The position numbers and the translations under genes are program-made. The notes beneath the pieces were generated by a model. The model searched no databases and was not told the origin of the DNA. It saw only the letters and a program-made list of their open reading frames with translations. From assembly GCA_030682575.1 (NCBI GenBank), contig JAUXNX010000007.1:1-41576 (forward strand): a DNA stretch of 41,576 nucleotides, written 5' to 3'. Shown here in pieces: positions 1-41,576 of this stretch (position 1 is its first letter; each line of letters starts with the position of its first letter). Origin of the DNA: Gammaproteobacteria bacterium. GTDB taxonomy: Bacteria > Pseudomonadota > Gammaproteobacteria > Pseudomonadales > Pseudohongiellaceae.

Positions 1-1143
1 GAGACGTTTACTCTTTCCACTGGATCGATCACCGGCACTGTGACCAATTCCGGCGCTGCCACTGGTACGGCGACGATCACGGATAACGATCTGGCACCAA
101 CGCTGAGCATCAACGATGTCACCGTGAACGAAGCAGCAGGGACGGCGACGTTTACTGTCACTCGAAGTGGGGCAACTGGCGCTACTGCGTCTGTTGACTA
201 CGCGACGAGCAATGGCACCGCGACCGCTGGCAGCGACTACACGGCCACCAGTGGCACGCTGAACTTTGCAGCGGGGGAGACGACCAAGACGTTTACCGTG
301 GCGATCACCAACGACAACGTGTTTGAGGGCAGCGAGACGTTCAATGTCACGCTGAGCAACGCCACAGGTGCGACCATCAGTGACAGCACGGGCGTGGGTA
401 CCATCAAGGATGATGGCTCTGGCAGTGGCGGCAGCAACAATGACACACCGACAGTCTCTGTCAGCAACCCGACCATTACCGAGGGCGCGAGCGCTGTGTT
501 CACAGTGAGCATGAACAGGGCCTCCACGTCAGCCGTGAGCTTCACACCGAGCCTGAGCAGCGGCACTGCGACAGTAGGTACCGACACGGCGGCATCCAGC
601 ACGCTGGAAGTCTCCACCGACGGCGGTGACACCTGGAGCACAGTTTCTGGGGCCATCACAATTGCAGCCGGACAGACTTCGGTCCAACTGCGCATCGCCA
701 CGATCGACGATACACTCAGCGAAAGCAGTGAGACGTTCACGCTGTCTACCGGTGCGATCACCGGCACAGTCACCAACTCTGGCGCTGCCATCGGCACTGC
801 CACGATCACGGATAACGATCTGGCACCAACGCTGAGCATCAACGATGTCACCGTGAACGAGGCGGCAGGTACGGCACAGTTCACGGTGACGCGAAGTGGG
901 GCGACCGGCGCCACTGCCTCCGTGAACTACGCGACGAGCAACGGCACGGCGACAGCAGGCAGTGACTACCTCTCTACGAGCGGCACGCTGAATTTTGCAA
1001 TTGGTGAAACTTCGAAAACCTTTACCGTGGTAATCAACAACGATGCCATTGCTGAGGGCAGTGAAAATTTCAATGTCACTCTGAGCAATGCCACAGGTGC
1101 GACCATCAGTGACGGCACCGGTATTGGCACCATCACCGATGAT
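1..1143 (+). repeat. 729-bp in-frame tandem repeat inside the Calx-beta gene
   Basis: Bases 1-414 align in register with 730-1143, an offset of exactly 729 bp or 243 codons. The match is strongest around 81-150 versus 810-879, where long stretches are identical or nearly so. One unit holds two different beta-sandwich modules: an SINDVTVNEAAGT Calx-beta and a second one with SNPTITEGASAVFTVS. Since base 1 already lies inside a unit, more copies probably precede the window. Confidence 0.8.
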
Positions 1144-4100
1144 GACACCGCAGCGATAGTTCTGTCAGGCACTTCATTGCTGACCAGCGAGACCGGCACC
1201 TCTGCCAGTTTCAACCTGCAACTGCAATCACAGCCGACAGGCAACGTGACCATCATCATCACTGGACTGGACACCACCGAAGGGGCATTGAGCGCCACCT
1301 CGCTTACATTCACACCACAGAACTGGAACGTTGCTCAGACTGTGACAGTCACCGGTCTGGATGACGTGTTGATGGATGGCGACATACGCTACACGCTGAC
1401 ACTGACAGCCTCGTCTGCGGACAGTCACTACCAAGGCAAGACAGCGACTGTCGAGGTGACCAACCAGCACAACGACGAGCCGGTCCCCACGATCACCAGT
1501 CCGGTAGTCAACGAGGCGTCGCCGTTTGCAGTGTTCACGGTGACCGGTCGCAGTGGTCAACTGGTGCGGCTGTCGATCAGTAGCGGCACAGCCACTTCTG
1601 GTGTGGACTTCGGTCCCGGTATTGAGGTCTTCAATGGCACTGCGTGGGTGAGTTATACCGCAGATTCTCAGGTTGCGCTGGATGCGTCCGGACGCCTGCT
1701 GGTGAGAACAGCCATCAGGCAGGACACTGTGTTCGAAGGCGAGGAGAATTTTGTTCTCAGAGTCACCAACCGCAATGGTGTGGGTACCGACGGTATCGGG
1801 ACCATTCGCGATGATGGCACAGGGGCGGTCATCCCGGATAACAACACGGGGGCCTCCGATCCTTCTGCGACCAAGGACGACGATCGCACGTTGTCAGTCA
1901 GCAGCCCAATCGTCAATGAAGCTTCTGCGTTTGCGATCTTCAGTATCCGCGGTGTACCCAATCAGCTGGTGTCTCTCGTAGTGGCAGAGGGCAGTGCCAC
2001 TTTCGCTGATTTTGGTCCCGGACTTGAGGTTTTCAACGGCACAGGCTGGGTGCCCTATACTCCAGGCTCTCAGGTATTGCTGGGCAGCACAGGTGTGCTG
2101 TTGGTCAGAACGCCCATCATCAACGATCCATTCTTCGAAGGCAGTGAAAGCTTCACGCTGACAGTGACCAACAGTGGTGGCATCAGCAGCACAGGCATCG
2201 GCACGATCAGAGATGATGGCACGGGCGTCAAGTTCAGCGGAGTCGTGAATGCCAATGGTGAGCCAGTGGTGTCCATCGAGAATCTGAATTTCGACATGCT
2301 GCCGCCGGTCGTTACCAATGTGCTCGAAGAGGCTCCTCCTGATCCGACACCGGATGACCTGCTGACAGTGGTGGGCAAGGATCAGATAGTGACGGTAAAA
2401 GGGGAGCCGGGCGCCACCATCAAGCTCTACGACTACCTGACCGGAGCGCCCATCTCCACGCCATTTGTTGCCACTGAGGGGCCAACTGGCATTTATACAC
2501 TCGACTTTACCGGTCAGACGCTTGGCGTCGGTCAGTATGCAGTGACTACCACCAAGTTCAGCATCGAGAGCGGGTTGTCCAACAGCTTTACGGTGGACAG
2601 TACGCCGGGACTCTACGATGTCACCAGTTTCCGTCGTGTGGTGTCCATCGAAGTGGGTAGCGTGACTCAGGGTCTGACCCGGGGACGCGTGGGCGGCATG
2701 GATCAGGATCGCAAGCCGACCTTCTGGGACGGCGCAGCCTGGCAAGTGCCGCGCGACAATGCCGATTGGATAGGCCCGGATGGCAATTGGCGTGATTCTG
2801 ATGGTGAGATCATCCGCTTCTCCTTCGACTCATTGATGATGTTTGATCGAGCCGCTATTCCTGAGGGCGTGCAGATCACCAAGGTTCTAGCGAGCGGGTC
2901 AAAGCTGACACTCAACACCCGGACCGGAGCCTATACCTATGACCCGGCACCTGGCGCCACGCTGGACGTCTGGACCTTGTATGCCTCTGACGGGGATAAA
3001 GGTGCTGCTCTTGTTCTCACCTTCGACGCCGCCGATACGCTTGACCGCGATGGTATTCCCGCAATCGTGGAAACTCGTCTCGCGGATCTGGTCATTGCTG
3101 CCAACCAGGGCGGTACCCCGGGTGGTAACCTGGATCGTGTTGCCGGTGACTTGAACAATGATGGCATTCGTGACGCCGAGCAGAACGCTCTGGCCACTCT
3201 GTCATGGATGACCTTCGACCAGTTCATGGCGGGTCTGCAAGGGACACTGACCGATATTCGTCCGATCATGTCCGTTTCGGTCAGAACGTCGACGGGAGAA
3301 GTGGACACCGGTGCCCAACTGACGGACGTCAAGGTCATCGATCACAGCAATGATCGCGGTGCAGTGAATGGCTCCCGGCCCGCTGGCCTCTATGCGCCTT
3401 GGGATGCTTTCCAGTTCGCCATTGAACCCCTGCAGAGCATGGGTCTGTTGGACAGTGACACTGAGCGCGCTGGAATACAGCAATACATCCAGCTGGATAT
3501 TTCCCGCAGTGGCGTGCGCGAAGGCGAGTTCGATGCCTACATGAAGTTCATCTCCCAGAGCACCATTGATGCCTATGCGTCGGTGGGCGGTCTGATTGAC
3601 CTGGATGGTCGCGTGATTTCGCAACCGGGCTGGTATGACTATACCCAGAGGGTTGCAGGGGGGGATGGTGCCCGCTTCGTGACCAAAGATGGCTTCATTA
3701 TGCGTATCGATATCGTCGTGACCGACAACAGGTTTGGCGACAATGATCCACGTGCCAACCGTGTGCTCGATCCAGGGATGCCCGTGGGCAAACTGGCGCC
3801 TCTGCCAGTTCCGCCCATCATGGCAGAAATGCGCTGGCGCTTTGATGCGGACAGATTGAATCTGCTCGACGAGTTGAAGTCCTTCGACGAGTTGGCAGAA
3901 GACGAACTGCCGCGCCGTGCGCAGGAGTTCGATTCGGCCCTGCAGCCAGTGCAGGCCATGATGGCTGTCGACCAGTCCGAGTTCACCGAGCCGTTGCTGT
4001 CGCCCGTTGATCCTCTGCAGGCCCCGACACGATCTGCACTGGCCATGCATCTGGAGATGTTCGAGGAAGAATGGCAACCGATGCTGATTCCGGGAACCAT

Positions 4101-4521
4101 GCCGGGCCTGGATGTGCTGAGGGGCATGCCCGATCAGTATCTGACCATGCCGCATCTGCCACAGGTGTTCGATGTGCCGAGAGACGCCTTTGTGCAAACC
4201 AGTGCCGATGCACGGGTGATGCTGAGAGCACAGTTGAGCAATGGTGAACCGCTGCCCGCGTGGATCACCCTGGATAGTCGTACCGGGGTCTTTACCGTGG
4301 CCGCTGCCGGACAGCCACAGACTGATGTGCATCTGCGACTGATGGTGGTTGATCAGAATGGACGGGAAAGCAGTACAATGTTCCGCATTCGTTCTGCTGG
4401 CATGCACGCCAGTGATTCGGCCCGGGCCAGTCTGACAGAGCGGTTGTCGCAGGCGGCCAGACAGAATCAGACTGGCGTGCTGCTGCAGGCAATGCAGGGT
4501 TCCGCCGTGGCGGTGAAGTAG
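1..4521 (+). CDS. Giant Calx-beta repeat surface/secreted protein, 5' partial
   Basis: The reading frame is open from the first base, so the true start lies upstream; the stop is TAG at 4519-4521. The visible part is about 1,507 residues. The first third is made of Calx-beta type beta-sandwich repeats with the hallmarks VNEAAGTAxFTVTRSG, a GTAxAGSDY turn, an FAxGETxKTFTV strand and an EGSExFNVTLSN strand, ending in acidic TITDND or TIxDDG turns that would bind calcium. Related Ig-like repeats follow to about base 2230. The middle has a calcium-loop-like DLNNDGIRDAEQN near base 3150. The C-terminal end (about 4140-4410) resembles a putative-Ig (He_PIG) fold with EPLPAWITLDSRTGVF. No membrane anchor or LPxTG-like sorting motif is visible at the end. 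Such proteins are normally large adhesins or secreted matrix proteins. The next two genes follow closely on the same strand and look like its export partners. The family call is firm; the adhesin role is inference. Confidence 0.85.
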   Translation, partial: ETFTLSTGSITGTVTNSGAATGTATITDNDLAPTLSINDVTVNEAAGTATFTVTRSGATGATASVDYATSNGTATAGSDYTATSGTLNFAAGETTKTFTVAITNDNVFEGSETFNVTLSNATGATISDSTGVGTIKDDGSGSGGSNNDTPTVSVSNPTITEGASAVFTVSMNRASTSAVSFTPSLSSGTATVGTDTAASSTLEVSTDGGDTWSTVSGAITIAAGQTSVQLRIATIDDTLSESSETFTLSTGAITGTVTNSGAAIGTATITDNDLAPTLSINDVTVNEAAGTAQFTVTRSGATGATASVNYATSNGTATAGSDYLSTSGTLNFAIGETSKTFTVVINNDAIAEGSENFNVTLSNATGATISDGTGIGTITDDDTAAIVLSGTSLLTSETGTSASFNLQLQSQPTGNVTIIITGLDTTEGALSATSLTFTPQNWNVAQTVTVTGLDDVLMDGDIRYTLTLTASSADSHYQGKTATVEVTNQHNDEPVPTITSPVVNEASPFAVFTVTGRSGQLVRLSISSGTATSGVDFGPGIEVFNGTAWVSYTADSQVALDASGRLLVRTAIRQDTVFEGEENFVLRVTNRNGVGTDGIGTIRDDGTGAVIPDNNTGASDPSATKDDDRTLSVSSPIVNEASAFAIFSIRGVPNQLVSLVVAEGSATFADFGPGLEVFNGTGWVPYTPGSQVLLGSTGVLLVRTPIINDPFFEGSESFTLTVTNSGGISSTGIGTIRDDGTGVKFSGVVNANGEPVVSIENLNFDMLPPVVTNVLEEAPPDPTPDDLLTVVGKDQIVTVKGEPGATIKLYDYLTGAPISTPFVATEGPTGIYTLDFTGQTLGVGQYAVTTTKFSIESGLSNSFTVDSTPGLYDVTSFRRVVSIEVGSVTQGLTRGRVGGMDQDRKPTFWDGAAWQVPRDNADWIGPDGNWRDSDGEIIRFSFDSLMMFDRAAIPEGVQITKVLASGSKLTLNTRTGAYTYDPAPGATLDVWTLYASDGDKGAALVLTFDAADTLDRDGIPAIVETRLADLVIAANQGGTPGGNLDRVAGDLNNDGIRDAEQNALATLSWMTFDQFMAGLQGTLTDIRPIMSVSVRTSTGEVDTGAQLTDVKVIDHSNDRGAVNGSRPAGLYAPWDAFQFAIEPLQSMGLLDSDTERAGIQQYIQLDISRSGVREGEFDAYMKFISQSTIDAYASVGGLIDLDGRVISQPGWYDYTQRVAGGDGARFVTKDGFIMRIDIVVTDNRFGDNDPRANRVLDPGMPVGKLAPLPVPPIMAEMRWRFDADRLNLLDELKSFDELAEDELPRRAQEFDSALQPVQAMMAVDQSEFTEPLLSPVDPLQAPTRSALAMHLEMFEEEWQPMLIPGTMPGLDVLRGMPDQYLTMPHLPQVFDVPRDAFVQTSADARVMLRAQLSNGEPLPAWITLDSRTGVFTVAAAGQPQTDVHLRLMVVDQNGRESSTMFRIRSAGMHASDSARASLTERLSQAARQNQTGVLLQAMQGSAVAVK

Positions 4522-4555
4522 CCCTGCATCGGAAATCCAAGTGGGGCTTGATCGA

Positions 4556-5938
4556 ATGGCAGAACATCAGTCTTCCCAGGCGCGTCCGTTGCTGGCACTG
4601 CTTGACCTCGCCCGCCGCGCACGGCAGGCCGAGGAGGCAGCAGTGCTGCGTTTTCTTGCCGTCAACGACACTCACGAGTTGGTCACATATCGGCAGTCCG
4701 GGCTCTGGCTGAGCGGGCAGGGAGTCTGCGCGCTCTCTGGAGTGGTCAAGGTTGAGGCGAATGCCCCCTACGCACTGTGGCTGACCAGGATTTGTCAGTT
4801 CCTGTCCGAATCTTTCAAGAATCCTCATGCACTTACAGCCAGTGACCTGTCGGGCGAGCTTGCCGGGCAGTGGAGTGAGTGGCTGCCGGAGCATGGGCTG
4901 TGGCTGCCAATAGTTGCAGACGGTGATGTGATGGATGGCGGCTTGCTGTTGGCCCGTGATCTGCCCTGGACCGAACGTGACATCGCCTTGCTGGGCGAGT
5001 GGATGGGTATCTGGGAGCACGCCTGGCGAGCCTTGCACAGCGCCCGCGCCGTCAAGGGTAACTGGTTCACGCGACTGCTTGCAATTGGCCAAAGGCCCGG
5101 GGATCGCAAGTCCAGAATCAGAAAAGTCTGGTGGCGACGCCCCGTCACTCTGTTGTTGAGTGTCCTGCTCATTATCTCCTTCATCCCGGTACGTCTCGCC
5201 ATTCTGGCGCCGGCAGAATTGGTTCCCTCTGATCCCGCTGTGATCCGCTCTCCATTGGAAGGGGTACTTGGCACCTTTCATGTAGAACCCAATCAGAATG
5301 TGCAGGAAGGCGATCTGCTGTTCGAGTTTGACGAGGCCATCATCCGCAGCAGGCTCGATGTGGCGCGCTTTGCTCTCGCCACTGCAGAGTCCGAATATCG
5401 TCAGGTTGCACAACAGGCGCTCTCTGATGAGCGTTCCAAGGCGCTGCTGTCGTCACTCACTGGCTCTATTGAGGAGCGCAGGGCAGAGGCGCTGTTTCAG
5501 GAAGAGCAGCTGACACGTACGAAGGTTCTGGCTCCACGTAGCGGCATCGTGTTGTTTGACGATCCGAGTGAGTGGGTCGGGCGCCCGGTGAGGATCGGCG
5601 AGCGTATCATGCGCATTGCTGCCGCCGAAGACATCGAAGTAGAAGCGTGGGTGCCGATTGCGGATGCGATACCTCTGGCGATGGGGGCGCCTGTCTCTCT
5701 TTATCTGAATGCCAGTCCGCTTGACCCGGTACGCGGAACATTGCGCTATCTGGCACATGATGCGGTGGAGCGTCCCGATGGCACCTATGCCTATCGCCTG
5801 CGTGCCAGCATTGATGGCGAGATAGAGCACCGGGTCGGATTGAAAGGCACTGCACGTGCCAGCGGTGAGAGAGTGTCATTGATCTACTGGGTCATGCGTC
5901 GACCGCTCGCCAGTGTGCGGGCATTGCTGGCCATATGA
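4556..5938 (+). CDS. HlyD-family membrane-fusion protein with GAF-like N-terminal domain
   Basis: Predicted inner-membrane periplasmic adaptor of an export system. Numbered from the alternative GTG start at 4541, residues 20-165 form a soluble domain that reads like a GAF-type sensor, ending with the LPWTERDIALLGEW helix typical of GAF tails. One membrane segment lies at about 201-219 after a basic stretch. The lipoyl-like HlyD half-motif (VIRSPLEGVLGTFHVEP, then VQEGDLLFEFD), a helical hairpin at about 265-320 and the second half (VLAPRSGIVLFDDP) follow. The domain order is cytoplasmic sensor, membrane span, periplasmic adaptor. ATG 4556 was chosen, but GTG 4541 is equally open and neither has a strong ribosome-binding site. 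It begins 34 bp after the Calx-beta gene and its stop overlaps the M50 gene start (ATGA), so the two are probably translationally coupled. No ABC ATPase or TolC gene is visible. Confidence 0.8.
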   Translation: MAEHQSSQARPLLALLDLARRARQAEEAAVLRFLAVNDTHELVTYRQSGLWLSGQGVCALSGVVKVEANAPYALWLTRICQFLSESFKNPHALTASDLSGELAGQWSEWLPEHGLWLPIVADGDVMDGGLLLARDLPWTERDIALLGEWMGIWEHAWRALHSARAVKGNWFTRLLAIGQRPGDRKSRIRKVWWRRPVTLLLSVLLIISFIPVRLAILAPAELVPSDPAVIRSPLEGVLGTFHVEPNQNVQEGDLLFEFDEAIIRSRLDVARFALATAESEYRQVAQQALSDERSKALLSSLTGSIEERRAEALFQEEQLTRTKVLAPRSGIVLFDDPSEWVGRPVRIGERIMRIAAAEDIEVEAWVPIADAIPLAMGAPVSLYLNASPLDPVRGTLRYLAHDAVERPDGTYAYRLRASIDGEIEHRVGLKGTARASGERVSLIYWVMRRPLASVRALLAI

Positions 5939-8082
5939 ACGCTGCCCCCTTGTCAGGCTTGCGTGAAGAACTGGATCTGCTGGCTGGACCGGTTCTACCG
6001 GATGGTCAACCAAGCTGGACACTGCATGATCCCGAACGCAATATGTTCTTTCGAATAGACTGGCTGACCTTCGAGATTCTGCAACGCTGGTCTCTCGGCG
6101 ATCCGCAGGCGATAGCGCAGAACATCACCACTGCCACCACGTTGCGCCCTGACGAGGATGACGTGACTCATGTTGCGAGGTTTCTGGATGAAAATCAGCT
6201 GACCGTTTCCAGAGGGCCCAACAGCGCCAGGAAGTTGGCCGAGCGTCTCGCCATCATTCAGGGCACGCCACTGAAGTGGCTCCTGCATCACTATCTGTTC
6301 TTCCGCGTTCCGTTGTGGCGCCCGGATGCTTGGCTGCAACGCATGTTGCCGATAGTGGCACCATTGTATACGCGTGGGTTTTTCTTTCTGACGCTACTGG
6401 CATTGCTGATCGGATTGACTCAGGTAGTGCGTCACTCGGAAGTGTTTTTCACCTCGCTGGTGGATACCTTCACCTTTCAGGGGCTTGCGGCGTATGGCGT
6501 GACTCTGATTGTTGTGAAACTTCTGCACGAGTTGGGGCATGCCTTTACCGCAAAGCGATTTGGTTGTCGCATCCCGGCGATTGGCGTGGCATTCCTGGTC
6601 ATGTTTCCGATGGCCTATACCGATACCAATGAGACATGGCGCCTTACCAATCGATGGCAACGTCTCCAAGTGTCTGCTGCGGGTATCGCCACGGAATTGA
6701 TGATCGCCGCATGGTCCACACTGGCCTGGGGACTGTTGCCAGATGGGGAGTTGCGCGGTCTGGCCTTCATGCTGGCCACCACCAGTTGGATAGCCACTGT
6801 GTTGATCAACGCCAGTCCCTTTCTGCGTTTTGATGGCTACTTCATTCTTTCCGATCTGCTCGATATGCCAAACCTGCATGGCCGCAGTTTTGCACTGGCG
6901 CGCTGGCAATTGCGCGAATCGCTGTTTGCGCTGGGAGAGTCGAAGCCAGAACACTTTTCTGCACGCAAACAGTTCTGGCTGATTGTGTTCGCCTGGATCA
7001 CATGGATCTATCGGCTTGTAGTATTTCTGGGTATCGCGCTGTTGGTGTACCACCTCTTTGTGAAGGTCATAGGCATTTTCCTCTTCGCGGTAGAGATCTG
7101 GTGGTTCATCGCACGTCCCATCCTGCAGGAACTGCAGGCATGGCGGGCGAGATTGCCGAAGATCAGTGCGAACCCATACAGCAGACGACGCAGTCTCTTC
7201 AGTGTACTGTTGTTCACCGGCTTGGTGGCTCTGTTGTTCGTGCCCTGGCCCGGCCGAGTGGTGGTCAGCGGGTTACTGCGCCCTCTTGATATCTGGACAG
7301 TCTTCGCTCCGGCAGGTGCACAAGTGGAAACCCTTTTGCATGACGAGGGGGATCTGGTGTCGGCGGGTACGACAATTATCCGTATGCATTCTCCGGAGCT
7401 GACGGCTCGGTATCGTGCCGCACAGGCAAAAGTCGAGAGTGCGCGCTGGCAGGCTGCGGCAGCAGGGCTGGATGTGAGAGCCAGGGGGCAATTGCAGGTG
7501 GCTCAGCAAGAGTACGCCACCGCCAATGCGGAGCTGTTGATGATCGAGGAGCAACTGCTGCCTTTCACGTCGGTAGCACCGTTCACTGGCACACTGCGTG
7601 ATATCGATCCTGACCTGGAGATCGGACAGTGGCTGGAGGAGCGCGAGAAAATTGCGGTGCTGGTGGGTGACGGACCTCTGCTGGTGGAGACATACCTGGA
7701 TGAGGAAGCCGTCAAACGCGTTGCCATCGGAGACAGCGCAATCTTTATCGCAGATGGTCTGGAAGGAGGTGTACTGTCGCTGACTGTGCGCAACATCGAT
7801 GCGGATGCTACGCGAGTGTTGCCGAATGGCATTCTTTCCGCGCAGGCCGGTGGTCACATCCTGACGCGGGCCCGCCAGGGAGAACATGTTCCTGGCGGGT
7901 CATTCTTTCGCGTCGTGCTGCAGGCAGAGAAGAGTACAAGCGTTCTTCACGAACCCTATGCCGGACAATTTCCCAGTCAGGCCTGGCGTGGCCAGGTGAT
8001 TATCAGGGCGGATGCCCAAGCACCCGCCACACGCTACTTGCGTAACTTCATGGCGGTGCTGGTGCGAGAGTCCGGATTATAG
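5935..8082 (+). CDS. M50 (site-2 protease family) metallopeptidase fused to HlyD-like domain
   Basis: A 715-residue multipass protein. Residues 25-95 resemble a PqqD-like peptide-binding fold (WTLHDPERNMFFRIDWLTFE, then a helical FLDENQLT end). The membrane region starts near 147 and carries the zinc-protease motif HELGH at 198-202 inside a hydrophobic segment, with the second motif NASPFLRFDGYF ending in Asp300 as the likely third zinc ligand. Further spans continue to about 440. The C-terminal half is a HlyD/lipoyl-type adaptor (VFAPAGAQVETLLHDEGDLV, a coiled helical hairpin, then a SVAPFTGTLRDID half-motif). This matches the putative peptide zinc metalloprotease group, found next to large exported proteins or peptide-export genes. 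The start is fixed by the 4-bp overlap with the upstream gene. The inferred role is inner-membrane processing or delivery of an exported substrate, most simply the adjacent Calx-beta protein. Confidence 0.82.
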   Translation: MNAAPLSGLREELDLLAGPVLPDGQPSWTLHDPERNMFFRIDWLTFEILQRWSLGDPQAIAQNITTATTLRPDEDDVTHVARFLDENQLTVSRGPNSARKLAERLAIIQGTPLKWLLHHYLFFRVPLWRPDAWLQRMLPIVAPLYTRGFFFLTLLALLIGLTQVVRHSEVFFTSLVDTFTFQGLAAYGVTLIVVKLLHELGHAFTAKRFGCRIPAIGVAFLVMFPMAYTDTNETWRLTNRWQRLQVSAAGIATELMIAAWSTLAWGLLPDGELRGLAFMLATTSWIATVLINASPFLRFDGYFILSDLLDMPNLHGRSFALARWQLRESLFALGESKPEHFSARKQFWLIVFAWITWIYRLVVFLGIALLVYHLFVKVIGIFLFAVEIWWFIARPILQELQAWRARLPKISANPYSRRRSLFSVLLFTGLVALLFVPWPGRVVVSGLLRPLDIWTVFAPAGAQVETLLHDEGDLVSAGTTIIRMHSPELTARYRAAQAKVESARWQAAAAGLDVRARGQLQVAQQEYATANAELLMIEEQLLPFTSVAPFTGTLRDIDPDLEIGQWLEEREKIAVLVGDGPLLVETYLDEEAVKRVAIGDSAIFIADGLEGGVLSLTVRNIDADATRVLPNGILSAQAGGHILTRARQGEHVPGGSFFRVVLQAEKSTSVLHEPYAGQFPSQAWRGQVIIRADAQAPATRYLRNFMAVLVRESGL

Positions 8083-8098
8083 CTTCATGAAAAGCTGG

Positions 8099-11000
8099 TC
8101 AACGCGATCGGAAGCGCATATCCAGTGTGTAAGGATGTGCGGCGTGCGGATCACCCAGATCAAGATCCATCACTCCCTGTGTATGGCCGTGTTGCCAGAA
8201 GCGCGCTACGCGGCGCGCTTCCGCTTCGTTGGCGTTCACCGGGAAGGTGTCATAGTTTCTGCCGCCGGGATGGGACACGTGGTAAGTACATCCGCCCAGT
8301 GAACGATTGTGGTGAGTGTCCACGATGTCGATCACCAGCGGTGAATGCACGCCGATGGTCGGGTGCAATGCCGAATACGGCGCCCATGCCTTGTAGCGGA
8401 TGCCTGCGACAAATTCTCCTTCAGTGCCCGTGCTTCGCATCGGGATCTTGCGGCCGTTACAGGTGATGATGAAGCGGTTGCCGGTCATGTTCTGCGTGCG
8501 TACCTGCAGGCGCTCAACCGAAGAATCCACGTAGCGCGCTGTGCCCTGGCCCGTCGATTCCTCGCCGAGCACATGCCAGGGTTCAATGGCACGCTGCAGA
8601 TCGAGCTGAATGCCAGCAGTGTGAATCGTGCCATAGTGTGGAAAGCGGAATTCCTGGAACGGTGCGAACCATTCCAGTGAAAACGGATAGCCTGCCTTGT
8701 TCAGATCGTCCACCACCCAGCCCAGATCCTCCCACACGAAATACGGCAGCATGAAGCGGTCGTGCAGTTCCGTGCCCCAGTTGACCAATGGTTTGTCGTA
8801 GGGCTTCTGCCAGAAATGGGCGACCAGCGTGCGCAGCAACAAGACCTGCAACGCGCTCATCTGCCAATGTGGTGGCATCTCGAAATTGCGAAACTCGACA
8901 ATGCCCAGGCGTCCACTTGCGCTGTCCGGCGAATAGAGCTTGTCGATGCAGAATTCCGCACGGTGCGTGTTGCCCGTGAGATCGACGAGGAAGTTGCGCA
9001 GTATGCGATCCACGAGCCAGTACTGACCGGTGGTATGGTTTTCCAGTTGCTGCAACGCGATTTCGAGTTCGTAGAGATTGTCGTCCCGTGCTTCATCGAC
9101 CCGCGGTGCCTGACTGGTTGGACCTATGAACTGACCTGAGAACAGATAGGAGAGGCTTGGATGATTCTGCCAGTAGCGCAGCAGACTGCCGAGCAGATCA
9201 GGGCGGCGCAGGAAGGGACTGTCTTCCGGTTTGGCGGCGCCCAGTGTCACATGATTGCCTCCACCGGTACCCATGTGACGTCCATCGAGCATGAACTTGT
9301 CGGTGCCGAGACGATTCTGCCGTGCCTGCTCGTAGAGTGTGTGTACAAGGCTGGTCAATTCCGGCCAGCTGGAAGTGGGTTGCACATTCACTTCGATGAC
9401 GCCGGGGTCAGGTGTGATCATCAACTTCTGCAGGCGATGATCCTTGGGTGGTTCGTAGCCTTCGATCACGAGGGGGCAAGTCAACTCTTCAGCGATCGCT
9501 TCGATGGCGGCAAGCAGTGCGACGTAGCGCTCGAGATCTGTCTGCGGCGGCAGAAACAGATACAGTCTGCCGTCACGCACTTCCGCACACATTGCTGTGT
9601 GAAAGAGGCGGCCGTCGCTCGGTTCTGCGGCGTCCAGTTCATCGTCTATCTCATCGGGAAGCAGAGGATAGGGCAGCTCTTCGCGTGGTGCAAACGGATC
9701 GCGGTCGGACTCCTGCTCGTTCTTGTCTGGCGCCTGCCAGGGCAGACTGTCCAGCGGCAGACGAAAACCTACTGGCGAATCGCCCGGCAGCAGCACGAGT
9801 TTTTCCTTGCGAAAATACCACTTGCAACTCAGCCACTTGATTTCGCCCTCGATTTCTGTGGAGGACAGCGGCAGTACGTAGCCGGTCTCCTTGTCGAGGC
9901 CTTGTGCAAACACGCGCTTGATGCGCGCACTCTCCAGGGGATCGACTACCTTGTTGTCCCACAGGGACACATTGGCGGGCAGCTCGGCTTCGCGCTTCAA
10001 ATAGAAACTCTTGTCTTCGAATGCGGGCAGCACGTAACGCGGACTGATACGCAGGCGCCGTGCCAGTGTGCCGATGAAGTTTGCAGCCATGCGCATGTTC
10101 ACTGGACCGGGTACGCGATCATCGGCAAGCAATTGTGGATTGTGCCAAAGCGGTTTGCTGTCGGTGCGCCAGAACAGACCCAGTGCCCAGCGCGGTAGTG
10201 GCTCGCCCGGATACCACTTGCCCTGACCGATATGCACGATACCCTGTGGACCGTAATGCTTTTTCAACGCCAGCAACAGTTCTCCTGCAAGCTTGCGCTT
10301 TTCCTTGCCGAGCGCAGCGGTGTTCCACTGCGGACTCTCCATATCGTCGATGGAGATGAAGGTGGGCTCGCCGCCCACGGTCAGACGTACATCGTTGACC
10401 AGCAGTTCCTCGTCAACTCGCAGACCAAGTGCATCAATCTTCTTCCATTCGTCGCCGGTATAGGGTTTGGTTACGCGCGGATCTTCGTGGATGCGAGTGA
10501 CCTTGTTCTCGTGGAAAAATTGCACCTCGCTGACGCCTGTGCTGCCCGTTATTGGTGCAGCGCTGACAGGATCAGGTGTGCAGGCAAGTGGAATGTGTCC
10601 TTCGGCAGCAAAAAGTCCGGAAGTGGGATCCAGTCCAACCCACCCTGCACCAGGAATGAACACTTCAGTCCATGCGTGCAAATCAGTGAAGTCTTCAGTG
10701 GGACCGGAAGGTCCGTCGATAGAGCGAACATCTGCAGTCAACTGCACCAGATAGCCAGAAGCGAAGCGTGCCGCGAGTCCCATATGGCGCAAAGTTTGCA
10801 CCAGCAACCATGCACTGTCGCGACAGGAGCCGAGCTTTCGTGTGAGCGTTTCCTCGCAAGTCTGTACGCCAGGCTCCATGCGGATCACATAATTCACAGC
10901 GTTTTGGGTGCGGCTGTTTTCCGCGACCAGAAAGCTGACGATAGGTTGCTTGCTGATGTTGACGCCTTTGAGCCATTTCGTCATCTGCGGCCCTGTCTCC

Positions 11001-11362
11001 TTGATTTCAAGATAAGGTGCCAGGTCTTTGGCCAGTTGCGGATCGTATTTGAATGGGAAATGTTCGGCGCTTTCTTCGACAAAGAAGTCGAAGGGATTGA
11101 TCACCGTCATATCGGCAATCAATTCCACTGTAATAGATAATTCTTTCGCCTTTTCTGGGAATACAAGACGTGCGAGATGATTCGAAAAAGGATCCTGCTG
11201 CCAATTGATGAAGTGTGAGGTTGGCGAAATCTTGAGCGAGTAGGCATTGATCGGAGTGCGGCAGTGTGGAGCCGGTCGCAAGCGGACAACGTGTGGATTT
11301 ATTTGCACCAATCGGTCGAAGCGATACGTCGTCTGGTGGTGTATTGCTACTTTAATGGTCAT
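8099..11362 (-). CDS. Transglutaminase-like protein with C-terminal DUF2126 amidoligase domain
   Basis: A 1,087-residue protein from the ATG at 11362; the frame is open further upstream, but MTIKVAIHHQTTYRF is the typical beginning of the family. Residues 1-100 are the bacterial transglutaminase N-terminal beta domain. The papain-like core shows a Cys180 (LGSCRDS), His229 (DLHAWTE), Asp245 (GLDPTSG) triad. From about 330 to the end is the DUF2126 region, classed in the literature as a putative GCS2/glutamine-synthetase-like COOH-NH2 ligase (amidoligase). The protein could thus both cleave or transfer and form amide bonds. The gene is convergent with the M50 gene (16-bp gap) and divergent from the ATP-grasp gene, with start codons only 18 bp apart. 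It belongs to the Anbu-associated set that follows. Substrate unknown; probably cytoplasmic, as no signal peptide is seen. Confidence 0.9.
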   Translation of the reverse strand: MTIKVAIHHQTTYRFDRLVQINPHVVRLRPAPHCRTPINAYSLKISPTSHFINWQQDPFSNHLARLVFPEKAKELSITVELIADMTVINPFDFFVEESAEHFPFKYDPQLAKDLAPYLEIKETGPQMTKWLKGVNISKQPIVSFLVAENSRTQNAVNYVIRMEPGVQTCEETLTRKLGSCRDSAWLLVQTLRHMGLAARFASGYLVQLTADVRSIDGPSGPTEDFTDLHAWTEVFIPGAGWVGLDPTSGLFAAEGHIPLACTPDPVSAAPITGSTGVSEVQFFHENKVTRIHEDPRVTKPYTGDEWKKIDALGLRVDEELLVNDVRLTVGGEPTFISIDDMESPQWNTAALGKEKRKLAGELLLALKKHYGPQGIVHIGQGKWYPGEPLPRWALGLFWRTDSKPLWHNPQLLADDRVPGPVNMRMAANFIGTLARRLRISPRYVLPAFEDKSFYLKREAELPANVSLWDNKVVDPLESARIKRVFAQGLDKETGYVLPLSSTEIEGEIKWLSCKWYFRKEKLVLLPGDSPVGFRLPLDSLPWQAPDKNEQESDRDPFAPREELPYPLLPDEIDDELDAAEPSDGRLFHTAMCAEVRDGRLYLFLPPQTDLERYVALLAAIEAIAEELTCPLVIEGYEPPKDHRLQKLMITPDPGVIEVNVQPTSSWPELTSLVHTLYEQARQNRLGTDKFMLDGRHMGTGGGNHVTLGAAKPEDSPFLRRPDLLGSLLRYWQNHPSLSYLFSGQFIGPTSQAPRVDEARDDNLYELEIALQQLENHTTGQYWLVDRILRNFLVDLTGNTHRAEFCIDKLYSPDSASGRLGIVEFRNFEMPPHWQMSALQVLLLRTLVAHFWQKPYDKPLVNWGTELHDRFMLPYFVWEDLGWVVDDLNKAGYPFSLEWFAPFQEFRFPHYGTIHTAGIQLDLQRAIEPWHVLGEESTGQGTARYVDSSVERLQVRTQNMTGNRFIITCNGRKIPMRSTGTEGEFVAGIRYKAWAPYSALHPTIGVHSPLVIDIVDTHHNRSLGGCTYHVSHPGGRNYDTFPVNANEAEARRVARFWQHGHTQGVMDLDLGDPHAAHPYTLDMRFRSR

Positions 11363-11380
11363 AAGGTAATGTGCCCGAAT

Positions 11381-12829
11381 ATGCGTATTGACTGGAAATC
11401 CTATAACCCCGGGGCGTTTTATGACGAGCTGATCAGTTCGCCAGGGCACGCTCGCAAGCCAGGCCGGATTCTGGCCAAGTATCTCGGCTCACTGAAAAGT
11501 GAAGATCTTCAACAACGCAAGGCAGCCGCTGAACTTGCCATCAAGGCGATGGGAATTTCATTTACCGTCTACAGTGAAGCTGGCAATATCGATCGAGAGT
11601 GGCCGTTCGACATTATTCCCCGAATCATTACAGAAACACAATGGCGCCAGACAAGTAAAGGTCTGGAGCAGCGTCTGCGTGCACTCAACTGTTTCATTCA
11701 CGATATTTACAATGATCAGAAGATTCTCAAGGACAAGGTCGTACCTGCAGAGCTGATCGTGAAATCTGCCAATTTCCGCAAGGAATGTGTTGGCATGAAG
11801 CCTCGCTTTGATGTCTGGGCACACATTTGTGGTACTGACCTGATTCGCGATACAGACGGTCGATTCTATGTGCTGGAAGATAACCTTCGAGTTCCATCCG
11901 GTGTGTCCTACATGCTGGAAAATCGTCAGGTTACCAAGCGCGTTTTTCCGGAGTTGTTCGAGAATTACGACATTCAGCCTATCACCGAATATACGGCACA
12001 ACTTTTCGATACGCTGGCAGCAATTTCACCGCGTCCTCTCGATTATCCTGAAGTCGTTGTATTGACACCCGGTATTTACAACTCCGCTTATTTTGAACAC
12101 TCCTTTCTTGCTCAGCAGATGGGGGCGGAACTGGTGGAAGGCGGTGATCTCGTTGTTGAAGATGATTGTGTGTACATGCGTACGATCAATGGTCTGTCGC
12201 GCGTGGATGTCATCTACCGGCGTATTGATGATCTCTTTCTTGATCCGGATGTATTCCATCCTGATTCCGTGCTGGGTGTACGCGGATTGATGCGTGCGTG
12301 GCTCAAGGGTAACGTGGCACTGGCGAATGCACCTGGTGCAGGCGTTGCGGACGACAAGGTTATCTATACATACGTGCCAGCGATGATCAAATACTATCTT
12401 GGTGAAGAAGCGATTCTGGAGAACGTGCCCAGTTATCTCTGCGTCGATGAGAAGCAGTGCAAGTACGTGTTGCAGAATCTCGACAAGCTTGTCGTCAAAC
12501 CTGCAAATGAGTCAGGTGGTTACGGCATGTTGATGGGACCGCAGGCCAGCAAGAAGGAGCGTGATGAGTTTGCCTTGAAGATCAAGGCGAATCCGCGCAA
12601 CTACATGGCGCAACCATTGATTGGCTTGTCGACAGCTCCGGTGCTTGGTGAGCGTGGCGCAGAGCCGCGTCATATTGATCTGCGTCCATTCATTCTGCAG
12701 GGCAAGAGCACCTATGTTACTCCGGGTGGCCTCACGCGGGTGGCCATGGTGAAAGGTTCCTATGTGGTCAACTCCTCTCAGGGTGGTGGCAGCAAGGATA
12801 CCTGGATAGTTTCCGAAGGAGCGCGCTGA
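11381..12829 (+). CDS. Circularly permuted ATP-grasp protein (DUF404/DUF407, COG2308 type)
   Basis: A 482-residue protein starting MRIDWKSYNPGAFYDE, which is how the family usually begins. ATG 11369 in the same frame is an alternative, and the frame stays open to 11264. Family features visible are the early RELxxHDIYNDQKILKD-like stretch (here LRALNCFIHDIYNDQKIL), GRFYVLEDNLRVPSGVSYML, DVIYRRIDDLFLDP, VVKPANESGGYGMLMGP (glycine-rich nucleotide-binding loop) and IDLRPFILQG. Related enzymes form amide bonds with ATP through an acyl-phosphate intermediate, so this is the second predicted ligase of the cluster. The alpha-E gene follows after 3 bp, indicating an operon. Family assignment is very safe; the amino-acid or peptide substrate cannot be read from the sequence. 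Confidence 0.93.
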   Translation: MRIDWKSYNPGAFYDELISSPGHARKPGRILAKYLGSLKSEDLQQRKAAAELAIKAMGISFTVYSEAGNIDREWPFDIIPRIITETQWRQTSKGLEQRLRALNCFIHDIYNDQKILKDKVVPAELIVKSANFRKECVGMKPRFDVWAHICGTDLIRDTDGRFYVLEDNLRVPSGVSYMLENRQVTKRVFPELFENYDIQPITEYTAQLFDTLAAISPRPLDYPEVVVLTPGIYNSAYFEHSFLAQQMGAELVEGGDLVVEDDCVYMRTINGLSRVDVIYRRIDDLFLDPDVFHPDSVLGVRGLMRAWLKGNVALANAPGAGVADDKVIYTYVPAMIKYYLGEEAILENVPSYLCVDEKQCKYVLQNLDKLVVKPANESGGYGMLMGPQASKKERDEFALKIKANPRNYMAQPLIGLSTAPVLGERGAEPRHIDLRPFILQGKSTYVTPGGLTRVAMVKGSYVVNSSQGGGSKDTWIVSEGAR

Positions 12830-12832
12830 CCG

Positions 12833-13801
12833 ATGTTGTCCCGTGTTGCAGAGAGAGTGTACTGGCTCGGTCGCTATCTGGAACGGGCAGAGAACTCCGC
12901 TCGTCTTTTGACCGTTTACTCAACCCTGCTGCTCGATCTGCCTCGCGGGGCGAGGATCGGTTGGCATACGCTGGTGGAAATCACCGGCAGTCGTGCTGAG
13001 TTTGATGAACGATATCAGGTGACTGATGAGCGATCAGTGAATCGATTCTTGGTCGCCGACCCAAAGAATCACTCCTCGATATTGAATTCGCTGTCAATGG
13101 CAAGAGAGAACGCCCGCACCACCCGTGAAATCATTCCCGCAGAGGCGTGGGAGCAGATCAACAACCTCTATCTGTTTGCAAGAGAAAATGTCGGCAAGGC
13201 GGTGGCGCGTGGTCCACGCAATCAATTCCTGCAAGAGATCATTTCCTATTGTCAGCAGATTACTGGTCTGTTTGCAGGTGCCATGAGTCACAATAGTGGC
13301 TACAATTTCATTCGCATTGCTCGCAGCCTGGAGCGCGCTGATATGACGACGCGCATCGTTGATGTGGGCTCCGTTGCGTTGTTGCCGAATCTTGCGGGCG
13401 CAAGTGCAGCTGAGCAAGTACCGGAGCCCTATACGAACATGATCTGGATGAGTGTATTGCGCTCCCTCAGTGCCTACCAGATGTATCGTCAGCATGTGCT
13501 GGATCGTGTCAATGGCGAGGATGTAGTGACGTTCCTTCTGCAGGACGCGCAGTTTCCACGCTCCGTTGTCCACAGTCTTCACAAGCTGGAATCATGTCTG
13601 CAGTTTCTCCCCAACAATGAGGCTACCTTGCAGCAGCTCTCAATAACACGGGCATTGGCCTGCGATGCAACGATCCCTCAGCTTCTGCAGAAAGGTTTGC
13701 TCGAATATATTGACGAACTGCAGATCGAGATAGCACGTATTCATGCGCGCATTACCGACACCTGGTTTCTGCCTGCTGTCAGTGGTCAGCAACAATCCTG
13801 A
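12833..13801 (+). CDS. Alpha-E domain protein (DUF403, COG2307)
   Basis: A 322-residue all-helical protein opening with MLSRVAERVYWLGRYLERAEN, the signature of the alpha-E family. Other family stretches are LSMARENARTTREIIPAEAWEQIN, FIRIARSLERADMTTRI and DAQFPRSVVHSL. It starts 3 bp after the ATP-grasp stop, with a purine-rich GGAGCGCGCTGA just upstream, so it is co-translated with it. In many bacteria it is inseparable from the circularly permuted ATP-grasp partner and is thought to assist it; its own activity is unknown. No signal peptide or membrane segment is evident. The length is normal for the family. Confidence 0.93.
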   Translation: MLSRVAERVYWLGRYLERAENSARLLTVYSTLLLDLPRGARIGWHTLVEITGSRAEFDERYQVTDERSVNRFLVADPKNHSSILNSLSMARENARTTREIIPAEAWEQINNLYLFARENVGKAVARGPRNQFLQEIISYCQQITGLFAGAMSHNSGYNFIRIARSLERADMTTRIVDVGSVALLPNLAGASAAEQVPEPYTNMIWMSVLRSLSAYQMYRQHVLDRVNGEDVVTFLLQDAQFPRSVVHSLHKLESCLQFLPNNEATLQQLSITRALACDATIPQLLQKGLLEYIDELQIEIARIHARITDTWFLPAVSGQQQS

Positions 13802-13853
13802 TGAATGTCCGGGCATGGTATGTGCCATGGAATGAACGGAAGGATCTGCATCC

Positions 13854-14951
13854 ATGAAGAATTTCCTGTGTACCTGCGGCCAGACCTTGTATTTCGAGAA
13901 TACGCGCTGCACTGCCTGTCAACGGCGTATTGGATACGACCCCGAGCTGTGTACTCTGCTTGCTCTCGATCCGGTCTATGACGAACATGGCACACTTGGG
14001 GAATGCTGGCGCGCCGCCGATGGGGGACAGTTGTACCAACTTTGTCTGAATGACATTGATTATGCTGTCTGCAATTGGCTCGTCTCTTCGCCCAACATGT
14101 CATATTGTCTGGCCTGCAGCCTGAATCATATCGTGCCTGGTGTAGAGTCCAGGCATAGACAATTGCAGAAACGCCAGTGGTGGGCAAGCATGGAGCAGGC
14201 CAAACGACGCCTTCTTTACACATTGATGGCGCTCGGCCTGCCGGTGCACAGCAAGGCGGAAGATCCGGTGTCGGGTCTCGCATTTGCATTTCTGGAAGAT
14301 CAAAGCTCCAATCCTCTCGTGCGTGAGAAGCATGTCCTTACCGGACACGCCGAGGGGCTCATTACCGTCAATCTTGCCGAGGCCGACAACGCGCTACGCG
14401 AACACGCAAGGCAACGACTCGGAGAGCCTTATCGAACACTGCTGGGTCACTTCCGCCATGAAAGTGGACACTACTATTTCGACAGACTTATTTGGCGTCA
14501 TGAGGACTTGCAGACCTTTCGCCAGTTGTTCGGTGATGAGCGCAGAGACTACGATCAGGCTATAGCTGCCTACTACGGCTGTCAGGACAATGAAGAGCGG
14601 CGGCCCGACATGATCAGCGCCTACGCCCAGGCACATCCGTTGGAGGATTGGGCAGAGTGCTGGGCGCATTATCTGCACATGATCGATACGTTGGAGACAG
14701 CGGCGGAATACGGAGTGGTGGTACAGACGGAAGCCTATAGCAACTGGTCGCAGAACATCGAGGCCTGCTTTGCGCATTGGTCCCAGGTGAGTGTCATGCT
14801 GAATTCGTTGAATCGTAGTATGGGGCTTGAGGATGCGTATCCGTTCGTGCTCTCGGCCCAGACTCTCAATAAGCTTCGTTTCGTTCATCGGATGATTTGT
14901 CCCAACTCGACGCCCATGCAAACGGGGGCATCTGTCGGAACGCATCCTTGA
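13854..14951 (+). CDS. Putative zinc-binding metallopeptidase (DUF2248 type, COG4307-like)
   Basis: A 365-residue protein. The N terminus is a zinc ribbon with Cys6, Cys8, Cys19 and Cys22 (CTCG and CTAC). A gluzincin-like HESGH motif lies at residues 202-206 (LGHFRHESGHYYFDRLI), and a later EDWAECWAHYLH helix probably supplies the third ligand. The ATG at 13854 is preceded by GGAAGGATCTGCATCC. It lies 52 bp after the alpha-E gene on the same strand and is likely part of that operon. Its 3' end overlaps the end of the convergent Anbu gene by 86 bp. Within the cluster it is the metal-dependent peptidase beside a threonine peptidase and two ligases; what it cuts is not known. Confidence 0.85.
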   Translation: MKNFLCTCGQTLYFENTRCTACQRRIGYDPELCTLLALDPVYDEHGTLGECWRAADGGQLYQLCLNDIDYAVCNWLVSSPNMSYCLACSLNHIVPGVESRHRQLQKRQWWASMEQAKRRLLYTLMALGLPVHSKAEDPVSGLAFAFLEDQSSNPLVREKHVLTGHAEGLITVNLAEADNALREHARQRLGEPYRTLLGHFRHESGHYYFDRLIWRHEDLQTFRQLFGDERRDYDQAIAAYYGCQDNEERRPDMISAYAQAHPLEDWAECWAHYLHMIDTLETAAEYGVVVQTEAYSNWSQNIEACFAHWSQVSVMLNSLNRSMGLEDAYPFVLSAQTLNKLRFVHRMICPNSTPMQTGASVGTHP

Positions 14952-15624
14952 GGCGCTGATCCCAACTGCGTTTGAGCTCTCGCAGGAATTCGCTGTCTTC
15001 CGAAAAACGCAAAGGATCATTCAGCACGAGTGTATCGGTGCGGTAAACCAGTGTTTCTATGGGGGGGCCAACGCTCAGGTTACTGCGCATCGTGGAGTCC
15101 ATGGAAACCAGCGCGCACAGGGCACAGGTGTCCAGATTCAGATCCGGGGTCAGGATGCGGTCAAGAATGGGTTTACCATACTTGCTCTCGCCGATCTGCA
15201 AATAGGGCGTGTCTTTTGAACTGGTGATGTGATTTCCCTGCGGATACACCAACATGATGCGGTGCTTGCTGTTGGCAATCTGTCCACCAATGATGAAGCT
15301 CGCTTCGAAGGAATTGCCTGTCTTGGCGTGTTTTTCCTGCTGCGCAAGGCTCACGTCTCCCAGATAATCGGCGGCTTCGCTGACGGTTTCCACAGTCAAC
15401 AGACTGGTGTTTGCTCGTTCCTTGATGTCGCGCTTTACCTGGGCAATGGTGGCCTGAGTCGTGGCGAGATTGCCTGCGGTGAGGATGACAAACTGGCGTT
15501 GACCATCCACGCCAAAACGATACATCTTGCCGTAGGTGCTGACTTGGTCTATGCCCGCATTGGTGCGGGAATCAGAGCAAAAGACCATGCCTGCATCTAC
15601 TGCGATTGCCACACAATACGTCAT
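14866..15624 (-). CDS. anbu: Anbu, bacterial proteasome-beta-like Ntn peptidase
   Basis: A 252-residue protein that begins Met-Thr-Tyr-Cys, so Met removal exposes Thr1 as the N-terminal nucleophile. Counting from that Thr, Asp17 (FCSDSRT) and Lys32 (TYGKMYRF) fall where proteasome-fold catalytic residues are expected. Other family features are SDSRTNAGIDQVSTYGKM at the start, SFIIGGQI, LVYPQGNHI with YLQIGESKYGKPILDR, and DTCALCALVSMDSTMRSNLSVGPP. Anbu is the ancestral-beta-subunit relative of HslV and the 20S proteasome, reported to form ring or helical oligomers; it needs no propeptide, as here. It is encoded on the strand opposite to the ATP-grasp/alpha-E operon. Co-occurrence with transglutaminase, ATP-grasp and alpha-E genes is a known property of Anbu, which makes the assignment strong. 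Confidence 0.92.
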   Translation of the reverse strand: MTYCVAIAVDAGMVFCSDSRTNAGIDQVSTYGKMYRFGVDGQRQFVILTAGNLATTQATIAQVKRDIKERANTSLLTVETVSEAADYLGDVSLAQQEKHAKTGNSFEASFIIGGQIANSKHRIMLVYPQGNHITSSKDTPYLQIGESKYGKPILDRILTPDLNLDTCALCALVSMDSTMRSNLSVGPPIETLVYRTDTLVLNDPLRFSEDSEFLRELKRSWDQRLKDAFRQMPPFAWASSWDKSSDERNEAY

Positions 15625-15905
15625 GATTCTTGAACCGGGTTACTGGAGGATGTCGTCACTGAATTGCAACAACGGTTCGAACAGTACACTACTTGGCTCT
15701 CAAGGTGAATATGTCTTTTCATTCGTTTTATGATTCTGCTGGATGACTGTTGTGCACACCATACAAGTGGGTTTGGCAGGAAGTGTGCCACTGCAGATAA
15801 TGACGGATGTCCGGTCGTATGGCGGGATTCTTGGGGTTTGGAGGGGGGTAGAGAGTCTGCACCTCCTGCGTGACAGGAAGTTCGGCAGACTCTCGAAAGT
15901 CTGAC
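15625..15905. other. Intergenic region upstream of Anbu
   Basis: 281 bp without a convincing gene. It must hold the Anbu promoter on the minus strand, but no clear -35/-10 pair was found. A nested inverted repeat lies next to the upstream acidic gene (listed separately). A 69-codon minus-strand frame here has no family resemblance or ribosome-binding site. Confidence 0.6.
15851..15894 (-). terminator. Nested hairpin after the acidic small gene
   Basis: GAGAGTCTGC (15851-15860) is perfectly complementary to GCAGACTCTC (15885-15894), and inside it TCCTG (15864-15868) pairs with CAGGA (15874-15878). It lies 12 bp downstream of the stop of the minus-strand acidic gene. There is no T-run on either side, so if it ends transcription it is not a classic intrinsic terminator; it could instead be an RNA-stability element or part of the Anbu leader. 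Confidence 0.4.
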
Positions 15906-16181
15906 TCAATGATCGTCTAGCGCGTCGTCAAAGTCGTCATAATCATCGACATCATAGGAGTCTTTGAAATTGACATCGTTGTTGTCATCGTCAAATTGCA
16001 GATCGCCGTACATGCGCTTCCAATCAAGGCGCTCTTCGGTTCTGCGACGCAGTTCAGTCAAACGACGCTTGTGCAGACGCTTGTCATTGGGTTCCTCTAG
16101 TTCTGTCTCTGGTATGAATGCACCCGAATCAAAAAAGTCTTTTGATGCGTCAGCGATATCTTCCCATTGATGACTTTTCAT
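15906..16181 (-). CDS. Small acidic protein of unknown function
   Basis: A 91-residue protein with two contrasting parts. Residues about 33-56 are a strongly basic helix (DKRLHKRRLTELRRRTEERL), and residues 62-91 are an Asp-rich tail with repeated DD, DVDDYDDFDD. It has no signal peptide, cysteine or membrane segment. The ATG at 16181 is preceded by an AAGAGAT ribosome-binding site at good spacing, supporting it as a real gene. The basic-helix-plus-acidic-tail design recalls small gammaproteobacterial proteins such as the PA3496 group, but that is only a visual resemblance. It is upstream of Anbu on the same strand with a 281-bp gap and a hairpin between, so it is probably not in the same transcript. 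Confidence 0.6.
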   Translation of the reverse strand: MKSHQWEDIADASKDFFDSGAFIPETELEEPNDKRLHKRRLTELRRRTEERLDWKRMYGDLQFDDDNNDVNFKDSYDVDDYDDFDDALDDH

Positions 16182-16506
16182 GTATTTGATCTCTTGTCTG
16201 ATCTCGTTGAGTCTTTACTGCTTTTTTCACATGCCTTGCGTCTAATGAACTATTCGGCGTTTCACCATTTGTCAAGGGTTTCCAGCCGGGCATTCACGAA
16301 GCGAATTATGGGTATAAAATCATAGAATGCAATAGGGCGAAAAATTATTTTTCAGGGCAATATGTGGTCTGAAAATACAGTGTTTCAACGGCATTCACGA
16401 CGTGAAAAATAACAGTGCATTGTGACCCTTCGATGACAGAAAGTGGTGCGTTTCTATGGTGTCCTCATTACATGCTGGCGATGTCGAGACTAGGAGTGGA
16501 AGGAGA
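16182..16506. promoter_or_regulatory. AT-rich divergent promoter region with repeated palindromic half-sites
   Basis: The region between the acidic gene (minus) and the zinc-ribbon gene (plus). GGCATTCACGA occurs twice as a direct repeat, at 16289-16299 and 16390-16400. The second copy lies in a perfect palindrome TTCACG-A-CGTGAA (16394-16406), and the first is a degenerate version (TTCACGAAGCGAA). A TATAAA box lies at 16313-16318 between them. The layout suggests an operator pair around a plus-strand promoter, but no regulator is known. Confidence 0.4.
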
Positions 16507-16857
16507 ATGATGAGGTCTGGCAGGGAGTGTCTTCAATGTGGGATGCAGCTTCCTGTAGCAGCTGACCAATGCCTGAAGTGCGATGCTGTGTTGCATTTGC
16601 AGACTGATGGTTCGCTACTGCAAGTTGATATTGCTCACAATCACGAGACTATCAAAGTTGCACTGGAAAAACTTGCCGGGGTGCTCGCAGAAGCGCGATC
16701 CGGACATACGCGTGCGGTGCGTTTAGTGGTTGGCCGCGGGCTTATTCGGGAAGAAGTGCTGCTGCAATTGAGCTGGTTGCAGCGCTCGGGAGAGATACTC
16801 TCCTTCAACTACGAGAGTGGTAACACCGGGGCAATACTGATCACGATTCGTCGATAA
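16507..16857 (+). CDS. Zinc-ribbon protein with Smr-like C-terminal domain
   Basis: About 116 residues. Two CxxC pairs near the start (CLQCG and CLKCD) form a zinc ribbon. The rest has the layout of a small Smr (MutS2 C-terminal type) domain: a strand ending VDIAHNHETIKVALEKL in place of the usual DLHGLT start, a long helix, the strand-turn AVRLVVGRG (Smr has hIVHGKG), a helix REEVLLQLSWL, and a final GAILITI strand. Typical Smr catalytic or structural motifs are degraded (HNHE instead of LHGL), so nuclease activity is doubtful. ATG 16507 or 16510 is preferred because TAGGAG and AAGGAG lie just upstream; a 17-codon longer form from 16456 is possible. The gene converges on the acyl-CoA ligase with a 6-bp gap. 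Confidence 0.6.
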   Translation: MMRSGRECLQCGMQLPVAADQCLKCDAVLHLQTDGSLLQVDIAHNHETIKVALEKLAGVLAEARSGHTRAVRLVVGRGLIREEVLLQLSWLQRSGEILSFNYESGNTGAILITIRR

Positions 16858-16863
16858 TGTAAC

Positions 16864-18594
16864 TCAGTAAATTGACATGGCCTTGATCAGAGCATCGCGA
16901 ATCTGCTTCTTGGCTATCTTGCCACTGGCTATCCGTTCCAGCTGTTCGCTCTGCAGCCAGATTCGACTGGGTATCTTGAAGCGGGCAAGATGTGTTTGCA
17001 GGAAAGCCTGAAGTTCCGCCTCGGTGATGGTGGAATTGGGTTTCACCATTACTGTGGCTGCCACGATCTCCCCGAGTCTTTCGTCGGGAAGTCCGAAGAC
17101 TGCCACCTCGCAGACTTCAGGATGTTTAGCCAAGGCATATTCCACTTCCGCACACCCGATATTCTCGCCGCCTCTGATTACAATATCTTTCGCCCGGTCT
17201 TTGATGATCAGGAAGCCATGCTCGTCCAGCAGACCGAGATCGCCGGTGTGAAACCAGCCATCCTTGAGAACCCTGGCGGTCTCTTCCGGTTTATTCCAAT
17301 AACCCATCATGATTGTAGGTCCTTTGATGCAGATTTCTCCGATCTGGCCGTTATCGAGTACCTCGCCATCTTCATTCACGATGCGAATGCTGGTCAGGGG
17401 GGCTATGGGGCGGCCGGTACTGTCGGGTTTGGACAAATAGAACTTGCCGGTAATGATTGCGCCAAGAGCGTTGGTTTCGGTGAGGCCATAACCCAGTCCG
17501 GGGATGGCGCGTTCGGGGAACTTCTTCTGCATCATCGCCAGATGTTCGGGCGGGCGTGATGCACCACCGCTCTGGACGTTGCGCAGGCTGCTCAGATCGG
17601 TGTGCGCAAACTGCGGCGAGTTCATGACCTCCCAGGTCATTGTAGGCACGCCGTGCAACACCGAGAGGCGTTCCTTCTCGATCAGCTCCAATGCCTGTTC
17701 TGCGTTCCACTTGTACATCATGACGAACTTGCGGTGGTAGATGAAACTGGCGAGAAACTGGGCATGACTGCCGGTGACGTGGAAGAGAGGAACATTGGCC
17801 AGTATGCCTGGCTGGTATTGAGGATTGTCCTCGCGTAACTCCGGGCGCAGGATTTCCGTGATCTCCTTGACGAACAACCAGCTGTAGAGGGCGCTGATGA
17901 TGGCGCGGTGGCTGGACAGCACACCTTTGGGGTGCCCGGTGGAGCCCGAGGTGTACATGATGGAGGCGGCGTCCTCAGGAAATATTTCCCGATCCTCCAT
18001 TCGTAGAGGTGGCAGGTCCGCGCCCTTGAGTATCAGGGTGCGAAAGTCTTGCCAGGGCGAGTTTGCTTCAGGCCCGATCGCGACGATTTGAAGGGAGATG
18101 CCATTCAGACAGGGTTGTAGCCGATCGATTCGCTCCTGATCCGCAAACAGCAATCTGGTGCCGCTGTCCTGCAGTCCGTAGAGCATCTCGCTGCCTTGCC
18201 ACCAGGAGTTCATTGGAACCACGATTGCACCAATCATGGTGATTGCCATGTAGGTGATGCACCACTGCGGATTATTGCGTGAACAGACAGCAATACGATC
18301 ACCCTTGGCGATGCCATATTCGTTGATCAGCGCCGTGGCAAGGTTGTTCGCCAGTCTGTAGGTCTCGCCATAACTGTACCGTTCATCCCCACATATGAGA
18401 AAGGGCAGGTCAGGGTTGTTGAGCGCGAGCCGATAGAGACCATGCAGGTTCTGCGGCACCTTGGTGAATACGGGGGTTTCAATATCATTGATGAGGGCCG
18501 AGCCAACGGCAAGTGGTGCGTCGGGAGCCTTGTGGCGGATGACGATATCCCTGAGCGTGTTCAGGTCGCTTGCAATCTCTTCGGCGCTTAGCAT
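16864..18594 (-). CDS. Acyl-CoA synthetase / AMP-dependent ligase (fatty-acid type)
   Basis: A 576-residue class-I adenylate-forming enzyme that would activate a carboxylic acid, most likely a medium or long fatty acid, to its CoA thioester through an acyl-AMP. Visible motifs in order are the P-loop-like SIMYTSGSTGHPKG, GYGLTETNA, GWFHTGDLGLLDEHGF, KDRAKDIVIRGGENIG, and the C-terminal SGKIAKKQIRD containing the catalytic lysine. All core motifs are intact and the length is typical. The chain-length preference cannot be read from the sequence. It is alone on its strand apart from the CopC-like gene 178 bp upstream. The start ATG at 18594 has no strong ribosome-binding site, but no better in-frame start is present. 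Confidence 0.9.
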   Translation of the reverse strand: MLSAEEIASDLNTLRDIVIRHKAPDAPLAVGSALINDIETPVFTKVPQNLHGLYRLALNNPDLPFLICGDERYSYGETYRLANNLATALINEYGIAKGDRIAVCSRNNPQWCITYMAITMIGAIVVPMNSWWQGSEMLYGLQDSGTRLLFADQERIDRLQPCLNGISLQIVAIGPEANSPWQDFRTLILKGADLPPLRMEDREIFPEDAASIMYTSGSTGHPKGVLSSHRAIISALYSWLFVKEITEILRPELREDNPQYQPGILANVPLFHVTGSHAQFLASFIYHRKFVMMYKWNAEQALELIEKERLSVLHGVPTMTWEVMNSPQFAHTDLSSLRNVQSGGASRPPEHLAMMQKKFPERAIPGLGYGLTETNALGAIITGKFYLSKPDSTGRPIAPLTSIRIVNEDGEVLDNGQIGEICIKGPTIMMGYWNKPEETARVLKDGWFHTGDLGLLDEHGFLIIKDRAKDIVIRGGENIGCAEVEYALAKHPEVCEVAVFGLPDERLGEIVAATVMVKPNSTITEAELQAFLQTHLARFKIPSRIWLQSEQLERIASGKIAKKQIRDALIKAMSIY

Positions 18595-18772
18595 AGTCAG
18601 TGTTGGTTCATGAGAATGCCACTGTCACGACTGGGTGCAGGCAGCACTCTAGCGATCAGTATTTTGATTTTATTAGAGATTTTCCGCAATTGAACCGATC
18701 CGTCGGCAACAGGGTGCCTGCATTATACGTTCCCGCAAAGGGGAATCAACCGCAGAAAGGCTGCAGACAGGC

Positions 18773-19282
18773 TCACCGCTGATCGATCAGTCGGAAGTCT
18801 GGCACGATGACTGGAGCGAGGATTTCTTCTTCGGGGATCAGCTCTGAAGGGCGTCGTGCCCCGGGGCCGAATGCGAAATTGAAACTGCCTCTGGCCACCA
18901 GATTGCTGGGGTCAATCGCGGCCCATTCCACTGTGTAGTAGTCCGCCGCAGGAAGCTCTGGCAGATTCCACAGGAAAACGCGGCTGACTTCTCCCTGATA
19001 GCGAAAGCCGATGTCGACCGGGTCTCCGTCCGGGGCCTTCAGCGTGAGTTTTACCAGGCGCACATACGTGCTGAACCGAATCAAAAGGTCTGCAGGGGGT
19101 GAGGGCAAAATCTCATCGTCAGCGGGAACAGACTCTACCTCCACTTCACTGTTACTGCCCATCGGACCCATGACATGCTGAGCATGGGAGCTCGCCGGGG
19201 CCAGGGCCATCCATATCAATGCGGTTGCCAGCAGAATTGAAAGGGGTGTGGTTCTGCCGCAGTTGCTGATCGCTGTTCTCAT
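18773..19282 (-). CDS. CopC-like periplasmic protein
   Basis: A 169-residue secreted protein with a signal peptide of about 34 residues (basic start, hydrophobic ILLATALIWMALAPA, then SSHAQ). The mature part follows the CopC/YobA beta-sandwich plan: VESVPADDEILPSPPADLLIRFS, VKLTLKAPDGDPVDIGF, LPELPAADYYTVEWAAIDP and a closing GSFNFAF strand. CopC proteins bind copper in the periplasm. The C-terminal DGH-type ligand motif usual before the last strand is replaced by SNLVARG, so one copper site is probably lost; a His remains near the mature N terminus. The ATG at 19282 has CAGGA upstream. It is divergent from the cytochrome c/monooxygenase-like gene, which also has copper-ligand-like motifs. 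The fold call is moderately sure; copper binding is not. Confidence 0.65.
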   Translation of the reverse strand: MRTAISNCGRTTPLSILLATALIWMALAPASSHAQHVMGPMGSNSEVEVESVPADDEILPSPPADLLIRFSTYVRLVKLTLKAPDGDPVDIGFRYQGEVSRVFLWNLPELPAADYYTVEWAAIDPSNLVARGSFNFAFGPGARRPSELIPEEEILAPVIVPDFRLIDQR

Positions 19283-19638
19283 TCGCTCGTCCTGCCGAAG
19301 ATGCTGAAAATGCGGCTTTTTATAGCATGGCCCCCGCTGTCCTTGTAAAGCGAATTGTCAGTGTTTCGGGCTTTCCCGCCCATCTCATTGCACGTTAACG
19401 CCAGCACTGACGAAGTTACAAAGGCGGTATTCTGGAATTCGTCAGCAAGTTCAGTTTGAGCCAGCCTGACTGGAAATGAACTTTTCAGAATTCAGAAATC
19501 CGTTAAAAGATTTTCAAATTGCGGGAGACGATCATGTTGGTGCGTGTTCGAATGCCACCCAGTGCTATAGATAGTCGCTAAAAAGAATTATTAAACCGAC
19601 GAAATACCTTGATCAATACAATAATATGGAGGTGTCTT
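19283..19638. promoter_or_regulatory. Divergent intergenic region, CopC-like and monooxygenase-like genes
   Basis: 356 bp that must contain promoters for both divergent genes. The best plus-strand candidate is an extended -10, TG-C-TATAGA, at 19563-19571, with no convincing -35. No gene, RNA or strong inverted repeat was seen. Confidence 0.35.
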
Positions 19639-21144
19639 ATGCGTGTTCCCCGCCAGCAGTCTGTGGTATCCCGCTTCAATTCCGATTCATTACAGAGATT
19701 TGGCAGTGTACCCGCGCTGTTGAAATGCTTGTCCGTGGCGGCGTTCCTGTTGCCAGTGACGGCTGGTGCACAGACTCCGGGCAGCCCCGGCGGTGTGACC
19801 TTCCATAAGGACATTGAGCCGATCCTGCAGCGCAGTTGCCAGACCTGTCACCGTGACAAGGGCGTAGCGCCCATGTCGCTGGTGACTTATGAGGAAGTGG
19901 CCCCCTACGCAGGATTGATCGAATACAAGACCGGCCTGCGTGATCGTGCTGGCGCCATGCCTCCTTATTACCTGGAAAAAGATGTTGGAATCCAGGACTA
20001 CAAGGACGACCCCTCCCTGACCGATGCAGAGATCGCAGCCATCTCTGCCTGGGCGCGCAGCGGCACACCAAAAGGTAATGTGGCTGATGCACCGGAAGCG
20101 CTGGTGTTCTCCGAGTCAGGCGTCTGGACGGCTGGTACCCCGGATCTGATCATCAGAACCGAAGACGTCACTGTGCTGGGTGGTTCGCCGGACTGGTGGG
20201 GTGACATTCCTCGAGTGCGGATTCCCATTGAGCAGGATCGCTATGTTTCCTCCGTCGAGATTCGTGAGATCAATGACGTGGACACCAGCGGCGCTTCCGG
20301 CACCGTTGGCGGCCGCAACATATTTCACCACATGATCTGGAGCACTCAGGTGCTGGACGAGAATATGGTAGCTGTGGAAGGAGAAGAGGCGGTTGGTTGG
20401 CCTGTTCACGAGATTGCCCGTAACCCCGATATCTTTGATCCCGATGGCGGCCGCCTACTCAAAGCCGGTTCTTATCTGGTGTCCGACTCTGTGCATCTGC
20501 ACTCCACCGGTGTCGATACAACGGGTTACCTGGAAATCGGTTTCCGCTTCCACCCCGTTGGTTACCAACCCAAGTATGAGCGTGCTCAATTGTCGCTGGG
20601 TAATGGTGTCGATATCAGCATCACCGGCAATGAAGATGGCCAGCAACTCCATGCCTACGCGGTGCTCACCGAACCAACCAAGATTGTCACCTTCGAACCG
20701 CACCTGCACGCCCCCGGCGAGCGCATGTGTCTGGAGGCGATCTGGGGATATACCGTCGAAACCCTGACCTGCGTGGGCTATGACCACAACTGGGTACGTG
20801 GCTACACCTACGCCGATCATGCCGCTCCGCTGCTGCCCAAAGGCGCGGTCCTGCACATCGTTGGCTACATGAACAACACCCGCACCAATCCGAATGTGCC
20901 TGATTCCAGAAACTGGCAGGGATCGGGCAACCGTTCGGTCACCAACATGTTCATTGATCTTGGCATGCGCGTCTCGATGACCGAGGAGCAGTTCCTCGAA
21001 GAAATGGCCATGCGTCGTGAGCAGTTGAACCTGGGACCAAACGATCACCAGATCGGTTGCCCGCTGTGCCTCGCACCACTGGTGGCACCGCTGGACCCGG
21101 CACCACAAAGTACAGAAGTTGCCTCGACTTCCCAGGGAGATTGA
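19639..21144 (+). CDS. Secreted cytochrome c / copper monooxygenase (PHM/DBM)-like protein
   Basis: A 501-residue protein. ATG 19639 is chosen because GGAGG lies six bases upstream. A signal peptide covers about residues 1-45 (hydrophobic CLSVAAFLLPVTAGAQ). The first domain is a c-type cytochrome with heme-binding CQTCH at 67-71, followed by GVAPMSL with a candidate axial Met, and a SLTDAEIAAISAWARSG helix. The large second part resembles the ascorbate-dependent type II copper monooxygenase fold, with candidate copper ligands in FHHMIW, VHLHSTG and EPHLHAPGERM. Proteins of this heme-plus-copper layout are common in environmental bacteria, but their substrates are generally unknown. It stands first in a run with a secreted protein of unknown function (4-bp gap) and two TonB-dependent receptors, suggesting a periplasmic oxidative step linked to uptake. 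Confidence 0.75.
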   Translation: MRVPRQQSVVSRFNSDSLQRFGSVPALLKCLSVAAFLLPVTAGAQTPGSPGGVTFHKDIEPILQRSCQTCHRDKGVAPMSLVTYEEVAPYAGLIEYKTGLRDRAGAMPPYYLEKDVGIQDYKDDPSLTDAEIAAISAWARSGTPKGNVADAPEALVFSESGVWTAGTPDLIIRTEDVTVLGGSPDWWGDIPRVRIPIEQDRYVSSVEIREINDVDTSGASGTVGGRNIFHHMIWSTQVLDENMVAVEGEEAVGWPVHEIARNPDIFDPDGGRLLKAGSYLVSDSVHLHSTGVDTTGYLEIGFRFHPVGYQPKYERAQLSLGNGVDISITGNEDGQQLHAYAVLTEPTKIVTFEPHLHAPGERMCLEAIWGYTVETLTCVGYDHNWVRGYTYADHAAPLLPKGAVLHIVGYMNNTRTNPNVPDSRNWQGSGNRSVTNMFIDLGMRVSMTEEQFLEEMAMRREQLNLGPNDHQIGCPLCLAPLVAPLDPAPQSTEVASTSQGD

Positions 21145-21148
21145 TTAG

Positions 21149-22147
21149 ATGTTGTTGAGTTTCATGAAGCAGCCCCATGCCACAGGGGAAGTAGTAGTCA
21201 AGAGAGTCGTGGATGGTGCCGCAGTCGTGCAGTTCCTGATCCTCGCGCTGCTGGTCCTGGCGCTCAGCCAGCCAGCCAGCGCTCAAACCTACCGCAAGGG
21301 CCAGCATATCGAGCCGGCCTATGAAGGATGGCAGGAGAATGAGGACGGCACGTTCAGCTTCCTGTTTGGCTATCAGAATGAAAATTGGGAACACGAGCTC
21401 GACATCCCGGTGGGAGAGAACAACTTCTTCTCGCCGGGAGTCGCGGATCGAGGTCAGCCCACACACTTTCTGCCACGCCGTAACCGCTTCACGTTCAAGG
21501 TTGTCGTGCCAGCGGACTGGGGTGACAAGGAGTTGGCCTGGACCGTGACGGTTGGCGGCGTTACCAAGGTCGCTTACGCCACGCTGGCGCGGGATTATGT
21601 CGTGGACAACGTGGTGATCGCCTCCGAGACAGGGTCTCTGGGGGCGGGTACCAGTAGCCCGGAGTCGCGATCCAATCTGCCACCGCTGGTCACAGTGCAG
21701 GGTGATCGCGTAGGCGACGAAATTGTCCGCAATATCAGAGTGGGCGAGACGCTGAATCTGATGGCGCATGTGGACGACGACGGTCTGCCCAAACCACGTG
21801 CGACAGCGGTGAGCGGCAGAACCGCCGAGTCCGAGGCGGCGCGCTTCATGCGCCCTCCATCGCGGGTGACGGTCGGCAAGACCAATGGTCTGTTCCTGTC
21901 CTGGAACGTCTATCGTGGCGAAGGCAACGTGACGTTCGATCCTCCCCAGGTCAAGCCCTGGGAAGATACCCGTACCTCGGCGAATTCGCCCTGGGGCGCA
22001 CTCTGGGTTCCACCTCCGGTGCCTGAAGATGGCATGTACTCGGTCAACGTCAGTTTTGACGAGCCTGGTACGTACGTTCTATGGGCGCGGGCTGACGACG
22101 GAGGGCTTTATCACGATCAGTACGTGACGGTAAACGTGACGCCCTGA
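21149..22147 (+). CDS. Secreted protein of unknown function, partner of the monooxygenase-like gene
   Basis: A 332-residue protein with a long N-terminal region leading into a hydrophobic signal (FLILALLVLALSQPASA) and then a beta-rich mature part. Recognisable stretches are IEPAYEGWQENEDGTFSFLF, NWEHELDIPVGENNFFSPG and an Ig-like end (DEPGTYVLWARADDGGLYHD). It begins four bases after the upstream stop with GGGAGA as ribosome-binding site, so the two genes are translationally linked. I recall similar proteins next to heme-copper monooxygenase-like genes elsewhere, but the family has no assigned function that I know. Probably periplasmic or surface exposed. Confidence 0.65.
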   Translation: MLLSFMKQPHATGEVVVKRVVDGAAVVQFLILALLVLALSQPASAQTYRKGQHIEPAYEGWQENEDGTFSFLFGYQNENWEHELDIPVGENNFFSPGVADRGQPTHFLPRRNRFTFKVVVPADWGDKELAWTVTVGGVTKVAYATLARDYVVDNVVIASETGSLGAGTSSPESRSNLPPLVTVQGDRVGDEIVRNIRVGETLNLMAHVDDDGLPKPRATAVSGRTAESEAARFMRPPSRVTVGKTNGLFLSWNVYRGEGNVTFDPPQVKPWEDTRTSANSPWGALWVPPPVPEDGMYSVNVSFDEPGTYVLWARADDGGLYHDQYVTVNVTP

Positions 22148-22166
22148 TCTGCTGGAATTGAGGATG

Positions 22167-22204
22167 GTGTGCTTTGCGCATTGTTGATTCGGCAAGAAGC
22201 ACAC
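22167..22204. repeat. Short inverted repeat before the TonB receptor
   Basis: GTGTGCTT (22167-22174) and AAGCACAC (22197-22204) are perfectly complementary around a 22-nt loop, 20 bp after the stop of the upstream gene. There is no T-run, so a weak terminator or mRNA-processing hairpin is possible. Confidence 0.35.
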
Positions 22205-22302
22205 TGTCCGCAATGGGTTGCGTGTTCCGCTGTGAGAGCGGCGGTGTTGGTGACGTAACAAAATTACAATAACTATGTATTGCTACCAAACGGAGATCCC
22301 AA

Positions 22303-25155
22303 ATGCGTGAAGACATTCACAGCAAAAAATTGATGTTGCTCAAACGCTCCTTTTTATATTCATCTATCGCACTTGCCACTGCATATCCCGGCCTGAGCAT
22401 TGCTCAGCAGAACGCTGCCAATAACGACCCCCAGGTCGAAGAAGTGGTTGTCACTGGCACCTACATCAGGAACAGCGCTTTCGCTGGTGCCTCGCCCGTA
22501 GACACCATTGATCAGGAAACCCTGCTTTCCACCGGCTCTGTCAGTACCGGTCAATTCATGCGCGATCTGGTTTACACGGACAATATCGACGCCGTATCCA
22601 ATGTGCTTGGTGGCCCCGGCGGCGGCCAGGACGGCAACACCTCCGGCTTCAACCTGCGTGGTCTCGGTTCCAGCAGTACACTGACACTGTTTGATGGCAG
22701 ACGTACTCTCAACTCTGAGGAAGTGGGCTCGCTGGTGCCTGACATCGCATTGAGCCGCATGGAGATCGTTCTGGATGGCGGTTCTGCACTGTACGGTTCA
22801 GATGCAGTAGCTGGCGTGGTCAACCTGATCCCAATAAAACAGTATGACGGCGTGCGTGTGCGCACCTCGTACGGACGGGATCAGGCTGGAGGCTTCGAGG
22901 AGTACTCGGCAGGCATGCTGTTCGGAACGCAAGTGGATGACTTCAACATTGTCGGTGCTCTTCAATACAAGAAGAACACGCATCTCATGAGAACAGAGCG
23001 CCCCAAATATCTGCGTGCAGACAATGATATCTTCACAGATGGTCCACCCGGCACCTTCCGCAGTGTCACCAGTGCTACACCGCTGGTGGATCCTTCCTGC
23101 GGAACCTTTGGTAATGACCAGAACGACAAGGGACAGTTTGACAGTTTCCCAAGCGGCATTCGCTTGAACAACGGTCAGCGTTGCGCGATCTTCTTCGGGC
23201 AGTGGATTCAGTACAACCGGCCCAACGAGCAGTACACCGGTTACCTGAACGTCACTCATCAGACTACAGACTGGCTGGAGCTGGAATACCAGGTGGTCGC
23301 AGACCATAACCTGTCCGTATTCATCACCGAAGCATCCTCGCCGATGAACTCGACTCGGGCCGCCACCATGGTGATCCCAGCCAACCACCCGGCGAACCCG
23401 TTTGGCCAGGCTGTATTCCCTATCGCTTATCGGACATTCAATGGTCGCTCCAACTCGCCGCAGCCCAGCTATATCCAGAACGGTTCACAGTGGGATGATT
23501 CGCTATTCCTGACAGACAGGCACTCCTTTACCGGCCGCTATGAGTTGGGCAACGACTGGTCAGGACAAACGTCTCTGAGCTACCAGACCAGGCGCTTCCG
23601 TTATTCCTCTTACGAGGAGTTGGCAAGTCGCGTACAGGCCGCCTTCCAGGGACGCGGTGGTCCCGGCGGCAATCAGTGGTTCAATCCCTTCATGTCCTCT
23701 GATTCACGCTCGCCGTTCTTTGTGCCGGGTGTGACTGAAAACAGCCAGGAAGTGGTGGATTGGTTGTCAGAGCGCCGCACCACAGAAGACCTCACCAGAT
23801 TCCGTGTGATGGACTCTTTTGTCACAGGCCCCATTGTAGATTTGCCGGCCGGTCCGATCCAGATGGCATTTGGTGGTCACATTCGTGATGAACGCGTTAT
23901 CGATAATCCGATCAAGCTGAACGCACAGGGTGACAACTTCAATGCGCCCGCTACCAAGCAGACACCGGCTGTTTCCAACTCTCTGGTAAGAGCCGCGTTC
24001 CTGGAATTCGAAGCGCCATTGCTGGATTCCTTGTCCATACAAGCAGCTGCCCGATATGAAAAATTCGAGGATCTGAATCTGCGCACGACGACTCCGAAAG
24101 TGGCCATGCGTTGGGAAGCCCATCCTACATTGGCGGTTCGTGCGTCATGGGGTGAGGGATTCCTGGCTCCTTTGGCCAGTCAGGTTGGAGCCATCAACTT
24201 CAACACCTGTGCCAGCGCCCGCGATGGTACAGACCAGTTGACAGCGACATCGTTCATTGGTGTGGATGGTTGTACCACCACGAATCCGAATCTGGATGTG
24301 GAACGCTCCACACTGCAGAACATCGGATTTACCTGGGAGCCGCTTGATGGTCTGTCGATTGGCCTGGATTACCAGGAGATCAAGTACACCGGCCGGATAT
24401 TCACCCTGACCAACCAGGACATCGGTACACAGGACTTCCTGAATGTGCTGGCTGCGATTGGGACGAATGCTGCCAACTTCAACAGAACGCCTGGATCGGC
24501 GACCTGGGAAGCGGCAAGAGCGTACGTGAATGCGAATCCGAATCCCGCGATCGTGCGTGATCCGGTAACGCTGCGTCCGTCACGAATCCTGCGTCAGCCG
24601 CAGAACGTCGACCAGATGGATGTGCACACGTTCGACCTGCAGGCTCGCTATCAATACGATGCAGGCAATCTGGGCAACCTCGTATTCAACCTGGATGTCA
24701 CACACTTCCACAAGTACATGCTTACAGAGTTCGATGGCACCACTCGCGACATGGCCGGTTACAACAACGGCGACACAGGCAAGGCGCCACCTCTGCCCAG
24801 AACGAAGTTCAACTTCGGTATCAGTTGGATGCGTGATGCGCACTCGGCTCGTATTCTGACGAAGTTTACGGACGACGTGATATTCGGAAATCTGGCGCCT
24901 GTTACCCTTGCCAACCCACCTGCCACAGTGGCAGGCGTTCGCAAGAATGTGAAAGGCGGCTACAGAACAGACATCAACTATGGCTACACGATGGATGGCA
25001 TCATGGGCTTTGGTCAGTCTGCGAACATCAGCCTTGCCGTGCGTAATGTGTTCGACTGGGAGCCCACGCGCCTGCCGATTCAGGGCGGTCTGGAAACCCG
25101 TTTGTATGACCCCTACGGTCGTGTCTTCACTCTGAGCCTGGACGTGGAGATCTGA
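22303..25155 (+). CDS. TonB-dependent outer-membrane receptor
   Basis: A 950-residue outer-membrane beta-barrel receptor. A signal peptide ends around GLSIAQQ. The segment EEVVVTGTYIRNS is the usual beginning of the plug domain and overlaps a TonB-box-like sequence. The plug carries GFNLRGLGSSSTLTLFDGRR and MEIVLDGGSALYGSDAVAGV, which are classic plug motifs. The rest is a barrel of alternating aromatic strands ending with LYDPYGRVFTLSLDVEI. There is no N-terminal signalling or carboxypeptidase-like extension. The ATG at 22303 has GGAGAT five bases upstream. The ligand cannot be read; the plug style fits the environmental receptors for carbohydrates, peptides or aromatic compounds better than classic siderophore receptors. 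It follows the monooxygenase-like pair after a 155-bp gap. Confidence 0.93.
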   Translation: MREDIHSKKLMLLKRSFLYSSIALATAYPGLSIAQQNAANNDPQVEEVVVTGTYIRNSAFAGASPVDTIDQETLLSTGSVSTGQFMRDLVYTDNIDAVSNVLGGPGGGQDGNTSGFNLRGLGSSSTLTLFDGRRTLNSEEVGSLVPDIALSRMEIVLDGGSALYGSDAVAGVVNLIPIKQYDGVRVRTSYGRDQAGGFEEYSAGMLFGTQVDDFNIVGALQYKKNTHLMRTERPKYLRADNDIFTDGPPGTFRSVTSATPLVDPSCGTFGNDQNDKGQFDSFPSGIRLNNGQRCAIFFGQWIQYNRPNEQYTGYLNVTHQTTDWLELEYQVVADHNLSVFITEASSPMNSTRAATMVIPANHPANPFGQAVFPIAYRTFNGRSNSPQPSYIQNGSQWDDSLFLTDRHSFTGRYELGNDWSGQTSLSYQTRRFRYSSYEELASRVQAAFQGRGGPGGNQWFNPFMSSDSRSPFFVPGVTENSQEVVDWLSERRTTEDLTRFRVMDSFVTGPIVDLPAGPIQMAFGGHIRDERVIDNPIKLNAQGDNFNAPATKQTPAVSNSLVRAAFLEFEAPLLDSLSIQAAARYEKFEDLNLRTTTPKVAMRWEAHPTLAVRASWGEGFLAPLASQVGAINFNTCASARDGTDQLTATSFIGVDGCTTTNPNLDVERSTLQNIGFTWEPLDGLSIGLDYQEIKYTGRIFTLTNQDIGTQDFLNVLAAIGTNAANFNRTPGSATWEAARAYVNANPNPAIVRDPVTLRPSRILRQPQNVDQMDVHTFDLQARYQYDAGNLGNLVFNLDVTHFHKYMLTEFDGTTRDMAGYNNGDTGKAPPLPRTKFNFGISWMRDAHSARILTKFTDDVIFGNLAPVTLANPPATVAGVRKNVKGGYRTDINYGYTMDGIMGFGQSANISLAVRNVFDWEPTRLPIQGGLETRLYDPYGRVFTLSLDVEI

Positions 25156-25318
25156 TCCGTCATGCCAGCGTCGGCCTGCATTGAAGGGCAGATCGGCGCT
25201 GGAATATGAACTGCAAAGTGTGCCTTAATCCGCTGACCGGCTCCCGGGTCAACCGTTGCTCCGAATGGTAGCCTCGGAACCGGTCGGCGGACCCTTTTTA
25301 CTTCTTGAGATTTATCCC

Positions 25319-27517
25319 ATGACCTCGCGAATACCTGATTTCCCAAAGGCGCTGGGGCGCCTGGCGATGCTCGGAGGTTTGCTGTTCGCCACTTCCCATT
25401 CCTGGGCCCAGGATTCTTCCGCCCAGAACTCTGGTGGTCTTGATTCCACGGTTGTCTACCCGGCTGACTACTTCGCCCAATACTCCCCGGTGAGTGTCAA
25501 CGACATGATTGATCGCGTTCCCGGCATTTCTGTTGCCCTGAATGCAGGCACGCCCAGTGGCGGTGGTGCCAATAACAACAACGCCAATAACAACAATCGC
25601 GGTCTCGGTGCAGGCGCGCAGATTCTGATCAACGGCAAGCGTCTGGCTGGCAAGGATAATGAGGCTCGTAATCAACTGAGCCGCATTGCCGCCAATCAAG
25701 TACGACATATCGAGATCATCCGTGGTACGTCCGGAGATCTGGATGTCAGAAGCGCAGGCCAGATCGTCAACATCGTGTTAATGGAGACGTTGTCCAGTTC
25801 GACACTCTCAGTGGAAGCAGGTGCCATTGCCTATCACGATGGTCATGCGGAGCCTCAGGGAGCCGTGGTCTACAGTGGCCAGCGTGGTGGTTTGAACTAC
25901 CTGTTCAGCGCTGAACGCCGCTCGGCCTATGAAGCACTGGAGAGCTGGGAGGATAGCTTCAATGCCGACTTCTCTCCCAACGATTACATTCGCGTCAATC
26001 AGGTGCGTGACCAGAGCAATCTGACACTCAATACCAACCTGACTTACGACCTTACCCTGAACGACCGCATTGCATTCAACGCGCTTGTTGGTGAGACTGA
26101 TCCTCCGGTGTATCTGGATCGTTCGATCACGAATCTCAATCTGCGCCCCCCCGTCACGACCTGGGAGCGAGAGACAATTCCCTCGAAACGCGAGAACTGG
26201 GAGGTCGGTGGTGACTATGAACATCAGTTCGCCAGTGGCAGCCGTTATCGACTTCTCTTGATTGCCAACGAGGAGACTCATGACACCGTGCGTGAGCGTT
26301 ATGCTGGCGCCACGCAGGCGACAACTTCCCGCAAGAATCTTTTCCTTGCCAGTGACACGCGCACTGTCGAGCGCATCGCCCGCACATCCTACAATTTTCA
26401 ACTTGGCCAAACGCAGGGTGTTGAGCTTGGCATAGAGCGCGCACTGACTCGTCTTGAGTCCTCGCTGCGCATGGGAGTGCCAGGAAATGGTACGCCATCG
26501 CCCGCTCACGGTGGGTTGGTTCCGGCGCCATTGCCGAATGCCAATTCCACCGTGCAGGAAGTTCGCTATGAACCTTTTGTGGTACACAATTGGCAGATCA
26601 ATCCGCGCATGTCCCTGGAAAGCTCGCTTGAGGTCGAGATCTCCGAGATAGAGCAGACAGGGGATACTCGCAACAAGCGTGATTTCAGTTATCCAAAACC
26701 GAAGCTTGATTATCGTTTCGATCTGAATGCCTCGACACAACTGCGACTCTCAGTGGAGCGTTTCATCTCCCAGCTCAGTTTCGCGGATTTCACTGCGTCG
26801 ACAGCCAATAATCGTGATGAGCAGCAAGCAGTGCTGGCGGGCAACCCGGAGCTGGAGCAGGAAAAAGCCTGGCGCTATACGGTGAACATGGAGTATCGCC
26901 TGCCTCAGGACGGTGGTGTGTTCAATGCCAACCTGTTTTTCTATGACGTAGAGGATGCCATCGGCAAGATCGATGTCTCGCCGCCCGGCGGAATTCTCTC
27001 GGCCAATGGCAACACCGGCGATGGTGAGATTTACGGCATCAATCTGGATGCCAGCATCCGCTACAGTTTCTTCGGGTTGTCACCGGCACTGATCACGGCG
27101 GGGCTGCTGGTGCAGGAATCCACTACCATTGATCCTATGGGTGGATTCGAACGCCGCATCGTGCCTTATGATCGGGGTAATTACCGCTTCGGGTTCCGTC
27201 AGGATTTTCCCGCGCAGGCACTCAGTGTCGGTATGAATTACCGCGAGGGGATCGAAGGCAACCGCAGGATCGTCGACATTGACAAGATTGATGTAGCTGG
27301 ATTTCCCAAGACACTCAATCTTTTTGTTGAAAAGCGCGCATTCGCAGGCTTCGTTTTCAGACTGGATGCCAACAATGCCATTGATGGGGAGCGTTGTCGT
27401 TCCAGGGAGCGCTTTGCAGGATCGTTGACCAAAAACGCACCAGTTGCCGAGTACGAGTACAACTGCAATATCACTGGCCCGCAGTACGTGTTTACCGTGA
27501 GGAAAACATTCCAGTAG
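25319..27517 (+). CDS. Second TonB-dependent receptor with Asn-rich plug insertion
   Basis: A 732-residue receptor. The frame is open upstream from 25256, but ATG 25319 gives a proper signal peptide (LAMLGGLLFATSHSWAQ). Plug motifs follow: NDMIDRVPGIS, GAQILINGKRLAGKDNEA and VRHIEIIRGTSGDLDVRSAGQIVNIVL. The normal short loop after VPGISV is expanded by a Gly/Asn stretch, GGGANNNNANNNN, before RGLG. The C-terminal barrel ends QYVFTVRKTFQ, with an aromatic next to last, as outer-membrane proteins usually do. It is shorter than the upstream receptor and not closely similar to it, so it is not a recent duplicate. No canonical TonB box is obvious at the mature N terminus. The gap to the previous receptor is 163 bp with no clear terminator. 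Confidence 0.88.
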   Translation: MTSRIPDFPKALGRLAMLGGLLFATSHSWAQDSSAQNSGGLDSTVVYPADYFAQYSPVSVNDMIDRVPGISVALNAGTPSGGGANNNNANNNNRGLGAGAQILINGKRLAGKDNEARNQLSRIAANQVRHIEIIRGTSGDLDVRSAGQIVNIVLMETLSSSTLSVEAGAIAYHDGHAEPQGAVVYSGQRGGLNYLFSAERRSAYEALESWEDSFNADFSPNDYIRVNQVRDQSNLTLNTNLTYDLTLNDRIAFNALVGETDPPVYLDRSITNLNLRPPVTTWERETIPSKRENWEVGGDYEHQFASGSRYRLLLIANEETHDTVRERYAGATQATTSRKNLFLASDTRTVERIARTSYNFQLGQTQGVELGIERALTRLESSLRMGVPGNGTPSPAHGGLVPAPLPNANSTVQEVRYEPFVVHNWQINPRMSLESSLEVEISEIEQTGDTRNKRDFSYPKPKLDYRFDLNASTQLRLSVERFISQLSFADFTASTANNRDEQQAVLAGNPELEQEKAWRYTVNMEYRLPQDGGVFNANLFFYDVEDAIGKIDVSPPGGILSANGNTGDGEIYGINLDASIRYSFFGLSPALITAGLLVQESTTIDPMGGFERRIVPYDRGNYRFGFRQDFPAQALSVGMNYREGIEGNRRIVDIDKIDVAGFPKTLNLFVEKRAFAGFVFRLDANNAIDGERCRSRERFAGSLTKNAPVAEYEYNCNITGPQYVFTVRKTFQ

Positions 27518-27651
27518 TTGCCATCTGATTGGCTGAAGCAGTCATCTTGTCTCCAGCTTTTCTTGCAAAGGCAGGGTGGCTGATCTATCTTCCCCGGCGA
27601 AACGGACTTCTCAAGCAACATCAGCATACGACCTCAGTAATAGACAAAAGC

Positions 27652-28707
27652 ATGCAATTGATTCAGTACGCAACAAGCTTCATGGCAATTTCGCAATTGC
27701 TGTTCATGGCGCTCTTCTACCTGGCCTATTTCCGCCGTCAACTGCTTGGCAAGTTGATGGCGTTTTATGCCGTCTGTCTCATTGGTTACATACTGGCAAC
27801 CCTGCCGGAAGTGGACAATGCCCCCTGGATCTTTGACTTCGTGCTGTCCTTGCTGGCCATCACCACACCAGCGCTGCTCTGGGTAATCACACGTTATCTG
27901 TTTGAAGACGAGCCACAGGTCGATCCGCTGGTGTGGATCACCATTGCGCTTTATATCACCTTGCGTGCATTTGCCATGGTAATGGGACCGCAGGAAGGGG
28001 TGGGGTACTGGCTGCATTCATTCCTGCCGCAAGTCATCATGCTGGGCTTTGCCTGCCACGTGGTGTACACGGCAGTGAGAGGACTGGGTTCCGATCTGGT
28101 GGAGCCCCGGCGTCAGTTGCGTGTGCCGTTCGCCATCACGATGGGTTCGATAGTGGCGATTATTCTTGGGTCATATTTTCTCAACCTGACCGACCGTTGG
28201 ATCTACAACGTCTATATTGGTGCCATATTTCTCTTTATTCTGTTTTTCAATCTGGCGTCTTTCCGTGTACACCGCGATTCACCGCAACTGATTGATACGG
28301 TCGTGATCCAGCCGTCTGTGGTGCCACCACACAGCGGCAGAGTCAGTGAAAAGGACAAGGACAAACCGTTGATTGATCGCATTCATTCGGTGATGGAGAA
28401 TGACAGGTTGTTTGCCCAACCGGGATTGACCATCGGTCAATTGGCTGCCAGCGTATCAATGCAGGAATACCGGTTGCGCAGGCTGATCAACCAGAAGTTG
28501 CACTACCGCAATTTCAACCAGTATTTGAATCAGTATCGGATAGCCGAGGCAGCGCGACGACTGCAGGACCCGGCGGAGAGCCACCTGCCGATTTCCACTA
28601 TCGCGCTGGATGTCGGGTACGCCTCCCTCTCGTCCTTCAACAAGGCCTTCAAGGAGGCGCACGGTGTTACCCCTTCGATCTTCCGCAGCCGGACTCCTCA
28701 GCAGTAA
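27652..28707 (+). CDS. Membrane-bound AraC-family transcriptional regulator
   Basis: A 352-residue protein from ATG 27652. The N-terminal 210 residues contain about seven hydrophobic segments (for example FMAISQLLFMALFYLAYF, LLAITTPALLWVITRYLF and VYIGAIFLFILFFNLASF), resembling 7TM-type sensors. A linker leads to the AraC DNA-binding domain at about 250-350: LTIGQLAASVSMQEYRLRRL is the first helix-turn-helix, and PISTIALDVGYASLSSFNKA with FKEAHGVTPSIFR the second. Such membrane AraC proteins often sit beside the TonB receptor or transport genes they control, which fits the position 134 bp after the second receptor. The ligand is unknown. No good ribosome-binding site is visible, so the start is tentative. 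Confidence 0.85.
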   Translation: MQLIQYATSFMAISQLLFMALFYLAYFRRQLLGKLMAFYAVCLIGYILATLPEVDNAPWIFDFVLSLLAITTPALLWVITRYLFEDEPQVDPLVWITIALYITLRAFAMVMGPQEGVGYWLHSFLPQVIMLGFACHVVYTAVRGLGSDLVEPRRQLRVPFAITMGSIVAIILGSYFLNLTDRWIYNVYIGAIFLFILFFNLASFRVHRDSPQLIDTVVIQPSVVPPHSGRVSEKDKDKPLIDRIHSVMENDRLFAQPGLTIGQLAASVSMQEYRLRRLINQKLHYRNFNQYLNQYRIAEAARRLQDPAESHLPISTIALDVGYASLSSFNKAFKEAHGVTPSIFRSRTPQQ

Positions 28708-28732
28708 GCCACGGTGGTAAACCGCCTGTCTG

Positions 28733-29716
28733 TTACTCCTGACGGATATCGATGATGACCTTGCCCATGGCGCGGCGCTCTGTGAACACGGTGAACGCGG
28801 CCACGTACTCTTCCAGTGCAAAGGACTGGGTAACGACGGGCTTCAGTTTGCCTGCACTGTACAACTCCAGCAGTTCTTTGAAGTTCTGTTCATAAGCCTC
28901 GGGTTCTTCCTTGCGGAAACGCCCAAGGAACACCCCAACCATGGACGCACCCTTCAACAGCGCCAGGTTGGCCTTGTACTCGGGAATTCTGCCACTGGTG
29001 AAGCCTACGACGAGAATGCGGCCGTTCCAGTTGATGCAACGGGTAGCCTGATCGAAGAGGTTGCCGCCAACCGGGTCGTAGATGACATCCGCGCCCTTGT
29101 CATCCGTCAGGGCTTTCACCTTTTCCTTGAGATCGCCATCGCCATAGTTGAGCAGTTCATCCGGGTCAGCCTGCTTGACGAATTCCAGTTTCTCGTCGCT
29201 ACTCGCTGCCGCGATGACGCGTGCCCCCATCAATTTTCCCAGCTCCACAGCCGCCATACCGACGCCACCACTGGCGCCGAGCACCAGCAGGGTTTCGCCC
29301 GGCTTGAGTTGGGCGCGTTGCTTCAGAGCGTGGTAAGACGTGGTATAGACCATCGCGAAACCCGCCGCCGTTCTGAAGTCCATGTTGTCGGGAATGCGGC
29401 GCAGACCAGCTTCAGACACCAGCACCTGTTCCGCAATGCCGCCAATTGACGGTGTGGCCATGACTCTGTCGCCCACACTGAAGCCTTTGACCCCCGCGCC
29501 CAGTGCCCGGATGATACCGCCCACTTCCGAACCCGGTGTAAAGGGCATTGGTGGCTGAAACTGGTACTTGCCCTGAATCTGCAGTGTGTCTGGAAAGTTC
29601 AGCGATGCGGCGTAGACATCCACGACAGCCTGACTCTTGTCAGGCACGGGATCGGCTACTTCTTCGATGGCAAGATTTTCCGGCGGACCATAGGAATGGC
29701 AGACGAGCGCTTTCAT
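28733..29716 (-). CDS. NADPH:quinone oxidoreductase-type zinc-independent alcohol dehydrogenase-family enzyme
   Basis: A 327-residue medium-chain dehydrogenase/reductase of the quinone oxidoreductase branch. ATG 29716 is supported by a GGGGGGAAATC ribosome-binding site. Features are the GroES-like start (MKALVCHSYGPPENL), SLNFPDTLQIQGKYQ, PFTPGSEVGGII, and the NADPH loop GASGGVG at 147-153, followed by ARVIAAASSDEKLEF. The catalytic-zinc ligands of alcohol dehydrogenases are absent, as expected for this branch. It probably reduces quinones or enones with NADPH in the cytoplasm. It converges on the AraC gene with a 25-bp gap and is divergent from the HolD-like gene. Confidence 0.9.
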   Translation of the reverse strand: MKALVCHSYGPPENLAIEEVADPVPDKSQAVVDVYAASLNFPDTLQIQGKYQFQPPMPFTPGSEVGGIIRALGAGVKGFSVGDRVMATPSIGGIAEQVLVSEAGLRRIPDNMDFRTAAGFAMVYTTSYHALKQRAQLKPGETLLVLGASGGVGMAAVELGKLMGARVIAAASSDEKLEFVKQADPDELLNYGDGDLKEKVKALTDDKGADVIYDPVGGNLFDQATRCINWNGRILVVGFTSGRIPEYKANLALLKGASMVGVFLGRFRKEEPEAYEQNFKELLELYSAGKLKPVVTQSFALEEYVAAFTVFTERRAMGKVIIDIRQE

Positions 29717-29811
29717 GATTTCCCCCCTTGAGAACGGCTGGAGTCGCTTTTTTCGAGTGCAGCGATTCAAGCACTTTTGCCGCCGGACTACAATTGCAGA
29801 CGAAACCCGAG

Positions 29812-29840
29812 AGGCAGGAGCGTAACCTTTGGCATATAAT
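29812..29840 (+). promoter_or_regulatory. Promoter of the holD-like/rimI unit
   Basis: A perfect -10 hexamer TATAAT is at 29835-29840, within the symmetric GGCATATAATGCC. The -35 region at 29811-29817 is weak (GAGGCA or AGGCAG). The -10 overlaps the upstream ATG at 29839, so translation should begin at the next ATG, 29872. Confidence 0.6.
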
Positions 29841-29871
29841 GCCCCGCATTCAATCGCCCGAGAGTGAGCGC

Positions 29872-30753
29872 ATGGCAGTCAGCGAAAGACAACGACAGGA
29901 GTATCTGCGGGAATTGGGCATACAGTCCTATTTTCCGCGTCGTGCGTTGCCGGGAGCAAAACCGTCACCGCGCTATGCAACTGGCACACTGGTGGCGACG
30001 GAGTCTCAACGGCAGAGCGCAGAGACGAGTGTGGAGATGATCTCTGCGCTGATCGGTACGCCGCCAGCCGTCCATGCCGGGAAAGTGGTCATGAGTGCGC
30101 CCCCATTCGCGAGCAAGCTCGCCCCTGCAGAGAGTTTACTGCAGGAGTTCAAGATCACTCCTCCAGTGCCGCGTGCCTCTGTAGCCGGAGCAGTCACAGC
30201 TCCTGTTCCTGACTCGGAGGCCCGCGTCGAGGAAGCGCGTTTTGCTTTTGCCTACTTTCCCATCAATGAGGACTTGGCCGTTATCAATGAGTTGCCGTGG
30301 GCAAAGGCGGCAGCGGTTTCTCCAACCTGCAGACAGTTGCTTGCGGCCATTCTCAAGGCGCTGTCCGTTTCATGTGAGGAGAAGACGTTGACCTCCATGG
30401 TGTTCACCTGGCCTCTGGATGACTCGCCGCAGACTGATCGCAGTGCACAGAGTGCTCGGCATATGCTTGATGGTTTCATGGCCCGGCGATTGAAACTGCG
30501 CCCTGTACGCTATCTGCTGATATTGGCAGAGCAGTCCGCTGGTTATCTGTTCCCCACGGGCTTCGACTGGCAACAGGCAGGAATGAGACGCCATCCGCAT
30601 CATGCAATGGATGTGGTCGTGACCCACAGTCTCAACGCCATGGAAGCTGTGCCGGACATCAAGCGCTCGGTCTGGCAGGCATTGCAGCCGCTGCGTGCAG
30701 CACTGACAAAGCCTGCCTCGAATGCAGATGATACAGCCACGAATGGTCAGTAG
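29872..30753 (+). CDS. HolD-like protein upstream of rimI
   Basis: A 293-residue protein; the start is set by the promoter -10 box overlapping the earlier ATG and by a GAGTGAG site before ATG 29872. The first 25 residues (RQRQEYLRELGIQSYFPRR) match the conserved beginning of HolD, the psi subunit of DNA polymerase III, which binds chi and contacts SSB. The middle is a Pro/Ala-rich linker, and the second half (LAVINELPWAKAA, then CRQLLAAILKAL) keeps a HolD-like helix-strand pattern. Gene order also supports this, since holD-rimI is standard in Enterobacteria and a HolD-like gene precedes rimI in Pseudomonas. It is about twice the length of E. coli HolD (137 residues). The call rests on the N-terminal motif and context and remains tentative. 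Confidence 0.55.
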   Translation: MAVSERQRQEYLRELGIQSYFPRRALPGAKPSPRYATGTLVATESQRQSAETSVEMISALIGTPPAVHAGKVVMSAPPFASKLAPAESLLQEFKITPPVPRASVAGAVTAPVPDSEARVEEARFAFAYFPINEDLAVINELPWAKAAAVSPTCRQLLAAILKALSVSCEEKTLTSMVFTWPLDDSPQTDRSAQSARHMLDGFMARRLKLRPVRYLLILAEQSAGYLFPTGFDWQQAGMRRHPHHAMDVVVTHSLNAMEAVPDIKRSVWQALQPLRAALTKPASNADDTATNGQ

Positions 30754-31246
30754 TTCGCCCATGTTCCCGTCTCGCAGCCCGGATACCCTGAACGTCTTCA
30801 TGCGCACCATGCGGGCGAGCGATCTTGATCTCGTAGTGCTGAATGAGAATTTGTCTTACCAGCAGCCCTGGTCCAAACGCATATTCTCCGATTGCCTGCG
30901 TGCCGGATACGAATGCTGGGTGCTGGCGACCAAGGATCGCATCGTCGCTCATGGCGTGCTTTCAGCTGGAGTAGGCGAGGCTCACGTGCTTACTCTGTGC
31001 GTGCATCCGGATTTTCGCCGCAGTGGTCATGGCAGGCGCATGCTGCGCCATCTACTGGAGAGGGCTGTGAAAAGGGATGCAACCGTTTGTTTTCTGGAAG
31101 TGCGGCCTTCGAATGTCGAGGCGCGGCAACTCTATCTGGCCATGGGATTTGTGCAGGTGGGAGAGAGGCGGGGTTACTACCCTGCAGAGCCAGGTAGCAC
31201 ACAACGCGAAGACGCATTGATTCTATCCCGTATGTTGCCGCTTTGA
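30743..31246 (+). CDS. rimI: Ribosomal-protein S18-alanine N-acetyltransferase RimI
   Basis: A GNAT-fold acetyltransferase that acetylates the N-terminal alanine of ribosomal protein S18. The domain begins at MRTMRASDLDLVVLNE. Typical RimI features are YQQPWSKRIFSDCLRAGYECWV, HVLTLCVHPDFRRSGHGRRML (acetyl-CoA pyrophosphate loop RRSGHGR), FLEVRPSNVEARQLYLAMGF and the RRGYYPA motif. The frame is open from 30722 and ATGs at 30743, 30761 and 30800 are possible starts, none with a clear ribosome-binding site. Using 30743, the gene overlaps the end of the HolD-like gene, consistent with translational coupling. Length and motifs are complete. Confidence 0.9.
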   Translation: MVSSSPMFPSRSPDTLNVFMRTMRASDLDLVVLNENLSYQQPWSKRIFSDCLRAGYECWVLATKDRIVAHGVLSAGVGEAHVLTLCVHPDFRRSGHGRRMLRHLLERAVKRDATVCFLEVRPSNVEARQLYLAMGFVQVGERRGYYPAEPGSTQREDALILSRMLPL

Positions 31247-31260
31247 GGTGTAAACGAGTT

Positions 31261-31509
31261 TCAGTCAGAGGGAAAATCATCGCCATTGTCAGCGGATTTC
31301 TTGCCCAATAATTTACCCAGTCGACGTAACAATGCCAACGCAGTTACGGCCAGCGCAGCAAAAGCCAGAACTATCAGTATCATCGCCAGTGAGCCGACAA
31401 AGAAACGCAGCATATTGATGCGTGCCTCTTCGTAGGCATACCCCAGCGCGACCAGGGATGCGACAGCTATCAGCAGACCACTGACCACCGAGCGGGTTTT
31501 CTTGCGCAT
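31261..31509 (-). CDS. Small inner-membrane protein of unknown function
   Basis: About 82 residues from ATG 31509, with CAGG five to six bases upstream; a GTG start at 31530 would add seven residues. Two membrane segments are clear (VVSGLLIAVASLVALGYAYE and FFVGSLAMILIVLAFAALAV), followed by a basic stretch and an acidic tail (DNGDDFPSD). It converges on rimI with a 14-bp gap. No family could be named. Confidence 0.55.
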   Translation of the reverse strand: MRKKTRSVVSGLLIAVASLVALGYAYEEARINMLRFFVGSLAMILIVLAFAALAVTALALLRRLGKLLGKKSADNGDDFPSD

Positions 31510-31548
31510 TCCGAACCTGGGTATTATCACGTTAACCTGTCTTTTGCG

Positions 31549-32031
31549 TCATGATCTGGTATTGAAATCCGGCTCGCCATTCATGTCTGGCCAGGTGTGG
31601 CGGCATTCCGGAAATTGCGTGCAGCCCCAGAAATATCCATTCTTGCCGCTGCGTTTCTTGAGCAACTGGCCGCACGACGTGCAGCGAAACGCCTTCGCTG
31701 GCATGCCATTATCGTCGCTGAGCCGAGTCTTGCAACCCTTGTCGTAACCCGTGCAATACCAGTAAAAGCCGCGCGTGTTTTCCGCGCGGATCAGTGCACG
31801 GGTGCACACGGGGCAGCGAAAGCGTTCATCGGGCTCCTTCGAGGGTTTGCCGTCCTTGTCGAAGAAGCTTGTCTTGCATTCAGGGAAGCCTGTGCAGCCC
31901 CAGAAGGGGCCTTTTTTGCCATTGATCCTGCGCAGAGACTTGTGACACTCCGGGCAATAGTACTGCCGTGTCACCACCTTGTCAGTGGGAGCGGGTGGTT
32001 CCGGGATGTCGCCAAGCAGGTCTTTAGGCAT
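31549..32031 (-). CDS. Stand-alone topoisomerase-type C4 zinc-finger protein
   Basis: A 160-residue protein made almost entirely of three zf-C4 topoisomerase repeats, each with two cysteine pairs and an aromatic FWGCTGFPEC core: YCPECHKSL..FWGCTGFPEC, CPVCTRALI..YWYCTGYDKGC, and CTSCGQLL..FWGCTQFPEC. These fingers form the DNA-binding C terminus of bacterial topoisomerase I; here there is no topoisomerase domain. It probably binds single-stranded or nicked DNA and may act as a helper or regulator. It is 12 bp downstream of hisC on the same strand. All finger cysteines are present. Confidence 0.85.
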   Translation of the reverse strand: MPKDLLGDIPEPPAPTDKVVTRQYYCPECHKSLRRINGKKGPFWGCTGFPECKTSFFDKDGKPSKEPDERFRCPVCTRALIRAENTRGFYWYCTGYDKGCKTRLSDDNGMPAKAFRCTSCGQLLKKRSGKNGYFWGCTQFPECRHTWPDMNGEPDFNTRS

Positions 32032-32043
32032 GGTCAGGCGCCG

Positions 32044-33147
32044 TCAGGTTTTGCCAAGATACGTTTCCAAGTGCTGCAACAATTTCTGGTTTTCGTCGAA
32101 GGTGCCAATTGTAATACGCAGCTTGTCGCGCAAACGTGGCTGATCGAAGTAGCGGATCAGGATGCCATCATCCTTGAGCCGCTGATAGAACTCTCTGGCC
32201 ATCAGTTCACTGCTTTCGTAGCGCATATCCGCGGACGGTACCTGCGCCAGCAGAAAGTTGCTCTGGCTGTCTGCACAACTGAAACCAAGAGCCGTCAGAG
32301 CGGTCTTCACGCGCACACGTTCAGACCTGACTTTCTCCCAGCCTTGTGCGGCTGTTGCATGATCGCTGAGTGCCGCTGTGGCCAGCACCTGGGAAATGAC
32401 ATCCGTGTTGTAGCTGTCGCGGGTCTTGTACAGCATCGGCTCTGTCAATGAAGTGGCTGCGATGCCATAGGCAAACCGCAATCCAGCCAGCGAATAACCT
32501 TTGCTCATGGTGCGCAGGATCACCACATTGTCGAAGCGTTTTGTCAGTGCTGCAGCGTCGTAATGTTGCTCTGGATCGATGAAGTCCACATAAGCCTCGT
32601 CGATTACCAGCACACCATCGAATTCCTCTGCAATAGCAGCGAGTCTTGCGGCTGGCGTCAGCACGCCCGAGGGAGCGTGGGGATTCACAATGAACGCGAG
32701 TTTTGCGCCGCTGGCATTGAGTTGTGCGGCAAAGTCCTCTGCCATGGTCCAGTCATCCTGTAGCGCGATACGTGCCACCTCGCAGCCTTGAATCTCGGCG
32801 AGCACAGGGTAGAGGGAATAACTGGGTTCAGCGATGGCAATGGTGTCGCCCACGTCAACGAAGGTGGTAATGACCAGTCGCAGTAGTTCGTCACCGCCAT
32901 TGGTAGCGATGATGTTGTCGATTGTCACGTCATGGTATTGCGCGGCGACGCGCCGGAAATCATTTGCCAGAGGCTGAGGATAACGGCGCAGGACCTCCAC
33001 ACGCAGCTCGGCCAGTGCAGCTGCAACCGCCGGAGTGGCCGGGTAGGGATTCTCGTTGGTATTCAGCTTGATGATGCCGGGTTGGTTGGGCTGCTCGCCG
33101 GATGCGTATCCGGTCATGCGCTGGATGTTCGGTCTTTCGTAGCTCAT
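32044..33147 (-). CDS. hisC: Histidinol-phosphate aminotransferase
   Basis: A 367-residue PLP enzyme of aminotransferase class I/II that converts imidazole acetol phosphate plus glutamate to histidinol phosphate. The start MSYERPNIQRMTGY (ATG 33147) is typical. Conserved features are KLNTNENPYPAT, ATNGGDELLRL, the VNPHAPSG loop (Asn155), the VIDEAYVDF motif (Asp183 and Tyr186), and the PLP-binding Lys216 in TMSKGYSLAGLRFAY, with the closing RITIGTFDEN. The gene stands apart from any other his gene in this window, so it may be a second or broad-specificity copy (for example also acting on aromatic amino acids). It is followed on the same strand by the zinc-finger protein. Confidence 0.93.
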   Translation of the reverse strand: MSYERPNIQRMTGYASGEQPNQPGIIKLNTNENPYPATPAVAAALAELRVEVLRRYPQPLANDFRRVAAQYHDVTIDNIIATNGGDELLRLVITTFVDVGDTIAIAEPSYSLYPVLAEIQGCEVARIALQDDWTMAEDFAAQLNASGAKLAFIVNPHAPSGVLTPAARLAAIAEEFDGVLVIDEAYVDFIDPEQHYDAAALTKRFDNVVILRTMSKGYSLAGLRFAYGIAATSLTEPMLYKTRDSYNTDVISQVLATAALSDHATAAQGWEKVRSERVRVKTALTALGFSCADSQSNFLLAQVPSADMRYESSELMAREFYQRLKDDGILIRYFDQPRLRDKLRITIGTFDENQKLLQHLETYLGKT

Positions 33148-33245
33148 GGATTTGCATAACTCTTGGGTGGGCTGTGCGCTGTCGGCAAGCTTCAATGGCT
33201 CGGTGGGGCGCGAGCGGCCAAGGTTACTGGTTAATCTCTATGGGT

Positions 33246-33800
33246 TCAATTGTTGCGCAGATTCATCACATAGTTTTCGCGAGCTTTGCTCAGTTCGCTG
33301 CTTTCTACCAGTTCCTGTTTATAGCCCTCCCACCAGCCCCTGGAATGAGGGATCATCATGTGAAAATTGTACAGACCGTTCTCCAGGCTGGTCAGGAAAT
33401 TGCGGTAATCCTGTTCCTGACGGATCAGGATACGTTGCAGGCGGATCACCACATTGGTCTGGTCGTTCACATCGATATTCCCGACCTGCTCCCGCAACGA
33501 TGTAAGTGCAATGTTGGTTTCGTTGGAACGGACCAGCAGCGTTTCCGCCTGCACGGTGAAGTGCTGTATCTGCTCCTCGATAAGCCTGGTCCTTTCAATC
33601 AGGCGCACTTGCTCGGAGATGACCTGATTGTCTTGCATCATCAGCATCCCGACTGCTGTCAGTGCAGTAAGCAGTGCCAGGGCACAGGTTATCGTGAGCG
33701 CGAGCAGGATGAGTTTCTGACGCTTCACACTTGCCCGCAGCATATCGAGAGGATCCAGCTGTATCGCGAGATCGGTGCTCTGTATGGTGTCCTTGCTCAT
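33246..33800 (-). CDS. Single-pass membrane protein with coiled-coil domain, unknown function
   Basis: A 184-residue protein with a short cytoplasmic N terminus, one membrane span at about 30-54 (LILLALTITCALALLTALTAVGML) and a long helical periplasmic part rich in Glu, Gln and Arg (QVRLIERTRLIEEQIQ and later LQRILIRQEQDYRNFL), probably a coiled coil. A GGAG site precedes ATG 33800 at good spacing. The shape resembles the sensor part of chemoreceptors (four-helix type), but no HAMP or signalling domain follows. No family is recognised. Confidence 0.6.
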   Translation of the reverse strand: MSKDTIQSTDLAIQLDPLDMLRASVKRQKLILLALTITCALALLTALTAVGMLMMQDNQVISEQVRLIERTRLIEEQIQHFTVQAETLLVRSNETNIALTSLREQVGNIDVNDQTNVVIRLQRILIRQEQDYRNFLTSLENGLYNFHMMIPHSRGWWEGYKQELVESSELSKARENYVMNLRNN

Positions 33801-33959
33801 GTGTCAGTCTCCATTGCCTGGAATGGACATTGTTGAGAGGTAACTCGAAATTAGGGCGTTTTGGCAGTTGCCTTACAACGGAGTATCGGCCAGTCATGAG
33901 CAGATATTAGCCAGATCGGTAAAGAACTTGTGAATGAGGTGAAATGGGCTGGATGTTAC

Positions 33960-34793
33960 TCAAGACCGGCCTGATGGGGCCACTTCGTATGTGGCGATCC
34001 GATTATTCCAACCCAGTCGCCAGCGTTCTTCTCCTCGGTCTGGAGGAGCATTGTCGATACGGCGAGACAGCACGAGACGAGCAGAGTCGGCAAACTGTGT
34101 CATCAGTGGAGCAGTGCTGCGGTTTTCCAGCATGTGCTCCAGGACCTGCAGCAGCCCCCAGCCTTCGCCCTGATAACGCTCTGATGGCGACGTGCCGTCA
34201 CCCTTGAAGTTGATGTAATCAATCAGCGCATACATACCCACCGGGGTACTACTATTGGCGATCTCATGGAAGAGGCTCTCGATCTTCTCTGGATGCTCTG
34301 CAGCAGCGAGCAGAGAAGGGAGGCTGGCATGCATGCGCTGGATGATGAATTCCACCTGTATCTGTCTGGTGTTGTTAAGAAAGTTCCGCAACTCCTGCAT
34401 TCGGACGCTGTCCTGTTCAGCCAGAAACTCCTCGCGACTGCGCCACGGAGAGTCACGACCGGGCCGTTCGCTGATCCAGATTGGAATATCTACAGCGCGT
34501 TGTTCGTAAAACTCCAGTAACAGGGGGAAACTTTCTACAAAGGCTTCGCGCTGGTTTTCGCGGTACCAGATGAAGTGGCCGATGCCGAGGGATGGGAAAT
34601 CTTCACCCATGTTCCAACTGGTTAAACACGGTATATTCAGGTTACACTCGTTCGCGAAAATGCGCTCTCCAATCCAGGCAGAGTCCGCGTTGCTTAGTCG
34701 TGGCAGGTTTTGGCCAGACTGCTGTGCGCAGCCATAAAGCAGTATCAGCAGGGTGAACGCGAAAGAGCAAAATCTTGTCACAGGATGTTCCAT
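33960..34793 (-). CDS. Conserved lipoprotein of unknown function
   Basis: A 277-residue protein from ATG 34793 (a start at 34820 is also open). The N terminus is a lipoprotein signal: basic, hydrophobic FAFTLLILLYG, then Cys as the lipidation site (LLYGC). The mature part contains NECNLNIPCLTSWNMGEDFPSLGIGHFIWY, a cluster of conserved-looking aromatic and Gly residues, IPIWISERPGRDSPWRS, and ALIDYINFKGDGTSPSERYQGEGWGLLQVLE. I recall similar lipoproteins in pseudomonads and marine gammaproteobacteria with no assigned function; the GIGH and GEGWGLLQ stretches hint at a muramidase-like fold, but this is only an impression. It is divergent from the GspE-like gene. Confidence 0.65.
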   Translation of the reverse strand: MEHPVTRFCSFAFTLLILLYGCAQQSGQNLPRLSNADSAWIGERIFANECNLNIPCLTSWNMGEDFPSLGIGHFIWYRENQREAFVESFPLLLEFYEQRAVDIPIWISERPGRDSPWRSREEFLAEQDSVRMQELRNFLNNTRQIQVEFIIQRMHASLPSLLAAAEHPEKIESLFHEIANSSTPVGMYALIDYINFKGDGTSPSERYQGEGWGLLQVLEHMLENRSTAPLMTQFADSARLVLSRRIDNAPPDRGEERWRLGWNNRIATYEVAPSGRS

Positions 34794-34938
34794 CAGTTGC
34801 AGGGTTCGCACTGTCAGCAAGTGGGTAACAGGATGTTAGCACAATGTGCCGGAGCCCAAGGCCAGGATGCAGGCACCGTCGGTAACCACGTACAAAGACT
34901 GTTGCCAATTCCAATAATTCCAGCGCGGGCGTGCGGAC

Positions 34939-37236
34939 TTGAATCAGATTACAGAAGACGTTGAAGCAGCAGACCCCAAAGAGGCCGAACCGCAGGACGA
35001 ATTTGTCCGTGGTCTTTCTCTGGTCTATCAACGGCTCAAGCAGAGTAAGCATCTCAAGAAAGCCATGAAGGAGGTCGAGCAATCATTGCTGGACCTGCTT
35101 GGCGTGCGGCTTTTCACGATCTATCAGAGCGTGCAGAACGGCAAGGAGATTCTTGCCAGTTTCAAGGGCGGCGATCCTGAGGATACCAGTACCACCGAGA
35201 TTCGCGTTCCCTTCAGCCCGACCTCATTGGCCGGATACGTTGCCTTGAGCCAGCGGGCCCTGGTGATCCGCAATGTGCTGGACCAGCAGGAACTGCTGGA
35301 TATCCACCCTCGCCTGAAATTCGACAGGCGTTTCAGCGATGCCAAAGGCTGGGCCGTCAAGTCCATGATTGTGGTGCCCATCAAGGACGGGATTCTGCTC
35401 GGTGTTCTCCAGCTCATCAATTTTGTCGGCGACAGGGATTTCAGCAAGACTGATCTGAAACACGCGATGATGGTGTCGCAGATGCTGGCCAAACAGTTCC
35501 GTTCCGAGCTGCAGAGTACTCAGGGTCCTTACGACTATCTGGTTCAGAAGAACAAGATCACCAGCAAAGAACTCGATGAAGTACAGAGGAAGGTCGCCCT
35601 GTATGGCGGCACAGTCTCCCGGGTTCTGATCGAGGATCACGGTATAGATGCCGACAGCATTGGCATGTCACTCGAATATTATTACCGTGTGCCCTACATG
35701 AAGTTCCAGGCGGGTCACACGCTGCCTGCGGAGCTGTTCGAGAATATTGGCGTCAGTTATCTGCGCAAGAACCTCTGGCTGCCAGTGGCAGGAACCAAGG
35801 AAGAAGCGGTCATTCTGATAGATGATCCCAGTGATTATCAGCGCATCATGGAAATTCAAGGGGTACTGAATGCCCGCAATTATGCTTTTCGCGTAGGCCT
35901 TCCCGAACACATTCTGCAGTACCTGCGCGACGACGACGGCAGTGACATGGAGGCTGGTTTCGACGACGTGTTCTCGCGGCTGGAGGAGCAGGGCAATGTT
36001 GAGCTGGAGTCCGAGGAAGAGACGGAGGAGGAAAACCTTGCCGCAACCTCAGCAATCATCCAACTGGTCAATCGTGTAATCACGGAAGCCGATCGTCTGG
36101 GTGCTTCTGATATCCATGTTGAGCCAGGCAAGGACAACTCTCCCGGCATAGTGCGTATTCGCGTGGACGGAGTCTGTCGTGAATTGCTGCGCGTCCCCAA
36201 GGAGCACACATCTGCGCTTATTGCCCGTATCAAGGTAATTTCACGACTCAACATAGCTGAACGGCGCCTGCCGCAGGACGGCAAGTGCAAGCTCAAGGTG
36301 CGTGGCAAGAAGCTCGAACTGCGGGTGGCCACCATTCCGACCGTCAATGGCGAAAGCGCGGTACTGCGTCTGCTAGCTGCAGGCAGTGCGATGCCACTGG
36401 CAAAACTGAATCTTTCCAAACCCAATTACGACAAGATTGTCGAACTCTCGGCACATCCTCATGGTTTGCTGCTGGTGGTGGGACCAACAGGGTCTGGTAA
36501 AACCACTACGTTGCACGGCGTGCTGGGTTATATCAACACGCCTGATCGAAAGATCTGGACGGCTGAGGATCCTGTGGAGATAACGCAGCCAGGGCTCCAG
36601 CAAGTGCAGGTATTACCGAAGATCAACTTCACTTTCGCCACTGCGATGCGCGCGTTCCTGCGTGCCGATCCCGACGTGATTCTGATTGGTGAGATGCGTG
36701 ATCATGAGACCGCCAGTATCGGCATTGAAGCTTCGCTGACCGGTCACCTTGTGCTGTCGACACTGCACACCAATTCCGCACCAGAAACGATTACCCGTTT
36801 GCTGGATCTGGGGCTGGATCCTGTCAACTTTTCCGATGCACTGCTGGGGGTGTTGGCGCAGCGCTTGATGCGAACACTGTGCGGCAAGTGCAAGGAGTCG
36901 TACAAGCCTACACAGCATGAGCTGGATCACCTGATCGAAAACTACGGTCCGGAGCAGTTCCCGGAGCTGGGTATTGATCTGGCGACGGTGACGCTCAACA
37001 GGGCTCTGGGTTGCGAGGAGTGTGGCGGCACGGGATACAAGGGGCGGACAGGTATTCACGAATTGCTCACTGGGACGCATGAGTTGCGCAAGATGATCTA
37101 CAACAAAGCCCCTCTGGATGCGATGCGTCAACAGGCGCTCAAGGATGGTATGCGTACGCTCAAGCAGGATGGCATCAGCAAGATATTCGCAGGCTTGACT
37201 GATTACAAACAATTGCTGGGCGTGGTTGCAGAATAG
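34939..37236 (+). CDS. GAF-domain PilB/GspE-type secretion or pilus ATPase
   Basis: A 765-residue protein. Residues 20-190 are a GAF-like sensor domain (LLDLLGVRLFTIYQ, SMIVVPIKDGILLGVLQLINF). Residues 200-330 match the MshEN cyclic-di-GMP-binding type domain (ISSKELDEVQRK-like start, then VSRVLIEDHGIDADSIG). The ATPase core has SDIHVEPGKDN, RLPQDGKCKLK, Walker A GPTGSGKTT at 515, DPDVILIGEMRD, the His box LSTLHTNSA and a C4 zinc site (CGKCKES and CEECGGTGYKGRTG). It would power pilus or type II-like secretion and be tuned by small ligands. The start is unusual: an in-frame stop lies at 34915-34917, and the only start codon before the GAF domain is TTG at 34939. No other pilus or secretion gene is nearby. 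Confidence 0.9.
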   Translation: MNQITEDVEAADPKEAEPQDEFVRGLSLVYQRLKQSKHLKKAMKEVEQSLLDLLGVRLFTIYQSVQNGKEILASFKGGDPEDTSTTEIRVPFSPTSLAGYVALSQRALVIRNVLDQQELLDIHPRLKFDRRFSDAKGWAVKSMIVVPIKDGILLGVLQLINFVGDRDFSKTDLKHAMMVSQMLAKQFRSELQSTQGPYDYLVQKNKITSKELDEVQRKVALYGGTVSRVLIEDHGIDADSIGMSLEYYYRVPYMKFQAGHTLPAELFENIGVSYLRKNLWLPVAGTKEEAVILIDDPSDYQRIMEIQGVLNARNYAFRVGLPEHILQYLRDDDGSDMEAGFDDVFSRLEEQGNVELESEEETEEENLAATSAIIQLVNRVITEADRLGASDIHVEPGKDNSPGIVRIRVDGVCRELLRVPKEHTSALIARIKVISRLNIAERRLPQDGKCKLKVRGKKLELRVATIPTVNGESAVLRLLAAGSAMPLAKLNLSKPNYDKIVELSAHPHGLLLVVGPTGSGKTTTLHGVLGYINTPDRKIWTAEDPVEITQPGLQQVQVLPKINFTFATAMRAFLRADPDVILIGEMRDHETASIGIEASLTGHLVLSTLHTNSAPETITRLLDLGLDPVNFSDALLGVLAQRLMRTLCGKCKESYKPTQHELDHLIENYGPEQFPELGIDLATVTLNRALGCEECGGTGYKGRTGIHELLTGTHELRKMIYNKAPLDAMRQQALKDGMRTLKQDGISKIFAGLTDYKQLLGVVAE

Positions 37237-37400
37237 GCACTTGGTTCAGAATTCCCGTCAGAATTTTGGGTTCGCGGATATTATGTTTCGCCTTTTATTA
37301 TGACTCAGTTCAAAGTTTAATCCGATGCCCCTCAGCAATTCGCCCACATGTCGATATAGTCCGTGAGCATTCTCCGCGTCCCTGGAAGGTTGATGGTCAG

Positions 37401-37703
37401 ATGAAATTAGTGCTGTACGGGCTGATCCTGTTTCTGACCATAGGTGTCACGGTAGCACGTGAAACGCTATCCCGTTTTGGCATGGAAACCAACTATCTGA
37501 TGATTGCCCTGGTGGCGCTTGTGTTAACAGTACTGTTGGCGCATCGGAGTCTGATGCTGGTGCTCTTGGTGTTGCTGCTGTGTGTCGCAATTAATCTGCC
37601 ACCAGAAATGATTGGTGGTATCACCATCGATCAGGATTTTCTGGTGGCGGTTTTGATAGCCGTCGTAATTCTGCCGGTGGTTCACAAGCTGCTGATGCGC
37701 TGA
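37401..37703 (+). CDS. Small multipass membrane protein of unknown function
   Basis: A 100-residue, very hydrophobic protein from ATG 37401; the frame is open from 37266, but only this start gives a sensible N-terminal membrane segment (LVLYGLILFLTIGVTVA). Four hydrophobic stretches follow each other (LMIALVALVLTVLLA, LMLVLLVLLLCVAINL and FLVAVLIAVVILPVVHKLL). An AAGG stands 11 bases upstream. No family could be named; it may belong to the preceding ATPase gene's transcript, 164 bp downstream. Confidence 0.5.
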   Translation: MKLVLYGLILFLTIGVTVARETLSRFGMETNYLMIALVALVLTVLLAHRSLMLVLLVLLLCVAINLPPEMIGGITIDQDFLVAVLIAVVILPVVHKLLMR

Positions 37704-37707
37704 TCTT

Positions 37708-38142
37708 TTATTGGGCAATCGAGCCTGGAACATAAGCGAAGTGGCTGAAAAGCCATCGACCATCTTTATAGACCAGTATCGCCTCAGTGGAACTGGTGCC
37801 GCCTGCGAAGTGCCCCGTCATTCGTAGTTGGGCGCTTGGCGGTTCACTGCTGAAGGGCAGCGGAACATCAGCAACTCCTTCCATCTCCCCCAGAACGACC
37901 AGGCGTCCGAAGTTTTGCAATACACTCATGTCTGCGCTTTCTATCGGGCTTTCCGGATTCATATTCTCGAATACCAAGCTCCAATCTCCATTACCCAACA
38001 CCGTCTGCGAAGCAGAAGTCATCAGTTCGTAAGCCCTCGACTCGACGCTGGCGCGATAGTGATTGGTTCCCATGACCAGTGCGACAGGAAGAACAATGAC
38101 AATGACTGTTCCGATGAGAGTAGAAAGTCGCGACGTTTTCAT
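37708..38142 (-). CDS. Membrane-anchored periplasmic protein of unknown function
   Basis: A 144-residue protein from ATG 38142 (the frame stays open to 38277 but the longer N terminus looks non-coding and AT-rich). One N-terminal hydrophobic segment (LIGTVIVIVLPVALVMG) acts as signal or anchor. The rest contains ASQTVLGNGDWSLVFENMNPES and a C-terminal strand pattern (QLRMTGHFAGGTSSTEAILVYKDGRWLFSHFAYVPG) that reads like a small SnoaL- or NTF2-like fold or lumicin-type beta domain. It converges with the small membrane protein (4-bp gap). Function unknown. Confidence 0.5.
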   Translation of the reverse strand: MKTSRLSTLIGTVIVIVLPVALVMGTNHYRASVESRAYELMTSASQTVLGNGDWSLVFENMNPESPIESADMSVLQNFGRLVVLGEMEGVADVPLPFSSEPPSAQLRMTGHFAGGTSSTEAILVYKDGRWLFSHFAYVPGSIAQ

Positions 38143-38459
38143 GAGTGCACCACCAAATTGCATCGGCGAAGAGAGGGGTTGTTCGGGGGCGATTATAGAG
38201 GAAAAAAAGTTAATAAAAACAGCGCTCAAACAGAATCGTTTTAACAAAGAAATTAAATGTGCCCCCTTTTTATGCACACATATGCTCGATTTGTCACCTT
38301 TCCCCCTGAAATTCAGTGTTTTTCGCTGCGAGAACGGTCGATTGCTAATTATCTACATGATTTTTAAGGGTTATTTTATTTGGTTAAAAAACAACCAAGT
38401 TAAGTCAAAGTGCGTGATTTTAAGTGTTTCCGACGATTATTTTCAACTTATCAACGGAG

Positions 38460-38482
38460 TTATCCACAGAATCTGTGGAAAA
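38460..38482. promoter_or_regulatory. Convergent DnaA-box pair in a perfect palindrome
   Basis: TTATCCACA (38460-38468) is an exact DnaA-box consensus. On the opposite strand TTTTCCACA (38474-38482) is a one-mismatch box. Together they form the perfect 17-bp palindrome TCCACAGA-A-TCTGTGGA at 38463-38479. It could be a DnaA-binding regulatory or titration site. Confidence 0.5.
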
Positions 38483-38696
38483 CAAATCGTGCTTTTGTCA
38501 TCACAATAATTACGTGTCGTCAATCGAAAGCTGGAGGGATTTTCTCCGGCGCGACCAGCGTCACGATTTGATCGATATTGTGAATTGTGGTGGTTTGAGA
38601 AAGACTGAAACACCAATGGTTTTTTCTGTTACCTGAGGTGTCAAACAGACCGTCGCTGGACGATTATGGCTTTGTCATGCCGAGGCATTAATGCTA

Positions 38697-38727
38697 TTGT
38701 AAAGCCGCTTACAAACCACTTTAGAAT
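38697..38727 (+). promoter_or_regulatory. Possible promoter for the 38734 gene, close to its start codon
   Basis: TTGTAA (38697-38702) and TAGAAT (38722-38727) are separated by 19 bp. Transcription would begin at about the ATG at 38734, implying a leaderless or nearly leaderless mRNA if both calls are right. Confidence 0.3.
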
Positions 38728-38733
38728 CAGGCA

Positions 38734-39369
38734 ATGGTCGAACTAACTGGCAATATTCCATTTTTGTGGCGATTGAGTGCGGAGTCCAGCGAAGGTCTCT
38801 GTGCCGTATCCATGGTTGTACCTTACGATGCCGAGGATGATCGCAAGGATTTGACAATCGAGACCAGTGTCGTGAGTTTCTCGTCCGACAGCACCCGTTC
38901 CGAAACGGAAGAAATGCTGGAGTGGAATCAGGACGATATAAGTCTGTTCCTCAAATTGGTCACGCACGAACAGCAGGAAAATCGTATGCCGGTCACTGAC
39001 ACTGTCAGGATCGACCTCACGGACCCCGCCATAATCGATATTATCCACGTTGTTGCCGCCGCTGGCTTCGGTATGGCATTCAGCTCGAATGGCATCCTGT
39101 TGCCTTCCGCGGGCCTCTATCCTGCGCACGATTGTGACATCGGCAGCTTTGCCTCCCTGAATACACTGGCAGGTTTCAAGCGCTGTGTGGTGGTCGATGT
39201 CGATGGCGAGGAAGTGGTCTGCGTGTTGCTGGAAGATGTGGATGTTGAATCCATAGGCGAATACGACAGCCTGAATCGTCACGACCTGCTGTTGGTAAAA
39301 CGCTCCGACCTGTTGCATCCCGATTTCGCTGTTACTACTGGTCGTCCCGTCTCCGCTACCGTGCATTGA
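38734..39369 (+). CDS. Conserved-looking cytoplasmic protein of unknown function
   Basis: A 211-residue acidic protein with no signal peptide or membrane segment. The sequence has the composition and rhythm of a real globular protein (DGEEVVCVLLEDVDVESIGEY, RHDLLLVKRSDLLHPDF, FGMAFSSNGILLPSAGLYP), and its codon use agrees with that, unlike the His/Gln-rich frame on the opposite strand. No family was recognised. There is no clear ribosome-binding site; an internal start at residue 27 (MVVPYDAED) is possible. It is 184 bp upstream of prfC on the same strand, with a strong promoter in between. Confidence 0.55.
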   Translation: MVELTGNIPFLWRLSAESSEGLCAVSMVVPYDAEDDRKDLTIETSVVSFSSDSTRSETEEMLEWNQDDISLFLKLVTHEQQENRMPVTDTVRIDLTDPAIIDIIHVVAAAGFGMAFSSNGILLPSAGLYPAHDCDIGSFASLNTLAGFKRCVVVDVDGEEVVCVLLEDVDVESIGEYDSLNRHDLLLVKRSDLLHPDFAVTTGRPVSATVH

Positions 39370-39442
39370 ATCCAGCGGGCCTCGCAATCTCGAAGTCCGC
39401 CTCCCCGTCCAGATCTACGCTGCTCGCCCTGTCCTGTTGCAC

Positions 39443-39471
39443 TGGGCACATGACAGCCCTGCGGGTATAAT
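39443..39471 (+). promoter_or_regulatory. prfC promoter
   Basis: A perfect -10 TATAAT at 39466-39471 is preceded at 17 bp by TGGGCA (39443-39448), which matches four of six -35 positions. It lies 83 bp upstream of the prfC start. Confidence 0.6.
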
Positions 39472-39553
39472 CCGCGACTTTTCGCGCTACCCCTAAATCT
39501 CGTAACCCAAAATAAGCCAGCCGAAGCGATTTGCCTGGCGCAAGGATCAGATC

Positions 39554-41140
39554 ATGAGTCAGGGCGCCCTCGTCGATGAAATCAGACGCCGTCGCACCTT
39601 TGCGATCATCTCTCACCCCGATGCGGGCAAGACGACGATCACGGAGAAGTTGCTGCTGTTCGGGCGTCTGATTCAGAAGGCCGGTATGGTCAAGGGAAAG
39701 AAAACAGATCGTCATGCGACCTCTGACTGGATGACCATGGAGCAGGAGCGCGGAATCTCCGTAACCTCATCGGTCATGCAGTTTCCGTATAACGAGCGCG
39801 TTGTTAACCTGCTGGACACTCCTGGTCACGAGGATTTCTCAGAGGACACTTACCGAGTTCTGACCGCAGTGGATTCCGCCCTGATGGTAGTCGATGGAGC
39901 GAAGGGCGTAGAAGAGCGCACTATCAAGCTGATGGATGTCTGTCGCCTGCGTGATACTCCTATCTTCACCTTCGTGAACAAACTGGATCGGGACACTCTC
40001 GACCCGATCGAGGTGCTGGACGACATCGAGACAGTGCTGAAAATCCGCTGCGCTCCGATCAATTGGCCCATTGGCATGGGTAAGGACTTCAAGGGTGTGT
40101 ATAACCTTTATACAGATATCATCCATGTTTATCGGCAAGGTCAGGGCGACAGGATACCGGATGACATTCGCATCGAAGGGCTTAACAGCCCGGAAGCACG
40201 CAAGCTGCTTGGCGACGATGTCGACAGCGTGCAGGCTGATATCGAGCTGGTGCGTGGTGCCAGCAATCTGTTCGATGTGAACGAATACCTGGCGGGGCGC
40301 ATGACGCCAGTCTACTTTGGCACAGCGCTGGGCAACTTTGGTGTGCGCGAGATGCTCGATCAGTTTGTGGAATGGGCGCCGTCACCGCTGCCGCGCAGCA
40401 CACAGAGCCGCGTCGTGTTACCAGAGGAGGAGAAGTTCACTGCATTCGTTTTCAAGATCCAGGCGAACATGGACCCGAATCACCGCGACCGCGTCGCTTT
40501 TCTGCGCGTCTGTTCCGGTGCCTATACCAGGGGCATGAAAGTGATGCACACTCGTCTTGCCAAAGAAGTGCGTGTCAGTGACGCCGTTACTTTTCTCGCG
40601 GGTGAACGGGAACAGGCGGAGGAAGCCGTCTCTGGAGACATCCTGGGTTTCCACAACCACGGCACCATTCAGATTGGCGATACCTTTACTGAAGGTGAGT
40701 TCCTGCAATTCACCGGCATTCCTCACTTCGCGCCCGAGCTTTTTCGCCGCATCCGTTTGAAGGATCCGCTGAAGATGAAACAGTTGCAGAAGGGCTTGAA
40801 GCAGCTTTCCGAGGAAGGGTCGGTGCAGGTGTTCATGCCAGTCAGAAACAATGACCTGATCGTTGGCGCTGTGGGTGTGCTGCAGTTCGAAGTGGTGGCC
40901 TATCGACTGAAGGACGAATACAAGGTGGATTGTGTATACGAGCCGGTGAATGTCTACAGTGCACGCTGGGTGCGCTGCAAGGACAGGGTGAAGCTGGATG
41001 AGTTCCGCAAGAAGGCCTACGACAACATCGCGGTGGATGGTGGTGAGCATCTCACTTATCTGGCGCCGACGCGGGTCAATCTGTCCCTGATGATAGAACG
41101 CTGGCCCGAGATCGAGTTCCATGCGACGCGGGAGCATTGA
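39554..41140 (+). CDS. prfC: Peptide chain release factor 3
   Basis: A 528-residue GTPase, the usual length for RF3, that recycles RF1 and RF2 from the ribosome after termination. The G motifs are intact: P-loop SHPDAGKTT (residues 20-28), [14 protein letters not shown], and FVNKLDRDT. Domain II and III hallmarks follow ([18 protein letters not shown]-like [19 protein letters not shown] and [16 protein letters not shown]). The ATG at 39554 has AAGGAT seven bases upstream. The gene has its own promoter and ends 18 bp before a long hairpin that could act as its terminator. Confidence 0.97.
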
Positions 41141-41158
41141 TTTCGTGCTTCGTAGTTC

Positions 41159-41280
41159 GAGCTGTGCCCGGATGCTGGGGGTTTTGCAGGACACGCCGTG
41201 AACCCATCCATGGGGGCTCGTCGTCCGCTGTCCCTGGCGGCCGACGGTCCTGCAAATCCCCCAGCATCCGGGCACAGCTC
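41159..41280. repeat. Long hairpin repeat element, copy 1
   Basis: A 34-nt left arm (41159-41192) and right arm (41247-41280) are complementary at 33 of 34 positions. The arms enclose a 54-nt core at 41193-41246 that itself folds: CGTC/GACG and CCGC/GCGG form one inner stem and GAACCC/GGGGGCTC a weaker one. The whole would be a long stem topped by two small hairpins. It begins 18 nt after the prfC stop. Confidence 0.85.
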
Positions 41281-41319
41281 TGACAGCAACGCGTAATTCT
41301 GGCTGCGCGCGGGCGAATC

Positions 41320-41334
41320 GCTTGCAGGGCAAGC
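41320..41334. repeat. REP-like short hairpin
   Basis: GCTTGC-AGG-GCAAGC is a perfect 6-bp stem with a 3-nt loop, followed by TCCCACAGGGG. This resembles repetitive extragenic palindromes common in pseudomonads and relatives; the resemblance is from memory. Confidence 0.5.
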
Positions 41335-41397
41335 TCCCACAGGGGATCGAGCATGACATCATGCAGGAGCCATCAATCTCGCAAGGTTTGAATTCAG

Positions 41398-41444
41398 CAT
41401 TCGCTTGCAGGCAATCACCTGCAGTCAAACGCAGCAAGCGAGTG
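41398..41444. repeat. Nested palindromic element
   Basis: TCGCTTGC (41401-41408) pairs with GCAAGCGA (41434-41441), flanked by CA-T and G-TG. A competing inner stem TGCAGG/CCTGCA spans 41406-41423. It shares TCGCTTGCAGG with the REP-like hairpin about 80 bp upstream. Confidence 0.5.
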
Positions 41445-41504
41445 AAGCAGGCAGCAATACTGGAACACAATACAGAAGGTAGAGGCGGGGAGTTGGCTGG
41501 GCCT

Positions 41505-41576
41505 CTTCAGGACCGTCAGCCGCCAGGGACGGCGGATGACGAGCCCCCATGGATGGGTTCACGGCGTGTCCTGAAG
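41505..41576. repeat. Hairpin repeat element, copy 2, inverted and cut by the window end
   Basis: The core at 41514-41567 is the reverse complement of the copy-1 core with 51 of 54 identical positions. The arms seen, CTTCAGGAC (41505-41513) and GTCCTGAAG (41568-41576), are fully complementary to each other. Beyond the shared GGAC/GTCC the arms differ from those of copy 1. Confidence 0.8.

Follow-up and report, generated by a model that had tools for sequence, protein, structure and literature searches.

The window (the whole 41,576-nucleotide stretch of DNA that we analyzed) contains five uninterrupted reading frames at positions 8099-15624 that encode a fused transglutaminase (TG)-DUF2126 protein, a circularly permuted (CP) ATP-grasp ligase, an alpha-E protein, a Peptidase_Mx protein (Mx), and Anbu, a proteasome beta-like protein. 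The TG-DUF2126 gene (8099..11362, minus strand, 1087 aa) joins a TG-fold domain to DUF2126, a predicted amidoligase, and was delimited by Pfam matches in the frame 8099-11449(-) (Bact_transglu_N, 90.5 bits; Transglut_core, 51.9 bits; DUF2126, 1275 bits) and by comparison of starts. The ATP-grasp gene (11381..12829, plus strand, start at 11369 or 11381) was identified by Pfam (CP_ATPgrasp_2, 561 bits, in the frame 11264-12829(+)) and by a 536-bit match to 3n6x. The alpha-E gene (12833..13801, plus strand; Pfam Alpha-E, 292 bits) starts 3 bp after it, and directly 3' is the Mx gene (13854..14951, plus strand), in which Pfam found both expected domains, a zinc ribbon (Zn_ribbon_DZR_6, 75 bits) and an HExxH metallopeptidase (Peptidase_Mx, 318 bits). 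The Anbu gene (14866..15624, minus strand) converges on that of Mx with an overlap of 86 bp; its product matched Proteasome (28.9 bits) and scored 190-244 bits against five distinct solved Anbu sequences (5loy, 5lox, 5nyw, 5nyj, and 5nyf).

The mechanically assigned starts of TG-DUF2126 and ATP-grasp were too early. The most likely start of TG-DUF2126 is the ATG at 11362, which gives the same 1087 aa as in a related locus, L199, and with the ATP-grasp start at 11369 or 11381 the divergent start codons are 6-18 bp apart. The fused gene is the only TG domain and the only Bact_transglu_N match in the window's genome, and ATP-grasp, alpha-E, and Mx are each the only match of their own family there.

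The catalytic residues of the set are intact, as a preliminary description of the locus had stated, and are conserved. The TG triad, counted from the ATG at 11362, is Cys180/His229/Asp245 (C209/H258/D274 in the long reading frame); relatives have the Cys in 120/120, the His in 119/120, and the Asp in 119/120 sequences. Anbu has Thr1, Asp17, and Lys32, present in 161/162, 162/162, and 162/162 relatives. The HExxH motif of Mx is H202-E203-S-G-H206, and its H, E, and H, along with E264/D265/E268 and the zinc-ribbon cysteines C64/C73/C85/C88, are found in 70/70 relatives. These counts omit short fragments (70 of 72 Mx, 120 of 121 TG, and 162 of 165 Anbu sequences were kept). Loss of active-site residues across relatives, which had been named as grounds for abandoning the first reading of the cluster, is not the case.

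The general system to which these genes belong is already known. Operons of ATP-grasp, alpha-E, transglutaminase, and Anbu, with a proposed ligase/peptidase or tagging role, are described in the available text of PMC5666114 and PMC6376114, which cite Iyer 2009 and Valas & Bourne 2008. These sources uphold the recurrence of Anbu with the three families and the existence of a tagging proposal, both stated in the preliminary description; since the proposal is restated there, the ranking of the cluster as the leading prospect for a biochemical system not yet described is not supported. According to the same text (PMC5666114 / PMC6376114), YbAnbu, HyAnbu, and PaAnbu did not cleave standard substrates, no operon complex was found, and YbATP-grasp released orthophosphate from ATP. 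Inhibitor binding was taken, in the part of PMC5666114 at hand, to favor protein degradation over peptide synthesis, and the available part of a 2021 family paper (PMC8665760) treats Anbu as without known function.

The window shares features with two known arrangements. Like the classical Anbu operon (e.g., of Pseudomonas aeruginosa and Yersinia bercovieri), it has adjacent ATP-grasp, alpha-E, and Anbu genes of the same families with the same catalytic residues, and ATP-grasp and alpha-E are at most 2.1 kb from Anbu. In contrast to that operon, there is no stand-alone TG gene between alpha-E and Anbu with all genes co-directional; Mx replaces the short TG gene in this third slot, and Anbu is convergent, on the opposite strand. 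The window's Anbu also belongs to another clade, no sigma-54 site was found, and TG-DUF2126 is added. TG-DUF2126 and Mx are common to the window and the DUF2126 cluster, which consists of TG-DUF2126, a fused ATP-grasp/alpha-E gene, a short TG gene, and sometimes Mx; at one such locus (L191), Mx, alpha-E, ATP-grasp, and TG-DUF2126 are ordered as in the window. Unlike the DUF2126 cluster, the window is without the fused ATP-grasp/alpha-E and short TG genes and has Anbu, which was not detected in the genome of L191.

The cluster genes co-occurred across 319 genomes of the window's phylum. The Fisher tests ignored kinship and followed removal of three genomes with partial or weak Mx (G174, G185, and G233) and ten weak or partial Mx hits. 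Anbu, present in 123/319 genomes, was found in 44 of the 62 Mx genomes (p = 1e-8, kinship uncorrected), and DUF2126 in 64 of the 123 Anbu genomes (p = 6e-10, likewise uncorrected). Alpha-E was in 61/62 Mx genomes, 121/123 Anbu genomes, and 100/100 DUF2126 genomes compared to 181/319 overall, again without correction for kinship. These results support the view that the genes belong together, and the other ground named for abandoning the first reading, that Mx and DUF2126 accompany Anbu no more often than by chance, did not hold.

The five genes are not one fixed set. Only the window and L199 among 33 Mx-Anbu loci had TG-DUF2126 within 8 kb (some contigs end sooner), and all five genes were together only in these two among the stretches read. 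We therefore rejected a fixed five-gene system, and the two ligases of the preliminary description are not general. The idea that Mx is mainly an Anbu partner was also rejected; in the survey, 16/68 Mx hits were within 10 kb of DUF2126 versus 4/68 within 10 kb of Anbu (for Anbu and DUF2126 the count was 13/124 Anbu hits). At the genome level, the Mx-Anbu association was gone inside DUF2126-bearing genomes (33/49 vs 31/51, p = 0.54) and held outside them (11/13 vs 48/206, p = 1e-5). Mx and Anbu as a dedicated pair characterize one Anbu lineage, clade II.

Clade II includes the window. We built an Anbu tree from 126 operon-type loci, having dropped 32 of 160 loci that lacked both ATP-grasp and alpha-E within 8 kb, as well as two fragments (L253 and L271). 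A well-supported (starred) split, with support of 99, separated 53 loci, all with a short TG gene, from the 73 loci of clade II, which carry Mx (30 loci), Mx and DUF2126 (2), DUF2126 (11), TG and DUF2126 (10), TG (7), or none of these (13). Clade II is over-represented because the named set of loci was limited to the 80 best among at least 595 matches to an alignment headed by the window's sequence. All four solved Anbu sequences that were placed in the tree lay outside clade II. The tree of standalone ATP-grasp proteins was divided largely as the Anbu tree was, with partial incongruence (L084 and L085 have Anbu in clade II and ATP-grasp with the classical group).

Mx occupies the place of the transglutaminase in the window's Anbu system. 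Mx and a short TG gene were together in 0 of 127 operon-type Anbu loci. A short TG gene was present in 0/4 Mx loci versus 58/60 others in the survey set (64 loci), and in 0/28 versus 12/35 in the named set (63 loci). The slot directly 3' of alpha-E held Mx in 24 of 33 Mx loci and a short TG gene in 50 of 71 TG loci, with no overlap. Mx and Anbu were convergent in all 33 loci, 31 of them within -104 to +72 bp. In a TG search of 50 genomes of unstated completeness, a full TG domain was found in only 4/29 Mx-type genomes (one being the fused gene of L199), in 12/12 TG-type genomes (by selection), and in 6/9 with neither gene; two of the six weak matches exceeded the family cut-off.

Mx and TG are not strictly equivalent. 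The two coexisted at DUF2126 loci in 10 of 38 Mx neighborhoods fetched (L166, L168, L169, L170, L172, L184, L186, L187, L188, and L191), and the window's own Mx is accompanied by the fused TG; 26 of the 38 neighborhoods were without any system gene in the stretch read. Furthermore, the 13 clade II loci with neither gene, and Anbu genomes with neither TG nor Mx (G230, G031, G094, and G248), indicate that loss of TG needs no Mx.

We considered whether Mx is a passenger that tracks kinship, with the exclusion of TG reflecting one or a few ancient events. The four Mx-Anbu pairs of the survey are all in the window's class, and in the named set, which was itself drawn near the window, the Mx loci bear the titles of gammaproteobacterial groups, except that L204 and L257 are titled only as Proteobacteria. 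The Mx tree fits a single origin: 32 Anbu-linked Mx and one ATP-grasp-linked row, 33 in all, group together with support of 85 (unstarred). An independent-pairs test found only two pairs on starred branches, putting significance out of reach. However, a Pagel-type test of correlated loss of Mx versus any TG inside clade II was significant (LR 24.8, p = 5e-5), at least three changes of the Mx label are forced on starred branches of the Anbu tree, and tail-to-tail adjacency persists in 31/33 loci despite Mx identity to the window of only 39-59%. Also against a passenger, the ATP-grasp block lies beyond Anbu in eight loci, although these group closely in the trees and could stem from one or two rearrangements. 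On balance, a passenger seems the least probable of the explanations weighed here.

Many Anbu loci with no Mx have sigma-54-type promoter sites. We applied our own consensus scoring from 300 bp upstream of each frame to 100 bp within it. In Anbu loci without Mx, 29 of 88 ATP-grasp genes were preceded by -24/-12 sites, compared to 0-4/88 at wrong spacers and 2/88 on the reverse strand for the same genes. There were none at 25 ATP-grasp genes of Mx-Anbu loci, the window's included (1/25 scored at the wrong spacer of 3), and a site at one of four ATP-grasp genes in Mx loci that lack Anbu, which are outside the 25-gene count. A sigma-54/NtrC role was rejected for the window, where neither ATP-grasp nor TG-DUF2126 is preceded by a strong site. 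These data bear on whether Anbu and its partner peptidases degrade proteins non-specifically in nitrogen starvation, with the ligase belonging to the same regulon but serving a different metabolic function. The sites in non-Mx loci fit such turnover, as do, in the available text of the papers concerned, predicted sigma-54 regulons that include Anbu (PMC12316311) and the 6-9 fold drop, when ntrC is mutated in B. cenocepacia, of genes I35_5080-83 (DUF404/407, DUF403, TG-like, and large TG-like), a four-gene set related to the DUF2126 cluster (PMC5491218). The absence of sites from the 25 Mx-Anbu genes does not fit, and alpha-E in 121/123 Anbu genomes is tighter than a shared regulon requires. 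We regard this explanation as unlikely.

The ATP-grasp protein probably resembles small-molecule ligases. Glutathione and glutathionylspermidine synthetases use ATP to form amide bonds. At other loci, 21 reading frames encode ATP-grasp/alpha-E fusions, and a predicted structure of one (pLDDT 90.6, pTM 0.89) can be read as a defined joint arrangement of the two proteins. A Foldseek search with this model returned 3n6x first (E = 4e-33), followed by glutathione synthetases (best E = 4e-12) and glutathionylspermidine synthetases (2io7, GspSA, E = 5e-7), which points to a three-domain glutathione synthetase fold for ATP-grasp, as predicted for the fused relative, which belongs to a different ATP-grasp group in the tree from the window's protein. 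The alpha-E fold had no clear match among the 50 rows listed for the fused model, which come without aligned ranges.

Under protein tagging (Iyer 2009), proteins would receive a peptide or amino acid from the two ligases, and Anbu and the other peptidases would remove the tag or degrade the product, like ubiquitin/deubiquitinase or Pup/proteasome. The proposal, restated in the available text of PMC5666114 and PMC6376114, suits two predicted amide-forming enzymes beside a proteasome homolog. Against it, a Pfam scan of the ten proteins of 40-18594 found no AAA+ domain, the predicted ATP-grasp fold is nearest small-molecule ligases, and DUF2126 is missing from 59/123 Anbu genomes in addition to its scarcity near Mx-Anbu pairs. 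Anbu shares with HslV and the 20S proteasome beta subunit the Ntn fold and catalytic residues of the Thr1-Asp17-Lys33 type; it differs from them in that the cluster has no AAA+ partner and that the Anbu proteins of the accessible parts of those two papers assemble as open, non-closed rings. Tagging appears about as improbable as nitrogen-starvation turnover.

The best explanation, to which we give an even chance, is a clade II Anbu system in which an ATP-dependent amide ligase is opposed by hydrolases, with Mx in the transglutaminase slot. Its core would be ATP-grasp, alpha-E, and Anbu, with Mx, in line behind ATP-grasp/alpha-E and converging on Anbu, replacing the classical TG-fold protein, and TG-DUF2126 an optional addition in the window's genome and one near relative. 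Cytosolic ATP-grasp, with alpha-E as a rigid partner, may spend ATP on an amide bond to a small peptide or acid, and Anbu and Mx (elsewhere the TG-fold protein) could hydrolyze the product or trim its peptide substrate. We infer the substrate class, the direction of flux, and the hydrolytic role of the slot; the scheme would pair a synthetase with an amidase much like GspSA, which likewise joins a glutathione synthetase-type ATP-grasp ligase to an amide hydrolase (predicted here). It differs from GspSA in having separate genes, an extra alpha-E partner, and Ntn and zinc hydrolases.

The exchange hints that the slot does cutting rather than linking, and predicts that the TG-like partner is a hydrolase. 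Somewhat more tentatively, the slot may be a hydrolase slot open to either of two folds that are unrelated to each other, the papain-like and the zinc metallopeptidase fold, in a system that sets an ATP-dependent amide ligase against two or three hydrolases and does not cross-link proteins. The Mx lineage would then be a distinct branch without recognizable sigma-54 control, its Anbu not among the solved structures. This second Anbu clade, with its swapped partner, looks like the new part. The analysis identifies an Anbu lineage with no solved member, separates the core (ATP-grasp and alpha-E) from optional parts (DUF2126, TG, and Mx), and singles out Mx for assay alongside Anbu.

Mx is a predicted peptidase; our literature search found no characterized Peptidase_Mx (PF15887) member. 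A partial search found no link of Peptidase_Mx to Anbu, which Iyer 2009 may already mention. Sequence comparison found no solved relatives of alpha-E or Mx. An AlphaFold2 model of Mx (pLDDT 90.3) had no PDB match at E ≤ 0.001, and a zincin toxin chain, the best match (E = 0.05), was rejected as too weak for functional evidence. Among reading frames of at least 60 aa in the 33 Mx-type loci, the size range in which we looked for a possible tag gene, there were no further conserved neighbors beyond Anbu, Mx, alpha-E, and ATP-grasp; the next most frequent was in 8/33 loci, all near kin. The S1 pocket of the window's Anbu (T20-Y30-T48-L52-T55) is closer to that of Anbu-1 (T20-F30-T48-L52-S55) than to the basic I-A-R-R-T pocket of Anbu-2, as given in the available text of Fuchs 2017, but residue 30 is Y or H in 80/89 clade II rows and F in 49/73 others.

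The window locus (8099-15624) carries five intact genes. They are the genes named in the preliminary description, and the catalytic residues it gave were confirmed. TG-DUF2126, a predicted amidoligase fused to a transglutaminase-fold (TG) part, runs leftward from 11362 on the minus strand, divergent from the ATP-grasp gene. The genes for ATP-grasp, alpha-E and the zinc peptidase (Peptidase_Mx, hereafter Mx) follow one another rightward on the plus strand, with gaps of 3 bp and then 52 bp, and the gene for the proteasome relative Anbu, leftward on the minus strand, overlaps the end of the Mx gene by 86 bp. The window is the complete contig 22 of a 3.73-Mb genome, in which ATP-grasp, alpha-E, DUF2126, Anbu, Mx and Bact_transglu_N each had a single match. 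The divergent start codons of TG-DUF2126 and ATP-grasp (11360-11383) are only 6-18 bp apart, leaving little space for an intergenic promoter. Upstream (40-8082) are genes for a Calx-beta repeat protein, for an adaptor of the HlyD type and for an M50 intramembrane protease that carries a fused HlyD domain; the M50 part scored 160 bits against a daptide-biosynthesis protease model, under the cut-off of 300, and the cluster resembles a system for export or adhesion (an adhesin) without relation to Anbu.

ATP-grasp and alpha-E form the core of the system. We surveyed 319 genomes of Pseudomonadota and found CP-ATP-grasp in 184 (181 above the family cut-off), alpha-E in 181, Anbu in 123, DUF2126 in 100 and Mx in 62 (65 before we removed three genomes whose matches were all partial or weak). 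Because alpha-E was present in nearly all genomes with Mx (61/62), Anbu (121/123) or DUF2126 (100/100), we regard ATP-grasp/alpha-E as the core; Anbu, DUF2126 and Mx are satellites that seldom occur without it. Linkage within 10 kb was found for Mx and Anbu at 4 of 68 Mx hits, for Mx and DUF2126 at 16 of 68, and for Anbu and DUF2126 at 13 of 124 Anbu hits. The two Anbu genomes without alpha-E, G094 (locus L095) and G248, also lacked matches to ATP-grasp, DUF2126 and Bact_transglu_N, making their Anbu an orphan. Genome G218 (loci L091 and L177) has Mx, ATP-grasp and alpha-E on the same chromosome as Anbu and distant from it, with a DUF2126 match broken into three pieces.

Three kinds of locus were seen among 79 Anbu neighbourhoods (each from a different genus, apart from the second Anbu of one genome), the window, 38 Mx neighbourhoods and 80 named loci found by Anbu alignment, the last being the best 80 of at least 595 matches and over-representing the window's side of the Anbu tree (clade II). 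The first is the classical operon of ATP-grasp, alpha-E, short TG and Anbu, present for example in the non-pathogenic Pseudomonas putida. The second is a DUF2126 cluster; in most cases ATP-grasp and alpha-E are fused there and a short TG is present, and some of these clusters include Mx. The third comprises the Anbu loci of clade II, which have Mx, DUF2126 or parts of the two, or lack both partners. Gammaproteobacteria bacterium UBA5078 (locus L199), whose Anbu is 93% identical to that of the window, has all five window genes. Five loci (L202, L203, L205, L206 and L215) share this arrangement minus TG-DUF2126, and L201 resembles them up to the point where its contig stops, within ATP-grasp. 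Compact Mx-type loci occur in marine isolates of Gilvimarinus, Pseudidiomarina and Alteromonas, among them L215, L263 and L270. The DUF2126 cluster L191 (genome G050) has alpha-E and ATP-grasp both as separate genes and as a fusion, together with Mx, TG-DUF2126 and a short TG; a genome-wide search detected no Anbu in G050, and L191 is a possible intermediate on the way to the window's arrangement. Five loci of 6-21 kb (L207, L214, L238, L243 and L275) contain two Anbu reading frames, and L228 has two frames in place of one for each of Mx, alpha-E and ATP-grasp, through either decay or sequencing error.

Mx and the short TG were never found together within 8 kb at operon-type Anbu loci (64 from the survey and 63 from the best 80 of at least 595 named matches). 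The survey loci had Mx only (4), TG only (58) or neither (2), and the named loci had Mx only (28), TG only (12) or neither (23). The gene directly 3' of alpha-E was Mx in 24 of 33 Mx loci and the short TG in 50 of 71 TG loci. Mx and Anbu were convergent in all 33 Mx loci, spaced -104 to +72 bp in 31; in eight, the ATP-grasp block lies beyond Anbu, on its far side, and the closeness of these eight in the trees points to perhaps one or two rearrangements. In the Mx tree, 32 Anbu-linked Mx and one ATP-grasp-linked Mx formed a single group of 33 (support 85, not counted as well supported). Among 29 Mx-type genomes, Bact_transglu_N was absent from 19, a weak partial match in 6 (2 above cut-off) and a full match in 4, one of them the fused gene of L199; a full match was present in 6 of 9 genomes with neither Mx nor TG at the Anbu locus.

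We applied a custom-written likelihood test of correlated evolution inside clade II. It gave LR 24.8 and p 5e-5 for Mx versus any TG, and p 0.03 for Mx versus short TG. A stricter test of independent pairs was uninformative because it contained only 2 supported pairs. Two observations count against a strict equivalence of Mx and TG: Mx and the short TG coexist in 10 of the 38 Mx neighbourhoods, these ten being DUF2126-type loci with no Anbu in the sequence read, and TG is also missing from four genomes that have Anbu and lack Mx (G230, G031, G094 and G248).

The exchange suggests that the transglutaminase-fold protein of this slot may be hydrolytic, since Mx can occupy its place and zinc peptidases are not known to cross-link. 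ATP-grasp with alpha-E would most likely be an ATP-dependent amide ligase, with Anbu and Mx as hydrolases opposing it and DUF2126 as an optional second ligase. Iyer 2009 reportedly already included a DUF2126-type ligase. The four-gene operon has been described and a role in peptide synthesis or tagging proposed; PMC5666114 and PMC6376114 cite Valas & Bourne 2008 and Iyer 2009 for this. The literature searched, a partial coverage with Iyer 2009 outside it, made no mention of a zinc peptidase in the context of the Anbu system.

Predicted structures favored synthesis of a small amide over protein tagging. We folded a natural ATP-grasp/alpha-E fusion, that of locus L212 rather than the window's proteins, from a 91-row alignment with 9 fusions (pLDDT 90.6, pTM 0.89), and read the model as the two parts probably packing in a defined way. 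Its best Foldseek matches were 3n6x (E 4e-33), glutathione synthetases, the E-64 ligase Cp1B, which couples an acid to an amino acid (PMC12568646), and glutathionylspermidine synthetase/amidase. The enzymes among these relatives act on small-molecule substrates, which argues for small-amide synthesis. On the side of protein turnover, Anbu binds proteasome inhibitors, which has been taken as favoring protein degradation (PMC5666114). Anbu is reported to have no activity on standard substrates (PMC6376114, PMC5666114). The AlphaFold2 model of Mx (pLDDT 90.3) had no Foldseek match in the PDB at E<=0.001, the top-ranked entry being a zincin chain (E 0.05). For DUF2248 (PF10005), an accession that today names the zinc-ribbon part, a zincin-like fold was predicted in a survey of 2013 (PMC3650047).

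The Anbu loci fall into two lineages. The tree built from 126 operon-type Anbu proteins had a well-supported split (99) between 53 rows (52 with TG, 1 with TG and DUF2126) and 73 rows including the window. The tree of standalone ATP-grasp proteins split largely the same way, into 56 rows (97, well supported) and 59 rows (support 82), with every Mx-Anbu ATP-grasp in the latter and fused ATP-grasp/alpha-E proteins as a third group; exceptions such as loci L084 and L085 have a clade II Anbu and a classical ATP-grasp. At position 30 of the S1 pocket, 80 of the 89 clade II rows carry Y or H; F occupies it in 49 of the 73 remaining rows, a set that includes four PDB chains. The four solved Anbu that we placed (5loy, 5lox, 5nyw and 5nyj) are all outside clade II.

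The Mx-Anbu branch seems to have dropped out of the sigma-54/nitrogen regulon. At Anbu loci without Mx, -24/-12 sites with the correct 4-base spacer preceded 29 of 88 ATP-grasp genes. With control spacers of 2, 3, 5 and 6 the count for the same 88 genes was 0, 0, 1 and 4, and on the reverse strand it was 2. None of 25 ATP-grasp genes from Mx-Anbu loci had such a site (1 had one at the wrong spacer of 3). By type, sites were found at 17 of 57 TG, 8 of 11 DUF2126, 3 of 13 neither and 1 of 7 TG plus DUF2126 loci; at a stricter threshold the TG type had 10 of 57, versus 0 of 884 control frames. The sites in non-Mx loci agree with reports that a B. cenocepacia set of DUF404/407, DUF403, TG and large-TG genes is NtrC-dependent (PMC5491218), that COG3484 is under predicted sigma-54 control (PMC12316311) and that nitrogen limitation induces Anbu (as cited in PMC5666114). 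Near-perfect sigma-54 promoters lie 5' of ATP-grasp in non-Mx loci such as L097, L099, L107 and L115, and overall the stricter threshold gave 19 of 123 ATP-grasp genes versus 15 of 2755 control frames, about 28-fold.
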